In this document: positions 1-41,390 of the stretch, piece by piece
Layout: each line of letters starts with the position of its first letter
How positions within the stretch are numbered: the first letter of the stretch is position 1
IMG/VR virus record: IMGVR_UViG_3300025585_001077
Location: 1-41,390 of that record
Length of the DNA stretch: 41,390 nucleotides
DNA from: a virus
Direction: 5' to 3' (one strand)
The notes under the pieces: generated by a model
Databases searched by the model: none
The model's input: only the letters and a program-made list of their open reading frames with translations
Told to the model about the DNA's origin: nothing
Position numbers and translations under genes: made by a program

Positions 1-822
1 ATTGTAGGCGGGACGGGCTTCGATTTCAAGACGACGGTAGAGGACATTATCGGAGGCGAGTACGAGCATTACGACTACTCCATCCGGCCTGATTACGCGC
101 ACAGCCTTGGATTCACTCAGCGGGGATGCCGCCTAAAATGCGGGTTCTGCGTCGTCCCGAAGAAAGAGGGAGCGCCTAAGTCCGTCAACACGATAGCCGA
201 GATTTGGCGCGGGGAAGGCCACCCAAAGAACATCTGCCTGCTAGACAACGACTTCTTCGGCCAGCCCAGAGACCAGTGGCGGGCTAGGATCGCGGAGCTA
301 AACGACGGCGGGTTCAAGGTCTGTTTCAACCAGGGATTGAATGTTCGGCTACTGGACGAAGAAGCCTGCGAGGCATTGGCGACGGTACGCTACTACGATG
401 ATAAATTCGCCAGCCGCCGACTCTATACCGCATGGGACAATCTCAAGGACGAGGGAATATTCTTCCGTGGCGTCGAAATGCTAAACCGCGCCGGAATCCC
501 GTCCCGTCACTTGATGGTCTATATGCTGATCGGTTGGGACCCGTCCGAAACATGGGAGAGAATCTTCTACCGCTACGAGCGCATGGTGGCTGTCGGAATG
601 AAGCCTTACCCGATGGTATTTGGTGACAGAACGCGAGCCATCCCGACCGGGAACCATCCGACGCCGCCGACAAAGACTCTAGGAAACTTCGCAGGATGGG
701 TGATCGGACGCCTAGCGGAAACTTCCGAGAAGCGCGGTGGACGCCCTCTTGTCGAGTGGGCCGATTTCAGAAGTGGAAAGCGAAAGACAGCGCCCGAGTT
801 GGCGCAGGGGAAACTATTTTGA
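1..822 (+). CDS. Radical SAM protein, C-terminal part (gene begins at 41193 across the window junction)
   Basis: Open from base 1 to a TGA at 820-822. The iron-sulphur cluster motif GCRLKCGFC (CX3CX2C) lies at residues 42-50 counted from base 1, preceded by a GGTG glycine segment. Radical SAM enzymes use a [4Fe-4S] cluster and S-adenosylmethionine to make a 5'-deoxyadenosyl radical. The N-terminal 66 residues are at 41193-41390 and join in frame, giving a 339-residue protein of the kind with a B12-binding-like N-terminal region. Its substrate is not evident. The CX3CX2C spacing and N-terminal domain do not look like QueE. A DNA methyltransferase gene follows. Confidence 0.85.
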   Translation: MVGGTGFDFKTTVEDIIGGEYEHYDYSIRPDYAHSLGFTQRGCRLKCGFCVVPKKEGAPKSVNTIAEIWRGEGHPKNICLLDNDFFGQPRDQWRARIAELNDGGFKVCFNQGLNVRLLDEEACEALATVRYYDDKFASRRLYTAWDNLKDEGIFFRGVEMLNRAGIPSRHLMVYMLIGWDPSETWERIFYRYERMVAVGMKPYPMVFGDRTRAIPTGNHPTPPTKTLGNFAGWVIGRLAETSEKRGGRPLVEWADFRSGKRKTAPELAQGKLF

Positions 823-877
823 ACACATCCTTTCTTGACTCTCACCCCTCCCCCACCAAGCCGGCGGGGGGAGTGTG

Positions 878-1507
878 ATGGAACTCAACCGCATCTACCA
901 GGGAGATTGTGTTGAGTTCATGAGATCGCTTCCTGACAAATCAGTGGACCTTACGCTAACAGATTTTCCGTATGGGATCGGGGAGTCATACGCCTCCTTT
1001 GATGACTCCAGGGCAAATCTAAAGGCTCTGATTGATCGGGCGATGCCGGAAATACTGAGAATCTCAAAGCGGGCCCTTGTGGCGTGTGGGGTTGGGAATA
1101 TGTGGTTATACCCTGAACCAACCTGGGTTCTGAATTGGACGACCCCCGCTGGCTCTGGATGCTCTCCGTGGGGGTTCTGCTGCTGGCAGCCAATCCTGGC
1201 TTACGGGAAGGACCCATACCTGTCCAATGGAGAGGGGCGGCGTCCAGACTCCTTCGTCCATACTGAGAGTTCTGAGAAAAACGATCACCCGTGCCCGAAG
1301 CCTCTCCAAATCTGGAAGAAGTTTCTACTTCGCGGCAGCAACATGGAGCCTGACATTATTTTTGACCCGTTCAGGGGGTCTGGGACGACAGCTATAGCCA
1401 GCGAGGAGCATAAGCGCAGATGGTTTGGGTGCGAACTTGAGCCGAAATATGTTGAGCTTGCGAACAGGCGAATCAACGCCTATAGAGCGCAGGGGCAGCT
1501 TTTTTGA
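878..1507 (+). CDS. DNA N4/N6 (adenine or cytosine) methyltransferase, beta-type
   Basis: The 209-residue protein has the beta-class order: catalytic motif IV near the N-terminus (TDFPYG, residues 28-33) and the SAM-binding motif DPFRGSGTT at residues 163-171, followed by an acidic E-x-x-x-Y element. It should transfer methyl groups to exocyclic amino groups of DNA bases, perhaps as protection from host restriction. Motif IV is normally D/N/S-P-P-Y/F; here the first Pro is Phe, which is unusual. ATG 878 follows a GGGGGGAG ribosome-binding site; a GTG at 875 is the alternative. The gene ends in a TTGA overlap with the next one. Confidence 0.88.
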   Translation: MELNRIYQGDCVEFMRSLPDKSVDLTLTDFPYGIGESYASFDDSRANLKALIDRAMPEILRISKRALVACGVGNMWLYPEPTWVLNWTTPAGSGCSPWGFCCWQPILAYGKDPYLSNGEGRRPDSFVHTESSEKNDHPCPKPLQIWKKFLLRGSNMEPDIIFDPFRGSGTTAIASEEHKRRWFGCELEPKYVELANRRINAYRAQGQLF

Positions 1508-1692
1508 CCGCCGATAAATTCGCTGAGTGCGCCAACTGCGGCCACTTCCCATCACGCCATGATGGTGAGCGCGGCGTCCCTTGTGACGCCTGGCACCCGA
1601 ATGGGCCATGCCCTTGTCCTGGGTGGAAGGACCATAAGAAAGTGGTAGCTGCTGTCCCTTGGGGATCGTCTAGGAAGGACCTACAGGGATGA
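1504..1692 (+). CDS. Small Cys/His-rich protein, putative zinc binder
   Basis: This 62-residue protein starts at a TTG that overlaps the methyltransferase stop (TTGA). It carries CANCGH at residues 9-14, then H, C and H residues and a C-P-C-P-G-W segment, a pattern common in small phage proteins that may bind zinc. Function is unknown. The overlap suggests translational coupling to the methyltransferase. It ends just before the convergent minus-strand gene at 1698. Confidence 0.6.
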   Translation: MTADKFAECANCGHFPSRHDGERGVPCDAWHPNGPCPCPGWKDHKKVVAAVPWGSSRKDLQG

Positions 1693-1697
1693 CCCCC

Positions 1698-1904
1698 TCA
1701 CCCCCTGCGGGACTTGGGAGGGGATTTCCGTTTACGGGCAGGCCGTTGCCGTGGGTCAATGGCGTCTTTGGCGTAGTGCTTGCGGTAGAACTCGCGGGAT
1801 CCGTAGCGGTTGGCGCAAACCCGGACGCCGTCAACGGGCGGGCAGAAACGCTGATACCAACGCTTCTCATTGAAAGGCTTCCCGCAGGTCAGGCAATGCT
1901 TCAC
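1698..1904 (-). CDS. Small zinc-finger-like protein transcribed leftward
   Basis: This 68-residue basic protein begins MKHCLTCGKPF, has a second FCPP..VC cluster and ends in a Lys/Arg-rich tail, so a treble-clef or zinc-ribbon nucleic-acid binder is plausible. It starts at GTG (1902-1904). A near-consensus promoter (TTGACG, 17-bp spacer, TATAGT) lies immediately upstream, with only 6 bp between the -10 box and the GTG, so its mRNA is probably leaderless. It is one of only four minus-strand genes supported here. The opposite strand is also open, but its translation is low-complexity and lacks an initiation signal. Confidence 0.72.
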   Translation of the reverse strand: MKHCLTCGKPFNEKRWYQRFCPPVDGVRVCANRYGSREFYRKHYAKDAIDPRQRPARKRKSPPKSRRG

Positions 1905-1910
1905 CTAGAT

Positions 1911-1939
1911 ACTATAACCCAGGAATCCGCTTGCGTCAA
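1911..1939 (-). promoter_or_regulatory. Sigma-70-type promoter for the minus-strand gene
   Basis: Read on the minus strand: -35 TTGACG (1939-1934), 17-bp spacer, -10 TATAGT (1916-1911). The GTG start codon is 6 bp below the -10 box, where transcription would begin. Confidence 0.8.
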
Positions 1940-1954
1940 TGATGTCATTAGGCC

Positions 1955-1983
1955 TTGACGCTGGAATGGCATACTGATATAAT
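1955..1983 (+). promoter_or_regulatory. Sigma-70-type promoter for the rightward early operon
   Basis: -35 TTGACG (1955-1960), 17-bp spacer, consensus -10 TATAAT (1978-1983). The ATG at 1990 starts 6 bp after the -10 box, at the expected +1. No ribosome-binding site fits in between, so a leaderless transcript is expected. It probably drives the gene array from 1990 onward. Confidence 0.88.
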
Positions 1984-1989
1984 TAGGCC

Positions 1990-2340
1990 ATGAACGAAAC
2001 GAAAGAGAATCGCAAGGTCCACACGCTCTCCGAGAACGGGGAGCAGTTCTATTCCATCGTTGACCACAACGGAAATTTCGTAGCCAAGACCTACTCCATG
2101 CCCGAGGCGGTTAGAATCGCGGCGATTCCTGAAACCATCCAGGCCGTGAGCGATTTGCGCCATGTGCTAAACGAGAACCTGGAAAGCGCCTCCGCTAATC
2201 TCTACGCCTTCGGAGTGGTGAGGAAGGCTTTGAATGATCGCGTTCCTGGCCCGGACTGGGACAACATCATCCAGGCGATTCAGGACGAATACAACCGCGC
2301 ACAGGAAGTTCTGGCGCTAACCAAGGCGCAGGGAGCCTAG
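1990..2340 (+). CDS. Phage early protein of unknown function
   Basis: 116 residues, acidic and mostly helical, not recognised. It is the first gene of the rightward small-gene array, with its ATG at the predicted transcription start of the TTGACG/TATAAT promoter. Being first and leaderless, it may be among the earliest products. The next gene follows after 4 bp. Confidence 0.72.
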   Translation: MNETKENRKVHTLSENGEQFYSIVDHNGNFVAKTYSMPEAVRIAAIPETIQAVSDLRHVLNENLESASANLYAFGVVRKALNDRVPGPDWDNIIQAIQDEYNRAQEVLALTKAQGA

Positions 2341-2344
2341 CGCC

Positions 2345-2809
2345 ATGAGAGAGAGTGACTTGCCGCCTGGATGTTCGGTGTCGGACATTCCGGGCAACGG
2401 GCCGGACGACTTCGACGCCGAGGATTGCCCCTTTTGTGGGATGGATTGCCCGGATCACCACGACGACGGGAACGATATGCACTGGATTGAGTGCCGGGGA
2501 TGTGAGGCAATGGGTCCGGCGAAAGACACGCTGGATATAGCGTTGGCGGCGTGGAACCTCCGCGCCTCTCTATCCGCCGCCCTCTCCCGCGAGAAAGCGG
2601 CGAATGAGGCGTTGGTCAAGGCTGACGAAGCTATTGGAGCCTGGCTTCACCAGTACGCTGGAGAGTTCTGCGACGAGAAGCGAGTCAAAGAACACGCCGC
2701 GAGAATCAAAGCCGCTGGCGGGACACTGGCCTACATAAGCGATGTTCACGGCCAAGTTAGAGCCGCCCTGTCTCCCATCCAGCCGCCCACCCCGGAGGAA
2801 AAGAAATGA
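2345..2809 (+). CDS. Lar-like restriction-alleviation zinc protein with a C-terminal helical extension
   Basis: The N-terminal half carries CPFCG at about residues 28-32, CRGC at about 51-54 and a later AWN. This matches the pattern of Lar/Rac restriction-alleviation family proteins (CPFCG, C-x-x-C, then WN near the end of the domain), which modulate host type I restriction. Residues beyond about 75 form an Ala/Glu-rich helical extension that Lar lacks. The stop overlaps the following ATG (ATGA). The zinc domain is clear; the role is inferred from family resemblance. Confidence 0.62.
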   Translation: MRESDLPPGCSVSDIPGNGPDDFDAEDCPFCGMDCPDHHDDGNDMHWIECRGCEAMGPAKDTLDIALAAWNLRASLSAALSREKAANEALVKADEAIGAWLHQYAGEFCDEKRVKEHAARIKAAGGTLAYISDVHGQVRAALSPIQPPTPEEKK

Positions 2810-2898
2810 GCGAAGCCACGATAGAAGCCATGCTCTCAATCGTCATCTGGGCAGGGTCAACGCTGTACATGGGGATGTGCATTTATGATTGGAGATAA
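2806..2898 (+). CDS. 30-residue single-helix membrane peptide
   Basis: The ATG overlaps the previous stop (ATGA) and has a GGAGGAA ribosome-binding site. The peptide has one hydrophobic stretch (roughly residues 8-25, rich in I, V, W, L, M) and a short charged tail. Tiny membrane peptides of this kind are common in early phage arrays; function unknown. Confidence 0.5.
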   Translation: MSEATIEAMLSIVIWAGSTLYMGMCIYDWR

Positions 2899-2901
2899 GC
2901 C

Positions 2902-3156
2902 ATGACCGACCTAGAATCCGAGAACGCGCAACTGCGGGAGAGGCTGGCCCAGCTACAGCATAAGTGGGATACACGCAAGCGCCATGCCGGGGAAGTTCAT
3001 GCTCTTTTCCATGAGGCGACAAAGGACAGCCAGTGGCAAATCGCCATGCACGGTCCCGATGAGGTTGACCCTCCTGCGCTCATGCGTCGGGTAATCGGTG
3101 CGTGGGAAGCATCAAAAGCCGCCCTCGCCGCCCTAGACCGTGAGGCCAAGCCGTGA
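2902..3156 (+). CDS. Small coiled-coil protein of unknown function
   Basis: 84 residues. The first 25 follow a Leu/Glu/Gln heptad pattern (LESENAQLRERLAQL), predicting a coiled coil and probably oligomerisation. The rest is helical with several His and Trp residues. The stop lies at the Shine-Dalgarno region of the next gene. Not recognised. Confidence 0.62.
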   Translation: MTDLESENAQLRERLAQLQHKWDTRKRHAGEVHALFHEATKDSQWQIAMHGPDEVDPPALMRRVIGAWEASKAALAALDREAKP

Positions 3157-3164
3157 AGGAGAAC

Positions 3165-3410
3165 ATGGAAAAGAAAGACGAGTTTGAAGATGATGCCGTA
3201 AAGATTTGGAAGCGCATCCACGAAGAACGCGCCATGACTTCCGATGTGGCCATGATTAAAGCCGCCCTGCGCCAAGCCCATGCGCGGGGACAGAAAGAAA
3301 CTTTTGAATGGTGCGCCTCTGCTGTCCGGGCAAATACACGATACAAGGACGGCGGATACCTCGGACGCCTGTTCACTTTGAAAGCCGCCGCCATCACGGA
3401 GGGGAAGTAG
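3165..3410 (+). CDS. Small acidic phage protein of unknown function
   Basis: 81 residues from ATG 3165, which has AAGGAG 5 bp upstream; an in-frame GTG at 3153 overlapping the previous stop is an alternative. The start is highly charged (MEKKDEFEDD) and the remainder helical with one W-C pair. No family recognised. Stop TAG directly abuts the next ATG. Confidence 0.62.
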   Translation: MEKKDEFEDDAVKIWKRIHEERAMTSDVAMIKAALRQAHARGQKETFEWCASAVRANTRYKDGGYLGRLFTLKAAAITEGK

Positions 3411-3587
3411 ATGACTTACGGAATGCCTCTAAAGGTTGAGTTTGATGTGGCGAACACCAAGGACATAGAGATTCAAACGCTAGACCTTCTTTGTCAGGTC
3501 ATGCGGCGATTCTCGCACGATAGGCCGATGCACCCTGACGATGAAAAGCGCGTGGCCGCTTGGTTCGCTTCAAGGTACTCCCGATGA
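3411..3587 (+). CDS. Small phage protein of unknown function
   Basis: 58 residues beginning MTYGMPLKVEFDV. ATG 3411 directly follows the previous stop and has GGAGGGGAAG upstream. The stop overlaps the next ATG (ATGA). No motif recognised; supported by spacing and ribosome-binding site. Confidence 0.5.
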   Translation: MTYGMPLKVEFDVANTKDIEIQTLDLLCQVMRRFSHDRPMHPDDEKRVAAWFASRYSR

Positions 3588-3742
3588 CCCCGCCCAGAAC
3601 TGCGCGGGAGGTGATCGCGAATACCACCGAGTCTGACACTTGGGACAGGACATGGCTTCTTGGAGATTTCATGGCGGGCAGAGTGCTTGCCGCGCTCAAA
3701 GCGGCCGGCTACGAGGTCAGGAGGAAGAATGGAATACGATAA
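3584..3742 (+). CDS. Small phage protein of unknown function
   Basis: 52 residues beginning MTPPRTAREVIA, with a basic end. Its ATG overlaps the stop of the previous gene (ATGA) and its own 3' end overlaps the start of the next by 14 bp. Family not recognised. Confidence 0.5.
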   Translation: MTPPRTAREVIANTTESDTWDRTWLLGDFMAGRVLAALKAAGYEVRRKNGIR

Positions 3743-3917
3743 GATCGGGTCTAGAATCATCCTGGGCCAATGGATTAGAGAGTGCCGGGAACTGGCGGTA
3801 GGTCGGGCCTGTAACGGCACTTACATAAACGATGGCGATGTGATTGGACTGCTAACCGGGATTCTGAACCGTAAAGCTCATGAAGAAGTGGATACGCAGT
3901 ACAGGAGCCAGAAATGA
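3729..3917 (+). CDS. Small phage protein of unknown function
   Basis: 62 residues from ATG 3729, which has AGGAGGAAG just upstream. Mixed alpha/beta composition with an Asn/Asp-rich centre. It starts within the end of the preceding gene and its stop overlaps the next ATG (ATGA). Confidence 0.52.
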   Translation: MEYDKIGSRIILGQWIRECRELAVGRACNGTYINDGDVIGLLTGILNRKAHEEVDTQYRSQK

Positions 3918-3955
3918 AGAAGCCCAAGCGCGTGGTGTTGGGGGTGGGGGAGTGA
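3914..3955 (+). CDS. 13-codon mini-ORF (MKKPKRVVLGVGE), relic or leader peptide
   Basis: The ORF begins in an ATGA overlap with the upstream gene and ends in a GTGA overlap with the downstream one, so it sits as a link in the coupled chain. The sequence resembles the first strand of a longer protein cut off by TGA. It may be a decayed gene or simply a relay for ribosomes. Confidence 0.3.
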   Translation: MKKPKRVVLGVGE

Positions 3956-4152
3956 ATATCCCTGACCGCTACTGTTCAAGGCACGGAGTTAAGATGACGC
4001 CAGGAGAGCCGCGAATCACATACGACAAAAAAAGCGGCAAGCCCGACTTGATCTGGGTTACATACGAATGCCCGCACTTCTGGAGCCACTTCTTTGACAG
4101 TCCAATATTCGACGACAAGCGCGAACTGTTTTTCCCATCGGAGTGCGCGTGA
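3952..4152 (+). CDS. Small protein of unknown function with Cys/His pairs
   Basis: 66 residues from GTG 3952, preceded by a GGGGGTGGGGGA purine run. It has C-x-x-H near the N-terminus and Y-E-C-P-H-F near residue 40, which could bind a metal. Coupled to the cupin gene by an overlap at 4149-4152. Function not known. Confidence 0.52.
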   Translation: MNIPDRYCSRHGVKMTPGEPRITYDKKSGKPDLIWVTYECPHFWSHFFDSPIFDDKRELFFPSECA

Positions 4153-4520
4153 AGGACCTACGCAAGCGCAGGCAGCAGCGCAGGCTGGAGTTGGGGAAGC
4201 ACAATTCCCCCTGGGGCTGGCAAATCCTGTGGGCCAAAACTCCCCACTACGCCGGGAAGATCCTCCACATTACCAGAGGACGCAAACTCTCCCTCCAGTA
4301 CCACATGAAAAAGTGGGAAACAATCCTTGTATTACAGGGCAAATTGACGCTATGGCTAAAGGGGTACAAGCAGTCGTTGAGAGAGGGGGACTCTTACGAC
4401 ATCCCGCCTGGGACGATACACCGATTTGAGGCGAAGCATGGGGATGTGGACTTGGTAGAGGTCAGCACGAACCATCTTGACGATGTGATACGGCTCCAAG
4501 ACGATTTCGGGAGGGTCTAG
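4149..4520 (+). CDS. Cupin-domain protein resembling the phosphomannose isomerase / GDP-mannose pyrophosphorylase cupin
   Basis: 123 residues forming one cupin. Visible hallmarks are KLSLQYH (residues 46-52), E58, PPGTIHR (87-92 region, metal His 91) and a DDVIRLQDDFGR tail. Type II phosphomannose isomerase/mannose-1-phosphate guanylyltransferase C-terminal domains end in the same way. That family acts on mannose phosphates. The phage also encodes a GDP-mannose dehydratase (30950), so a link to sugar supply is plausible but inferred. The start is GTG 4149 or the in-frame GTG 4143; both overlap the previous gene. Confidence 0.8.
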   Translation: MKDLRKRRQQRRLELGKHNSPWGWQILWAKTPHYAGKILHITRGRKLSLQYHMKKWETILVLQGKLTLWLKGYKQSLREGDSYDIPPGTIHRFEAKHGDVDLVEVSTNHLDDVIRLQDDFGRV

Positions 4521-4624
4521 TGCTTATCGCTATCGCCATCCTCATAGGTCATCTCATTGGGGCCGTTCTGGGGTTCAAGGCCGCCCAGGCTGTAATCGAA
4601 TGGCAAGACAGTCGCGAGAAATAA
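4520..4624 (+). CDS. 34-residue single-span membrane peptide, possibly truncated by an in-frame TAA
   Basis: GTG 4520 overlaps the cupin stop (TAGTG). Residues 1-18 are strongly hydrophobic (I, A, L, G), followed by a polar tail ending DSREK. The frame stays open after the TAA at 4622-4624 for 14 more protein-like codons (KRRQAWLDYLKTEK) to TAG 4667-4669, which may be an original C-terminus. Confidence 0.45.
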   Translation: MLIAIAILIGHLIGAVLGFKAAQAVIEWQDSREK

Positions 4625-4675
4625 AAGCGCCGCCAAGCGTGGCTGGACTATCTCAAGACCGAGAAATAGCCGGGC

Positions 4676-4915
4676 ATGAGCACTACGGCAAGAAGGCAAC
4701 CTGCATCATCTGTACGAACTAGAGAGGCAAAGGAGGGGAATCTGACTGACGCACTTCGCAAGGAAATCGCTGAGAGGTTCGCGCACTTGCTATTCAAAAA
4801 TCGGCCCAAGATGACCAAGAAGAAAGCCTACGCCGTCATCTTCGCGGAATACGACGGGTGCAGCTCAAAGAGCGTCCGTCGGTACTGCGCCCAATTCGGC
4901 ATTGAGATAATGTAG
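4676..4915 (+). CDS. Small putative helix-turn-helix protein
   Basis: 79 residues, basic. The C-terminal half (KKKAYAVIF, then CSSKSVRRYCAQFG) has the spacing and residue types of a helix-turn-helix recognition unit, so DNA binding is plausible. It lies directly before the phased TGTCC repeats at 4917 and the terminase genes. A regulator of that site or a terminase-small-subunit-like role are both possible; neither is proven. Confidence 0.55.
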   Translation: MSTTARRQPASSVRTREAKEGNLTDALRKEIAERFAHLLFKNRPKMTKKKAYAVIFAEYDGCSSKSVRRYCAQFGIEIM

Positions 4916-4916
4916 C

Positions 4917-4967
4917 TGTCCATTATTGTCCGTTTTTGTCCCTGTTAGAAAACAAGTCACCCTGTTA
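4917..4967. repeat. Helically phased short direct repeats (TGTCC x3, CCTGTTA x2)
   Basis: TGTCC occurs at 4917, 4927 and 4937, exactly 10 bp apart. CCTGTTA follows at 4941 and 4961, 20 bp apart. All copies therefore lie on one face of the helix, as in operators, iterons or terminase-recognition sites. They lie between the small HTH-like gene and the terminase genes. Confidence 0.6.
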
Positions 4968-4986
4968 AACTAACTGCGGGGAAGGT

Positions 4987-5028
4987 AGAGAGGGGCGGAC
5001 CCACTGTTTTATGGGTTCGCTTCTCTCT
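4987..5028 (+). other. Long RNA hairpin in the pre-terminase intergenic region
   Basis: Bases 4987-5003 pair with 5012-5028: 17 bp including a few G-T pairs, with an 8-base loop CTGTTTTA. No T-run follows directly. It may be a structured leader, a processing site or part of a packaging signal. Confidence 0.6.
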
Positions 5029-5071
5029 CTCATTTTCGGGGACTCGCCCCTCTCCCACCCCACGAGCCCCA

Positions 5072-5107
5072 CCCCGTCCAGCTCGCCCTGGGCGGGGTTT
5101 TCTTTTT
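5072..5107 (+). terminator. Rho-independent terminator before the terminase genes
   Basis: The 10-bp stem CCCCGTCCAG / CTGGGCGGGG (one T-G pair) has a 6-base loop CTCGCC and is followed by TTTTCTTTTT. It separates the early-type array from the packaging and structural genes. Confidence 0.85.
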
Positions 5108-5177
5108 CCCACCGTGGTCCTTTGAGCCAAGAATTCGGCATGGGAGCGGTGGCCCTTTGATTCGACTGAGCGGCTAC

Positions 5178-5318
5178 ATGGAAGGGCTGAAGCATTTCGC
5201 CCACCACATTAACGCCCAAGGCAAGAACCGCAAAGAGTTGATCCGGGATATCTCCCAGAAGATTCTGGCGGTTAGAGACATGAAACCATTTGAGCCTATT
5301 AGGAATCGGAAGGCTTGA
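5178..5318 (+). CDS. Small basic protein preceding the terminase, unknown function
   Basis: 46 residues from ATG 5178, or 53 from an in-frame TTG at 5157. Helical and basic, with KNRKELIRDISQKI in the middle. It lies just before the small-terminase-like gene, after the terminator. It may be part of the packaging machinery, but no family is recognised. Confidence 0.45.
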   Translation: MEGLKHFAHHINAQGKNRKELIRDISQKILAVRDMKPFEPIRNRKA

Positions 5319-5324
5319 GAGCAA

Positions 5325-5666
5325 ATGTTCAAACCTGGGCAGAGCGGAAATCCTGGTGGTAGACGCAAGAAATCCGACGAGCAAATCAAGTTTGAGAGAC
5401 GGTGCCGAGAGTACATGGACACTTTCGGCTTCGACAAGATTAGAAATTGGGCCAACAGCAACGACGCCAAGAAATCCCAATGGGCTCTAGATCGGATGCT
5501 TGAGTATGGATTCCTTAAACCCGCCCAGTCCCTTGAAGTTACCACCCACGATGAAGCTGGCGCATCTCCTGAGGAGCTTGCAAGCCAATTGGCCGCAGCT
5601 ATCGGAGACTCAGCGTTTGGAAGCAGCCAGAATCCTAGCCCAGATCAAGTGGAGCCGGGAAAATGA
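5325..5666 (+). CDS. Putative terminase small subunit (DUF5681-like N-terminus)
   Basis: 113 residues opening FKPGQSGNPGGRRK, a signature of phage DUF5681-like proteins found next to large terminases, followed by a helical middle and an acidic, disordered tail. By position it would recognise the packaging start and recruit TerL. Its 3' half overlaps the large-subunit ORF, in another frame. Confidence 0.65.
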   Translation: MFKPGQSGNPGGRRKKSDEQIKFERRCREYMDTFGFDKIRNWANSNDAKKSQWALDRMLEYGFLKPAQSLEVTTHDEAGASPEELASQLAAAIGDSAFGSSQNPSPDQVEPGK

Positions 5667-7071
5667 GGGGCTGCGCTGGTTTGTCCCGCATGGCGGGCAA
5701 GAGCAGTTCATCGCCTCTATTGACCAGGACACCCTCCTGTCAATCTCTGGTGCCGGTAACGGGTGGGGGAAGTCAGAGGTGTTAGCCGCCCTCCTGGCCG
5801 CCGTCATGTGGCCTAGCCTGGCTTCTGAGGGGCTTAGAGTCCCGCTATTCCAGAACTGGACCTACCCAAAGCGGGCTAGGGTCTATTCTACCCCTGCTGA
5901 GTTGGCTGAGATTGGTTCTCTCCAAACCGCGATCGCCAAGCTATTTCCCAAGGGGCGATACCAGATATCCAAGGGGCTCTATAACTACCCCTCAGTCTTT
6001 ACGACGGATACCGGCTGGGTCCTGGACATGTTCAGTTACGAGCGCCCCGCCAAGGAAGCGGCTGGTCCGAATATCGGCTTCCAGGTGCTTAACGAGCCGC
6101 CTCCCGAGGACCTGTACAAAGAGGCTGTCGCCAGAAGCCGCGCCGGTGGGATTATCGTCGGAGGGATGACATCGCTCAAGGATGAGGTGTGGGTGGTTGA
6201 TGGGCTTCTAGCCAAGCACGACGGCAAGACCGTTAAGGTCCGGTTCGGAAATAGCTGCGAGAACTGCATCGAGCATGGGAAGAACGGAAATCTCAAACAT
6301 TCCCGCATCATGCAGATCCTTGACCAGTTCGACGACCCGGACGAGAAGGAAGCCAGGTACACTGGCAAACCCCTTTCCACCTCTGGCCGGATCATCAAGA
6401 CCTTTGACCGGAATGTCCATGTGGCTAAAGAGCCCATCATCCCGCCTACTTCTGGCGTCTCGTTCTTCCAGGCCGTAGACCCTGCCGGTGGCAAGCCGTT
6501 TGCCATTCTTTGGGCGTTTGCTGACATCGCGGGGAATGTGAAGGTCTTCGACGAGTGGCCCAATTACAAGTTCTTCGGAGCCAAAGACCCCTGCCTGACG
6601 GTCAGCACCTACAAAGAGATTTTCCAGACCAAAGAGGCTGGTTTTCGCGTGGAAACCAGAATCATGGACAAGAGGTACGGCAACACCTCCCACAAGCCGG
6701 GAGCCCCGACCCTCCGCGAAGACTTCTCTAACCTCAATGTGGAGTTCCAGGACTCCTACTCCGTCGGTGCGAATGTCGAGGAGGTGCAGACGGGAATCCT
6801 CAAGATTTTGGAATACCTCAAGTACGACAAGACCAAGCCGATTGATTCCGCCAACCACCCGAGGCTTGAGATATCCCCGACTTGCACCAACCTCATTGCC
6901 TCTCTTGAGCGGTGGACCCGCGATCCCGATACCCTCAAGCCTTTAGACAACCACTTCAAGGACTTCCCGGACGCCCTGAGATACCTGCTCATGGCCGATC
7001 CCAGGCATGAGGTCCCGCTTGTGTGGGAGAGGGAAGCGGGCGCGGCGTACGGGGTGAACACCCTCTCATGA
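5551..7071 (+). CDS. terL: Terminase large subunit
   Basis: A packaging motor with ATPase and nuclease domains. Numbered from the in-frame TTG at 5500, the Walker A-like loop GAGNGWGKS is at residues 84-92, a Walker B-like segment FQVLNEPP at 194-201, the first nuclease acidic residue in VDPAGG (D327), and FPDALR (D491) near the C-terminus completes the RNase H-like nuclease site. No strong ribosome-binding site identifies the start: ATG 5551 (506 aa) is chosen, with ATG 5506 and TTG 5500 as alternatives. Any of these overlaps the small-subunit gene by more than 100 bp. The stop overlaps the next ATG (ATGA). Confidence 0.9.
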   Translation: MKLAHLLRSLQANWPQLSETQRLEAARILAQIKWSRENEGLRWFVPHGGQEQFIASIDQDTLLSISGAGNGWGKSEVLAALLAAVMWPSLASEGLRVPLFQNWTYPKRARVYSTPAELAEIGSLQTAIAKLFPKGRYQISKGLYNYPSVFTTDTGWVLDMFSYERPAKEAAGPNIGFQVLNEPPPEDLYKEAVARSRAGGIIVGGMTSLKDEVWVVDGLLAKHDGKTVKVRFGNSCENCIEHGKNGNLKHSRIMQILDQFDDPDEKEARYTGKPLSTSGRIIKTFDRNVHVAKEPIIPPTSGVSFFQAVDPAGGKPFAILWAFADIAGNVKVFDEWPNYKFFGAKDPCLTVSTYKEIFQTKEAGFRVETRIMDKRYGNTSHKPGAPTLREDFSNLNVEFQDSYSVGANVEEVQTGILKILEYLKYDKTKPIDSANHPRLEISPTCTNLIASLERWTRDPDTLKPLDNHFKDFPDALRYLLMADPRHEVPLVWEREAGAAYGVNTLS

Positions 7072-7223
7072 AAATCGTGATGCCCGAGTCGGTGAGGCTT
7101 CGTCTGACGCGGCTAGAGAACATCCTGACCGCCGCTCAAATGACGCTAGAGGACATCAAGGCTGAGTTTTGCCAGTGCCCGGATGTGAAGTGCGCCGAGT
7201 GTGACTGCCAGGAGTGCAAGTGA
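7068..7223 (+). CDS. Small protein with a Cys-rich C-terminus
   Basis: 51 residues. An N-terminal helix (ESVRLRLTRLENIL) is followed by a tail with seven Cys in the last 17 residues (CQCPDVKCAECDCQECK), suggesting metal binding. Both ends overlap neighbouring genes by 4 bp. Role unknown. Confidence 0.6.
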   Translation: MKIVMPESVRLRLTRLENILTAAQMTLEDIKAEFCQCPDVKCAECDCQECK

Positions 7224-7378
7224 GGCTCACCTACAAGCAGCCCGAGCAGAAGATGGAGCGGCACCATGGGATTAAGTGTTGGACCTGCAACCGGCTGCTG
7301 GCTTCCAAAGCCTCATGCAAATCCCACCAAGGTCATGATGTGACCTATCTCAATTTAGACGGAACGAGGGCTGATTGA
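7220..7378 (+). CDS. Small zinc-finger-like protein
   Basis: 52 residues from GTG 7220 in a GTGA overlap. It contains CWTC, then C-x-x-H and G-H, arranged like a single zinc finger. Its stop overlaps the TTG of the next ORF (TTGA). No named family. Confidence 0.5.
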   Translation: MRLTYKQPEQKMERHHGIKCWTCNRLLASKASCKSHQGHDVTYLNLDGTRAD

Positions 7379-7494
7379 CGGAAGAAGATAACGAGAAGAA
7401 GGCGCAAGAGAAGTTGGACAAGCAGCGGATGGAGGATTTCAAGGCCCGCCAGAGGAAGCAAGTCCTCAACAAGCTCCTGTTCCCCAATGGATAA
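7375..7494 (+). CDS. 39-residue charged helical peptide preceding the portal
   Basis: Starts at TTG 7375 in a TTGA overlap. It is very rich in Lys, Glu and Gln, predicting a single long helix, and ends KLLFPNG. It overlaps the portal start by 8 bp. Function unknown. Confidence 0.5.
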   Translation: MTEEDNEKKAQEKLDKQRMEDFKARQRKQVLNKLLFPNG

Positions 7495-9400
7495 CCAGGA
7501 CACGATTTTAAGCCGGGATGAAATGCTCAGCCAGTTGCACGAGCATTGCGTCCAGTTCCAGAAGGAATCCGCCTCCTGGCGTAAGAACTCATTTGAGAGC
7601 CAATGGGCGAGGTGGCAGAGAAACGCCGACTCTATCTTCGACCCTGAGATTTCAAAGAAGAAAGAGCCCTGGCAGTCTAGAGCCTTTTGGCCGATCACCC
7701 CGAGCCACCGTGAAAACGCCCAGGCGCAGCTTGTAAAGACTGAACTCGGCCCAAACCCCCCGCTCGAGATGAAGGCGAGGGACGGAATCATTCCGGTCGA
7801 GATGGACCAGTCCGAGATTATCCGTGACCTCATTTTGAGGGAGCGCGAGAAGTCCCGCTATCCGGTTGGTCGCAATGATGTGGTTGAGGATAAGACCACC
7901 TACGGTTCCGGCTTCTGCCGGATGTACTTCGACACTGTGATCGAGGACCGCCCTGTTAAGGTTCCTGTCTTTGAGGAGCCGACCGTCTTCAACCCCGCTT
8001 CCATCATGCGGCACATGTCCGGTCAGCCCATGCAGGTTGGTGTCCGTGAGGAGATGCAGCCCACCGTCATTTACCGGGGCGTGCGCTTCCAGCATATCTC
8101 AATTTGGGACATCTTCCCCGATCCCAAGGCTCTCCAGATCAAGGGCCACGCGATTGCCTATCGCTGCCGCCTGACCTACGGGGACATCGTAAAGGGTGTC
8201 CAGGAGGGCTACTACCTCCCGGAGTGCCTTGAGAAGCTCAAGGATGTTTCCTCTGCTGAAGAGACGCCGGAAGACCAGAGACAGGTCCAGGTTGATCGCG
8301 GGATTGCAGACTCCAATGTAAAGCGGACGGACTACCAGAAGAACCTTGAGTGCTTTGAGTTCTTCGCCAAACTGCCGAAGAAGTGGGTTCTCATCAACGG
8401 CCAGGCGATTGACGACCCTGAGAAGCTGGTCCCCGCCCGCATCATCTTCCACGAACTGACGCCCATTTGCGTCGAACTGTCGGATGAGTACGACGGCGAG
8501 CCGCCTATCTACAAAGACGACTATATGCCAGTCGCTGGGCAGTTCTATGGTCGCGGCATCCCTGAGATGCTCAAGGATGTCCAGCTGGTCACAAATGAGG
8601 AAATCAACCAGCGATTGGATTCTAAGGCGATCACCCTTAACCCGATGTTCGCCGCCCTGGAGAAGAATGTCGTAGACCCCCGCGACTTCATCTCTAAGAC
8701 CGGAGGTGTGATTCGCCTGAAAGCGAAGGACGGAGTGACGGACATCCGCCAAGCCTTCATGCGGATTGACATGGGGACCATTGACCGGGCCGCTTTCATC
8801 GAGCCCCAGGAGTGGGAGCGGGCGGCACAGGAGCGGACCAGCGTCACCCGTGGAACGATGGGAACGGCGGGACAGGTAAAGGACGCCAACCAGACGCTGG
8901 GCGGGATGGAAATGCTCCGTCAGGCAGCCGGCGAGAAGTTCCTCTACCTCGGGATGCTGTCTGAGTTCCGGTTCCAGTACGAAGTGAACAGGGCTTATTA
9001 CAAGCTCATCTACAAGAACTACAACCAGGAAGATTTGATGATGGCCCTCGGGCCGGAGAGGGCGAGTCAGTTCATCCCCATGACCCCGGAGCAGGTGGAG
9101 AACTCCTACCAGTACATCCCCACCGGGATCTTCACGATGGAGAATCGGTCCTTGCGGCAGGCCAGGATCGGCCAGTGGGTCCAGCGGTACGGGATGATGC
9201 CGTGGGCCAATGTCCTTGGAGCCGCGAAGGCAGAACTCAATACGGCGAACGAGGACCCGAAGCTCTTTATCCTGCCTGAGGCTGACGCCATGCAGATTAT
9301 CGCCAGATCCGAGCAGATGGCGTCGAACATGGCGGCGAAGTCTGCCCAGAGCGCGCCTCCAGAAGGCCAGATGCAGGCAAACACGGAGCCGCCTAAGTGA
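7487..9400 (+). CDS. Portal protein
   Basis: 637 residues, placed directly after the terminase and before scaffold and capsid genes. The N-terminal WRKNSFESQWARWQRNAD region, the central wing and crown regions and the Gln/Met/Pro-rich C-terminus fit podovirus portals. The protein would form the dodecameric DNA channel at one capsid vertex. The assignment is based on size, synteny and overall sequence character. ATG 7487 is chosen; the stop is in a GTGA overlap. Confidence 0.82.
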   Translation: MDNQDTILSRDEMLSQLHEHCVQFQKESASWRKNSFESQWARWQRNADSIFDPEISKKKEPWQSRAFWPITPSHRENAQAQLVKTELGPNPPLEMKARDGIIPVEMDQSEIIRDLILREREKSRYPVGRNDVVEDKTTYGSGFCRMYFDTVIEDRPVKVPVFEEPTVFNPASIMRHMSGQPMQVGVREEMQPTVIYRGVRFQHISIWDIFPDPKALQIKGHAIAYRCRLTYGDIVKGVQEGYYLPECLEKLKDVSSAEETPEDQRQVQVDRGIADSNVKRTDYQKNLECFEFFAKLPKKWVLINGQAIDDPEKLVPARIIFHELTPICVELSDEYDGEPPIYKDDYMPVAGQFYGRGIPEMLKDVQLVTNEEINQRLDSKAITLNPMFAALEKNVVDPRDFISKTGGVIRLKAKDGVTDIRQAFMRIDMGTIDRAAFIEPQEWERAAQERTSVTRGTMGTAGQVKDANQTLGGMEMLRQAAGEKFLYLGMLSEFRFQYEVNRAYYKLIYKNYNQEDLMMALGPERASQFIPMTPEQVENSYQYIPTGIFTMENRSLRQARIGQWVQRYGMMPWANVLGAAKAELNTANEDPKLFILPEADAMQIIARSEQMASNMAAKSAQSAPPEGQMQANTEPPK

Positions 9401-9693
9401 CGGTTGAAAAAGCCCAAGCCGTCGCAGCTGTCCTCCAAAGCCCCGGATGGGCGGTCATTGTCGAGATGCTTGAGCAGATGCGGGATGCGGAGTTTGACCG
9501 GCTTGAGGGGATGATGAACCGTCCCGAGACATTGACGGGTAAGGCTGCCATCCGTAGCGCCGCCCGTCGTAGAGCCCTCAAGGACTTCCGTGAGGAAGTG
9601 GAGGACGCAATCAAGATTTTGAAGCCCCTAACCAGTGATGGCGGGGATTCTAGCAGTGATCGGGCGGCCATCGGCCTAACCCCAGGAGAGTAA
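9397..9693 (+). CDS. Small helical protein between portal and scaffold
   Basis: 98 residues, alpha-helical, rich in Arg, Glu and Ala. GTG 9397 overlaps the portal stop, and the TAA is directly followed by the scaffold ATG. Perhaps a head-assembly helper; no family recognised. Confidence 0.65.
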   Translation: MTVEKAQAVAAVLQSPGWAVIVEMLEQMRDAEFDRLEGMMNRPETLTGKAAIRSAARRRALKDFREEVEDAIKILKPLTSDGGDSSSDRAAIGLTPGE

Positions 9694-10629
9694 ATGGAAC
9701 AAGTCCCGGAAGCGAGCCCTACTGTAGCACCGTCTAGCGCCGAAGCCGCCGCTTTGGCGATGCCTGACAACATCAATGAAGCCTTGGCGCAGATTGCCAG
9801 GGAGCAAGGTGTCCAGGTTGATGGCGTCGGAGTGGTGACGAAGGCGGCACCTCCCCAGGTTGCCCAACCCCAACCCCAAGCCGAGCAGCAGGTCCAAGAG
9901 CAGCCCGCTCCCGAAGCTCAGAAAGTCGAAATCCCGGACAAGTTCAAAAACCCTGATGGAACGGTGAATGTCGAGAAAGTCCAGAAATCCACGGCGTCTG
10001 CCGAGGAGATGGTGGCGAAGTTTCTGGCATTGGAAAAGGAGGCGCAGCGGGCTCAGAATCGAGTGAACAACCCGCCGCCCACTCCACAGCAGCAGTTGAC
10101 CCCGTTGGAAGTCCAGGTCGCGCAGGACCTTCTTAACGAGGCGGCGGCTCTTGGCAAGCCTATGGAGCAGGCCCACGCGATTGCACAGGCCCGCATTCTC
10201 ACCAAACTTGTCGAGGCAAAGCACAATGCCGACATGAGCGCCACCGAGACGCTTAGGCAGAAAATGGAGGATAACGAGAGGTCCAGGGAACTCCAGGGAC
10301 TCATCCAGGATGATGCGTGGCTTCTGACTGACGACGCCCGCGCCACTCTCTGGAAGATTCGCCAGGAGAACCCCTGGATCAACCAAGCCCCCAAGCCGTG
10401 GGAGGCTGCTTACCAGCTTCACCGAGGCCGCACAGGACACGCGCCGCAGGTTCAGACGCCCACTCCCCAGGGTCCCACAGCAAAGGCCCCGCCTACGCCA
10501 GTGGGACCGGTGACGCGAGTCCAGAAGACGATTGACCCGAATGATAAGCGAGCCCTTAACGAGATGCCCATGAAGGATTTGGAAGCCCTCGCTAAGAGCC
10601 TTATCCCCGGTCTTCGTCTCAACCGATAA
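9694..10629 (+). CDS. Putative scaffolding protein
   Basis: 311 residues. A Pro/Gln/Ala-rich, probably disordered N-terminal third precedes a charged helical centre (residues about 100-210), a second Pro-rich linker and a short C-terminal helix (MKDLEALAKSLIPGLRL). This composition and the position just before the capsid gene are typical of scaffolds, which shape the procapsid through a C-terminal capsid-binding helix. Confidence 0.72.
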   Translation: MEQVPEASPTVAPSSAEAAALAMPDNINEALAQIAREQGVQVDGVGVVTKAAPPQVAQPQPQAEQQVQEQPAPEAQKVEIPDKFKNPDGTVNVEKVQKSTASAEEMVAKFLALEKEAQRAQNRVNNPPPTPQQQLTPLEVQVAQDLLNEAAALGKPMEQAHAIAQARILTKLVEAKHNADMSATETLRQKMEDNERSRELQGLIQDDAWLLTDDARATLWKIRQENPWINQAPKPWEAAYQLHRGRTGHAPQVQTPTPQGPTAKAPPTPVGPVTRVQKTIDPNDKRALNEMPMKDLEALAKSLIPGLRLNR

Positions 10630-10647
10630 ATGGGTGTCGTAGGATAA

Positions 10648-11715
10648 ATGGCCGACCAGAATACCAGCATTGTCACGGGTGATAACCTGCTGATGGTGCT
10701 TTTCAGCCGCAAGGCGATCAAGGCTCTGCACGAGAAGGTCGCTTATTACCAGCTCGCGGAGAAGTTCCCGCTTCCGCCCGGTTCCGGTACGCAGATGACC
10801 TGGAACGGTTGGCGCAAGATCTCGGCGGCGTCGTCCACGCTGGCGGAGGCTTCGTCCAACTCTGCCGTCAACCTGTCGTCTCGTAAGGTCAATGTCACCA
10901 TTGCCTCTTACGGACGCCATGCGAAGATCACGGACCTCGCTGAGTTGACCTCCATCATCGCCCCTGTCGAGGGCGCGGTGACGGAACTCACGCAGTCCGC
11001 CGTCCTCACGCTGGATAATGTCATCCAGCTTGCGGTCTTCAAGAATGTGCTGGCCCAGGTGGGTCAGAACGCCGATGTGAAGTCTAAGCTCCTGTCCGGT
11101 TGGACGGCTTCTCTGGCGTCTTCGTTCTGCGCCAATACGGGCACGAGCAACAAGAGCCGCCAGTTCGGCTTCCCGGTGGTCTTCGGTACGACTTCCGCTA
11201 ACCGCCTGTCGGCGGCTACTGGAGCGTCCGTCTCGTCTCTCCCCGGCCCGATCCTTCTGCGGAAGATGTCCGCCCGCCTGAAGCGTCTGGCTGTCGAGCC
11301 TACGGGTAACGGTAAGTTCGCTGGCGTCTGCCACCCGAACTTCGTCTCGGGTCTGTTCGCCAACCCGGACTACAAGCAGTACATCCTCAACTACGCCGAG
11401 GGTCCGCGCGAGTCGGTGTTCAAGGGGATGATTACGCATACCATCCACAATATCGAGCTGGCTGAGTCTCCCAACCAGCCTCGGTACGCTTCGTCCGCCC
11501 TGTCCTGCAACCCGGTCTTCGCTTGCGGCCGTGGTGCGCTGGGCGTGGTGGAGCTTGGTGGTGGTATGGAAATCATCATCAAGCGCCCCGGCCCGGAGAC
11601 TGTCTCCGAGCCCTATAACCTCAACATGACGGTGGCCTACAAGTTGCGCTCTGTCGCGGCGGTTCTCAATCCGTCGTGCGGCGTGATCGGCCTGCCGTCC
11701 GTGGAGCGGCTGTAA
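10648..11715 (+). CDS. Major capsid protein, N4-gp56-like
   Basis: 355 residues. Recognisable N4-gp56-type features in the first 130 residues include LPPGSGTQMTWNGWRK, a run with LSSRKVNVTIASYGRH and AKITDLAELTSI, then LDNVIQLAVFKNVLA. The codon choice is noticeably strong (many GTC, CTC, TCC), as expected of a highly expressed gene. A strong terminator follows directly. Confidence 0.85.
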   Translation: MADQNTSIVTGDNLLMVLFSRKAIKALHEKVAYYQLAEKFPLPPGSGTQMTWNGWRKISAASSTLAEASSNSAVNLSSRKVNVTIASYGRHAKITDLAELTSIIAPVEGAVTELTQSAVLTLDNVIQLAVFKNVLAQVGQNADVKSKLLSGWTASLASSFCANTGTSNKSRQFGFPVVFGTTSANRLSAATGASVSSLPGPILLRKMSARLKRLAVEPTGNGKFAGVCHPNFVSGLFANPDYKQYILNYAEGPRESVFKGMITHTIHNIELAESPNQPRYASSALSCNPVFACGRGALGVVELGGGMEIIIKRPGPETVSEPYNLNMTVAYKLRSVAAVLNPSCGVIGLPSVERL

Positions 11716-11721
11716 ATGATC

Positions 11722-11763
11722 GGGGGCCAGGATAAGTCCCGGGCCTGGCCCCCTTTCCTTTCT
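11722..11763 (+). terminator. Rho-independent terminator after the capsid gene
   Basis: A perfect 10-bp stem GGGGGCCAGG / CCTGGCCCCC with a 12-base loop, followed by TTTCCTTTCTT. It starts 6 bp after the capsid stop and would give a high-level capsid mRNA its own end. Confidence 0.9.
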
Positions 11764-11777
11764 TCCAAGGAGACAAA

Positions 11778-12107
11778 ATGAAACTTTTTTTTACCCTCAC
11801 TATCGTACTGGTGTTCGGAGCCATCGGACGGGCGGTTAATCTGGTCTACGCCGATCAGGTTAATCCGGCGTCCAATGTGCTGGCTGATACGGCGGCCACG
11901 GCTAAAACCATCGTCCTCCGTGATTCCAGCGGTCTGATTGATCCGGGTTCGATTGATACCGATTCGATCAATGCCCAGTCTATTGATACGGGCAAGCTTC
12001 TTCTCGGTGGTGGAGTGGATACCCAGAAGTTCGTCTGCGTCCACCCGTCCCGCAATCGCTTTGGCCTTGCCACGCCTGCCCAGGTCGCTGCGGGGATTTG
12101 CCCCTGA
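11778..12107 (+). CDS. Small exported-looking protein with fibre-type decapeptide repeats
   Basis: 109 residues with AAGGAGAC ribosome-binding site. Residues 1-24 (MKLFFTLTIVLVFGAIGRAV...) look like a signal peptide or membrane anchor. Two tandem 10-residue units (SIDTDSINAQ, SIDTGKLLLG) match the repeat type of the long fibre at 25127. The C-terminus ends VAAGICP with two Cys. It may be a head-decoration or fibre-associated protein; this is inference. Confidence 0.6.
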   Translation: MKLFFTLTIVLVFGAIGRAVNLVYADQVNPASNVLADTAATAKTIVLRDSSGLIDPGSIDTDSINAQSIDTGKLLLGGGVDTQKFVCVHPSRNRFGLATPAQVAAGICP

Positions 12108-12154
12108 AGCTCAACCTCGGAGCCAGGACTAGGAAGATTGAGGGATTCCTCTAG
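12104..12154 (+). pseudogene. Relic 5' end of the sugar-cluster methyltransferase gene
   Basis: Reading from CTG 12104 gives (M/L)KLNLGARTRKIEGFL and a stop. The intact methyltransferase at 12697 begins MKLNLGSRDRSKVGFV, identical at 9 of 15 positions after the start. The HNH gene at 12155 lies exactly between the two copies, so this appears to be the displaced original 5' end. The CTG overlaps the preceding stop (CTGA). Confidence 0.65.
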
Positions 12155-12700
12155 GTGACAAAAGAGCAGAAAGCCGCCTACGACAAAGCCTATAGGGCGG
12201 AGAACCGGGAGCGCCTGGCGGCGTTAAAAGCCGCTTGGTTTGTGGCGCACAAAGAGCGGGTATTAGCGGCTGAACGCGAAAAATACAAGTCACTTGGTGA
12301 AGAAGAAAAACAGCAGCGTAACGCAAAGTCAATTGAATGGCGCAAACGGAACCCGGAGAAGGCGAAACAGATAATGCGGCGGTGTTACGAGAAGACCAAA
12401 GAGCGACGGCAGGCGTACCAAAAAGCCTATCGAAAAAACAACAAAGGCAAGGTAAACGCAAAAACCATGCTCCGTATCGCCAGAAAAAGAATGGCGTCAC
12501 CGCCGTGGGTGGATAAGAAGGCTATCGAGGCATTGTACGAACGGGCCGTTTTTGTAAGCAAGGAAACCGGCGTAATGCACCATGTAGACCACATCTACCC
12601 GCTTGCTGGAAAGACCTTCTCCGGGCTCCATGTGCCGTGGAACCTCCAAATACTAACGGCGTCTGAAAATTGCCGGAAGGGGAACCGTATCCACCCATGA
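12155..12700 (+). CDS. HNH homing-type endonuclease
   Basis: 181 residues. A long Lys/Arg/Glu-rich helical N-terminus (about 110 residues) precedes the HNH core: VDHIYPL (residues 144-150), VPWNLQIL (160-167) and ENCRKGNR (171-178). HNH enzymes cut DNA with a beta-beta-alpha-metal site and spread free-standing endonuclease genes. GTG 12155 directly follows the relic stop, and the gene's end overlaps the intact methyltransferase ATG. Confidence 0.85.
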   Translation: MTKEQKAAYDKAYRAENRERLAALKAAWFVAHKERVLAAEREKYKSLGEEEKQQRNAKSIEWRKRNPEKAKQIMRRCYEKTKERRQAYQKAYRKNNKGKVNAKTMLRIARKRMASPPWVDKKAIEALYERAVFVSKETGVMHHVDHIYPLAGKTFSGLHVPWNLQILTASENCRKGNRIHP

Positions 12701-13203
12701 AGCTGAATCTGGGTTCAAGGGATCGCTCAAAGGTCGGCTTTGTGAATATGGATATTGACGATCACCCAGGAGTGGACATTGTTGGCGATGTATCTGACCT
12801 TTCGCGCTTCGCTGACGGTTCTGTTGAAACAATCCTGGCATCTAACATCCTTGAACACTTCCCGCATCCCAAGGTGAGGTCAGTCCTTGCTGAGTGGGTG
12901 CGCGTCCTGGCTCCGGGGGGACTTCTCTACCTCAGTGTCCCCGATTTCCGCAGAACGGTGGACATCTACCTTCACATGGGCCTACAGGATTGGGTCCAGA
13001 ACTTCCTGATGGGGGACCAGGGTTATGCGACTGCTTTTCACTACTGCCTGTTCGATGAGGACCGGCTTACTTCACTGATGGAGTCTGTCGGGCTCAAGGA
13101 CATCCTGCGACTTGACTTCATGCCCTTCGGAGAAGACTGCGCCAATATGCTGTCCAACCTGGACGGGAAACCAGTCTGCCTCAACATGAGAGGGGTCAAG
13201 TGA
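12697..13203 (+). CDS. Class I SAM-dependent methyltransferase (sugar or natural-product type)
   Basis: 168 residues. The N-terminal MKLNLGS is the SAM-binding strand of methyltransf_11-type enzymes, followed by a VDIVGDVSDL region and ILEHFPHP (post-II), then LAPGGLLYLSVPD (motif III). Heading a run of glycosyltransferase genes, it may methylate a sugar or glycan end. Its 5' end appears to have been replaced when the HNH gene was inserted. Confidence 0.8.
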   Translation: MKLNLGSRDRSKVGFVNMDIDDHPGVDIVGDVSDLSRFADGSVETILASNILEHFPHPKVRSVLAEWVRVLAPGGLLYLSVPDFRRTVDIYLHMGLQDWVQNFLMGDQGYATAFHYCLFDEDRLTSLMESVGLKDILRLDFMPFGEDCANMLSNLDGKPVCLNMRGVK

Positions 13204-13991
13204 TCGGCTCGTTCACTCTGGTAAAGAATGAGGCCCGCTGGCTTGGAGCCCACCTGGCCTCCTGGCTGCCGGTCCTAGATCAGTTGGTGTTCTTCGACGG
13301 CAACTCAGAGGACGGTACACAGAACCTCATCAAGCAGTTCCAGCGGTTCCACCCCGACGGTAAGAAAATCATCCTCCTCGAGGACAAGGACCCCAAGGAC
13401 CTCCAGGATGATTATGTGCGGATCTTTAACGAGTGCCTGCACACCCTAGAAACGGATGTAGCCATCTTCACCCACCCTGACATGATCTGCGCCGACCCCG
13501 GCAACCTGCGGGAGTTCGACGGGATTTCGGCCACGGTCCAGATGGAATCCTTCGCCGGGAATCCTGGCGGGAAGGTCTACAAAATCAACGGTCGGGCTGA
13601 GCGGTGGAAGAACATCTACCGGCTGAGAAACCCGGACCTTGGTCTTCACTACTTCGGCCACTACGGGGCGGCGAACGAGGATTGCTACTTCTCAGCCATC
13701 ACCGGGGATAAGCACGATTTCTACGGCCCCGTCTTTGAAGCGTACCCCTACAGTGTCGAGCATACGACTTGCAAGGTCCTCCACTACTCGGATGTCAGGA
13801 CCATTGAGAGAAGGCTGGACCGGATGGTGAAGTGCCTGATTAACCAGGGTGCCACGCCCGAGGAAGCGTTTGAGCAGGCGTCCACCCACCCGCGGGTGAC
13901 GCTCAAGAATGGCGGCGGCTTTTCGTTTGCCCTGTCTGACTACCACCCCATCTTCAAGACCTGGGAGGACTCTCTGTGCGTAAAGTCCTAG
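13200..13991 (+). CDS. Glycosyltransferase family 2-like protein
   Basis: 263 residues from GTG 13200 (GTGA overlap). FTLVKNEARWL at the N-terminus, FFDGNSEDGT and FTHPDM replace the nucleotide-sugar binding strand and the DxD-like region in GT2-like enzymes that begin with V/L-x-N-E. It is likely to transfer a sugar within the same cluster. Acceptor and donor are not predictable. Confidence 0.72.
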   Translation: MIGSFTLVKNEARWLGAHLASWLPVLDQLVFFDGNSEDGTQNLIKQFQRFHPDGKKIILLEDKDPKDLQDDYVRIFNECLHTLETDVAIFTHPDMICADPGNLREFDGISATVQMESFAGNPGGKVYKINGRAERWKNIYRLRNPDLGLHYFGHYGAANEDCYFSAITGDKHDFYGPVFEAYPYSVEHTTCKVLHYSDVRTIERRLDRMVKCLINQGATPEEAFEQASTHPRVTLKNGGGFSFALSDYHPIFKTWEDSLCVKS

Positions 13992-14851
13992 TCCCCGGTG
14001 GTGCTGGTTTTCTCGGGAAACATCTCGTCTACCAACTCAAGGACCGGGGGTATCGGGTTTTCGTGGCGGATCGGGAGACGGATCTCAACCATGTCGAGCG
14101 GCCGGATGTCGTGATTAATCTGGCTGGTTTTGTTGGGGGAATCGAGTTCAACCGCAGCCGCCCAGTAGACCTGTTCCTCCAGAACTTCATGCCTGGGATG
14201 AAGCTCCTGGAGTTCGCCAAGCACTGGAAGTCAAAGTTCATCCAGATCGGATCGGTCTGTGAGTACCCCAAACTGACCCAGGTCCCCTTCCTTGAGGATC
14301 ACCTTTGGAACGGATACCCGGAGGAAACCAACGCCCCCTACGGCATCGCCAAGCGGTCCTTGGGCGTCCTGGGTAATGCGTACGCAAACCAGTACGGGTT
14401 GGATTACACCCACATCATCTTGAGCAACCTCTACGGGCCCGGGGATGACTTCTCTGACTCGGGTCATGTGATCCCCGGCATGATTCGCAAGTTCTCAGAC
14501 GCTAAAGACTCGGTGACTTTATGGGGGACCGGGAAAGCGACTCGTGAGTTCCTCTATGTCGAGGACGCCGCCGACGGGATCATCTCCATGATGGAGAGGT
14601 ACACCGGCACCGACCCCGTAAACCTAGGCTCGGGAGAGGAAATCTACATTTCCAATCTGGCGTGGAAGATCGCCCGCCTCATGGGCTACTCCGGGGAAAT
14701 CCGTTGGGACCACGAAAAGCCAAACGGTCAGCCCCGCCGCGCCGTGGATACCTCAAAAGCCTCCGCTTACGGATGGTGCGCCAACACATCCCTAGATTCT
14801 GGACTGTCGAAGACTATCAAGTCGTTCAAGGAGTCACTTGCTAATGCCTGA
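13976..14851 (+). CDS. GDP-4-keto-6-deoxymannose epimerase/reductase-like SDR (GDP-fucose synthase / ColC-like)
   Basis: 291 residues. The NADP-binding GGAGFLG is at 8-14. The GDP-fucose synthase active set is present: S93 and C95 in GSVCEYPK, Y122 and K126 in PYGIAK, and H164 in GHVIPGM, with spacings matching the E. coli enzyme within one residue. GVGGI-type GFVGGIEFN, NLYGPGDDF and WGTGKATREFLYVED also agree. Such enzymes epimerise and reduce GDP-4-keto sugars. Its substrate could be made by the GMD at 30950, with or without the PLP enzyme at 32333. Confidence 0.82.
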   Translation: MRKVLVPGGAGFLGKHLVYQLKDRGYRVFVADRETDLNHVERPDVVINLAGFVGGIEFNRSRPVDLFLQNFMPGMKLLEFAKHWKSKFIQIGSVCEYPKLTQVPFLEDHLWNGYPEETNAPYGIAKRSLGVLGNAYANQYGLDYTHIILSNLYGPGDDFSDSGHVIPGMIRKFSDAKDSVTLWGTGKATREFLYVEDAADGIISMMERYTGTDPVNLGSGEEIYISNLAWKIARLMGYSGEIRWDHEKPNGQPRRAVDTSKASAYGWCANTSLDSGLSKTIKSFKESLANA

Positions 14852-16298
14852 CATCTCGTTTGTCGTCCCTGTCTATGAGCCCTCCCTGGACTTACTGGGT
14901 AAGTGCGTCAAATCCCTGGTTGACCAGTCGCTTAAATCCTGGGAGGCGATCTTTGTCCTAGACGGAGAGAATGACAGTGCGGCGCAAGTGATTCGTCGGG
15001 AGATGAAGAAGTGTCCCAACCACTACAAGATCGTGGTCCAGGAACACTCCGGGGTCCAGCGGGCGCGTAACGAAGGTTTCAAGCACACCACGGCTGACAT
15101 CCTCTGCTTCCTTGACTGCGATGTCCTCATCGAGCCAGAGGCTCCCAGGATGTGGGTGGAGCAGTTTGAGAGGCACCAGGATATCGGATTCATCTACTCC
15201 GGTTACAAGTTCCTAAACGAGCAGGGGGCGATCAACTCTGAGCCTTTCGATCCCTGGACGCTGAGAATCCGCAACTACATTTCCACCTGTTTTCCCATCC
15301 GCCGCAAGTTCTACCCCGGCTGGAATGAGAGCCTGAAGTCCCTTCAGGATTGGGATTTCTGGCTGTCTGCCGTCGAGAAAGGAGCCGTGGGAAAGTTTGT
15401 GGAGGGATATGCCTTCTCTACTGCCTACCCGACGCAGAAATCAATCAGCGGTCAGGGGTGTACGCCCGAGGCGTGGCTGGAGAGGGTCAACGCCGTCAAG
15501 AAGCTCCACAACCTCCCGGAGAGAGACATTTGCGTCTCCTCTCTCCAGGCTAAGCATGAGGGGATTTTCCTGGCAAAACTCATCGGCGCGGACTACCAGG
15601 ATGTCCCCAACCAGAAGCCCCACAACTACAAGACCATCCTTCAGTTGGGGTTCTCCTTCCTGCCGGGCAAGTATGAACACCACATCGCCATGTTCACGGA
15701 GAAGACCAGGAATGTCCTTTTCTGGACCTCCGAGTCTATCGCTGAAATCCGTACGATGCACAACTGGGAAGCCCTTGAGAAGTACGGGGCCAAACTCAAC
15801 GAGGTCTGCACCCAGTTCGTCGAGGATGAGGCGGCTCAAAAAGCATTAAGCCCCTTCTTCAAGACCCAGGTTTGCCCGCTGCCTCTTGCGATCCCGGAGG
15901 TCAAGCCTCTGCCAAAGGATAAGCGTTTCCTGGTGGACATCAACGCCAACTACGGACCTGTTCTGGATGTCCTGGCTAAGAGCCTCCCTGATGTCGAGCT
16001 TGAGCCTATCGGTGACTCGGCAAACCTCAACGACTATACAGGGCTTGTCTACTTCCACCCGGATAGAACGACCTCTCCCAACATGAAGCGCGCCGCCCTC
16101 CTAGGCCGGGCGGTCGTCTCCACAGTCCCAGGAGATTTTACGGGCTTTGTGGACCCCGGCCAGAGTCTCGATAAGTTCATCCCAGCCGTGACCAACAGAA
16201 TCCGATCTCTCGCCTACAGCGGACCGGATAAGAAAGCCATCTCTTTCTACCGGGAGCAGTGCAATGTCGAGAAGTTCAAGGAGTGCATCAATGCTTAA
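14844..16298 (+). CDS. Two-domain glycosyltransferase, GT2 N-terminal domain
   Basis: 484 residues from ATG 14844, overlapping the previous stop. The N-terminal GT-A domain shows FVVPVYEPSLDLL, VLDGENDS and a DCD metal motif (91-93), with QDWDFW as the likely acceptor-site motif further on. The second half (about 250 residues) has GT-B-like features such as LLGRAVVSTVPGD, suggesting a second transferase or accessory domain. Probably adds sugars in the same pathway. Confidence 0.8.
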   Translation: MPDISFVVPVYEPSLDLLGKCVKSLVDQSLKSWEAIFVLDGENDSAAQVIRREMKKCPNHYKIVVQEHSGVQRARNEGFKHTTADILCFLDCDVLIEPEAPRMWVEQFERHQDIGFIYSGYKFLNEQGAINSEPFDPWTLRIRNYISTCFPIRRKFYPGWNESLKSLQDWDFWLSAVEKGAVGKFVEGYAFSTAYPTQKSISGQGCTPEAWLERVNAVKKLHNLPERDICVSSLQAKHEGIFLAKLIGADYQDVPNQKPHNYKTILQLGFSFLPGKYEHHIAMFTEKTRNVLFWTSESIAEIRTMHNWEALEKYGAKLNEVCTQFVEDEAAQKALSPFFKTQVCPLPLAIPEVKPLPKDKRFLVDINANYGPVLDVLAKSLPDVELEPIGDSANLNDYTGLVYFHPDRTTSPNMKRAALLGRAVVSTVPGDFTGFVDPGQSLDKFIPAVTNRIRSLAYSGPDKKAISFYREQCNVEKFKECINA

Positions 16299-16989
16299 GG
16301 CTTCCATCGTCATCCCTGCTTTTAACGCCGCGGGCTGGATTGAGCCTGCTATCGAGTCATGCCAAAAGCAGACCTACCCAAACCTTGAGATTGTGGTGGT
16401 GGACGACTGCTCCACCGACACCACGCCACTGGTGCTGGACTACCTCGCTGGTAAGGATAAGAGAATCCATGTTTACCGAAATGAGAGGAACATTGGGCGC
16501 AGCGCGAGCCGTAATCTGGGTAATGCATACGCTTCGGGCGATGTTCTCCTGGTCCTAGACGCCGACGACCTGGCCTACCCGGATCGGGTCAAGCTCTCCG
16601 TTGAGAAGCTGAAGAAAGCCGAGTTTGTCTACGGCTCAATGGACGCGATGGATTGCCTCGGCAACAAGCAAGGCACCTACCACGCTGATGTGTTCACCAA
16701 GGAACGGGCACTGTCTCGTGGTGTAAACGGAATCGTCCATTCCTCCTGCGCCTACCGGAAGGAAATCGCGGAAAGGTTCAAGTACGACACCGGCGAGATT
16801 TCCAGCCTGGGTCTTGATGACTGGCGCTTCCAGCTTGAAGCCCTCTTTGCTGGGGTTAAGTTCGACTTCATCCCGCAGGTGATCGGTGCCTACCGTGAAC
16901 TGTCTACCGGGATCTCAAAGACTAGGGACCAGAAGCGGGTGGAAGTGGTGAAGGATCGCCTTCTGTCCCAGTGGAAGGTGGCGGCTTGA
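16291..16989 (+). CDS. Glycosyltransferase family 2
   Basis: 232 residues, a compact GT2: ASIVIPAFNAAGWIEPAIES, VVVDDCSTDTT (DD at 38-39), RNIGRSASRN and the DADD metal motif (90-93), with LGLDDWRF as the catalytic-base region. ATG 16291 lies inside the end of the preceding gene (8-bp overlap). It transfers a nucleotide-activated sugar; specificity unknown. Confidence 0.9.
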   Translation: MLKASIVIPAFNAAGWIEPAIESCQKQTYPNLEIVVVDDCSTDTTPLVLDYLAGKDKRIHVYRNERNIGRSASRNLGNAYASGDVLLVLDADDLAYPDRVKLSVEKLKKAEFVYGSMDAMDCLGNKQGTYHADVFTKERALSRGVNGIVHSSCAYRKEIAERFKYDTGEISSLGLDDWRFQLEALFAGVKFDFIPQVIGAYRELSTGISKTRDQKRVEVVKDRLLSQWKVAA

Positions 16990-18128
16990 AGGCGCTTTTT
17001 GTAGCGACGGGTTCCACCTCGATTATGTGGTGGAGATTCCAGAATTTCGCGGAGATCGCCTGGGACCGTGGTCTTGGGACCCTGCTTAACCCCCTGTGGC
17101 GCAAGGACCTCAACACCCACCAGGACTGGCAAGAACTGATGCCTGGGATGCCCAGGTATGACGCCTTCTTCACCAGAGCCTTTGTCCCGTCCATCAATTC
17201 GGGAATCAAGAACGGTGCCGAAGCGGTGGTCTTCCAACTTGGGCATACCGAGGGAGCCTTAGACCTGTTCCTGTCCATCAAGGAACTCTACCCGGAACTT
17301 CCGCTCTACACCGAGTTAGACGACTTGGTGACGGCGGTCCCGACCTTCAATGAAGCCTTCGGCCACTACAAACCCGGTGCCGCTGGACGGTCCTTTGCCA
17401 TCAAGCAGCTAAAGGAGTCTGACGGGCTTATCGTCTCCACCCCGTACCTCAAGGAAGCGTACTCGGAGTTTAACGAGAACATTCATGTGGTCCCGAACTC
17501 CATTGATTTCAAGTTCTGGGGGAAGGCCCGAAGGAAGTCTAAACCTGGAATCAGGATCGGCTGGGCCGGTGGTTCGGGGCATGAGGGGGACTTTGATGTC
17601 CTCCGGGATGTCATCCCCTCCATCCTGGACAAGCACAAGGAAGTGACCTTCGTCTTCGTCAACGGCCCCGCCGCAACCGGACTTCCGCAGTGGATGAAAG
17701 GTCTAAAGGGAATCGAACACCACGCCAAATGGGAGCCGATCATGAGATACCCGTCCATGATTGCATCTCTTGATTTCGACATCGGAATCGCCCCCCTAGT
17801 TGATTCGGCTTTCAACCGTGGGAAGTCCAACCTCAAGTGGTTAGAGGGGGCCGCTTTGGGCTACCCCGTCATCGCGTCCAAAGTCGGTCACATGAAAGAA
17901 TCCGTCACTTCCGGCCATGACGGGGTTCTGTGCGAGACGCCTGAGGAGTGGGAGAACGCGCTAGACGCCCTCATCACCAATAAGAAGTACCGCAAGTCCC
18001 TGGCGATCAACGCCCGGCAGACGGTTGAGCAGAAGTTCAACGCCGAGAAGACGGCGGAACTTTACATCTCAGTTTTAAGAGAGGCCATCTTGAAAAAGAA
18101 GAAGCCTGAGTTTATGGGGGCTGCGTGA
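16986..18128 (+). CDS. Glycosyltransferase family 4-like (GT-B fold)
   Basis: 380 residues from TTG 16986, in a TTGA overlap; GTG 16971 is an alternative. The C-terminal half shows IRIGWAGGSGHEGD and KSNLKWLEGAALGYPVIAS, the donor-binding E-x7-E-like region of GT4 enzymes, followed by a TPEEWENAL segment. This is the last gene of the glycan block and overlaps the head-tail adaptor gene (GTGA), so glycan and virion genes are translated from the same message. Confidence 0.85.
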   Translation: MKALFVATGSTSIMWWRFQNFAEIAWDRGLGTLLNPLWRKDLNTHQDWQELMPGMPRYDAFFTRAFVPSINSGIKNGAEAVVFQLGHTEGALDLFLSIKELYPELPLYTELDDLVTAVPTFNEAFGHYKPGAAGRSFAIKQLKESDGLIVSTPYLKEAYSEFNENIHVVPNSIDFKFWGKARRKSKPGIRIGWAGGSGHEGDFDVLRDVIPSILDKHKEVTFVFVNGPAATGLPQWMKGLKGIEHHAKWEPIMRYPSMIASLDFDIGIAPLVDSAFNRGKSNLKWLEGAALGYPVIASKVGHMKESVTSGHDGVLCETPEEWENALDALITNKKYRKSLAINARQTVEQKFNAEKTAELYISVLREAILKKKKPEFMGAA

Positions 18129-18790
18129 ATCGCGGCAATATCAAGCAGTTGATGGCGAATTTCGCGGAAGACCCGGCGCAATCCAGGTTCTCCGGCCTCT
18201 ACGATGACGCTTTGAACAGGGCGCAGGAGCAGTTCGCCCTTGATTCTAAGTGCCTGTGGAAAGACGCCCCGGCTTACAGCGTGGCGGTAGAGGATGCGGC
18301 CTATGATCTTCCCTCTGACTTCATGTGGGAAAAGCAGGTCTTGTTCGATGGGGTTGAACTCAAGCCCATCACCCGCGCCCGCATCCAGATGTTCTCGGAG
18401 AACGACTGGCAGACCGAGGACAAGGGGGACCCCAAGTTCTACCTGATTGACCCGGAGGAAGGGTCCAAATCAATCCGCCTCTACCCGATCCCTCAGGAAG
18501 CTGGGACGATGGTTCTGACCTACTACCCGCTCCCGGCAGAGTCCACGACCGACTCGGCGACTCCCCTTAACGGCTACACCCTCCTTTCTCAGTTCCATAT
18601 CGGACTTGCGGCTTACGGGGCCTGGCTCTTGCTGATGAATGACCAATCCACCCCCGAGAAGTCTGTGAAGAAAGCGGAGTTGATGAAGATTTACTCCGAC
18701 AAGGTGACGGAAGCTGTGGACCTGTTCAAGAACACCGCCTCCGCTCCACTGAGGATGCTTGGCGGCAGATATTGGCCGAGGGATGCGTGA
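18125..18790 (+). CDS. Putative head-tail adaptor (podovirus gp4/gp11-type)
   Basis: 221 residues. Helical N-terminus, a beta-rich middle with YDLPSDFMWEKQVLFDG and FYLIDPEEGSKSIRLYPIP, then a long helix (LLSQFHIGLAAYGAWLLLM). The pattern matches the short-tail adaptor family placed between portal/capsid and nozzle genes. Starts at GTG 18125 overlapping the GT4 stop. Confidence 0.72.
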   Translation: MNRGNIKQLMANFAEDPAQSRFSGLYDDALNRAQEQFALDSKCLWKDAPAYSVAVEDAAYDLPSDFMWEKQVLFDGVELKPITRARIQMFSENDWQTEDKGDPKFYLIDPEEGSKSIRLYPIPQEAGTMVLTYYPLPAESTTDSATPLNGYTLLSQFHIGLAAYGAWLLLMNDQSTPEKSVKKAELMKIYSDKVTEAVDLFKNTASAPLRMLGGRYWPRDA

Positions 18791-21594
18791 TTAAGCTCCT
18801 CCTCCTGGCGTCTCTCGCCTTTGGGCAGGCTGGTTTTGAGACCGTCGGCCAGTTCTCTGGCTTGAACGATACTGACAGCCCCGGGACCCTGACCACGCAG
18901 GCACAGGACGCCCTCAATGTCGAGACAAACCTAGCCGGGACGGCGATCATCAAGAGAAAAGGTTTCTCCAGGCTTGCGTCTCTGACCTACTCCACCGCCC
19001 CGGTCACTGGTTCTCACTCTTTCATTGACCTCAACGGAAATCGCCAGGATATCGTCTGCCAGGATCGGTACTGCTTCAAGTCCACCAACCAGGGGACTTT
19101 CCAGGTCTTTTTGTCTACCGCTGGTGGATCTGGGAATGTCCCCACCCGCTGGTCCTTCGTGGATATCGGGGGATATCTCTACGGTGCCAACGACTCCCGC
19201 GACCCCATCATGGAGTACGACGGCACCACCCGCAGAAGCCCGGCTACCATGCCCGCAGGCTCCATTCTTGAATTGACGACAGATCGCCTAGCCGTCACTG
19301 ATACCACGGCTGACCCCAACACTGTCTATTACTCCCAGAAAGGTCTTTACACCAATTTCACGACCGGCCTTGATTCGGAGGACCCCTACACCGACGTCAT
19401 TGGCACCCCCGGAGAACGAAATACTGGGCTCAAGCACTCCCAGGGTGTTCTCTACATCTTCAAGCAGACCTCTATTACTTCGTGCATTTTGGGCGACCAG
19501 TACAGTTCTAGATGCTCGCCTATCTCCAACACCATCGGCACCAACGACCCGGCCTCGATCATCGAGACCCCGCAGGGGATTTTCTTCCGTGGTCAGGATA
19601 GGGGATATTGGCGGCTGGACGACTCGGGGCTGACTCTCATATCCCGCGAAATCTCAAACCTAGTGCAGTCCCAGACGGCTGGATCTCAGCAGTCCAACAC
19701 CCAGACCTCTCAGAGCGATTGGTCCGCCGCCACGCAAAATCCGTCTGGTTCGTGGGATTACACCACCAATTCCGGCTCCGTCTTCTCGACGACTTTCACC
19801 TTTGTAGACACCTCGTCGAATGACTTCGCGGCGGGAACGCTCTCCAATGTGTCCGTGACGGACAACATCGGCGGGATTTCTCTTTCCTCCGTGACCTGGC
19901 GGGATGATTTCGATGACGGCTCTTTTGCCGTCGGACAGGTGACTTGGACTACTACTGGCTGGTCTATGGGCTCCGGGCAGATGGCGACTAATGCCACCGT
20001 CAACGCCGCCACTGCGACACAGATCACCATCTCCTCAGGTTCGTGGCAGGTGGAATACAAATTCCAGCAAGGCGGCACTCCAATCCTTGATTTCTGCAAC
20101 GGCTCTGGGGCGCTGTGCGTAGACTTCCGCTTTATCTCTAAGGGAAACGGTGATTTCTACTCCCTCAGGCTCAAGGGGACTGGTTCAAACTCCACCCAGG
20201 GGCTCCAACTGGTCAAGAATGTCTCCGGGACGGAAACGGTCTTGGCTGCCGCTCCGGTTACTCAGGCGGATAACTCGTGGAAGACCTACCAGGTGACTCG
20301 GGTTGGAGATGCAATCCACGCCTACCAGAGTGATGTCTTCATCTCATCGGCAACCGACTCGGCAATTTCCGGTGGTCAAACTTTCCTGAACATTGTCGGA
20401 AACCAGGACTTTTCCTCTCAGTTCATCCGGGGATTGTCAGTCTACCGCTACAACTCCCCTGGAAGGTTTGTCTCTCGGACTTTCACTTCCGCCTTCAACT
20501 CCCCGGTGTGGGGGACGCTCTCCTCCACCATGACCGTCAGCCCGGAGACGAACATAGCTTTCTACACCGAGGTCTCAAACGACGGTTCGGCATGGGATTC
20601 CCTGGTGACGACTTCCGACACGCTCAAGATCGGCTCCGCTTCAAAGAAATACATCCGATATACGGCAGACCTCACCTCCACGAGTAGCACAAAAACCCCT
20701 GTTGGTTTGGCCTTCGGGTTGTTGGGGGCGGCTACGGGTCAACTGACAACGCAGTGCATCTCCCCGGGGTCGGCGGTCACTTCCTGGGGGATTGTCTCTT
20801 GCGCCTTCACCGCGACCGGGAACCCGACGATTGGCATTGAGATTGCGACGGGGACGAGTTGCGGGACGCTGACTAACCCCTATGTGTCCCTGACGAATAA
20901 CCAAACGATCACGGTGGACACAGCCGCTGCGATGAACCTTCGCTTCTCCTCGCTCATGACCTCGGCCACCGAACAGACCCAGATTGACTCCTGCTCGGTC
21001 TACTGGAACAACGGTGCCCCTGCTCCCCCGGTGTGGGGAGTTTTCGACTCGATCAGGAACGCCGTCTACTGGGCATCGTCCATCAACAACTCCACGACTA
21101 ATAACCGCTTCCTGAAATACGACCTTGCCCAGAAGCAGTGGTTCCCGTTTGACCTCGCCGTCACTGCTCCAAAGAGAATCGGCACCGCCCTCTATTTCGG
21201 CTCCTCTACGGGAGGGTACTGGAACCTTTACGGCGGGGTGGATAACGACAACGGCTCCGCCATCAACGCTTACTGGAAGTCTAGGGACTTCAGCGGCTCT
21301 GACCCCTTCGTAGAAAAGAATCTAAATCGGATATCGGTGGTGGTCAGAAACCAGGGCTCTGGGACGCTGACGACGACCTACACGACCTCCGACAACAGGA
21401 GCGGGTCCTACTCCATCAATCAGAGTACGACCTCCGGGGTGGCGTATGTGCGGGCAAATTACGCCCTACCGCTGCTTAGCCCCTTTCAGTTCTTCAATGT
21501 CAAGTTTGGCAACAACTCAGGCTCACCGTTTGAAGTGAACGGATTCCGGCTGGATTGGTTTGCACAGCCGTGGAAGGCAAACACAACTCCCTAG
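18787..21594 (+). CDS. Tail nozzle / tubular-tail-protein-B-like virion protein with signal-like N-terminus
   Basis: 935 residues from GTG 18787 in a GTGA overlap. Residues 1-14 (MIKLLLLASLAFGQ) are signal-peptide-like. Then TTQAQDALNVETNLAGTAI and KRKGFSRL match the start of podovirus nozzle proteins (a 'Q-A-x-D-A-x-N-V ... R-x-G' pattern). The remainder is Ser/Thr/Gly-rich beta-structure with several Cys. A tail-spike-like carbohydrate-binding segment in the middle is possible. Virion location is inferred from position. Confidence 0.75.
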   Translation: MIKLLLLASLAFGQAGFETVGQFSGLNDTDSPGTLTTQAQDALNVETNLAGTAIIKRKGFSRLASLTYSTAPVTGSHSFIDLNGNRQDIVCQDRYCFKSTNQGTFQVFLSTAGGSGNVPTRWSFVDIGGYLYGANDSRDPIMEYDGTTRRSPATMPAGSILELTTDRLAVTDTTADPNTVYYSQKGLYTNFTTGLDSEDPYTDVIGTPGERNTGLKHSQGVLYIFKQTSITSCILGDQYSSRCSPISNTIGTNDPASIIETPQGIFFRGQDRGYWRLDDSGLTLISREISNLVQSQTAGSQQSNTQTSQSDWSAATQNPSGSWDYTTNSGSVFSTTFTFVDTSSNDFAAGTLSNVSVTDNIGGISLSSVTWRDDFDDGSFAVGQVTWTTTGWSMGSGQMATNATVNAATATQITISSGSWQVEYKFQQGGTPILDFCNGSGALCVDFRFISKGNGDFYSLRLKGTGSNSTQGLQLVKNVSGTETVLAAAPVTQADNSWKTYQVTRVGDAIHAYQSDVFISSATDSAISGGQTFLNIVGNQDFSSQFIRGLSVYRYNSPGRFVSRTFTSAFNSPVWGTLSSTMTVSPETNIAFYTEVSNDGSAWDSLVTTSDTLKIGSASKKYIRYTADLTSTSSTKTPVGLAFGLLGAATGQLTTQCISPGSAVTSWGIVSCAFTATGNPTIGIEIATGTSCGTLTNPYVSLTNNQTITVDTAAAMNLRFSSLMTSATEQTQIDSCSVYWNNGAPAPPVWGVFDSIRNAVYWASSINNSTTNNRFLKYDLAQKQWFPFDLAVTAPKRIGTALYFGSSTGGYWNLYGGVDNDNGSAINAYWKSRDFSGSDPFVEKNLNRISVVVRNQGSGTLTTTYTTSDNRSGSYSINQSTTSGVAYVRANYALPLLSPFQFFNVKFGNNSGSPFEVNGFRLDWFAQPWKANTTP

Positions 21595-21603
21595 GAGAAA
21601 TTT

Positions 21604-22248
21604 ATGGATCAGATCAGTCAGCAGTTTCAAGACGCGCTCGGACGGGCTCCCTCTCAAGCTGAGATGGATTTCTTCTCTAAGGCGATTGGTGCCGGGGAGT
21701 TGTCGGCCTATGAGTTGGGACAGGTCCTACAGGGCCACCCCGAAGCCCAGGCAACCAGGCTCAAGAACTACGGCTCGCAGTACGAGCAGATGCTGGGAGC
21801 CTCCGACCAGAGAATCATGAACCAGGGGATGAAACAGGCCCTTGGGGACTTTGCTGGAGCCGGGCGTCTTGGCTCCTCCGGTCTTGCGTCGGCATACGCC
21901 AATGTCGGGCAGAACCTCGCCATGCAGCGACAGAACGCCCTTGCAAACTTCTACGGGCAGGGACTGGGGAATCTCCAGTCCCAGTACCAGAACCGTGGTG
22001 ATTCCGCCATGAACCGGGCCTACGGCCTGCGGGATGAGGCCAGACAGTGGGCGCGGGAAGACCAGATGTACTACCGCCAGAAGAACGACTACCAGGATAT
22101 GTTCCGTCAGCAGCAGAACGCCAACCTCCGGGGGCAGCTGATTGGCGGGGGTATGGGGATTCTTGCCGGTGCCGCTGGCGGCGCGGCGGGCGGGATGTTC
22201 GGCATGGGCGGAATGTTCGGCAAGATGCCGGTTGCGCCTAAGGGGTAA
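21604..22248 (+). CDS. Putative internal virion / DNA ejection protein
   Basis: 214 residues with an AGGAGAAATTT site. Gln/Asn-rich helices (residues 1-170) and a C-terminal Gly/Ala/Met-rich hydrophobic stretch (IGGGMGILAGAAGGAAGG) suit a small ejection protein that leaves the capsid and inserts into membranes, as in P22 gp7/gp20-type proteins. Not identified by a defining motif. Confidence 0.6.
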   Translation: MDQISQQFQDALGRAPSQAEMDFFSKAIGAGELSAYELGQVLQGHPEAQATRLKNYGSQYEQMLGASDQRIMNQGMKQALGDFAGAGRLGSSGLASAYANVGQNLAMQRQNALANFYGQGLGNLQSQYQNRGDSAMNRAYGLRDEARQWAREDQMYYRQKNDYQDMFRQQQNANLRGQLIGGGMGILAGAAGGAAGGMFGMGGMFGKMPVAPKG

Positions 22249-22250
22249 CT

Positions 22251-23297
22251 ATGAACTTCCAACCTCCATCCTGGCACCGTCCGGAAGATTACAACTACAT
22301 CCCGAAATCCATTGACGATATGTTCAACGCCTTCTACAGGGCGCAGGCGAACTCCCGTCAAGCGGCGCAGTTTGAACAGAACCAGCAGCTAACGGGCTTG
22401 CAAATGGCTAACGCCCGCCAGCAGAGCGCGGCCCAGCAGGTGGAGAATACGCTGAAATTCGGTGGCGTCTCACCGGAACAGATGATGGCTCCAGGCGTTC
22501 TCCAAAGAGCCCAGCAGCCCGCCCAAATGGGGAATATGGGACCGAACTACGGGATCGCCCAGCCCGACCAGGACCCTGCGGTGAATCAGTGGCGAGAACT
22601 TCTGTCACGGCACAAGGCCAGCCGCGACCAGGCAGCCGAGTCTGGGAAACTTGCGCTAGATGAAAAGCGGGCCAGCATCGGCAAACTCAACGCAGAGGCT
22701 GACGAGAAACGGGCGATTGCGGCTGGCGGTGGTCTTGGGCCGTCCGACAGGGCCAAGATCGAGGGGCAGATCATGGACGACTACATGAAGTCAAAGACCT
22801 TCGCCAACCTGGCAGCGGCTAAGAGCGGGCTTCGGGATCTCGCCTCCATTCAGGCAAACAAGACCGGAGCGGCGGATATCGCCGCCATCTACTCCTTCGT
22901 CAAGACGATGGACGACAACGCCGTCAAAGAAGGAGAAATCGCGCTGGCCCAAAGTGCTTTGCCCGGACTTGATAAGGTCAAGATCATCTACGACAACCTT
23001 AAGAGCGGCAACAAGCTGACGCCGGAACTCAAGAAGGAACTCTTGATGGTGGCAAAGGGGATGTACGAATCGAAACTGCGGAGCGCAGACGAGTACCGCG
23101 CACCGTTTGTCTCCCGCGCCAATCAATACAAGATTGACCCGAATATCGCCGTCCCGCGCCTCGCCATCCCGGACGATGAGTTTAACCTTATGGGGGGTGG
23201 GCAAGAGAGGACGCTTGAAGCCATCCGCGCCGATGTCGCCTCCGGGAAGATCAGCCGCGAACAGGGTAAAGCAGAGTTGAAAGCCGGGGGGTTCTAA
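22251..23297 (+). CDS. Putative internal virion protein, coiled-coil
   Basis: 348 residues, Gln/Ala/Glu-rich and helical, with a long heptad-like stretch from about residue 115 to 150 (KASRDQAAESGKLALDEKRA). It stands between two other ejection-type genes. The last base of its stop is the A of the next ATG. No recognised catalytic motif. Confidence 0.6.
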   Translation: MNFQPPSWHRPEDYNYIPKSIDDMFNAFYRAQANSRQAAQFEQNQQLTGLQMANARQQSAAQQVENTLKFGGVSPEQMMAPGVLQRAQQPAQMGNMGPNYGIAQPDQDPAVNQWRELLSRHKASRDQAAESGKLALDEKRASIGKLNAEADEKRAIAAGGGLGPSDRAKIEGQIMDDYMKSKTFANLAAAKSGLRDLASIQANKTGAADIAAIYSFVKTMDDNAVKEGEIALAQSALPGLDKVKIIYDNLKSGNKLTPELKKELLMVAKGMYESKLRSADEYRAPFVSRANQYKIDPNIAVPRLAIPDDEFNLMGGGQERTLEAIRADVASGKISREQGKAELKAGGF

Positions 23298-24805
23298 TGG
23301 CCCGCGACAGATACGACGATCTTTTAGACGGGAAGATGGAACCCGCGAAAGCGCAGGCGCGGGATAGGTTTGATGACTTGCTAGACGGAAAGGACCCGAC
23401 GCCGACGGATAGGCCGTTTGACCCGGCCCAGCTTAATCCAGTCGGGAACCTTGGCTTAGTCAAATTCCTTGACGCTACTGAGAAGTCCGGAGTGGTTCAG
23501 GGGGTTGGCCGCGGACTTATCATGGACAAGCCCCAAAGCAAGTCTGAGATGGTTGGTGCGGCTATCCCTTCCATTCTTGGTTTTGAGATGGCTGGTCCGG
23601 TCGGCGGGGCGGCGGCAGAAGCCGCCAGGCAGACCGCGATTACGCATTTCTCAAAAGAGCCAAGGGGCGTGGCTGGACCGATGTCTCAGGTGGCGGCTCA
23701 GTATTTCATTCCTAAGGGTGTGGAGAAAGCCGCGCCCTATGTAGCCGCTGGCACTCGCTATCTTGGCGGGAAAGTCGTTGACGCCGCAGAGGGCGCACTG
23801 CAATACGGCGCAAAGAACCTTGGCGGTGTTCCCGAGTGGGCCATCCAGAATGTTAACCGCGCCGGCAAGTTCATCGGGGCTGGTCCAGAAGTGGGGGATG
23901 CGATAGCCGCCAAAGCTCGTGGCGCTATCAATACCGCCGTCACTGGGCTAAAGAACGCCTACGCTCCTCTCGTCAAGGAGGGAGTCGCGGAGGCTGGCGG
24001 CAAAACCTTCAACCTCCAAGAAAGGCTTGGGCAGCGAGTCCTTGAAATCGCAGATGAGCATGGGCTAATGAACACTCCCGGACTTAGAAGCAGCCCTGGC
24101 AATAGCACTTTCTGGAAATTCGCCGGACAGGTGGACGGTTTGCAGAACGCATCAGCAGAACAGGTCTACGCATTTCAGAAACAGTTGAACGGTCTTGCCG
24201 CTCAGCATCGAGGTACGCCTCTCGGAGTTGCCTTCGGGAAACTCCAGGGCGAAGTTAGAACGCTCCTTGGCCAAGAGTTAGAGAAAGTCGCGCAAGGCAA
24301 CGCCTCGTATGCTGCCGGTAAGGCTTTGGAGGATGAATCCTCCCGCCTCGTCAACTCTAACGACCTCATCAACTATGTGAACAGGGCCTACAAAAACCCG
24401 CTGTCAACTGGGACGAAAGAGACACTGGAGAGCGTAGGGCAGCAGGTCCCTGAAGTGGCGGATGCGCTCGGTGACGCGGTTGGCTATCAAGCAGGCCAGG
24501 CGTTCACGCCTGTCGTCCGGAGCCTCCCGCAGACTGGGATGGGGGCCGGGATCGGGTATGTTGCTGGAAAGGCGGCAGGATCTATTCTAATCAATCCTCT
24601 AGCACTTCCTGGGATGATTGCGGGAGCGGCGTCAGTTTCACCCAGAGCCTATTATCACGGCCTTATGGGGGCGCAGGCTGCTCGTGGGCTTATTCCACAG
24701 GTTGGGGATATGGCCGCAAGCGTAGCCCCGGCTTTGGCGGCTGGCGCTGTCGCCCAGAGCCCACTACAGCGGTTCTACCGAGTTTCCCCGGCCCCGGCAC
24801 GATGA
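23297..24805 (+). CDS. Putative large ejection / internal virion protein with an N-terminal tandem motif
   Basis: 502 residues. Two 12-residue copies, ARDRYDDLLDGK and ARDRFDDLLDGK, open the protein; 10 of 12 codons differ between them although 11 of 12 residues are the same. The rest is helical with Gly/Ala-rich hydrophobic patches near residues 95-110 and 410-460 that could cross a membrane. Likely part of the ejectosome. The last 31 bp are antisense to the minus-strand gene at 24775. Confidence 0.6.
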   Translation: MARDRYDDLLDGKMEPAKAQARDRFDDLLDGKDPTPTDRPFDPAQLNPVGNLGLVKFLDATEKSGVVQGVGRGLIMDKPQSKSEMVGAAIPSILGFEMAGPVGGAAAEAARQTAITHFSKEPRGVAGPMSQVAAQYFIPKGVEKAAPYVAAGTRYLGGKVVDAAEGALQYGAKNLGGVPEWAIQNVNRAGKFIGAGPEVGDAIAAKARGAINTAVTGLKNAYAPLVKEGVAEAGGKTFNLQERLGQRVLEIADEHGLMNTPGLRSSPGNSTFWKFAGQVDGLQNASAEQVYAFQKQLNGLAAQHRGTPLGVAFGKLQGEVRTLLGQELEKVAQGNASYAAGKALEDESSRLVNSNDLINYVNRAYKNPLSTGTKETLESVGQQVPEVADALGDAVGYQAGQAFTPVVRSLPQTGMGAGIGYVAGKAAGSILINPLALPGMIAGAASVSPRAYYHGLMGAQAARGLIPQVGDMAASVAPALAAGAVAQSPLQRFYRVSPAPAR

Positions 24806-24930
24806 GAACGCTCCTTATCAGTCATGGCGTCCTCGTAGGCACACCAACGCCGGAACAGATAGTAGGCAATGAAAATAATCGTGCTTGCTAGTAACTTGTT
24901 TCCCAAAACCGTTGTAGTTAGTTCGCCCAT
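24775..24930 (-). CDS. 51-residue single-span membrane protein, second gene of a minus-strand operon
   Basis: Begins MGELTTTVLGN, then a hydrophobic helix (about residues 13-26: LLASTIIFIAYYLF), a basic RRW junction and a charged, hydrophilic tail. The ATG at 24930 lies inside the upstream gene's last codons (13-bp overlap), implying coupled translation. The 3' end lies antisense to the end of the 502-residue ejection protein gene. A lysis accessory or superinfection-exclusion role are possibilities only. Confidence 0.55.
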   Translation of the reverse strand: MGELTTTVLGNKLLASTIIFIAYYLFRRWCAYEDAMTDKERSHRAGAGETR

Positions 24931-25073
24931 TTCTTCAGGATCGGATAAATGAAAATGGCACTCCCAATGGCGATGAAAAACGAAGCCGTCCCGTCGTCAT
25001 GCTGGAATGTGGCACGGCAGAGGGAAAAGGCGAAGACGAAGAATGCCACCCGCAGCCCAGCCTCTGCCGCCAT
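24918..25073 (-). CDS. 51-residue two-span membrane protein, first gene of a minus-strand operon
   Basis: From ATG 25073, preceded by GGGAGGGGTGGGG. Two hydrophobic segments, LRVAFFVFAFSLC and ASFFIAIGSAIFIYPIL, are joined by a short polar loop (QHDDG), with a KKWAN end: a holin-like shape. An in-frame TTG at 25124 lies in the promoter and is not needed. The promoter TTGACG-N16-TACAAT lies just upstream. Holin is a guess; it could also protect the host membrane from a second phage. Confidence 0.6.
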   Translation of the reverse strand: MAAEAGLRVAFFVFAFSLCRATFQHDDGTASFFIAIGSAIFIYPILKKWAN

Positions 25074-25089
25074 TTTCCCCACCCCTCCC

Positions 25090-25117
25090 ATTGTAGCCCA
25101 AATCCTCATACCGTCAA
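25090..25117 (-). promoter_or_regulatory. Sigma-70-type promoter for the minus-strand membrane-protein operon
   Basis: Read on the minus strand: -35 TTGACG (25117-25112), 16-bp spacer, -10 TACAAT (25095-25090). The predicted start is about 25083, giving a leader of about 10 nt before ATG 25073. Confidence 0.72.
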
Positions 25118-25126
25118 GGCCCAATC

Positions 25127-28120
25127 TTGCTTAGTTTACTTCTAGGTCTTGTAGTCTTTGCCCACTCCCAGGGGGTCAAGCAGAGAGTAGACCGCCTGGA
25201 GGTTCTGGTCGAAGAACTCCGGGGCGGGCGTCCCACCACCACCTCTTTTGAGAATAAGAGGGGTTCGATCACCTTCCTGACCTCGGAATCGGGGATTGAA
25301 TGGGCGGATGGCACCCGTTCTACAACGGCGGTTTCCTCCATCTCCTCATTAGCCGGTGTGGTGGATACCGGGAAGTTGGGGACCGATGCGGTGACGGCGG
25401 TTAAAGTCATCTCCGGGGCGATTGAGACATCAAAACTGGCGGACGGTGCCGTCACCTTCCAGAAGATCACAGACGCCGCCGCCCAGACCTCTAAACTTGG
25501 TTCTGATTCAGTCATCTCCGCAAAGATCCGTAGCGGAGCCGTCGAAACCTCCAAGTTGGCTGACGGCTCAGTCACCGAGCAGAAGGTGTCCGATTCCGCT
25601 ATCCAAACCGCGAAACTCGGCAACGATGCGGTGAGTGCGGCTAAGATTCTGGCCTCAGACCTGAGTTGGACGAAGATGACCTCGGGCCAGCTTCACTACG
25701 ACTCAGTTAACAACAACCTTTGGAGTTGGACGAGTGCCGTTACCTCGCCCTACCTTCACCAAACCTGCATTGGACGCGGGAATGTCTGCAACGGAAACGA
25801 CACCGTAGCCCTAGGTGGTGGGAATAACTGTAAAGGGACTGGCTCCGTCTGCCTTGGTTGGAATAATAGCGTTGGAACCGTCGGCGGGGACTATTACGGC
25901 TTTGCCGCCGGGACCGGGAACACTTGCAGCGGCTTCTACTCGTCTTGCCTCGGGACCAATAACTCAAACGCCGTGACCTCGGGGTTAGCCGCTGGCGAGA
26001 ATATCACCATCGTCGGAAACTACAACCACGGCATCGGCTACAACCTGTCAATTCCCTCTGGCTCTGGTGGGCTAGGGACCTTGGAGTATTCGTTTGTCGG
26101 CGGGAGGAGGGCGAGGGTTAGGCGCACTTCCGCCTGGACCTGGAACCTCACCGCAAACGATGTCTACAAAGACGATTACGGATCTTTCTGGTACACCTTC
26201 CATGCTGATGCAGGGGGAGGTTTGGCTATCGAGGTGGGGAACTCCACGACCACGATCACCTCCAATAGCGCGGTCTTTCCCGGCTCTGCTACTGCCTCCT
26301 CCTTTTGGGGGGATGGAGCCCATTTAACCAATATCCCTGCGGCGGCCCTAGCTGCCGGTTCCGTCGAAACCGCAAAACTGGCGGCTGATGCGGTGATCGC
26401 CGCGAAGATTCTTAGCGGTGCTGTTGAAACCTCCAAACTAGCCGACGGCGCGGTTACGGCTCAAAAGCTGGCTGATTCTTCCGTCCAGACCGCCAAGATC
26501 GCCGCCTACTCTGTTGAGACTGGGAAGCTCTACCCCGGAGGGAACGAGGGTCAGGTGGCTAAGATCAGAAGCGGAAAGGTGGTCTGGGACGACGACACCA
26601 GCGGAGGGACCATCGCTGATGGATCTGTTCAGACCGCCAAGCTCGCTAGTGACTCGGTGATAGCGGCAAAGATCATCTCCGGGGCAGTCGAAACCTCAAA
26701 GTTAGCCGACGGAGCCGTGACCGCGCAGAAGATCGCGTCTTCCGCAGTCCAAACTGCAAAGCTGGGGACCGATAGCGTGACGGTGACCGCCATTCTAGAC
26801 GGCTCCATCCAGACTTCCAAGCTGGGCGCGGACGCCGTGAATACCGCCGCCATCCTTGAAGGTGCCGTAGACACCTCTAAGCTCGCTGACGGAGTGGTCA
26901 CCGCTCAGAAGGTGGCGGACTCCGCGATCCAGACCGCAAAGCTCGTGGATGGCGCGGTCCAGACCATCAAGCTAGGCAATGACGCCGTAATAGCGGCGAA
27001 GATTCAGTCCGGGGCGGTGCAGACATCCAAGATCGCTGACGGTTCTATCACGGCTCAAAAGATCGCCGCCGCCGCTGTCCAGTCAGCCAAGCTCGGGACC
27101 GATTCAGTCCTGTCAGCCTCCATCCTGGCCGGGGCCGTGGACACCAAGAAGATCGCTTCTTACTCGGTTGACACCGACAAGATCGCCGGGACCGGAGCAA
27201 CCTCGGGACAGGTCATCTCCTACAACGGCTCCAAGGTTGTGTGGTCGAATCAGTCGGCCACCATCGCCGACGGGTCAATCCAGACGGCCAAGCTGGCTAC
27301 AGACTCGGTTATCGCAATCAAGATTCTCTCCGGGGCTGTAGAGACTTCAAAGCTGGCAGATGGAGCGATCACTGCTCAGAAAATTGCGGCGGCGGCTGTT
27401 CAGACTGCCAAGCTCGGAACGGATGCTGTCCTAGCCGCTTCCATCTCCGCAGGCGCGGTTGATACCAACAAGATTGGACAGGGCGCAGTCCAAACCCAGA
27501 AGATTCTAGCCGACGCTGTGACCGCCGCGAAGATCATCTCCAACGCCGTTGAGACTTCCAAGATCATTGATGGCGCGATCACGGCGCAGAAGATTGCGGA
27601 CAACGCCGTACAGACGGCAAAGATTCTGGCAGACGCTATCACAACGGTCAAAATTCAGGCGCAGGCCGTCACTAGCCCGAAGCTGGCGAACAGCCTCAAC
27701 CTAGTTACCCCAACATCGAGCGGTCTTCATTCTTTTTCAAACACCACATCATCCCAGGCCGTCATATACGGATTCAGTGCTAGAGGCGGGGCTGGCAACG
27801 CTAATGGGAGTTTTAAGCTAGGGCTTACCTCTGGATTTGAGACGCGCTTTGACCTGAACGGTGCTACTGGCAGCATGGAAATAAACAATATGCAGGACGC
27901 GGCGGGTTCGGCTATAACGCTCTGCACTCGCGGCGACACCGCAAACAAGAAGTGTCCGTTGAAGGTTGACCAAAACGGAGGTCTGAGTAGCGCCTATTTC
28001 GGAGAAGGCACGACCATAATTTACCGCTGTTCCGTGGCAGGGGCGCTCAGAGCCGGTCAGTTAACTTCTGTTTCGTCTGATTGCGGAACAGCGGTTGATA
28101 CCGGGATGAGGACGCCATGA
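25127..28120 (+). CDS. Long tail fibre with decapeptide repeats and a YadA-like head insert
   Basis: 997 residues from TTG 25127 (AAGG nearby). Residues 1-16 (MLSLLLGLVVFAHSQG) look signal-like. About fifty 10-residue units of type A-V-x-T-x-K-L-x-x-D/G run from about 83 to 185 and about 405 to 860. Between them lies a Gly/Asn/Cys-rich region (CIGRGNVCNGND, ALGGGNNCKGTGSVCLGWNN) like the left-handed roll of YadA heads. Two longer GQV...KVVW segments punctuate the repeats. Expected to be a trimeric shaft with receptor-binding C-terminus. Confidence 0.8.
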   Translation: MLSLLLGLVVFAHSQGVKQRVDRLEVLVEELRGGRPTTTSFENKRGSITFLTSESGIEWADGTRSTTAVSSISSLAGVVDTGKLGTDAVTAVKVISGAIETSKLADGAVTFQKITDAAAQTSKLGSDSVISAKIRSGAVETSKLADGSVTEQKVSDSAIQTAKLGNDAVSAAKILASDLSWTKMTSGQLHYDSVNNNLWSWTSAVTSPYLHQTCIGRGNVCNGNDTVALGGGNNCKGTGSVCLGWNNSVGTVGGDYYGFAAGTGNTCSGFYSSCLGTNNSNAVTSGLAAGENITIVGNYNHGIGYNLSIPSGSGGLGTLEYSFVGGRRARVRRTSAWTWNLTANDVYKDDYGSFWYTFHADAGGGLAIEVGNSTTTITSNSAVFPGSATASSFWGDGAHLTNIPAAALAAGSVETAKLAADAVIAAKILSGAVETSKLADGAVTAQKLADSSVQTAKIAAYSVETGKLYPGGNEGQVAKIRSGKVVWDDDTSGGTIADGSVQTAKLASDSVIAAKIISGAVETSKLADGAVTAQKIASSAVQTAKLGTDSVTVTAILDGSIQTSKLGADAVNTAAILEGAVDTSKLADGVVTAQKVADSAIQTAKLVDGAVQTIKLGNDAVIAAKIQSGAVQTSKIADGSITAQKIAAAAVQSAKLGTDSVLSASILAGAVDTKKIASYSVDTDKIAGTGATSGQVISYNGSKVVWSNQSATIADGSIQTAKLATDSVIAIKILSGAVETSKLADGAITAQKIAAAAVQTAKLGTDAVLAASISAGAVDTNKIGQGAVQTQKILADAVTAAKIISNAVETSKIIDGAITAQKIADNAVQTAKILADAITTVKIQAQAVTSPKLANSLNLVTPTSSGLHSFSNTTSSQAVIYGFSARGGAGNANGSFKLGLTSGFETRFDLNGATGSMEINNMQDAAGSAITLCTRGDTANKKCPLKVDQNGGLSSAYFGEGTTIIYRCSVAGALRAGQLTSVSSDCGTAVDTGMRTP
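25374..27714 (+). repeat. Decapeptide-coding (30-bp period) repeat array inside the fibre gene
   Basis: About fifty units of 30 bp encode A/S-V/I-x-T-x-K-L/I-x-x-D/G. The array is interrupted by the head-like insert and two GQV...KVVW elements. DNA copies differ widely in third positions while the protein pattern stays constant. Confidence 0.8.
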
Positions 28121-28491
28121 CCCGATCCATCGGCATCGCAATACTCCTGGCTGGGCTGGCCTCGCTGATGTTCTGCGGGTGTTCAGCGCCCTGCAAACGC
28201 CTGGGGGACGCCAGAATCAACGGGGCTAGGATTATCACCTCCGTCTGCCCAAGAGAGGCCCTGCCCAGGGTCTGCCGCCGTCCTTGGCAGAACTCGAACG
28301 CCTGCGCCTGGGTGAAGAAGCACCGCAACGGCAGAATTAAGACTTGCTGGAAATTCCTGGCTAATGACTTCGACGGGGCAAAAGCTGATCCGCACGAAAC
28401 CGCCCATTGCGGCGGGGCTGATGAAGGTGAGGCGCGTTGCGCCGATTGGCCCGGGACTAAAGCCCCTAAGGGACAGGAGTGCAGAAAATGA
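28117..28491 (+). CDS. Small Cys-rich exported protein, possibly a lipoprotein
   Basis: 124 residues, ATG in an ATGA overlap with the fibre stop. The N-terminus MTRSIGIAILLAGLASLMFCGCS is a signal sequence followed directly by Cys residues, though it lacks an ideal L-A-G-C lipobox. About ten Cys are scattered through the rest, suggesting disulphides. Being first in the lysis region it might be an outer-membrane spanin-type component, which is uncertain. Confidence 0.55.
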   Translation: MTRSIGIAILLAGLASLMFCGCSAPCKRLGDARINGARIITSVCPREALPRVCRRPWQNSNACAWVKKHRNGRIKTCWKFLANDFDGAKADPHETAHCGGADEGEARCADWPGTKAPKGQECRK

Positions 28492-28946
28492 CCCAAATAA
28501 AACTGACTTACAACATGATCGCAATGGTGGATGAATCCGACCGTGAGGCGGTGTCCCGCTACAATTGGCAGGCGGTTCGACGGGGCCGGAAATGGTACGC
28601 CAGGGCCCGCATTCCCAATCCTGTCCGGTATGTCTACCTTCACCGTTTCCTGACCTCTGCGCCTGCCGGGAAAAGTGTGGACCACATAAACGGAGATACG
28701 CTGGACAACCGGAGATCCAATCTAAGGGTTTGCACCCAGGGACAGAACGCCGCCAATATGCGCCGCCTTAACGGCCACAAGGGAGCATCCTGGGACAAGA
28801 GGTCCGGGCGGTGGAGGGCCTACATCGTCAAAGACGGGCGGCAGAGACACCTCGGATACTTTGACGGAATGACGGAGGCTCTGCTGGCCTACAACCGGGC
28901 CGCACTTTCAACATTCGGGGAGTTCGCCCACTTAAATGCTGTCTAG
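28488..28946 (+). CDS. HNH endonuclease with AP2-type DNA-binding C-terminus
   Basis: 152 residues from ATG 28488 with GGAG 8 bp upstream (GTG 28479 is the alternative). The HNH core VDHINGDTLDNRRSNLR is followed by NAANMRR and an AP2-like half (GASWDKRSGRWRAYI, HLGYFDGMTEALLAYNRAA). Free-standing homing-type nuclease, inserted at the 3' end of the preceding gene. Related to the enzymes at 31906 and 34565. Confidence 0.88.
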   Translation: MTQIKLTYNMIAMVDESDREAVSRYNWQAVRRGRKWYARARIPNPVRYVYLHRFLTSAPAGKSVDHINGDTLDNRRSNLRVCTQGQNAANMRRLNGHKGASWDKRSGRWRAYIVKDGRQRHLGYFDGMTEALLAYNRAALSTFGEFAHLNAV

Positions 28947-28979
28947 TCTGCCACAGAGCCCCATACAGGAGCCTTAATC

Positions 28980-29186
28980 ATGGACGATGAACTGAGAGAG
29001 CGCATTTTCAGAATGGACGAGCGGACTCAGAACATGGACAAGAAGATGGACGAGCGCCATCAAGTGACCGAAAAGCGGTTAGACGCCCACGCCCACAAGA
29101 TCAGAGCCCTTGAGGAGTGGTGTTATTGGATTGGCGGTATCGGGGCGGCGGCTATCGGCTGGCTCAAGTTCGGGAACGGGAAATGA
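28980..29186 (+). CDS. XhlA-like membrane protein of the lysis region
   Basis: 68 residues: an N-terminal charged coiled coil (MDERTQNMDKKMDERHQ...) and a C-terminal hydrophobic span (YWIGGIGAAAIGWL). This layout is that of haemolysin XhlA, which works with holins on the cell membrane. The next gene is the putative endolysin. Confidence 0.62.
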   Translation: MDDELRERIFRMDERTQNMDKKMDERHQVTEKRLDAHAHKIRALEEWCYWIGGIGAAAIGWLKFGNGK

Positions 29187-29732
29187 ATGCTCCCTACATG
29201 GCTCCTGGGCCTGTTCCGGCGTGGAGTATCCATCTCAATCCCTCTCGGGTCCTTCTATAACTCCATGAGCAAAGATGAAATCCTCGCTAGGTTGGAGAAG
29301 GCGTCCGACGAAGCCGTCAAAGACTTTGAGCCAAAGGTGGATTATCAGGGTGAGATTGTCGAAACCTACTGCAACATCGGGGCCGATTTCATCTGCCGGG
29401 AGGTGTGGGGCTATAAGGGCTTCATGAACATGATGGCGAATCAGATTTACGACAGGATGCGGGGGGCCGTGGATTTCGCGCTAGTAGACCCAGAAGCAGC
29501 TCAAAGGCTGGCAAACGACGGGAGAATGGTCATTGCCGCCCAGAAAGGCGATGAGCATGGTCATGTGGCCGTCGTCATACCTGGGACGGTCGTCTACTCC
29601 GGGAAATGGCGGTGCAACGCGCCCAGGATCGCCAATGTCGGAAAGAGAAACGGGAAGATGGCGGCTAATTGGGCCTTCATCCAGAAGCCGGAATTTTACG
29701 CGCACATACCAGATGTCCAGGAGAAAGCATGA
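29187..29732 (+). CDS. Putative endolysin, papain-like (CHAP/NlpC-type) peptidase
   Basis: 181 residues. The active-site Cys appears in TYCNIGADFI (C62) at the start of a helix, and the His in EHGHVAVVIPG (H126), followed by a Trp/Asn-containing region (ANVGKRNG); this order fits a Cys-His peptidase or amidase that cuts peptidoglycan cross-links. It sits between an XhlA-like and a holin-like gene. The first 25 residues have a short hydrophobic run; an internal start at residue 27 is possible. Confidence 0.65.
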   Translation: MLPTWLLGLFRRGVSISIPLGSFYNSMSKDEILARLEKASDEAVKDFEPKVDYQGEIVETYCNIGADFICREVWGYKGFMNMMANQIYDRMRGAVDFALVDPEAAQRLANDGRMVIAAQKGDEHGHVAVVIPGTVVYSGKWRCNAPRIANVGKRNGKMAANWAFIQKPEFYAHIPDVQEKA

Positions 29733-29959
29733 ACAAGATCAAGGAGTTTCTATTCGGCAAGCTGGCGGGGCGCATCGTGGCCCGTGGTGCCGTCTCGCTG
29801 GCCGCCGTCATCGCTGGTCACTTGGCGGCTAACGGAGTACAGGTTGACCCGAACGAACTGAGCGCCTACCTGATTGCTGGGGCCAACATGGCCTACACCG
29901 CGATCAAGGAATGGCGGGACAAACACGCCGAGAAGGCGGCAGAGAGCAAGCCTGCCTAG
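29729..29959 (+). CDS. Holin-like small membrane-associated protein
   Basis: 76 residues, ATG 29729 in an ATGA overlap with AGGAG upstream. The KLAGRIVARGAVSLAAVIAGHL segment can form a membrane helix, followed by VQVDPNELSAYLIAGANMAY and a charged tail. Its place beside the endolysin supports a holin or lysis-regulator role. Confidence 0.6.
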   Translation: MNKIKEFLFGKLAGRIVARGAVSLAAVIAGHLAANGVQVDPNELSAYLIAGANMAYTAIKEWRDKHAEKAAESKPA

Positions 29960-29961
29960 AT

Positions 29962-30108
29962 GTGGCGCACGAATTTCTATTCATCGTCTGCCAGATTGAG
30001 GACTGCCCCGGAGAGGTTATCTGGGTCATCTCCGATGACGAGGAATGGAACATCACCTGTCCCAAGTGCGGCAAGACTTACAAGCTAGAGGTGCAGTCTG
30101 ACGAGTAA
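29962..30108 (+). CDS. Small zinc-ribbon protein
   Basis: 48 residues from GTG 29962, just after the previous stop. CQIEDC and CPKCGKTY supply four Cys for a zinc ribbon, with a WVISDDEEWN strand between. Possibly binds nucleic acid or a protein; unknown. Confidence 0.55.
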   Translation: MAHEFLFIVCQIEDCPGEVIWVISDDEEWNITCPKCGKTYKLEVQSDE

Positions 30109-30118
30109 CTAGGAGCCC

Positions 30119-30916
30119 ATGCCCGCAACTAAAACGAAGTCCGTAAGGACGGAAACTGCGGCAAATTCAGCAAAAATCCTGTTCCTGGATGTCGAGATGT
30201 TCCCGAATCTCGGCTACATCTGGGGACGCTACGAGCAAGATGTCCTCTCTTTCGTCAGGGAAAGAAGCCTGGCATCCTTCGCCTGGAATTGGTTGGGGGA
30301 GAATAAAATCAATGTCCTTTCCCTGCCGATGTTTCGGACCTACAAGCGGGATCGGTTTGACACCAGAGAACTAGCGGAAGCCCTTCACGAGCAAGTGTCA
30401 AAGGCTGATATCGTCGTCGGCCACAATATCAAGAAGTTCGACGACAAAGAGGCGAATACAGCGTTTGTCACCAATGGCCTGCCCCCACCGCCTCCCCACA
30501 AGCTGGTAGACACTCTGGAAGTCTTAAAACGGCGGTTTCGCTTCAACTCAAACAAACTTGGAGACGCCTGCGAACTCCTTGGTTTAGGCGGAAAGATGGA
30601 GACAGGGGGATTCAAACTCTGGCTTGAATGCATGGCTGGGGACGCAGCGGCGTGGCGCACGATGGAGAAATACAACGCTCGGGATGTCCTCAGGCTCAAG
30701 AGCCTCTACTTCGAAACCCTCCCATGGATGACCAACCACCCCAACCTAGCCGCCTTTGAGGGGAGAGAGTGTTGCCCGAATTGCGGATCTAAGAAAGTCG
30801 TCCGCCGGTCTGGTGTTTCCCTGATGGGACAAACCCGCCGCGCCCGCTTCTCCTGTAACGACTGCCAGCGGTGGTGTACTGGACGATTTGTTAAAGACGC
30901 CTGGAGATTTGCTTGA
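30119..30916 (+). CDS. DEDD-type 3'-5' exonuclease (RNase H-like) with C-terminal zinc ribbon
   Basis: 265 residues. Exo I FLDVEMFP (D24, E26), Exo II VVGHNIKKFD (D108) and Exo III YNARDV (Y185, D189) give the DEDD set of DnaQ/YprB-like exonucleases. A four-Cys zinc ribbon (CCPNCGSK and CNDC, about 218-249) follows. It would degrade or edit DNA or RNA. No polymerase gene accompanies it, so it is more likely a recombination or nucleic-acid turnover enzyme than a proofreading subunit. Confidence 0.82.
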   Translation: MPATKTKSVRTETAANSAKILFLDVEMFPNLGYIWGRYEQDVLSFVRERSLASFAWNWLGENKINVLSLPMFRTYKRDRFDTRELAEALHEQVSKADIVVGHNIKKFDDKEANTAFVTNGLPPPPPHKLVDTLEVLKRRFRFNSNKLGDACELLGLGGKMETGGFKLWLECMAGDAAAWRTMEKYNARDVLRLKSLYFETLPWMTNHPNLAAFEGRECCPNCGSKKVVRRSGVSLMGQTRRARFSCNDCQRWCTGRFVKDAWRFA

Positions 30917-30949
30917 CGCGCCCTCCGGTGTGGTGGTAGGGCTTTAGGC

Positions 30950-31909
30950 ATGGGGAAGATCGCGCTCGTAACCGGGATTACTGGGCAAGACGGATCCTAC
31001 CTGGCAGAACTCCTCCTCCATAAGGGCTACGAGGTCCACGGCATCGTTCGTCGGTCCTCATCTCTCAACACCTCCCGCATAGATCACATCTTCGATAGGC
31101 TAAGACTCCACTACGGGGATATGACGGACGGGACCTCCATCACCCGGATTCTATCGTTAGTGCGGCCGGATGAGATTTACGCCCTCGGGGCGCAATCCCA
31201 TGTGATGGTGAGCTTTGAAAATCCTGAGTACACAGCACAGGTAGACGCCGTTGGGACGCTTAGACTGCTTGAGGCAATCAGGATTTTAGGTATACACCCT
31301 AAGGTCTACCAAGCCTCTACCTCTGAGATGTTCGGTATTGCCCCAAGCCCTCAGAACGAGGAGACGCCGCTTTTACCTGTAAGCCCTTACGGAGCGGCCA
31401 AGGTCTACGCCTACCACATCACCCGGACCTATCGGCAAGGGTATGGGATGTTCATTTCTAACGGGATTCTATTCAATCACGAGAGCAGCCGCAGGGGGGT
31501 GACTTTCGTTACCCGCAAGATCACCAGGGGCCTAGCCGCCATCAAGCGGGGTGAGCAGAAGGAACTCGTCCTCGGGAACCTTGACGCTTTGCGGGATTGG
31601 GGACACGCCCGGGATTTCGTGGAGGCCATGTGGCTGATGCTCCAGAGGGAAAAGCCGGATGATTATGTCATCGGCACCGGGGAGCAACACTCTGTCCGTG
31701 AGTTCGTCGAGGAAGCTGGTAAGTGTCTAGGCTTCTCTAATGTCTGGGATTTCGTGAGGTCAGACTCCCGCTACATGAGGCCCGCCGAAGTGCCTGACCT
31801 CTGCGCCGACTACCTCAAAGCCCGCCGCGAACTCGGCTGGAGCCCTCGTACCACTTTCAAAGAACTCGTCCGGGAGATGTGTGAAGCAGATATGGAGCGC
31901 AAATCATGA
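30950..31909 (+). CDS. gmd: GDP-mannose 4,6-dehydratase
   Basis: 319 residues, a full-length short-chain dehydratase/epimerase. Visible GMD features are [12 protein letters not shown] (9-20), [33 protein letters not shown], the STSEMFG active region (T124, S125, E126) and SPYGAAK (Y147, K151). It makes GDP-4-keto-6-deoxymannose from GDP-mannose, the branch point to fucose, rhamnose, perosamine and colitose. A TTGACG at 30913 might be a weak promoter element. Its stop overlaps the HNH start (ATGA). Confidence 0.95.
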
Positions 31910-32373
31910 AGCAGATTCCGCTTACGCAGGGTCAGTTTGCGATTGTTGATGATGAGGATTTTGAGGAGATGTCGTCCTATCGTTGGTATGCGGTGTGGTC
32001 GCCGCCGACAAAGAGCTTCTACGCGGAACGACACCTGCCGAGGCGGAAGAATTGGCAGGGGACAATAAAAATGCACCAACACCTTATGCGTCCGGCCGCC
32101 GGTCTTGTCGTAGACCACATCAACCACGACACACTGGACAACCGGCGCGGGAACCTAAGGCTATGCACCCGGGCACAAAACCAGGCTAACCGCCGAGGAG
32201 CGCAGGCGAATTCTAGAACGGGAATCCGTGGCGTTTGCTGGAGCAACCAGGCTAAGAAATGGATGGTGCGCGTCGGGCGGAAGTACATAGGAATATTTGA
32301 TCGCATTGATGCAGCTGCGGACGCCGCGATGGATGCGCGAAGAAAAATATACGGTGAGTTCTGCGGTGGGTAA
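31906..32373 (+). CDS. HNH endonuclease with AP2-type C-terminus, inserted in the sugar operon
   Basis: 155 residues. HNH core [17 protein letters not shown], then an AP2-like half ([32 protein letters not shown]). It starts in the ATGA overlap with gmd and overlaps the PLP enzyme gene by about 40 bp. Closest relatives in the window are at 28488 and 34565. Confidence 0.88.
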
Positions 32374-33520
32374 TATCGGGGTCGGGTATTTCAGAACCAC
32401 GGACAGGGCACGGGGGTACATAAAAAAAGTCCTCGATTCCGGGCGCGTCACCTACGGGCCATTCCACAGGAGATTCGAAAGCAAATTTGCCAGTCTACAC
32501 GATTCCAAATTTTCCGTGTTCGTAAACTCGGGAACATCGGCGCTTCATATCGCCCTCCAATCCCTGAAAGAGCGCCACGGATGGCGTGATGGCGACGAGG
32601 TGATAGTCCCGGCTCTCACCTTCGTGGCGACGATAAATATTGTCCTCCATAATCGGATGAAGCCGGTTTTATGTGATATCAAAAGAGATGACTTCGGTAT
32701 CAATCCCGACTTGCTGGAATCTTTAATCACAAAAAGGACTAAGGCAATTATCCCAGTGCATATCATGGGGATGCCATGCGACATGGATGGAGTGCTTTCT
32801 GCCGCACGGAGGCATAACCTCAAAATTATTGAGGATTCGTGCGAAACCGTCTTTGCAAAACACAATGGCCGCCCCGTCGGTTCGATGGGGGACATCGGTT
32901 GCTTTTCGTCGTACGCGGCGCATACCATCGTAACAGGCGTAGGCGGTCTAGCCGTCACCAGTGACCCCGATTTGGCTGTACGGCTCAGAAGCCTCGCAAA
33001 TCACGGCAGAGACGGAATCTACCTCAACATTGACGATGACGACGGCAAGACCGGCGCGGAGATGCGGGAGATTATCTCCAGGCGTTTTAGGTTCCTGTCC
33101 GTTGGTCACTCTTTCCGGGCTACAGAGTTTGAAGCGGCTCTGGGGCTTGCCGAGATTGAGGAAGCCAAAAAGAACATAGACGCCCGCCGCCTCAATGCCT
33201 TTTACCTCAGGGACCATCTAAGCGGGGTTGTGGGGTTCCAAGCCCTCTTGCCTGGGCGGGAATCAGTCCCCATGACCTTCCCCATCATCGCCAAAAACAA
33301 GCCCAGGATGGTGGAACACCTAGAAGCCAATGGCATCGAAACGCGGGACCTCCTACCTCTCACCCGCCAGCCGGTCTATAAGGGAATGTGGGACCCCAAA
33401 GACTACCCCGTAGCCGACTACATGAATAGACACGCCTTCTATGTGGGGTGCCACCCTGGTTTGAGCGTCAGGGATTTGGACCGGATTGTGAAGGCTGTTA
33501 AATCTTGTAATCAATTTTAA
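32333..33520 (+). CDS. DegT/DnrJ/EryC1-family PLP sugar enzyme with His in place of the catalytic Lys; candidate 3-dehydratase
   Basis: 395 residues from ATG 32333 (further ATGs at 32297 and 32309). Fold-type I features are FVNSGTSALHIAL, PALTFVAT, IEDSCE (PLP-binding D168) and GCFSSYAAHTIVTGVGGLAV. In sugar aminotransferases this last region is SFxxxKxxTTGEGG; here the Lys is H197. ColD and RfbH/E1 use such a His and remove the 3-OH group instead of transferring an amine. With gmd upstream, GDP-4-keto-3,6-dideoxymannose is the likely product, though aminotransferase ancestry leaves doubt. Confidence 0.82.
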   Translation: MREEKYTVSSAVGNIGVGYFRTTDRARGYIKKVLDSGRVTYGPFHRRFESKFASLHDSKFSVFVNSGTSALHIALQSLKERHGWRDGDEVIVPALTFVATINIVLHNRMKPVLCDIKRDDFGINPDLLESLITKRTKAIIPVHIMGMPCDMDGVLSAARRHNLKIIEDSCETVFAKHNGRPVGSMGDIGCFSSYAAHTIVTGVGGLAVTSDPDLAVRLRSLANHGRDGIYLNIDDDDGKTGAEMREIISRRFRFLSVGHSFRATEFEAALGLAEIEEAKKNIDARRLNAFYLRDHLSGVVGFQALLPGRESVPMTFPIIAKNKPRMVEHLEANGIETRDLLPLTRQPVYKGMWDPKDYPVADYMNRHAFYVGCHPGLSVRDLDRIVKAVKSCNQF

Positions 33521-34343
33521 GGATTGCGGCTTGCCGGTTTGCGGTAATGTGCTGATACGGCAGGGCGGATTTAGGGGAGGCCCATCCGTAAGTGTCCATA
33601 AGGGCAAATAGGTCTGGGGTTTGTTCCATAAACCTCGTGGCGGATGTGTGGCGAAGATCGTGGAATCTAACCCTGCCCACACCAGCCGCTCGCCAAGCCC
33701 TGGTCAGGTGGTAGTTCATCATGGACGCGCTAAACAGAAACACTCTCCCGGACTTACGAACTGGGCCTAGACAAGCGACAGCTTGCCTGTGTAAATGTAC
33801 AGACCGTCCTCGTTTTGATTTTGACTTATCGGGCGGGATGGTCAGGATGTTCCCGGTGATTTGTTGCCAGGTGAGTGAAAAAACCTCCTGGCGTCTGAGC
33901 CCGGTGTAGAGGGCAAGCGTACACGCCCGCCTGATATCTAAAGGCAGCCTGCGAAACACGCTTGCTAGTTCGTGATCGCTCAACGCCCTCCCGGCATGAA
34001 CTTGAGGAGGCGGCTCAACTCCTTTGAATGGATTTTCAGTCAGTATTTTCAAAGAGACAGCATAGTCGAACACTCCAGAGATGGCTACGAAGCGCCTCCG
34101 AACGGTGTTCTGAGCGAATTTCCTAGAGAGTAGATTCTTCCACCTGTCGGCGTCATCCGTGGTAAAATCTCCTAGACGGCGATCTTTGATAAACAAGCGG
34201 AACTCCTGGATAGCCCCCATCTCTGAGTACCGAATGGTTGATTCAGCCTTGTAGCCTCTGGCATGGTCTAGGTATCTGGGTTCAAACTCCGTCCACCTAG
34301 GCGTCAGTTTCTCGTCGAGGATTTTGACTATCGCGTATTTCAT
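33498..34343 (-). CDS. int: Tyrosine-recombinase integrase
   Basis: 281 residues from ATG 34343, which has GGGAGGT in front; an upstream in-frame ATG at 34373 lacks a site. The catalytic set is visible: R150 (TGLRRQE), H228 and R231 (FHDLRHTSA), Y263 (LPYQH), and W254 where many have His. An N-terminal SAM-like DNA-binding domain precedes it. It would integrate phage DNA at an attachment site, probably near by. Convergent with the PLP gene (23-bp overlap at the ends). Confidence 0.92.
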   Translation of the reverse strand: MKYAIVKILDEKLTPRWTEFEPRYLDHARGYKAESTIRYSEMGAIQEFRLFIKDRRLGDFTTDDADRWKNLLSRKFAQNTVRRRFVAISGVFDYAVSLKILTENPFKGVEPPPQVHAGRALSDHELASVFRRLPLDIRRACTLALYTGLRRQEVFSLTWQQITGNILTIPPDKSKSKRGRSVHLHRQAVACLGPVRKSGRVFLFSASMMNYHLTRAWRAAGVGRVRFHDLRHTSATRFMEQTPDLFALMDTYGWASPKSALPYQHITANRQAAILKIDYKI

Positions 34344-34365
34344 AGGGACCTCCCTGGCAGTATTA

Positions 34366-34383
34366 TTTCGCATTCCCGCGAAA
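34366..34383. repeat. Inverted repeat TTTCGC-N6-GCGAAA upstream of the integrase
   Basis: Perfect 6-bp arms with a central ATTCCC, 22 bp upstream of the integrase ATG. Possibly an operator or an excision-factor site. Confidence 0.4.
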
Positions 34384-34434
34384 AGTTGTCACAAAATAGT
34401 CAAATAATTGTTACATGGTTTTTTCCTTTTCCGC

Positions 34435-34463
34435 TTGAGTTTTGCCGATTCGTCCGCTAGACT
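34435..34463 (+). promoter_or_regulatory. Candidate sigma-70-type promoter in the integrase intergenic region
   Basis: TTGAGT (34435-34440), 17-bp spacer, TAGACT (34458-34463). The -10 box is two bases from TATAAT. It would drive the rightward HNH/micro-gene/recombination block. Confidence 0.45.
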
Positions 34464-34474
34464 GTGTTTGTAGT

Positions 34475-34522
34475 TCCCACCTTAGACTAAAGGTCCTACT
34501 TGTTACGGGACTGGGGGTGGGA
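34475..34522 (+). other. Predicted 5'-leader stem upstream of the rightward operon
   Basis: TCCCACC (34475-34481) can pair with GGTGGGA (34516-34522), enclosing smaller GTCC/GGAC pairs. Together with the promoter above and the ATG at 34565, this gives a leader of about 95 nt that could be regulatory. The whole 34344-34564 gap otherwise shows only the inverted repeat and promoter noted. Confidence 0.3.
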
Positions 34523-34564
34523 GAAAGAGCCGAGATCAGCGGCTTAAAAAAAACGGAAATCAAA

Positions 34565-35002
34565 ATGACTCTCGCCAGCGGCAGCGCGAAAACGGGGAAT
34601 GTCCCACCTAGTGGTTTCCGTCATTCTCCGACCTCTGATCGGGGCGCTGCCGCTGGCCTTCGTATTTCGCTTTCCAAGGGCCTGTTCGCCAAGGTTGATG
34701 CCTGCGACTTCGCCAACCTTAACGCTTTCAACTGGCATGCCGTGAAGCTGGGCGGCAGTTACTACGCCGTTAGAAAGGTCCGCATCGGCGGCAAGCGCAT
34801 GAACTCCTACATGCACCGGGAGATCATGCTTCCCCCTGACTCGATGGTCGTGGATCACATCAACCACGACACGCTGGACAACACCCGCTCCAATCTTCGG
34901 GTGGTGACCTATTCCGTCAATATCAGGAATCGTAAGCATCCCTCTAAGTATTGGTCCAGACGGTCCCGGATTGCCAATAAAAACGGAGTCACAGTTTTAT
35001 GA
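34565..35002 (+). CDS. HNH endonuclease
   Basis: 145 residues from ATG 34565. The [17 protein letters not shown] core is shared with the enzymes at 28488 and 31906, but the protein stops soon after the HNH core (NIRNRKHPSKYWSRRSR), lacking the AP2-like half. The N-terminal 40 residues are Gly/Ser-rich and may be poorly ordered. The frame is open further upstream to 34442 without a good start. Stop overlaps the next ATG (ATGA). Confidence 0.85.
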   Translation: MTLASGSAKTGNVPPSGFRHSPTSDRGAAAGLRISLSKGLFAKVDACDFANLNAFNWHAVKLGGSYYAVRKVRIGGKRMNSYMHREIMLPPDSMVVDHINHDTLDNTRSNLRVVTYSVNIRNRKHPSKYWSRRSRIANKNGVTVL

Positions 35003-35160
35003 CCAAACCCAAAGCCAAGACGATCATGAGCCTTTCAATCTGCGAACCCGAGGATGTTGAGCGGGAGTCCGACGAGCCCTCTGCGGCCGAGCTTTCCGCC
35101 ATGCGCGAGGAGCATTTGGAGCGAGAGTTCGACCGAGAGCGCGAGGAGAGGAACTGGTGA
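34999..35160 (+). CDS. 53-residue highly charged peptide
   Basis: Begins MTKPKAKTIMSLSI; the last 30 residues are almost all Glu, Arg and Asp (MREEHLEREFDREREERNW), a single long charged helix. ATGA overlap with the HNH gene and GTGA overlap with the next ORF. Function unknown. Confidence 0.5.
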   Translation: MTKPKAKTIMSLSICEPEDVERESDEPSAAELSAMREEHLEREFDREREERNW

Positions 35161-35228
35161 AGCCTGAGTATTTCGTGATCGGGGCTGGGGTCATCCTGGC
35201 GGTGTACGCCTGGGCGGCGATGAAATGA
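35157..35228 (+). CDS. 23-residue membrane peptide
   Basis: GTG 35157 in a GTGA overlap. It reads MKPEYF then a hydrophobic helix (VIGAGVILAVYAWAAM). Its stop overlaps the next ATG. Small, but it fits the coupled chain. Confidence 0.4.
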   Translation: MKPEYFVIGAGVILAVYAWAAMK

Positions 35229-35341
35229 AAGTCCTCAATCGGGCGATGGAAGGGATTGAGAACGCCGAGAAGACCCTATTGACGCTGGCGTGGCTGGGGA
35301 TCGGCTATGTCGTGGTTCGCATCGTCTGGAGCGTTTTGTGA
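35225..35341 (+). CDS. 38-residue membrane peptide
   Basis: ATG 35225 in an ATGA overlap. An amphipathic N-terminal half (NRAMEGIENAEKTLLTLA) precedes a hydrophobic helix (WLGIGYVVVRIVW). Last base of its stop is the A of the next ATG. Confidence 0.4.
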   Translation: MKVLNRAMEGIENAEKTLLTLAWLGIGYVVVRIVWSVL

Positions 35342-35451
35342 TGACGACCGTTGACTGTCCGAAGTGCAAACGCCGCGCCGTGTTGCCCGAGTCCGTGACC
35401 TTTAGCATCTGCGGCTGCGGGCAAGTCTTAAAGGAACCTAAAACCGCATAA
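35341..35451 (+). CDS. 36-residue zinc-ribbon peptide
   Basis: Sequence MTTVDCPKCKRRAVLP... with a second CGCG. Two Cys pairs make a minimal zinc ribbon. Fourth of a chain of coupled micro-genes before the recombination genes. Confidence 0.45.
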   Translation: MTTVDCPKCKRRAVLPESVTFSICGCGQVLKEPKTA

Positions 35452-35465
35452 CCGAGGAAAACAAA

Positions 35466-36128
35466 ATGAACGAAAACAAAGGACTTGCCGTAATCCCTAA
35501 TGAGCCGCTGGGGTTGGAAACCGTTGATAACTCCGACCTCGTATTCCCGCGAGTGATTCTCACTCAAGCCCTCTCCAAGTTCGTCCAGGAGGACGGGTTG
35601 AAGGCGGGGGTGTTCGTGAACTCCCTCACGAAGAAGCCTATCAAGGATACGACCTTCATCCCCCTGATCGCTTCCAAGTACTGGGACCTCCTCAAGCCTG
35701 AGGGCGGGAGGATGGTGTTTGAGGCGCGGGTGACGGACGAGAAGGACCCTCGTCTTGAGGGTCGGCAGATGTGGACGGACGGGGACAAGAAGGCCAATGT
35801 GAACACCGTTCTAGCGGTGATCGCTCTGGTCGAGGGAGCTCCGATGGTGATTCCCTTCTCCAAGTCCTCCTACAAGGCCGGAAAGACCCTGCTGACGCTG
35901 GCGAAGATCCACAAGGGGCCTTTCTTCTCCATGAAGTACCACCTGGCGGCGATCAAGGAGACGAAGGGTTCCAATACCTACTTCGTGACCGAGGTCAAAG
36001 CCGTTGAAGAGGCGAAGGAGTCCGAGAAGGTTGAGGCTTACGACCTCTATCGGTCTTTGGCTCCGAAGTCCAAGCAGTTCAACTCTCCCGACACCGCGGG
36101 CGAGAACATCGAAGAGGTGCCGTTCTAA
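35466..36128 (+). CDS. Putative single-stranded-DNA-binding protein with SSB-like C-terminal tip
   Basis: 220 residues with GAGGAAAAC before ATG. An alpha/beta body (TFIPLIASKYWDLL, KTLLTLAKIHKGPFF) is followed by a variable linker and the acidic end ENIEEVPF, which resembles the D-D-D-I-P-F tip of bacterial SSB that recruits partner enzymes. The next large gene is a PD-(D/E)XK nuclease. No OB-fold motif can be confirmed by eye, so the ssDNA-binding role is inferred. Confidence 0.55.
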   Translation: MNENKGLAVIPNEPLGLETVDNSDLVFPRVILTQALSKFVQEDGLKAGVFVNSLTKKPIKDTTFIPLIASKYWDLLKPEGGRMVFEARVTDEKDPRLEGRQMWTDGDKKANVNTVLAVIALVEGAPMVIPFSKSSYKAGKTLLTLAKIHKGPFFSMKYHLAAIKETKGSNTYFVTEVKAVEEAKESEKVEAYDLYRSLAPKSKQFNSPDTAGENIEEVPF

Positions 36129-36251
36129 ATGAACCTCTCTGATCGGACCACCGGGGCTCCCCTTTGCATGGGGATGTGGTTCGAAGTGTCCGACTACCTG
36201 GGGCAAACCGTGAGCCCCTCCAAATTTAACTTAACACCAAAAGCGAGGTAA
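36129..36251 (+). CDS. 40-residue peptide of unknown function
   Basis: ATG 36129 immediately follows the upstream TAA. Sequence MNLSDRTTGAPLCMGMWFEV...; no motif. It overlaps nothing and is followed by the nuclease gene after 2 bp. Confidence 0.35.
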   Translation: MNLSDRTTGAPLCMGMWFEVSDYLGQTVSPSKFNLTPKAR

Positions 36252-36253
36252 CT

Positions 36254-37051
36254 ATGACCCTGAGAGAGATGATGTATCACGGCGCGGTCCTCAAGCCTAA
36301 CTATACGGTGACGCTTGAGAAGAAGGGGCGGGCTCACTACTACAAGGTGACAGGAAAGTACGAGGACGGGGGAGAGTTTGAAAAGCTCCTCCCAGGCGTG
36401 ACAGGAACCCTGCACATCATCGGCGGCGAGAAGATGGACAAGCTCATCGGGTGGTCTAAGAAGCACACCCTCAAGCGGGTCCAGGAAGAACTCATGAAGA
36501 TCGGCGGGCCGGTCCTCATGGAGCCGCACATCATCGAGGACATCATCTCAAAGGCGCGCAAGGAGTCCGGGACGATCCTGGACGCCGCCGCTGACTACGG
36601 GACCCGCCTGCACGATCATTGCGACCGAGTTATCAACGGTCTTCCTACCGAACCGGAAGACGACCTCAAGAACTCTGTGCTTGCCTTCCAGGACTGGTTC
36701 CGGGAGTCAGGGCTTGAGATGGTGATGGGTGATACGGCGGTTGCCTCTCTCAAGCATGGCTACGGCGGGAAGTTTGACGCTGTGGCAGTGAACAAAGCGG
36801 GGGAGTATGTCTTGATTGATTTTAAGACCTCCTCCGGTTGCCGGGAGGAATACGCCCTCCAGGTTGCGGCCTATGCGGAGGCTTTCTTTGAGACTTACTG
36901 GCAGACCATCCGCCACGCGATCATTGTCCGCTTCGACAAGGAGACGCCGACCTATGAGATCAAGGTGGTTAAGGACATCCCGAAGGCGTTTGAGGGCTTC
37001 CTGGCGGCTCAGAGGCTCAAGTCCATCGTGACGGGTGAGCTTTACCAGTGA
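36254..37051 (+). CDS. PD-(D/E)XK nuclease (RecB/Cas4/lambda-exonuclease-type)
   Basis: 265 residues with GAGGTAACT before ATG. The catalytic core is GGKFDAVAV (D175), VLIDFKTSS (D189, K191) and QVAAYAEAF (Q203, Y207), with H120 in the upstream helix. Such enzymes resect or cleave DNA ends. Its neighbour, the SSB-like protein, suggests a recombination pair as in phages that use exonuclease plus annealing or SSB proteins. Confidence 0.88.
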   Translation: MTLREMMYHGAVLKPNYTVTLEKKGRAHYYKVTGKYEDGGEFEKLLPGVTGTLHIIGGEKMDKLIGWSKKHTLKRVQEELMKIGGPVLMEPHIIEDIISKARKESGTILDAAADYGTRLHDHCDRVINGLPTEPEDDLKNSVLAFQDWFRESGLEMVMGDTAVASLKHGYGGKFDAVAVNKAGEYVLIDFKTSSGCREEYALQVAAYAEAFFETYWQTIRHAIIVRFDKETPTYEIKVVKDIPKAFEGFLAAQRLKSIVTGELYQ

Positions 37052-37287
37052 AGATCAAGTTCCTGGCCTCGGATGTGAGGCCCAGCGCGACGGCTGACGG
37101 GGCGTGGAAAGTCACCTTTGAAATCGGTGAAGACGACTCCCAGGCCGTCGCGCTGCTTGCCCTCCTCAGAAAGAAGCTCCTCCGGGTTGAGGTCCAGGAG
37201 TATGCGGAGTGCGCCCACGAGAACATTAACGGTCCCCAGGCGAAGTGCATTGACTGTGGGGCTGATATCCCGGTGGTTCAGGGATGA
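37048..37287 (+). CDS. Small protein with C-terminal zinc ribbon
   Basis: 79 residues from GTG 37048 in a GTGA overlap. A beta-rich N-terminus with KVTFEIGEDDSQAVALLALL and a C-terminal zinc cluster (ECAHENINGPQAKCIDCG). Coupled to the nuclease gene; may be an accessory. Confidence 0.6.
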   Translation: MKIKFLASDVRPSATADGAWKVTFEIGEDDSQAVALLALLRKKLLRVEVQEYAECAHENINGPQAKCIDCGADIPVVQG

Positions 37288-37562
37288 TTTTGAGCATGGC
37301 GGTATGCCCGTCGCATGGAACTGCGGAGTGCGGGTCGCGCCCGCCGCGAACCAGTAACGCCTGGGCCATGCTCTCCGTTTTGCGGCAAGCCCATAAAGCC
37401 GAGCCGCTAGTCCTGACCCTGGATCCCGTCTTCACCGGGGATCGGGACATCCTGGGCGTCCGTGCGGCGTCCACCCGCGCTAGCTATCCACTAGCCGCCC
37501 AGGACTTATTTTTTTGTCCGGTGAGTTCACAAATCCGCAACGAAACTGTAACGGGAGCGTAA
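37284..37562 (+). CDS. Hypothetical 92-residue protein (uncertain)
   Basis: The ATG overlaps the previous stop (ATGA) and the last base of its TAA is the A of the next ATG, so it fits the chain. The translation is poor in typical structure (Pro/Arg/Ser-rich) and its codon use is less regular than its neighbours. A short hairpin (GATCCC 37422-37427 with GGGATC 37438-37443) lies inside it. It may equally be a non-coding leader for the NinG-like gene. Confidence 0.35.
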   Translation: MILSMAVCPSHGTAECGSRPPRTSNAWAMLSVLRQAHKAEPLVLTLDPVFTGDRDILGVRAASTRASYPLAAQDLFFCPVSSQIRNETVTGA

Positions 37563-37936
37563 TGCGAAAGCCGACGAGAAAGGGGCTTGTGAGGACGCTG
37601 GATAAGGTTTGCGCGGATTACATCAAAGCCAAGTTGTCGAAGGAAAACCCGATGTGCCGGATTTGCTGGTCGAGGCCGATTGAGCATTGCTTCCACTGGG
37701 TCACTCGGGCGAACTACGCGACGAGGTGGGACGAGGAAAATCTGACGGCTTCTTGCGCCGGATGCAACCTCTACTACGAACACAACCCCCACCCGGCTCT
37801 GGAGAAGTTCATTCAGCAGAACGGGCTGGCGCACTACGAGAAGATCGTAGCCCGCTCCAAGAAAATCGCCAAGTTCTCAAATACGGATTTACAGCAGATG
37901 GTGGCCGACTTCAGGAAGAAAATGGAGGCGATCTAG
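37562..37936 (+). CDS. NinG/Rap-like recombination nuclease
   Basis: 124 residues. C32-R-I-C35, then CFHWVTRA, a TRWDEENL segment and C65-A-G-C68-N-L-Y-Y match the lambda NinG (Rap) pattern of a zinc-bound HNH-like core with a NLY end. NinG acts in recombination at branched DNA. ATG 37562 follows GGGAGCGTA. It fits with the nearby exonuclease and SSB-like genes. Confidence 0.78.
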   Translation: MRKPTRKGLVRTLDKVCADYIKAKLSKENPMCRICWSRPIEHCFHWVTRANYATRWDEENLTASCAGCNLYYEHNPHPALEKFIQQNGLAHYEKIVARSKKIAKFSNTDLQQMVADFRKKMEAI

Positions 37937-38187
37937 TGGCGTCTGATAGAAGCCCTTACCGAGAAGTGGGGTTGTCCGCCTTCGGGTCGGTGAAGAAGCG
38001 CAAGGTGAACCTCTACCCGGGGATGTGCGAGGCCCGCAAGAGGCAGTTGGGCTACGGACATCTCTTTGAGGCTAAGACGGTGTGGGGAGCGACAGAGGTT
38101 TACTCGTCTACTCTCAAGTGTATCCACTGCAAACTCCCCAAGTTCGCCGTTGAGTTTCAGAAGTGCAGGGGGAAGGTTGCCCAGTAA
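37936..38187 (+). CDS. Small basic protein of unknown function
   Basis: 83 residues from GTG 37936 (TAGTG overlap). Basic N-terminal half with MCEARKRQLGYG, then CIHCKLPKF at the C-terminus, possibly half a zinc site. Its end overlaps the following ORF by 11 bp. Confidence 0.5.
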   Translation: MASDRSPYREVGLSAFGSVKKRKVNLYPGMCEARKRQLGYGHLFEAKTVWGATEVYSSTLKCIHCKLPKFAVEFQKCRGKVAQ

Positions 38188-38323
38188 CCCTTGCTCATGC
38201 TGCGGAAAGACCATCAGCGTCAACGACGGGGTTGTGACTCGTAACTGCGGCTGTCATCTCGTCATGGAGTCGTGCGCGGTTTGCTCAAAGCCGGTCTGTC
38301 ATTGCAGGTGTCGTAGGCGTTAA
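38177..38323 (+). CDS. 48-residue double zinc-ribbon peptide
   Basis: TTG 38177 with GGGGGAAGG in front. Cys-rich: CSCCG, CGCH, CAVC, CHCRC, enough for two metal sites. Starts inside the previous gene's end. Last gene before the structured gap. Confidence 0.5.
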   Translation: MPSNPCSCCGKTISVNDGVVTRNCGCHLVMESCAVCSKPVCHCRCRRR

Positions 38324-38538
38324 TCGTTCATACGCGCCCGGATCGTCGCGTTAATAGCACCGGACTGGCCTAGCAGAGCCTTCGAGAAATTCTGGCTTTA
38401 AAGAGGGGACCAACGGACGCGAGTCAGCAACCTGTCCGCCCCACGGCTAACCACCGTGACCCTCCAGCGTGACTAAAGAGTTTGGCTTTCTGGCTAGTGT
38501 TAGCCGGAAAAGAGTTTGGCTTTGGGGGAGGGCGAGAA
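38324..38538 (+). other. Non-coding structured segment with direct repeats
   Basis: No ORF is convincing in these 215 bp. AAAGAGTTTGGCTTT occurs twice (38475-38489 and 38509-38523), flanking a hairpin GGCTA-GTGT-TAGCC (38492-38505). A second hairpin, CACGG/CCGTG, is at 38442-38458. It may hold a small RNA, an origin or a leader for the downstream nuclease gene. Confidence 0.5.
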
Positions 38539-39060
38539 ATGGCGGGATTGAGTAAGGGTTGGTGGAAGCAAAGGGACTCAGAATACAGGACTGCGTTTAG
38601 AAGCCATGTGGAGCAGGGGTTGAGCCCGTTCAAGAACCCGGCCTCGCTCCTGTTCCGGCAAGGGAAGGCGAACAAGAAGCAGTTTAAGAAGCGGTTTAAA
38701 AACCTGAGACAAGAACTTGTGGAGAACGAGACGAAGTGGGAGAAGGCCGTCGGCTACATCCTGACCGGGGCTGGGATTAACTTTATACGCCAAAAGGAGT
38801 TCCCGTTCCCGACCCGCCCGAGAAGCCGAATCGTTGATTTTCTTTTGCCGGACATCTTCCTGGCGATAGAGATTGACGGGGCGCAGCACTACACCCCCGC
38901 TGGCAGGGCCAAGGATGCCCGCAGAGAGGCGCAATTCAAGGATGAGTACCCGCAGATCAAATTCCTCCGCTACAGCAATTACGAAGTGGATGCAGAGGGC
39001 TTTGCGGAGAGGCTCCAGAAGGACATTAGAGAGGTGCGCTGTGCTTTTGAGGCCCAATGA
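38539..39060 (+). CDS. DUF559/Vsr-like endonuclease
   Basis: 173 residues with a GGGGGAGGGCGAG site. After a basic N-terminus (KKQFKKRFKNLRQ), the DUF559 core reads GYILTGAGINFIRQKEF, RIVDFLLP, LAIEIDGAQH and FLRYSNYEV. The D in VDFL and E-x-D in EIDG form a PD-(D/E)XK-type site as in Vsr. Role in phage recombination or defence is unproven. Overlaps the next ATG. Confidence 0.85.
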   Translation: MAGLSKGWWKQRDSEYRTAFRSHVEQGLSPFKNPASLLFRQGKANKKQFKKRFKNLRQELVENETKWEKAVGYILTGAGINFIRQKEFPFPTRPRSRIVDFLLPDIFLAIEIDGAQHYTPAGRAKDARREAQFKDEYPQIKFLRYSNYEVDAEGFAERLQKDIREVRCAFEAQ

Positions 39061-39581
39061 GCGAGCGTCAGGACAAAATTCGGCGAGTGGTGGCGGCATA
39101 CAAGCTAGTTCTGGGGATGCAGAAGGACACCGAAAGGTGGAAGCAGTGGGACAAGTTTCAGTTTGGCAGAGCTGCGAAGGCTGCGGTGTCAGTTCTAGCG
39201 GCTTTCGAGGACGATGTGGAAAAGGCTGTGGCGTGGACGATCTTCAAGGGGAACGAATGGAAAGAGGCGAATCTGAGCTTTACGCTGGAAACGATAGCGA
39301 GGCACGGCTGGGACTCTGGGGGCGTCTTTAATGGACTCCAAACTGAGCCGGTGGGCGATAGTCTGCTTCCTGGACCAGCCAAGTCTGAACTACCTCCACC
39401 GCCAGGAAAAGAAGGCAGGCAAAGACTGGACCTCGGTCTTAATGAGACTCAAACCAGGGTTCGTTTCCCAGTTTCAGCTAAGTCCCTACTGGCCGGATTC
39501 CATGCCCGAAATGGAGAAGGAACTGAGACTCCAGGAGTTCAACCGCGAGATATTCCCGATCTGGGGGAAGATGTGGAGTGA
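39057..39581 (+). CDS. Phage protein, helical N-terminal half; C-terminal half overlaps another gene
   Basis: 174 residues, ATG in an ATGA overlap. Residues 1-90 are credible (helical, WKQWDKFQFG, VAWTIFKGNEWKEANL). The last 80 read as Pro/Gly-rich shadow of the overlapping ORF at 39331. The gene may end naturally in its long overlap or may be frameshifted into the second ORF. Confidence 0.5.
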   Translation: MSERQDKIRRVVAAYKLVLGMQKDTERWKQWDKFQFGRAAKAAVSVLAAFEDDVEKAVAWTIFKGNEWKEANLSFTLETIARHGWDSGGVFNGLQTEPVGDSLLPGPAKSELPPPPGKEGRQRLDLGLNETQTRVRFPVSAKSLLAGFHARNGEGTETPGVQPRDIPDLGEDVE

Positions 39582-39771
39582 GTGGGAGAAAACCTGGGAA
39601 CAGTCAGACTGCGAACTGGAGATTGATGTGATGCACCGATGCGATTTGGCGATCTTCAACGGCTGCTGCAAGGTAAACCGCATCTACCTAGGAGATCCGG
39701 CCACGGTGAAGCGGAACGCCGCAAAGGCGCAGTCTTACGGCAAGCAATACCAGCAGGCGATGGAGGGATAG
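39331..39771 (+). CDS. Phage protein of unknown function
   Basis: 146 residues from ATG 39331, rich in Trp, Glu and Cys (WSEWEKTWEQ, CDLAIFNGCCKVNR). Overlaps the previous ORF by 251 bp in a different frame, which is exceptional here. The codon pattern looks real. Stop overlaps a GTG start. Confidence 0.6.
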   Translation: MDSKLSRWAIVCFLDQPSLNYLHRQEKKAGKDWTSVLMRLKPGFVSQFQLSPYWPDSMPEMEKELRLQEFNREIFPIWGKMWSEWEKTWEQSDCELEIDVMHRCDLAIFNGCCKVNRIYLGDPATVKRNAAKAQSYGKQYQQAMEG

Positions 39772-39962
39772 TGATAGATGCTCTTTTCGTGAAGCTAGAC
39801 GACCAAGTCATGAGCCTTAGACGGGCGCAGGTCAATCAGCAGAAATACGGACAGGATGTGTTCTGCGAGATCCTGCGGGGGCTCAAGCACACCCTGTCTG
39901 AGATTGAGCAGATCAAGTGCGGCGGGCAGTTGTCTAGCCTGCCTAGCGAGGATGCGACCTAA
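39771..39962 (+). CDS. Small helical protein of unknown function
   Basis: 63 residues from GTG 39771 with GGAGGGA upstream. A coiled-coil-like helix (VKLDDQVMSLRRAQVNQQ) and a second helix near the C-terminus. Function not known. Confidence 0.55.
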   Translation: MIDALFVKLDDQVMSLRRAQVNQQKYGQDVFCEILRGLKHTLSEIEQIKCGGQLSSLPSEDAT

Positions 39963-40019
39963 TGGAGTTCACAATCCGCTGCATGATCGCCGCAAGAAAG
40001 AGAGTGGGGTAGGGTAAGT

Positions 40020-40667
40020 GTGGTCTATCTTACGGGGTCAGGCGTCTATCCAGGGACATTGCCTGTGCTTACGGGGCATCCGATGATTGGAGCCCTATCA
40101 ACGCCAGTCAGCCTTCGCCTGGGATATGTCGAGCAGTTCCAAGCGTGGGCAGCGGATAACGGGTGCTTTACGAAGCCGGAACGGTTTTCCATGCCCTGGT
40201 ATCTCTCATGGCTGGCGCACATGGCAGGGATCGCGGGGAGGTGCCTGTTCGCCACGGCTCCCGATGTTGTGGGGGATGCCGCCGCAACTTGGGCGCGGTC
40301 AGAGCCGACCTTTGACGCCATCCGGGCCGCAGGCTACAAGGTGGCTTTGGTGGCGCAGAACGGGATAGAGGACATGGAGATAGACTGGCCCCGCTTCGAT
40401 GCGGTCTTTATTGGCGGGGATACGGATTGGAAACTTTCCGGCCATGCCGCCGATGTTTGCCGGGAAGCCAAGAAGCTCGGCAAGTGGGTCCATATGGGGC
40501 GTGTCAATAGCTTGCGGCGGCTCGAAATCGCGGCCCAGTTTGGATGCGATTCGGTGGACGGAAACTACCTGGGCTTTGGACCCGACACGAATATCCCCAA
40601 GTTGTTGCGCTGGCTTGAAACGCTAAAGCGGGAACCTGTTTTGAACTTTGGAGGTCATCATGGATAG
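40020..40667 (+). CDS. tRNA-guanine-transglycosylase/DpdA-like protein
   Basis: 215 residues from GTG 40020. FATAPDVVGDAAATW (about 77-91), VALVAQNGIED, FIGGDTDWK (130-138), HMGRVNS and DSVDGNYLGFG (177-187) form a TIM-barrel pattern like the small phage TGT relatives that act on DNA in the DpdA group. These swap guanine for a 7-deazaguanine base. No FolE, QueD, QueE or QueC gene is present, so the base would have to come from the host, or the role is different. Confidence 0.6.
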   Translation: MVYLTGSGVYPGTLPVLTGHPMIGALSTPVSLRLGYVEQFQAWAADNGCFTKPERFSMPWYLSWLAHMAGIAGRCLFATAPDVVGDAAATWARSEPTFDAIRAAGYKVALVAQNGIEDMEIDWPRFDAVFIGGDTDWKLSGHAADVCREAKKLGKWVHMGRVNSLRRLEIAAQFGCDSVDGNYLGFGPDTNIPKLLRWLETLKREPVLNFGGHHG

Positions 40668-41037
40668 GCCGGGATGGAGAGAGTTGGAAAAAGCGTTTGC
40701 CTTTGCCGACAGGGAACCAGAGGGCAGTTTCGCAAAGTCACTAGCGAGGGAATTGCGGCACTACATGGCGAAATTCGGGACATTACCACTCCTTCTCCTG
40801 GCTCTGGCGGGGTGCTTTGTACTGGCTGGATGCACAAATGACGATGCCAGCCGGCGGGCATTGGACAACATGGGCTTTACTCAAATCGAAACGGGCGGGT
40901 ACGCCATGTTTTCGTGCGACGAGAAAGACCGCTACAAGACGAAGTTTACCGCAACCAACTCCAACGGGAAGCGCGTTTCCGGCGCGGTGTGTTGCGGAAT
41001 CTTCAAGAACTGCACAGTGAGGTTTGAATGGCCATGA
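40660..41037 (+). CDS. Lipoprotein-like small phage protein, with possible internal start
   Basis: 125 residues from ATG 40660 (GGAGGTCATC before it). The first 35 residues are charged, but an internal ATG at 40765 begins MAKFGTLPLLLLALAGCFVLAGC, a clear signal sequence with LAGC lipobox. The rest (FTATNSNGKRVSGAVCCG) is a small beta domain with paired Cys. Phage lipoproteins of this type can shield the host receptor from re-infection; this is only a possibility. Confidence 0.6.
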   Translation: MDRPGWRELEKAFAFADREPEGSFAKSLARELRHYMAKFGTLPLLLLALAGCFVLAGCTNDDASRRALDNMGFTQIETGGYAMFSCDEKDRYKTKFTATNSNGKRVSGAVCCGIFKNCTVRFEWP

Positions 41038-41192
41038 CCGTCAGCGGGGAGAGGGGGGAATACAAGTGTCCTCATTGCGGGCCCATCGCTCCGAGTCCGA
41101 TTCCAGAAAGCGAGTTAAAGGATTGCAAGGAACGCATTGCGAAGCTGGATGCCGCCGCTAAAGGCTCCGTTCTGGCGCGGGGGAGGGTATAA
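41028..41192 (+). CDS. Small zinc-binding peptide
   Basis: 54 residues from ATG 41028, overlapping the previous gene end by 10 bp. A single YKCPHC pair is followed by a basic helical C-terminus (LKDCKERIAKLDAAAKG). The stop touches the radical SAM start codon. Confidence 0.45.
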   Translation: MAMTVSGERGEYKCPHCGPIAPSPIPESELKDCKERIAKLDAAAKGSVLARGRV

Positions 41193-41390
41193 ATGAAGGT
41201 CCGTCTTACCCAACTGGACGGGGCGCTTCCGAACCTTGCGCTTATGAAACTCTCTCATTGGCACAAAGCGCAGGGTGACGAGGTTTTCTTTACACGCCAT
41301 TCGTCGCGACAGCTATTCGACGAAGCCCCGGTTTATGATCGGGTCTACGGGTCTAGCATCTTCGGATTCTCAGAGCCAATCCGTAAGACT
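41193..41390 (+). CDS. Radical SAM protein, N-terminal 66 residues (continues at base 1)
   Basis: ATG 41193 follows GGGAGGGTATAA. The segment begins MKVRLTQLDGALPNLALM and includes WHKAQGDEV and YDRVYGSSIF, which look like the N-terminal B12-binding-like domain of this radical SAM family. It contains exactly 66 codons up to the last base, in phase with base 1 of the window, where the CX3CX2C motif follows. Confidence 0.8.
   Translation, partial: MKVRLTQLDGALPNLALMKLSHWHKAQGDEVFFTRHSSRQLFDEAPVYDRVYGSSIFGFSEPIRKT

Follow-up and report, generated by a model that had tools for sequence, protein, structure and literature searches.

The window, meaning the whole stretch of 41,390 nucleotides that was analysed, is an IMG/VR virus record (IMGVR_UViG_3300025585_001077, positions 1 to 41,390) in which a major capsid gene is followed, in order, by a small ORF, a short remnant that we call the relic, an HNH-type ORF, a methyltransferase (MT) gene, and an ORF that we call GT (Table 1). 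A second record, IMGVR_UViG_3300006875_000151, is 100% identical to it over 13.8 kb, and the relic arrangement is thus present in one virus only. Searches with the small ORF returned matches from this same phage only. The GT ORF, whose GTG start overlaps the MT stop, has no match in Pfam or PHROG; the conserved block at 13976-18128, after the capsid gene, contains an epimerase and three glycosyltransferases recognisable by Pfam, which suggests that its products decorate the virion with sugars.

Table 1. Features of the capsid-to-GT region, with coordinates in the window and the basis for each assignment.
Feature	Coordinates	Strand	Basis
Major capsid protein gene (upstream flank)	10648..11715	+	PHROG 1357 major head protein, E 3e-21; tree grouping
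Small ORF, function unassigned	11778..12107	+	TGA overlaps relic start; distant homologues at the same position in L122 and L190
Relic, initial 16 codons of a former methyltransferase, LKLNLGARTRKIEGFL followed by TAG	12104..12154	+	Protein score; 12/15 identity to L191/L121 MT start; tree placement
Putative HNH-type homing endonuclease gene, 181 aa, GTG start	12155..12700	+	PHROG matches; 18-sequence alignment; predicted model
Intact SAM-dependent methyltransferase gene, L002-like lineage	12697..13203	+	Pfam Methyltransf_11, E 4e-9; 64% identical to L002; placement tests
ORF called GT (putative glycosyltransferase), downstream flank	13200..13991	+	Name inferred from place in glycosyltransferase cluster

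The HNH-type ORF starts directly after the TAG of the relic and ends in a TGA that overlaps the ATG of the MT gene (ATGA, 12697). Its product matches the profiles PHROG 1035 ("endonuclease VII," E 2e-12) and PHROG 26577 (E 5e-23), which group it with endonuclease VII-type and HNH proteins, and it combines a helical N-terminal part with a C-terminal VDHIYPL..GLHVPWNLQ..N..K.N motif, a conserved HNH catalytic motif in which VDH, P, G, GLHVPWNLQ, N, and K are invariant in an alignment of 18 relatives. In the predicted model, a long helical region makes up the N-terminal part, and the C-terminus shows a beta-beta-alpha order of low confidence, the model being poor at residues 147-162; the protein has no credible match in Pfam, NCBIfam, or PDB, and a fold search with the model returned no significant solved relative. 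The composition of the ORF is as for a recent arrival, with a third-position A frequency of 0.27 (versus 0.01-0.14 in the surrounding genes) and a codon fit of -0.15. We rejected an intron-encoded homing endonuclease, since Rfam detects no group I or II intron in 11500-13500 and the start of the gene occurs twice instead of being split.

The relic itself (12104-12151) translates to LKLNLGARTRKIEGFL, with TAG at 12152-12154, and the intact MT begins MKLNLGSRDRSKVGFV; re-reading of the sequence returned the same coordinates and translations for both starts as the original prediction. The relic has no ATG: a CTG occupies the position of the intact gene's ATG, and the nearest usual in-frame start is a TTG at 12098. 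It also carries a GAGGG (12140-12144) that may be the ribosome-binding site of the HNH gene. At the nucleotide level, the relic and the intact start are identical at 30 of 54 ungapped positions, a likeness that by itself is not significant (local score of 20, reached by 98 of 805 control stretches), but at the protein level their score of 43 is matched by nothing else in the window, the next best among 52,156 stop-free 15-mers from all six frames being 22. The two starts share nine residues and use different codons for seven of them, in agreement with the earlier claim that they differ in both codons and residues; these codon differences rule out a fresh duplication as the source of the relic and imply that both starts diverged for a long time as working genes. 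The register is also correct: the HNH gene follows the relic immediately, and the relic in turn overlaps the stop codon of the ORF before it, an overlap that the MT starts of relatives show as well.

Relatives were gathered with the MT, small-ORF, capsid, GT, and HNH proteins as queries. Within the close clade (capsids 50-58% identical), the usual order at the locus is capsid, small ORF(s), a single MT, and GT, with no HNH gene before the MT; all close relatives that have an MT, L253 included, carry a single copy. Across the wider set, the number of MT copies between capsid and GT is zero (L247 and L248), one (most loci), or two in tandem from different lineages (L004/L005, L006, and L193), the last of these being more distant relatives. 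The HNH gene is absent from this site in all close MT loci, a patchy occurrence, and no HNH-MT pair other than that of the window was found.

The HNH-free relatives L191/L121 have a single MT at the same locus that begins RLNLGARTRSIPGFL and is identical to the relic at 12 of 15 residues, ahead of L119 (11) and of the window's own intact MT (9), which makes the relic the front end of an orthologous MT. In a tree that includes the intact MT, the relic is best placed with L191, and L191/L122 are preferred; it rejects the lineage of the intact MT, the positions of the window MT, L002, and L003 being each 8.3-8.6 lnL worse (AU 0.002-0.006; for the window MT, dlnL of 8.3 and AU p of 0.002). Although the relic offers only 15 informative residues, in a jackknife of nine known genes placements of this size never left the true place more than 3.0 lnL from the best. 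These results support, from sequence comparison, the earlier proposal that an older MT of the orthologous type was severed and that the relic is its 5' end. The prediction had also called for an HNH-free, continuous gene with the relic's start: the L191/L121 gene is of this kind, whereas no allele identical to the relic was found. An exact search of IMG/VR with the degenerate pattern KLNLGARTRKIE recovered the same phage only, GenBank phages had no match at the nucleotide level and a single MT match, of 25%, at the protein level, plasmids gave no match, and bacterial and archaeal genomes gave partial matches only (27-40%).

A severed 5' end could also have been left by two MT genes standing in a row, had insertion of the HNH gene deleted the first beyond its start and spared the second as the present intact gene. 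The end product would look alike, and MT pairs of different lineages do occur at this place in the distant tandem carriers; yet the close relatives that possess an MT are all single-copy, and the relic fits the tandem lineages about 6.5-7 lnL less well than it fits the single-gene L191/L122 type (AU about 0.01-0.09). A lost tandem copy is therefore possible but not preferred, and a tandem paralogue from the deep clade is disfavoured as the source of the relic; we regard this history as unlikely, though it is the most credible of the alternatives.

The intact MT tells a different story from the relic. Its match to Methyltransf_11 (37.3 bits, against a curated cut-off of 21.2) spans profile positions 47-95 only, so that the family alignment is the basis for its N-terminal SAM motif. 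The best placement is with L002 for residues 1-53, 17-53, 54-125, and 54-168 and for the whole gene; L191/L122 are disfavoured in each of the four segments, and the whole-gene test rejects them (AU 0.006-0.009). No part of the gene joins the lineage of the relic. For residues 54-125, the native-like positions L190, L117, and L253 are not firmly rejected (AU 0.12-0.35). The last 43 residues behave differently, being placed best with L194 among all taxa (L002 is 7.8-8.2 lnL worse) and with L003/L002 among close taxa; their better fit to L194 or deeper lineages than to L002 may mark a further mosaic joint.

The original prediction held that the HNH gene had brought only a replacement 5' end; as we took up this reading, MT codons of about 1-53 would have been fused to the older remainder of the gene at the conserved SNILEHF motif. 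Fungal mobile ORFs do likewise at the 3' end (PMC3630166), and GC3 is 0.47 in codons 1-53 and 0.73 thereafter (change-point p of 0.014 before correction for 11 genes). Against this, L002 remains the best placement for codons 54-125 and 54-168, for which L191 and L122 are rejected (AU up to 0.034). As the segments from 1-53 to 54-168 all place with L002, the intact 5' end appears native to its own body, and the change of lineage seems to have involved the gene largely or entirely and not just an exon. The prediction thus stands in its identification of the old 5' end and probably fails in the replacement exon, which we consider improbable; replacement of the whole gene is the more likely interpretation.

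The genes around the locus side with the relic. The portal falls with L119/L122, the L002/L003 lineage being rejected; the capsid groups with L117/L119/L122/L190/L253 and likewise rejects L002/L003 (AU of about 5e-6); and GT groups with L190/L253, rejecting both L002 (AU 0.02) and L003 (AU 0.004). Farther downstream the picture is mixed, GT2 being nearest to L002 and the gene at 16264 not, as expected of mosaic phages. Because the flanks reject L002 while the intact MT sits with it, the complete MT looks foreign, and it is the relic, not the intact MT, that agrees with the surrounding genome. This bears on the reverse possibility, that the element carried the 5' fragment of another phage's MT into the gap before an intact resident MT: homing genes do travel with flanks, and the relic contains a plausible ribosome-binding site for the HNH gene, but the lineage agreement is the opposite of that expected and the relic start overlaps the small-ORF stop as a resident gene would, leaving this reading highly doubtful. 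That the relic is a chance resemblance or an assembly artefact is scarcely credible, for although it occurs in one virus (the second record being identical) and the nucleotide similarity alone is not significant, its protein score lies far outside the window background, its frame and place are right, its residues recur in an HNH-free orthologue, and both flanks are in the usual order.

The reading that we favour, with slightly better than even confidence, is that a complete MT of foreign origin arrived along with the HNH gene, or next to it, and took over from the native MT, of which a stub of 16 codons remains. Judging from the sequence, the nuclease probably helped to swap the whole gene, and the old front end was left as a scar. 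In favour of whole-gene replacement are the HNH-free relatives with a single continuous MT, the L191-like relic, the L002-like intact MT, and flanks that reject L002, together with the overlap of small-ORF stop and relic start as in HNH-free relatives and the 7/9 codon differences indicative of long separate evolution. Against it are the 15 informative residues of the relic, the mosaic state of the clade's MTs (zero, one, or two copies), the lack of another HNH-MT pair, the last 43 MT residues that are not clearly L002, the change of GC3 near codon 53, and the restriction to one virus.

Under whole-gene replacement, the native phage would have had the order capsid, small ORF, methyltransferase, and GT, with an MT of the L191/L122 type. 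A piece of DNA in which the HNH-type endonuclease gene was joined to a complete L002-type methyltransferase would then have entered at the 5' end of the native MT and taken its place through double-strand-break repair and co-conversion. Break repair with co-conversion is the usual route by which free-standing homing endonucleases spread. On the left, the junction would follow codon 16 of the old MT, and on the right it would fall at the end of the new one or close to it; the body of the old MT would have been lost and its start codon would have decayed to CTG. The TAG/GTG junction and the GAGGG of the stub would now serve the start of the HNH gene, and, since the new MT has its ATG within the overlap with the HNH stop, the operon would still read through. 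The stub, the order of the parts, and the lineage mismatches of the intact MT with both flanks and with the relic are shown by the sequence analysis; we infer the joint arrival of the HNH gene and the MT, the cutting of the old allele by the HNH protein, and the direction of transfer.

The closest precedent, by analogy, is provided by fungal mitochondrial mobile ORFs with replacement C-termini, described from atp6 of Allomyces, from atp6, atp9, cox2, and nad3 of Glomus, from atp9 of Rhizopus, and from cox2 of Mortierella (PMC3630166). As in the window, an endonuclease gene lies inside a gene, a foreign copy keeps the product full length, and the native end persists as a divergent stub (PMC3630166), here the relic at 12104-12154. 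In the fungal ORFs, however, it is the 3' end that is replaced and that end alone is foreign, whereas the window has a 5' stub and most or all of the gene is apparently foreign: the MT body follows the lineage of the intact 5' end and not that of the relic, with the GC3 shift at codon 53 as a weak counter-hint. The nucleases differ as well, those of the fungi being LAGLIDADG or GIY-YIG and mitochondrial and that of the window being HNH-like and in a phage.

Phage examples are already known of free-standing nucleases that cause co-conversion and marker exclusion (PMC2988022) and of nuclease genes at exchange boundaries (PMC10448857). The Seg and Mob genes of T4, which undergo intronless homing, resemble the window in that a nuclease lies between phage genes with start/stop overlaps and flanking genes are co-converted; a severed 5' stub of the replaced gene is not described for them or for marker exclusion in the available text of that source (PMC2988022), whereas the window has one, next to an HNH protein of putative activity. 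Homing endonuclease gene (HEG) islands (Barth et al. 2023) are similar in that a functional gene of foreign origin is bordered by a nuclease gene, but they exceed 10 kb and are HEG-flanked, whereas the present locus comprises just one gene, accompanied by one HEG and a relic (PMC10448857). F-CphI of cyanophage S-PM2 is a free-standing homing endonuclease with an Endo VII motif, a C-terminal catalytic part, and the conserved residues DHHRN (PMC6083498); its likeness to the window's HNH protein rests on the PHROG annotation of endonuclease VII and on the free-standing layout with C-terminal catalysis, and F-CphI works together with a group I intron, of which Rfam found none in 11500-13500. No phage case of a severed 5' stub appeared in the literature searched, which covered few subscription journals.

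Because a single junction identifies the replaced gene, its successor, and the nuclease, homing-driven exchange between phages becomes testable here without guessing the target, and stranded gene ends beside nuclease genes would be direct scars of gene replacement. It is conceivable, if rather improbable, that HNH genes form a class that moves with a complete replacement copy of the attacked gene, joined stop to start, and leaves a scar of first codons that doubles as a ribosome-binding region. If so, each invasion would exchange one of the enzymes encoded in the glycosyltransferase/methyltransferase cluster that follows the capsid gene, and, were the pattern general, homing genes would be agents that exchange surface-sugar enzymes between distant phages. 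When 56 HNH loci were scanned for gene starts repeated on both sides, the window alone stood out (score of 52 against a null maximum of 50), the next loci scoring 43 and below, inside the range of swapped pairs; the double start, missing from the other 55 loci, thus seems rare in this HNH family, and the arrangement rests on one virus.

A separate junction, in the close relative L253, could represent another such scar, though a shorter one, or could be due to chance. There, an HNH gene of the same family (5774-6319, 35% identical) lies directly before the GT of the same cluster, and this GT starts within the final codons of that HNH gene. The HNH ORF opens with GTGATCGG, and so, letter for letter, does the window's GT at 13200.

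What the first reader, a model, noticed from the sequence alone, without database searches (positions are those of the whole stretch)
24775..25117. Hidden minus-strand operon of two 51-residue membrane proteins antisense to the virion module
A TTGACG-N16-TACAAT promoter faces left, followed by ATG 25073 and a purine-rich site, then two overlapping small genes with two and one membrane helices. All neighbours run rightward. The second gene is antisense to the end of the ejection-protein gene. This could express separately from the virion genes, for example a superinfection-exclusion or lysis-timing pair.
Basis: partly seen in the sequence, partly recalled or inferred. Interest (0 to 1): 0.72.

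Follow-up and report, generated by a model that had tools for sequence, protein, structure and literature searches.

The report
Leftward membrane-protein pair in phage
Between a phage's last tail-channel-type gene and its tail-fibre gene sits what looks like a real, oppositely directed mini-operon for two tiny membrane proteins, probably switched on separately from the virion genes and lying where phage P22 keeps its gene for shutting out rival phages; what the proteins do is untested.

Summary
In detail: two overlapping minus-strand frames (A ending 24918, B 24930-24775) fill the 321-bp gap between the rightward 502-aa gene and the tail-fibre gene, behind TTGACG-16-TACAAT. It is more than chance. 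A's codon usage matches this phage's genes (0 of 152 shadow ORFs score as high); B is weaker. No shuffle in 5000 gave a tandem pair of hydrophobic ORFs. One detail is wrong: with a normal start site the purine-rich GGAGG would lie upstream of the transcript. Instead an in-frame GTG (25082) sits 7 nt after the -10. The only two other strong promoters in the window (a divergent pair at 1939/1955, also TTGACG) have a start codon 6 nt after the -10, so A is probably read from a leaderless mRNA as 54 aa. The place matches P22, where leftward sieA follows ejection gene 16. Best reading: a small leftward moron making inner-membrane proteins apart from the virion operon, most likely superinfection exclusion (about 0.35); lysis modulation and a small hydrophobic toxin are rivals. 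Neither protein has a detectable relative except in two contigs 100% identical over the stretch, so conservation (dN/dS) could not be tested. Membership in SieA is not claimed.

The parts
25090..25117 (-). sigma70-like promoter TTGACG-N16-TACAAT; core GGCCTTGACG (25121-25112) shared with promoter +1955
   Evidence: one of only three sites of 10/12 or better in the window (1.5 expected); no transcript data
24918..25082 (-). ORF A, 54 aa from GTG 25082 (probable leaderless start) or 51 aa from ATG 25073; two-helix membrane hairpin
   Evidence: no family match
24775..24930 (-). ORF B, 51 aa, one membrane helix and a charged C-terminal tail; overlaps A by 13 nt (translational coupling inferred; no Shine-Dalgarno of its own)
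   Evidence: no family match
23297..24805 (+). 502-aa gene at the position of P22 gene 16 (last ejection protein); 3' end antisense to B
   Evidence: role inferred from gene order only, no similarity to P22 gp16
25127..28120 (+). 997-aa tail-fibre-like protein starting at TTG; its upstream region overlaps the leftward promoter
   Evidence: phrog_892, E 1.4e-76

Best explanation
A leftward moron-type transcription unit. Host sigma70 RNA polymerase starts at 25117-25090 and makes a leaderless message; ORF A is read from GTG 25082 (or ATG 25073) and ORF B by translational coupling across their 13-nt overlap. Both proteins insert into the inner membrane. Because the promoter is of the same TTGACG/leaderless class as the divergent promoters at 1939/1955 (probably a control region), it is probably active early or in the prophage, apart from the virion operon. 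Most likely function: superinfection exclusion at the inner membrane, by interference with DNA entry of like phages, as P22 SieA does from the same genomic position. Shown here: frames, codon bias, promoter class, position. Inferred: expression, membrane insertion, timing, function. My probabilities: real leftward genes 0.8 (A 0.85, B 0.7); exclusion function given real about 0.4.
For: Codon score of A like real genes and above all shadow ORFs. No tandem hydrophobic ORF pair in 5000 shuffles. All three strong promoters of the window use TTGACG and each is followed 6-7 nt after the -10 by ATG/GTG opening an ORF of 50 aa or more (116, 68, 54 aa); expected 0.018 per simulated sequence, never more than one in 600 simulations. 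GGCCTTGACG occurs only at two of these promoters (expected 0.15). Integrase present, so temperate life is plausible. P22: gene 16, then leftward sieA with its own promoter, then tailspike 9; [quoted passage not shown]
Against: No homologue of A or B in any collection searched, only two contigs 100% identical over the fetched stretch, so no test of selection. B has only marginal coding statistics, no better than the 61-aa plus-strand frame of the gap, and no ribosome-binding site. No leftward terminator next to B. SieA has 162-164 aa and three helices; A and B together have three helices but show no similarity to it. The 'ejection' role of the upstream gene is inferred from order only.
Confidence: 0.4

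Rival explanations
1. Lysis modulator: A is a very small class-II-holin-like hairpin (N-in, C-in by the positive-inside rule) and B a single-helix partner or anti-holin, expressed apart from the plus-strand lysis cassette to set lysis timing.
For: Two-helix hairpin in A and one helix in B; next to the late genes.
Against: A candidate holin/lysis cassette lies on the plus strand (28980-29959; XhlA-like below cut-off); 51-54 aa is short for a holin (own knowledge); opposite strand and a control-region-type promoter do not suit a late lysis gene.
Confidence: 0.15
2. Small hydrophobic toxin or other membrane-stress moron (addiction or host-modifying peptides) expressed from the prophage.
For: Sizes and hydrophobicity fit type I toxin-like peptides; its own promoter.
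Against: No antisense RNA or antitoxin gene identified; no inverted repeats and no Rfam match in the stretch; two coupled genes are unusual for type I toxins (own knowledge).
Confidence: 0.12
3. Regulatory antisense transcript: the promoter makes an antisense RNA over the end of the 502-aa gene, and the frames are incidental.
For: B overlaps the 3' end of that gene; B's coding signal is weak.
Against: Coding signal of A and the shuffle test; the leaderless start codon position; only 31 nt of B overlap the gene.
Confidence: 0.1
4. Chance: an ordinary gap with fortuitous ORFs and a chance promoter match.
For: One long ORF in the gap is common (80% of shuffles); 10/12 promoter matches are near expectation in number (3 against 1.5); another antisense stretch (25110-25260) also scores as coding in sliding windows.
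Against: Combined rarity of paired hydrophobic ORFs, gene-like codon usage of A, and start codon placement shared with two other promoters.
Confidence: 0.2

Closest known systems
Salmonella phage P22 sieA (immI region)
   Same: Leftward gene for an inner membrane protein directly after the last ejection gene (16) and before the tailspike gene, with its own promoter (PMC10883804)
   Different: One 162-164-aa protein with three helices there; two overlapping 51-54-aa frames with two and one helices here; no sequence similarity; no mnt/arc/ant genes in the 321-bp gap
Uncultured podovirus ctKR88 MW202524 (Manatee Spring)
   Same: Terminase about 30% identical; an unannotated leftward 42-aa ORF with one hydrophobic segment (22260-22132) overlaps the 3' end of its last late gene (20590-22179)
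   Different: There it lies at the end of a long leftward early operon; sequence unrelated; the ORF is not validated
Leaderless phage control transcripts (such as lambda cI from PRM, own knowledge) and the -10-adjacent ORFs of Deinococcus-Thermus (PMC12340547)
   Same: Start codon about 6-7 nt after the -10, no Shine-Dalgarno in the message
   Different: Transcription start not measured here; host unknown

Membership tests
P22 SieA superinfection-exclusion protein | Sequence similarity to a SieA type | tested here: not met
   No alignment of A or B to P22 SieA; no Pfam, PHROG or NCBIfam match. Other SieA types were not compared directly.
P22 SieA superinfection-exclusion protein | Leftward gene directly after the last ejection gene, before the tailspike/fibre gene | tested here: met
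   the ejection role of the upstream gene is inferred
P22 SieA superinfection-exclusion protein | Inner membrane protein with three helices in one chain of about 160 aa | tested here: not met
   Two chains with two and one predicted helices
P22 SieA superinfection-exclusion protein | Blocks DNA injection by related phages | not testable with these tools
   Needs a plating or DNA-entry assay
Class II holin | Two membrane helices, both ends cytoplasmic, about 65-95 aa, next to an endolysin gene | tested here: not met
   Hairpin present, but 51-54 aa and not next to an endolysin gene
Leaderless message | Start codon at the transcription start, about 6-7 nt after the -10 | tested here: inconclusive
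   Spacing met for all three strong promoters; the 5' end was not measured

The most novel reading that the evidence does not exclude
A new two-component exclusion system of minimal membrane peptides (54 and 51 aa) made from a leaderless, prophage-active message in the sieA position of an undescribed podovirus lineage, possibly co-controlled with the divergent promoters at 1939/1955 through the shared GGCCTTGACG element.
Probability: 0.2. Interest if true: 0.65.

Novelty: new variant of a known kind. Interest (0 to 1): 0.42.

Why it matters
Small leftward membrane genes in late-operon gaps are easily missed by annotation. If this pair excludes related phages it would extend the P22 sieA theme to a divergent lineage with much smaller proteins, and make position next to the ejection genes a guide for finding exclusion genes without homology.

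Tried and rejected
Conservation/dN/dS: eight viral-contig scans with A, B and neighbouring or virion proteins; the single-protein scans gave only two contigs (IMGVR 3300006030_000083 and 3300006875_000151), 100% identical over the stretch compared; two genome-contig scans found nothing. A terminase profile reached distant, mostly short contigs; a search of 12 records (nine of these and three annotated phages) for A found nothing. tblastn of A and B against phages at E 10: nothing. Comparing the late genes with ctKR88 and P22: no similarity. Foldseek of A: no match at E of 0.001 or less; small helical hairpins are uninformative. The search for B was started but not collected. Phage C75C1 has a leftward 61-aa gene after its large late gene, but without a hydrophobic helix. 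Rejected: GGAGG as the ribosome-binding site together with this promoter, because it lies upstream of the expected transcript start.

Full report
Observation. The window is a 41,390-base virus record. The two minus frames exist as described: A 25073-24918 and B 24930-24775, 51 aa each, overlapping by 13 nt, behind TTGACG-N16-TACAAT at 25117-25090. They fill the 321-bp gap between the rightward 502-aa gene (23297-24805) and the 997-aa tail-fibre gene (25127-28120; phrog_892). B overlaps the end of the former by 31 nt.

More than chance? A codon model trained on 30 genes of the window scores A at the median of real 50-codon chunks and above all 152 shadow ORFs of 40-90 aa (against the other-frames background; 1.3% of shadows against a mononucleotide one). 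B lies at the 5-12th percentile of real chunks and is exceeded by 4-20% of shadows. The best plus-strand frame of the gap, 61 aa, is also exceeded by only 4-6% of shadows, so codon usage alone does not decide B. Sliding windows also gave a high minus-strand score at 25110-25260, inside a shadow of the fibre gene, a warning about short windows. In 5000 dinucleotide shuffles, 80% held an ORF of 48 aa or more on either strand, 2% a tandem pair, none a tandem pair with both hydrophobic (threshold chosen after seeing the data). Single-sequence AlphaFold gives a helical hairpin for A and one helix for B, which any such sequence might.

Promoter and start. The -10 ends at 25090, so transcription would begin near 25083; GGAGG at 25088-25084 would lie upstream of the message. 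But a GTG in frame with A lies at 25082, 7 nt after the -10. In the whole window only three sites reach 10/12: +1955 TTGACG-17-TATAAT, -1939 TTGACG-17-TATAGT (a divergent pair) and this one; 1.5 are expected. The other two have ATG 1990 (116-aa ORF) and GTG 1904 (68-aa ORF) exactly 6 nt after the -10. A strong promoter followed 6-7 nt later by ATG/GTG opening an ORF of 50 aa or more is expected 0.018 times per simulated genome, and no simulation of 600 had more than one, against three here (the 6-7 nt window was set after seeing the three sites). GGCCTTGACG occurs only at +1955 and -25117 (expected 0.15). This is the best evidence that the promoter is real and that A starts as a leaderless message. 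Leaderless start with an adjacent -10 is described in Deinococcus-Thermus (PMC12340547); lambda cI is a known phage case (own knowledge).

Relatives. The single-protein scans returned only two contigs, 100% identical to the window over the stretch compared. There is no variation, hence no dN/dS. A and B match nothing in Pfam, PHROGs, NCBIfam or the phage collection beyond insignificant scores. The nearest annotated phages share only a terminase at about 30% (ctKR88, MW202524). In ctKR88 an unannotated leftward 42-aa ORF with one hydrophobic stretch also overlaps the 3' end of the last late gene, a suggestive but unvalidated parallel.

Comparison. In P22 the order is 7-20-16 rightward, then sieA leftward 23 nt after gene 16 with its own promoter, orf59a and mnt leftward, arc and ant, then tailspike 9. 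[quoted passage not shown] escape mutations lie in gp16 and gp20 (PMC10883804). The window has 214-, 348- and 502-aa genes, the leftward pair, then the fibre. The positions agree; sequences do not. It may work like sieA; it is not shown to be a member of that family.

Mechanism. Most likely: host polymerase makes a leaderless leftward message independently of the virion operon; A is translated from its 5' end, B by coupling; both sit in the inner membrane and, as the favoured but unproven role, hinder DNA entry of related phages. The lysis reading is weaker because a candidate lysis cassette lies on the plus strand (28980-29959; XhlA-like protein at E 0.0014 but below the Pfam cut-off).

Noticed in passing
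1698-2340: Divergent promoter pair (-1939 TTGACG-17-TATAGT; +1955 TTGACG-17-TATAAT), each with a start codon 6 nt after the -10: probable leaderless divergent control region; ATTAGGCC flanks the +1955 promoter on both sides, a possible operator. The leftward 68-aa product has a zinc-ribbon-like CxxC motif.
   Followed up: partly
33498-34373: Leftward tyrosine integrase (Pfam PF00589, E 5e-16): the phage is probably temperate.
   Followed up: partly
13976-14851 and 30950-31909: Two epimerase-type genes matching the same family (phrog_540), besides glycosyltransferases, methyltransferase-like and aminotransferase genes: a large surface-sugar gene load for a 41-kb phage.
   Followed up: no
12155-12700, 28479-28946, 31906-32373, 34442-35002: Four HNH or endonuclease VII type genes scattered through the genome (three match phrog_99).
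   Followed up: no
25400-28120: Tail-fibre gene made of many diverged repeats (about 70-75% identical DNA copies) of a 'SVQTAKLATDAV' type motif.
   Followed up: no
28117-28491: 124-aa ORF beginning with a lipoprotein-like signal (LASLMFCGCSAPC), possibly a spanin-type protein near the lysis genes; no family match.
   Followed up: no
L012:22132-22260: Unannotated leftward 42-aa hydrophobic ORF antisense to the end of the last late gene of ctKR88 (MW202524).
   Followed up: partly
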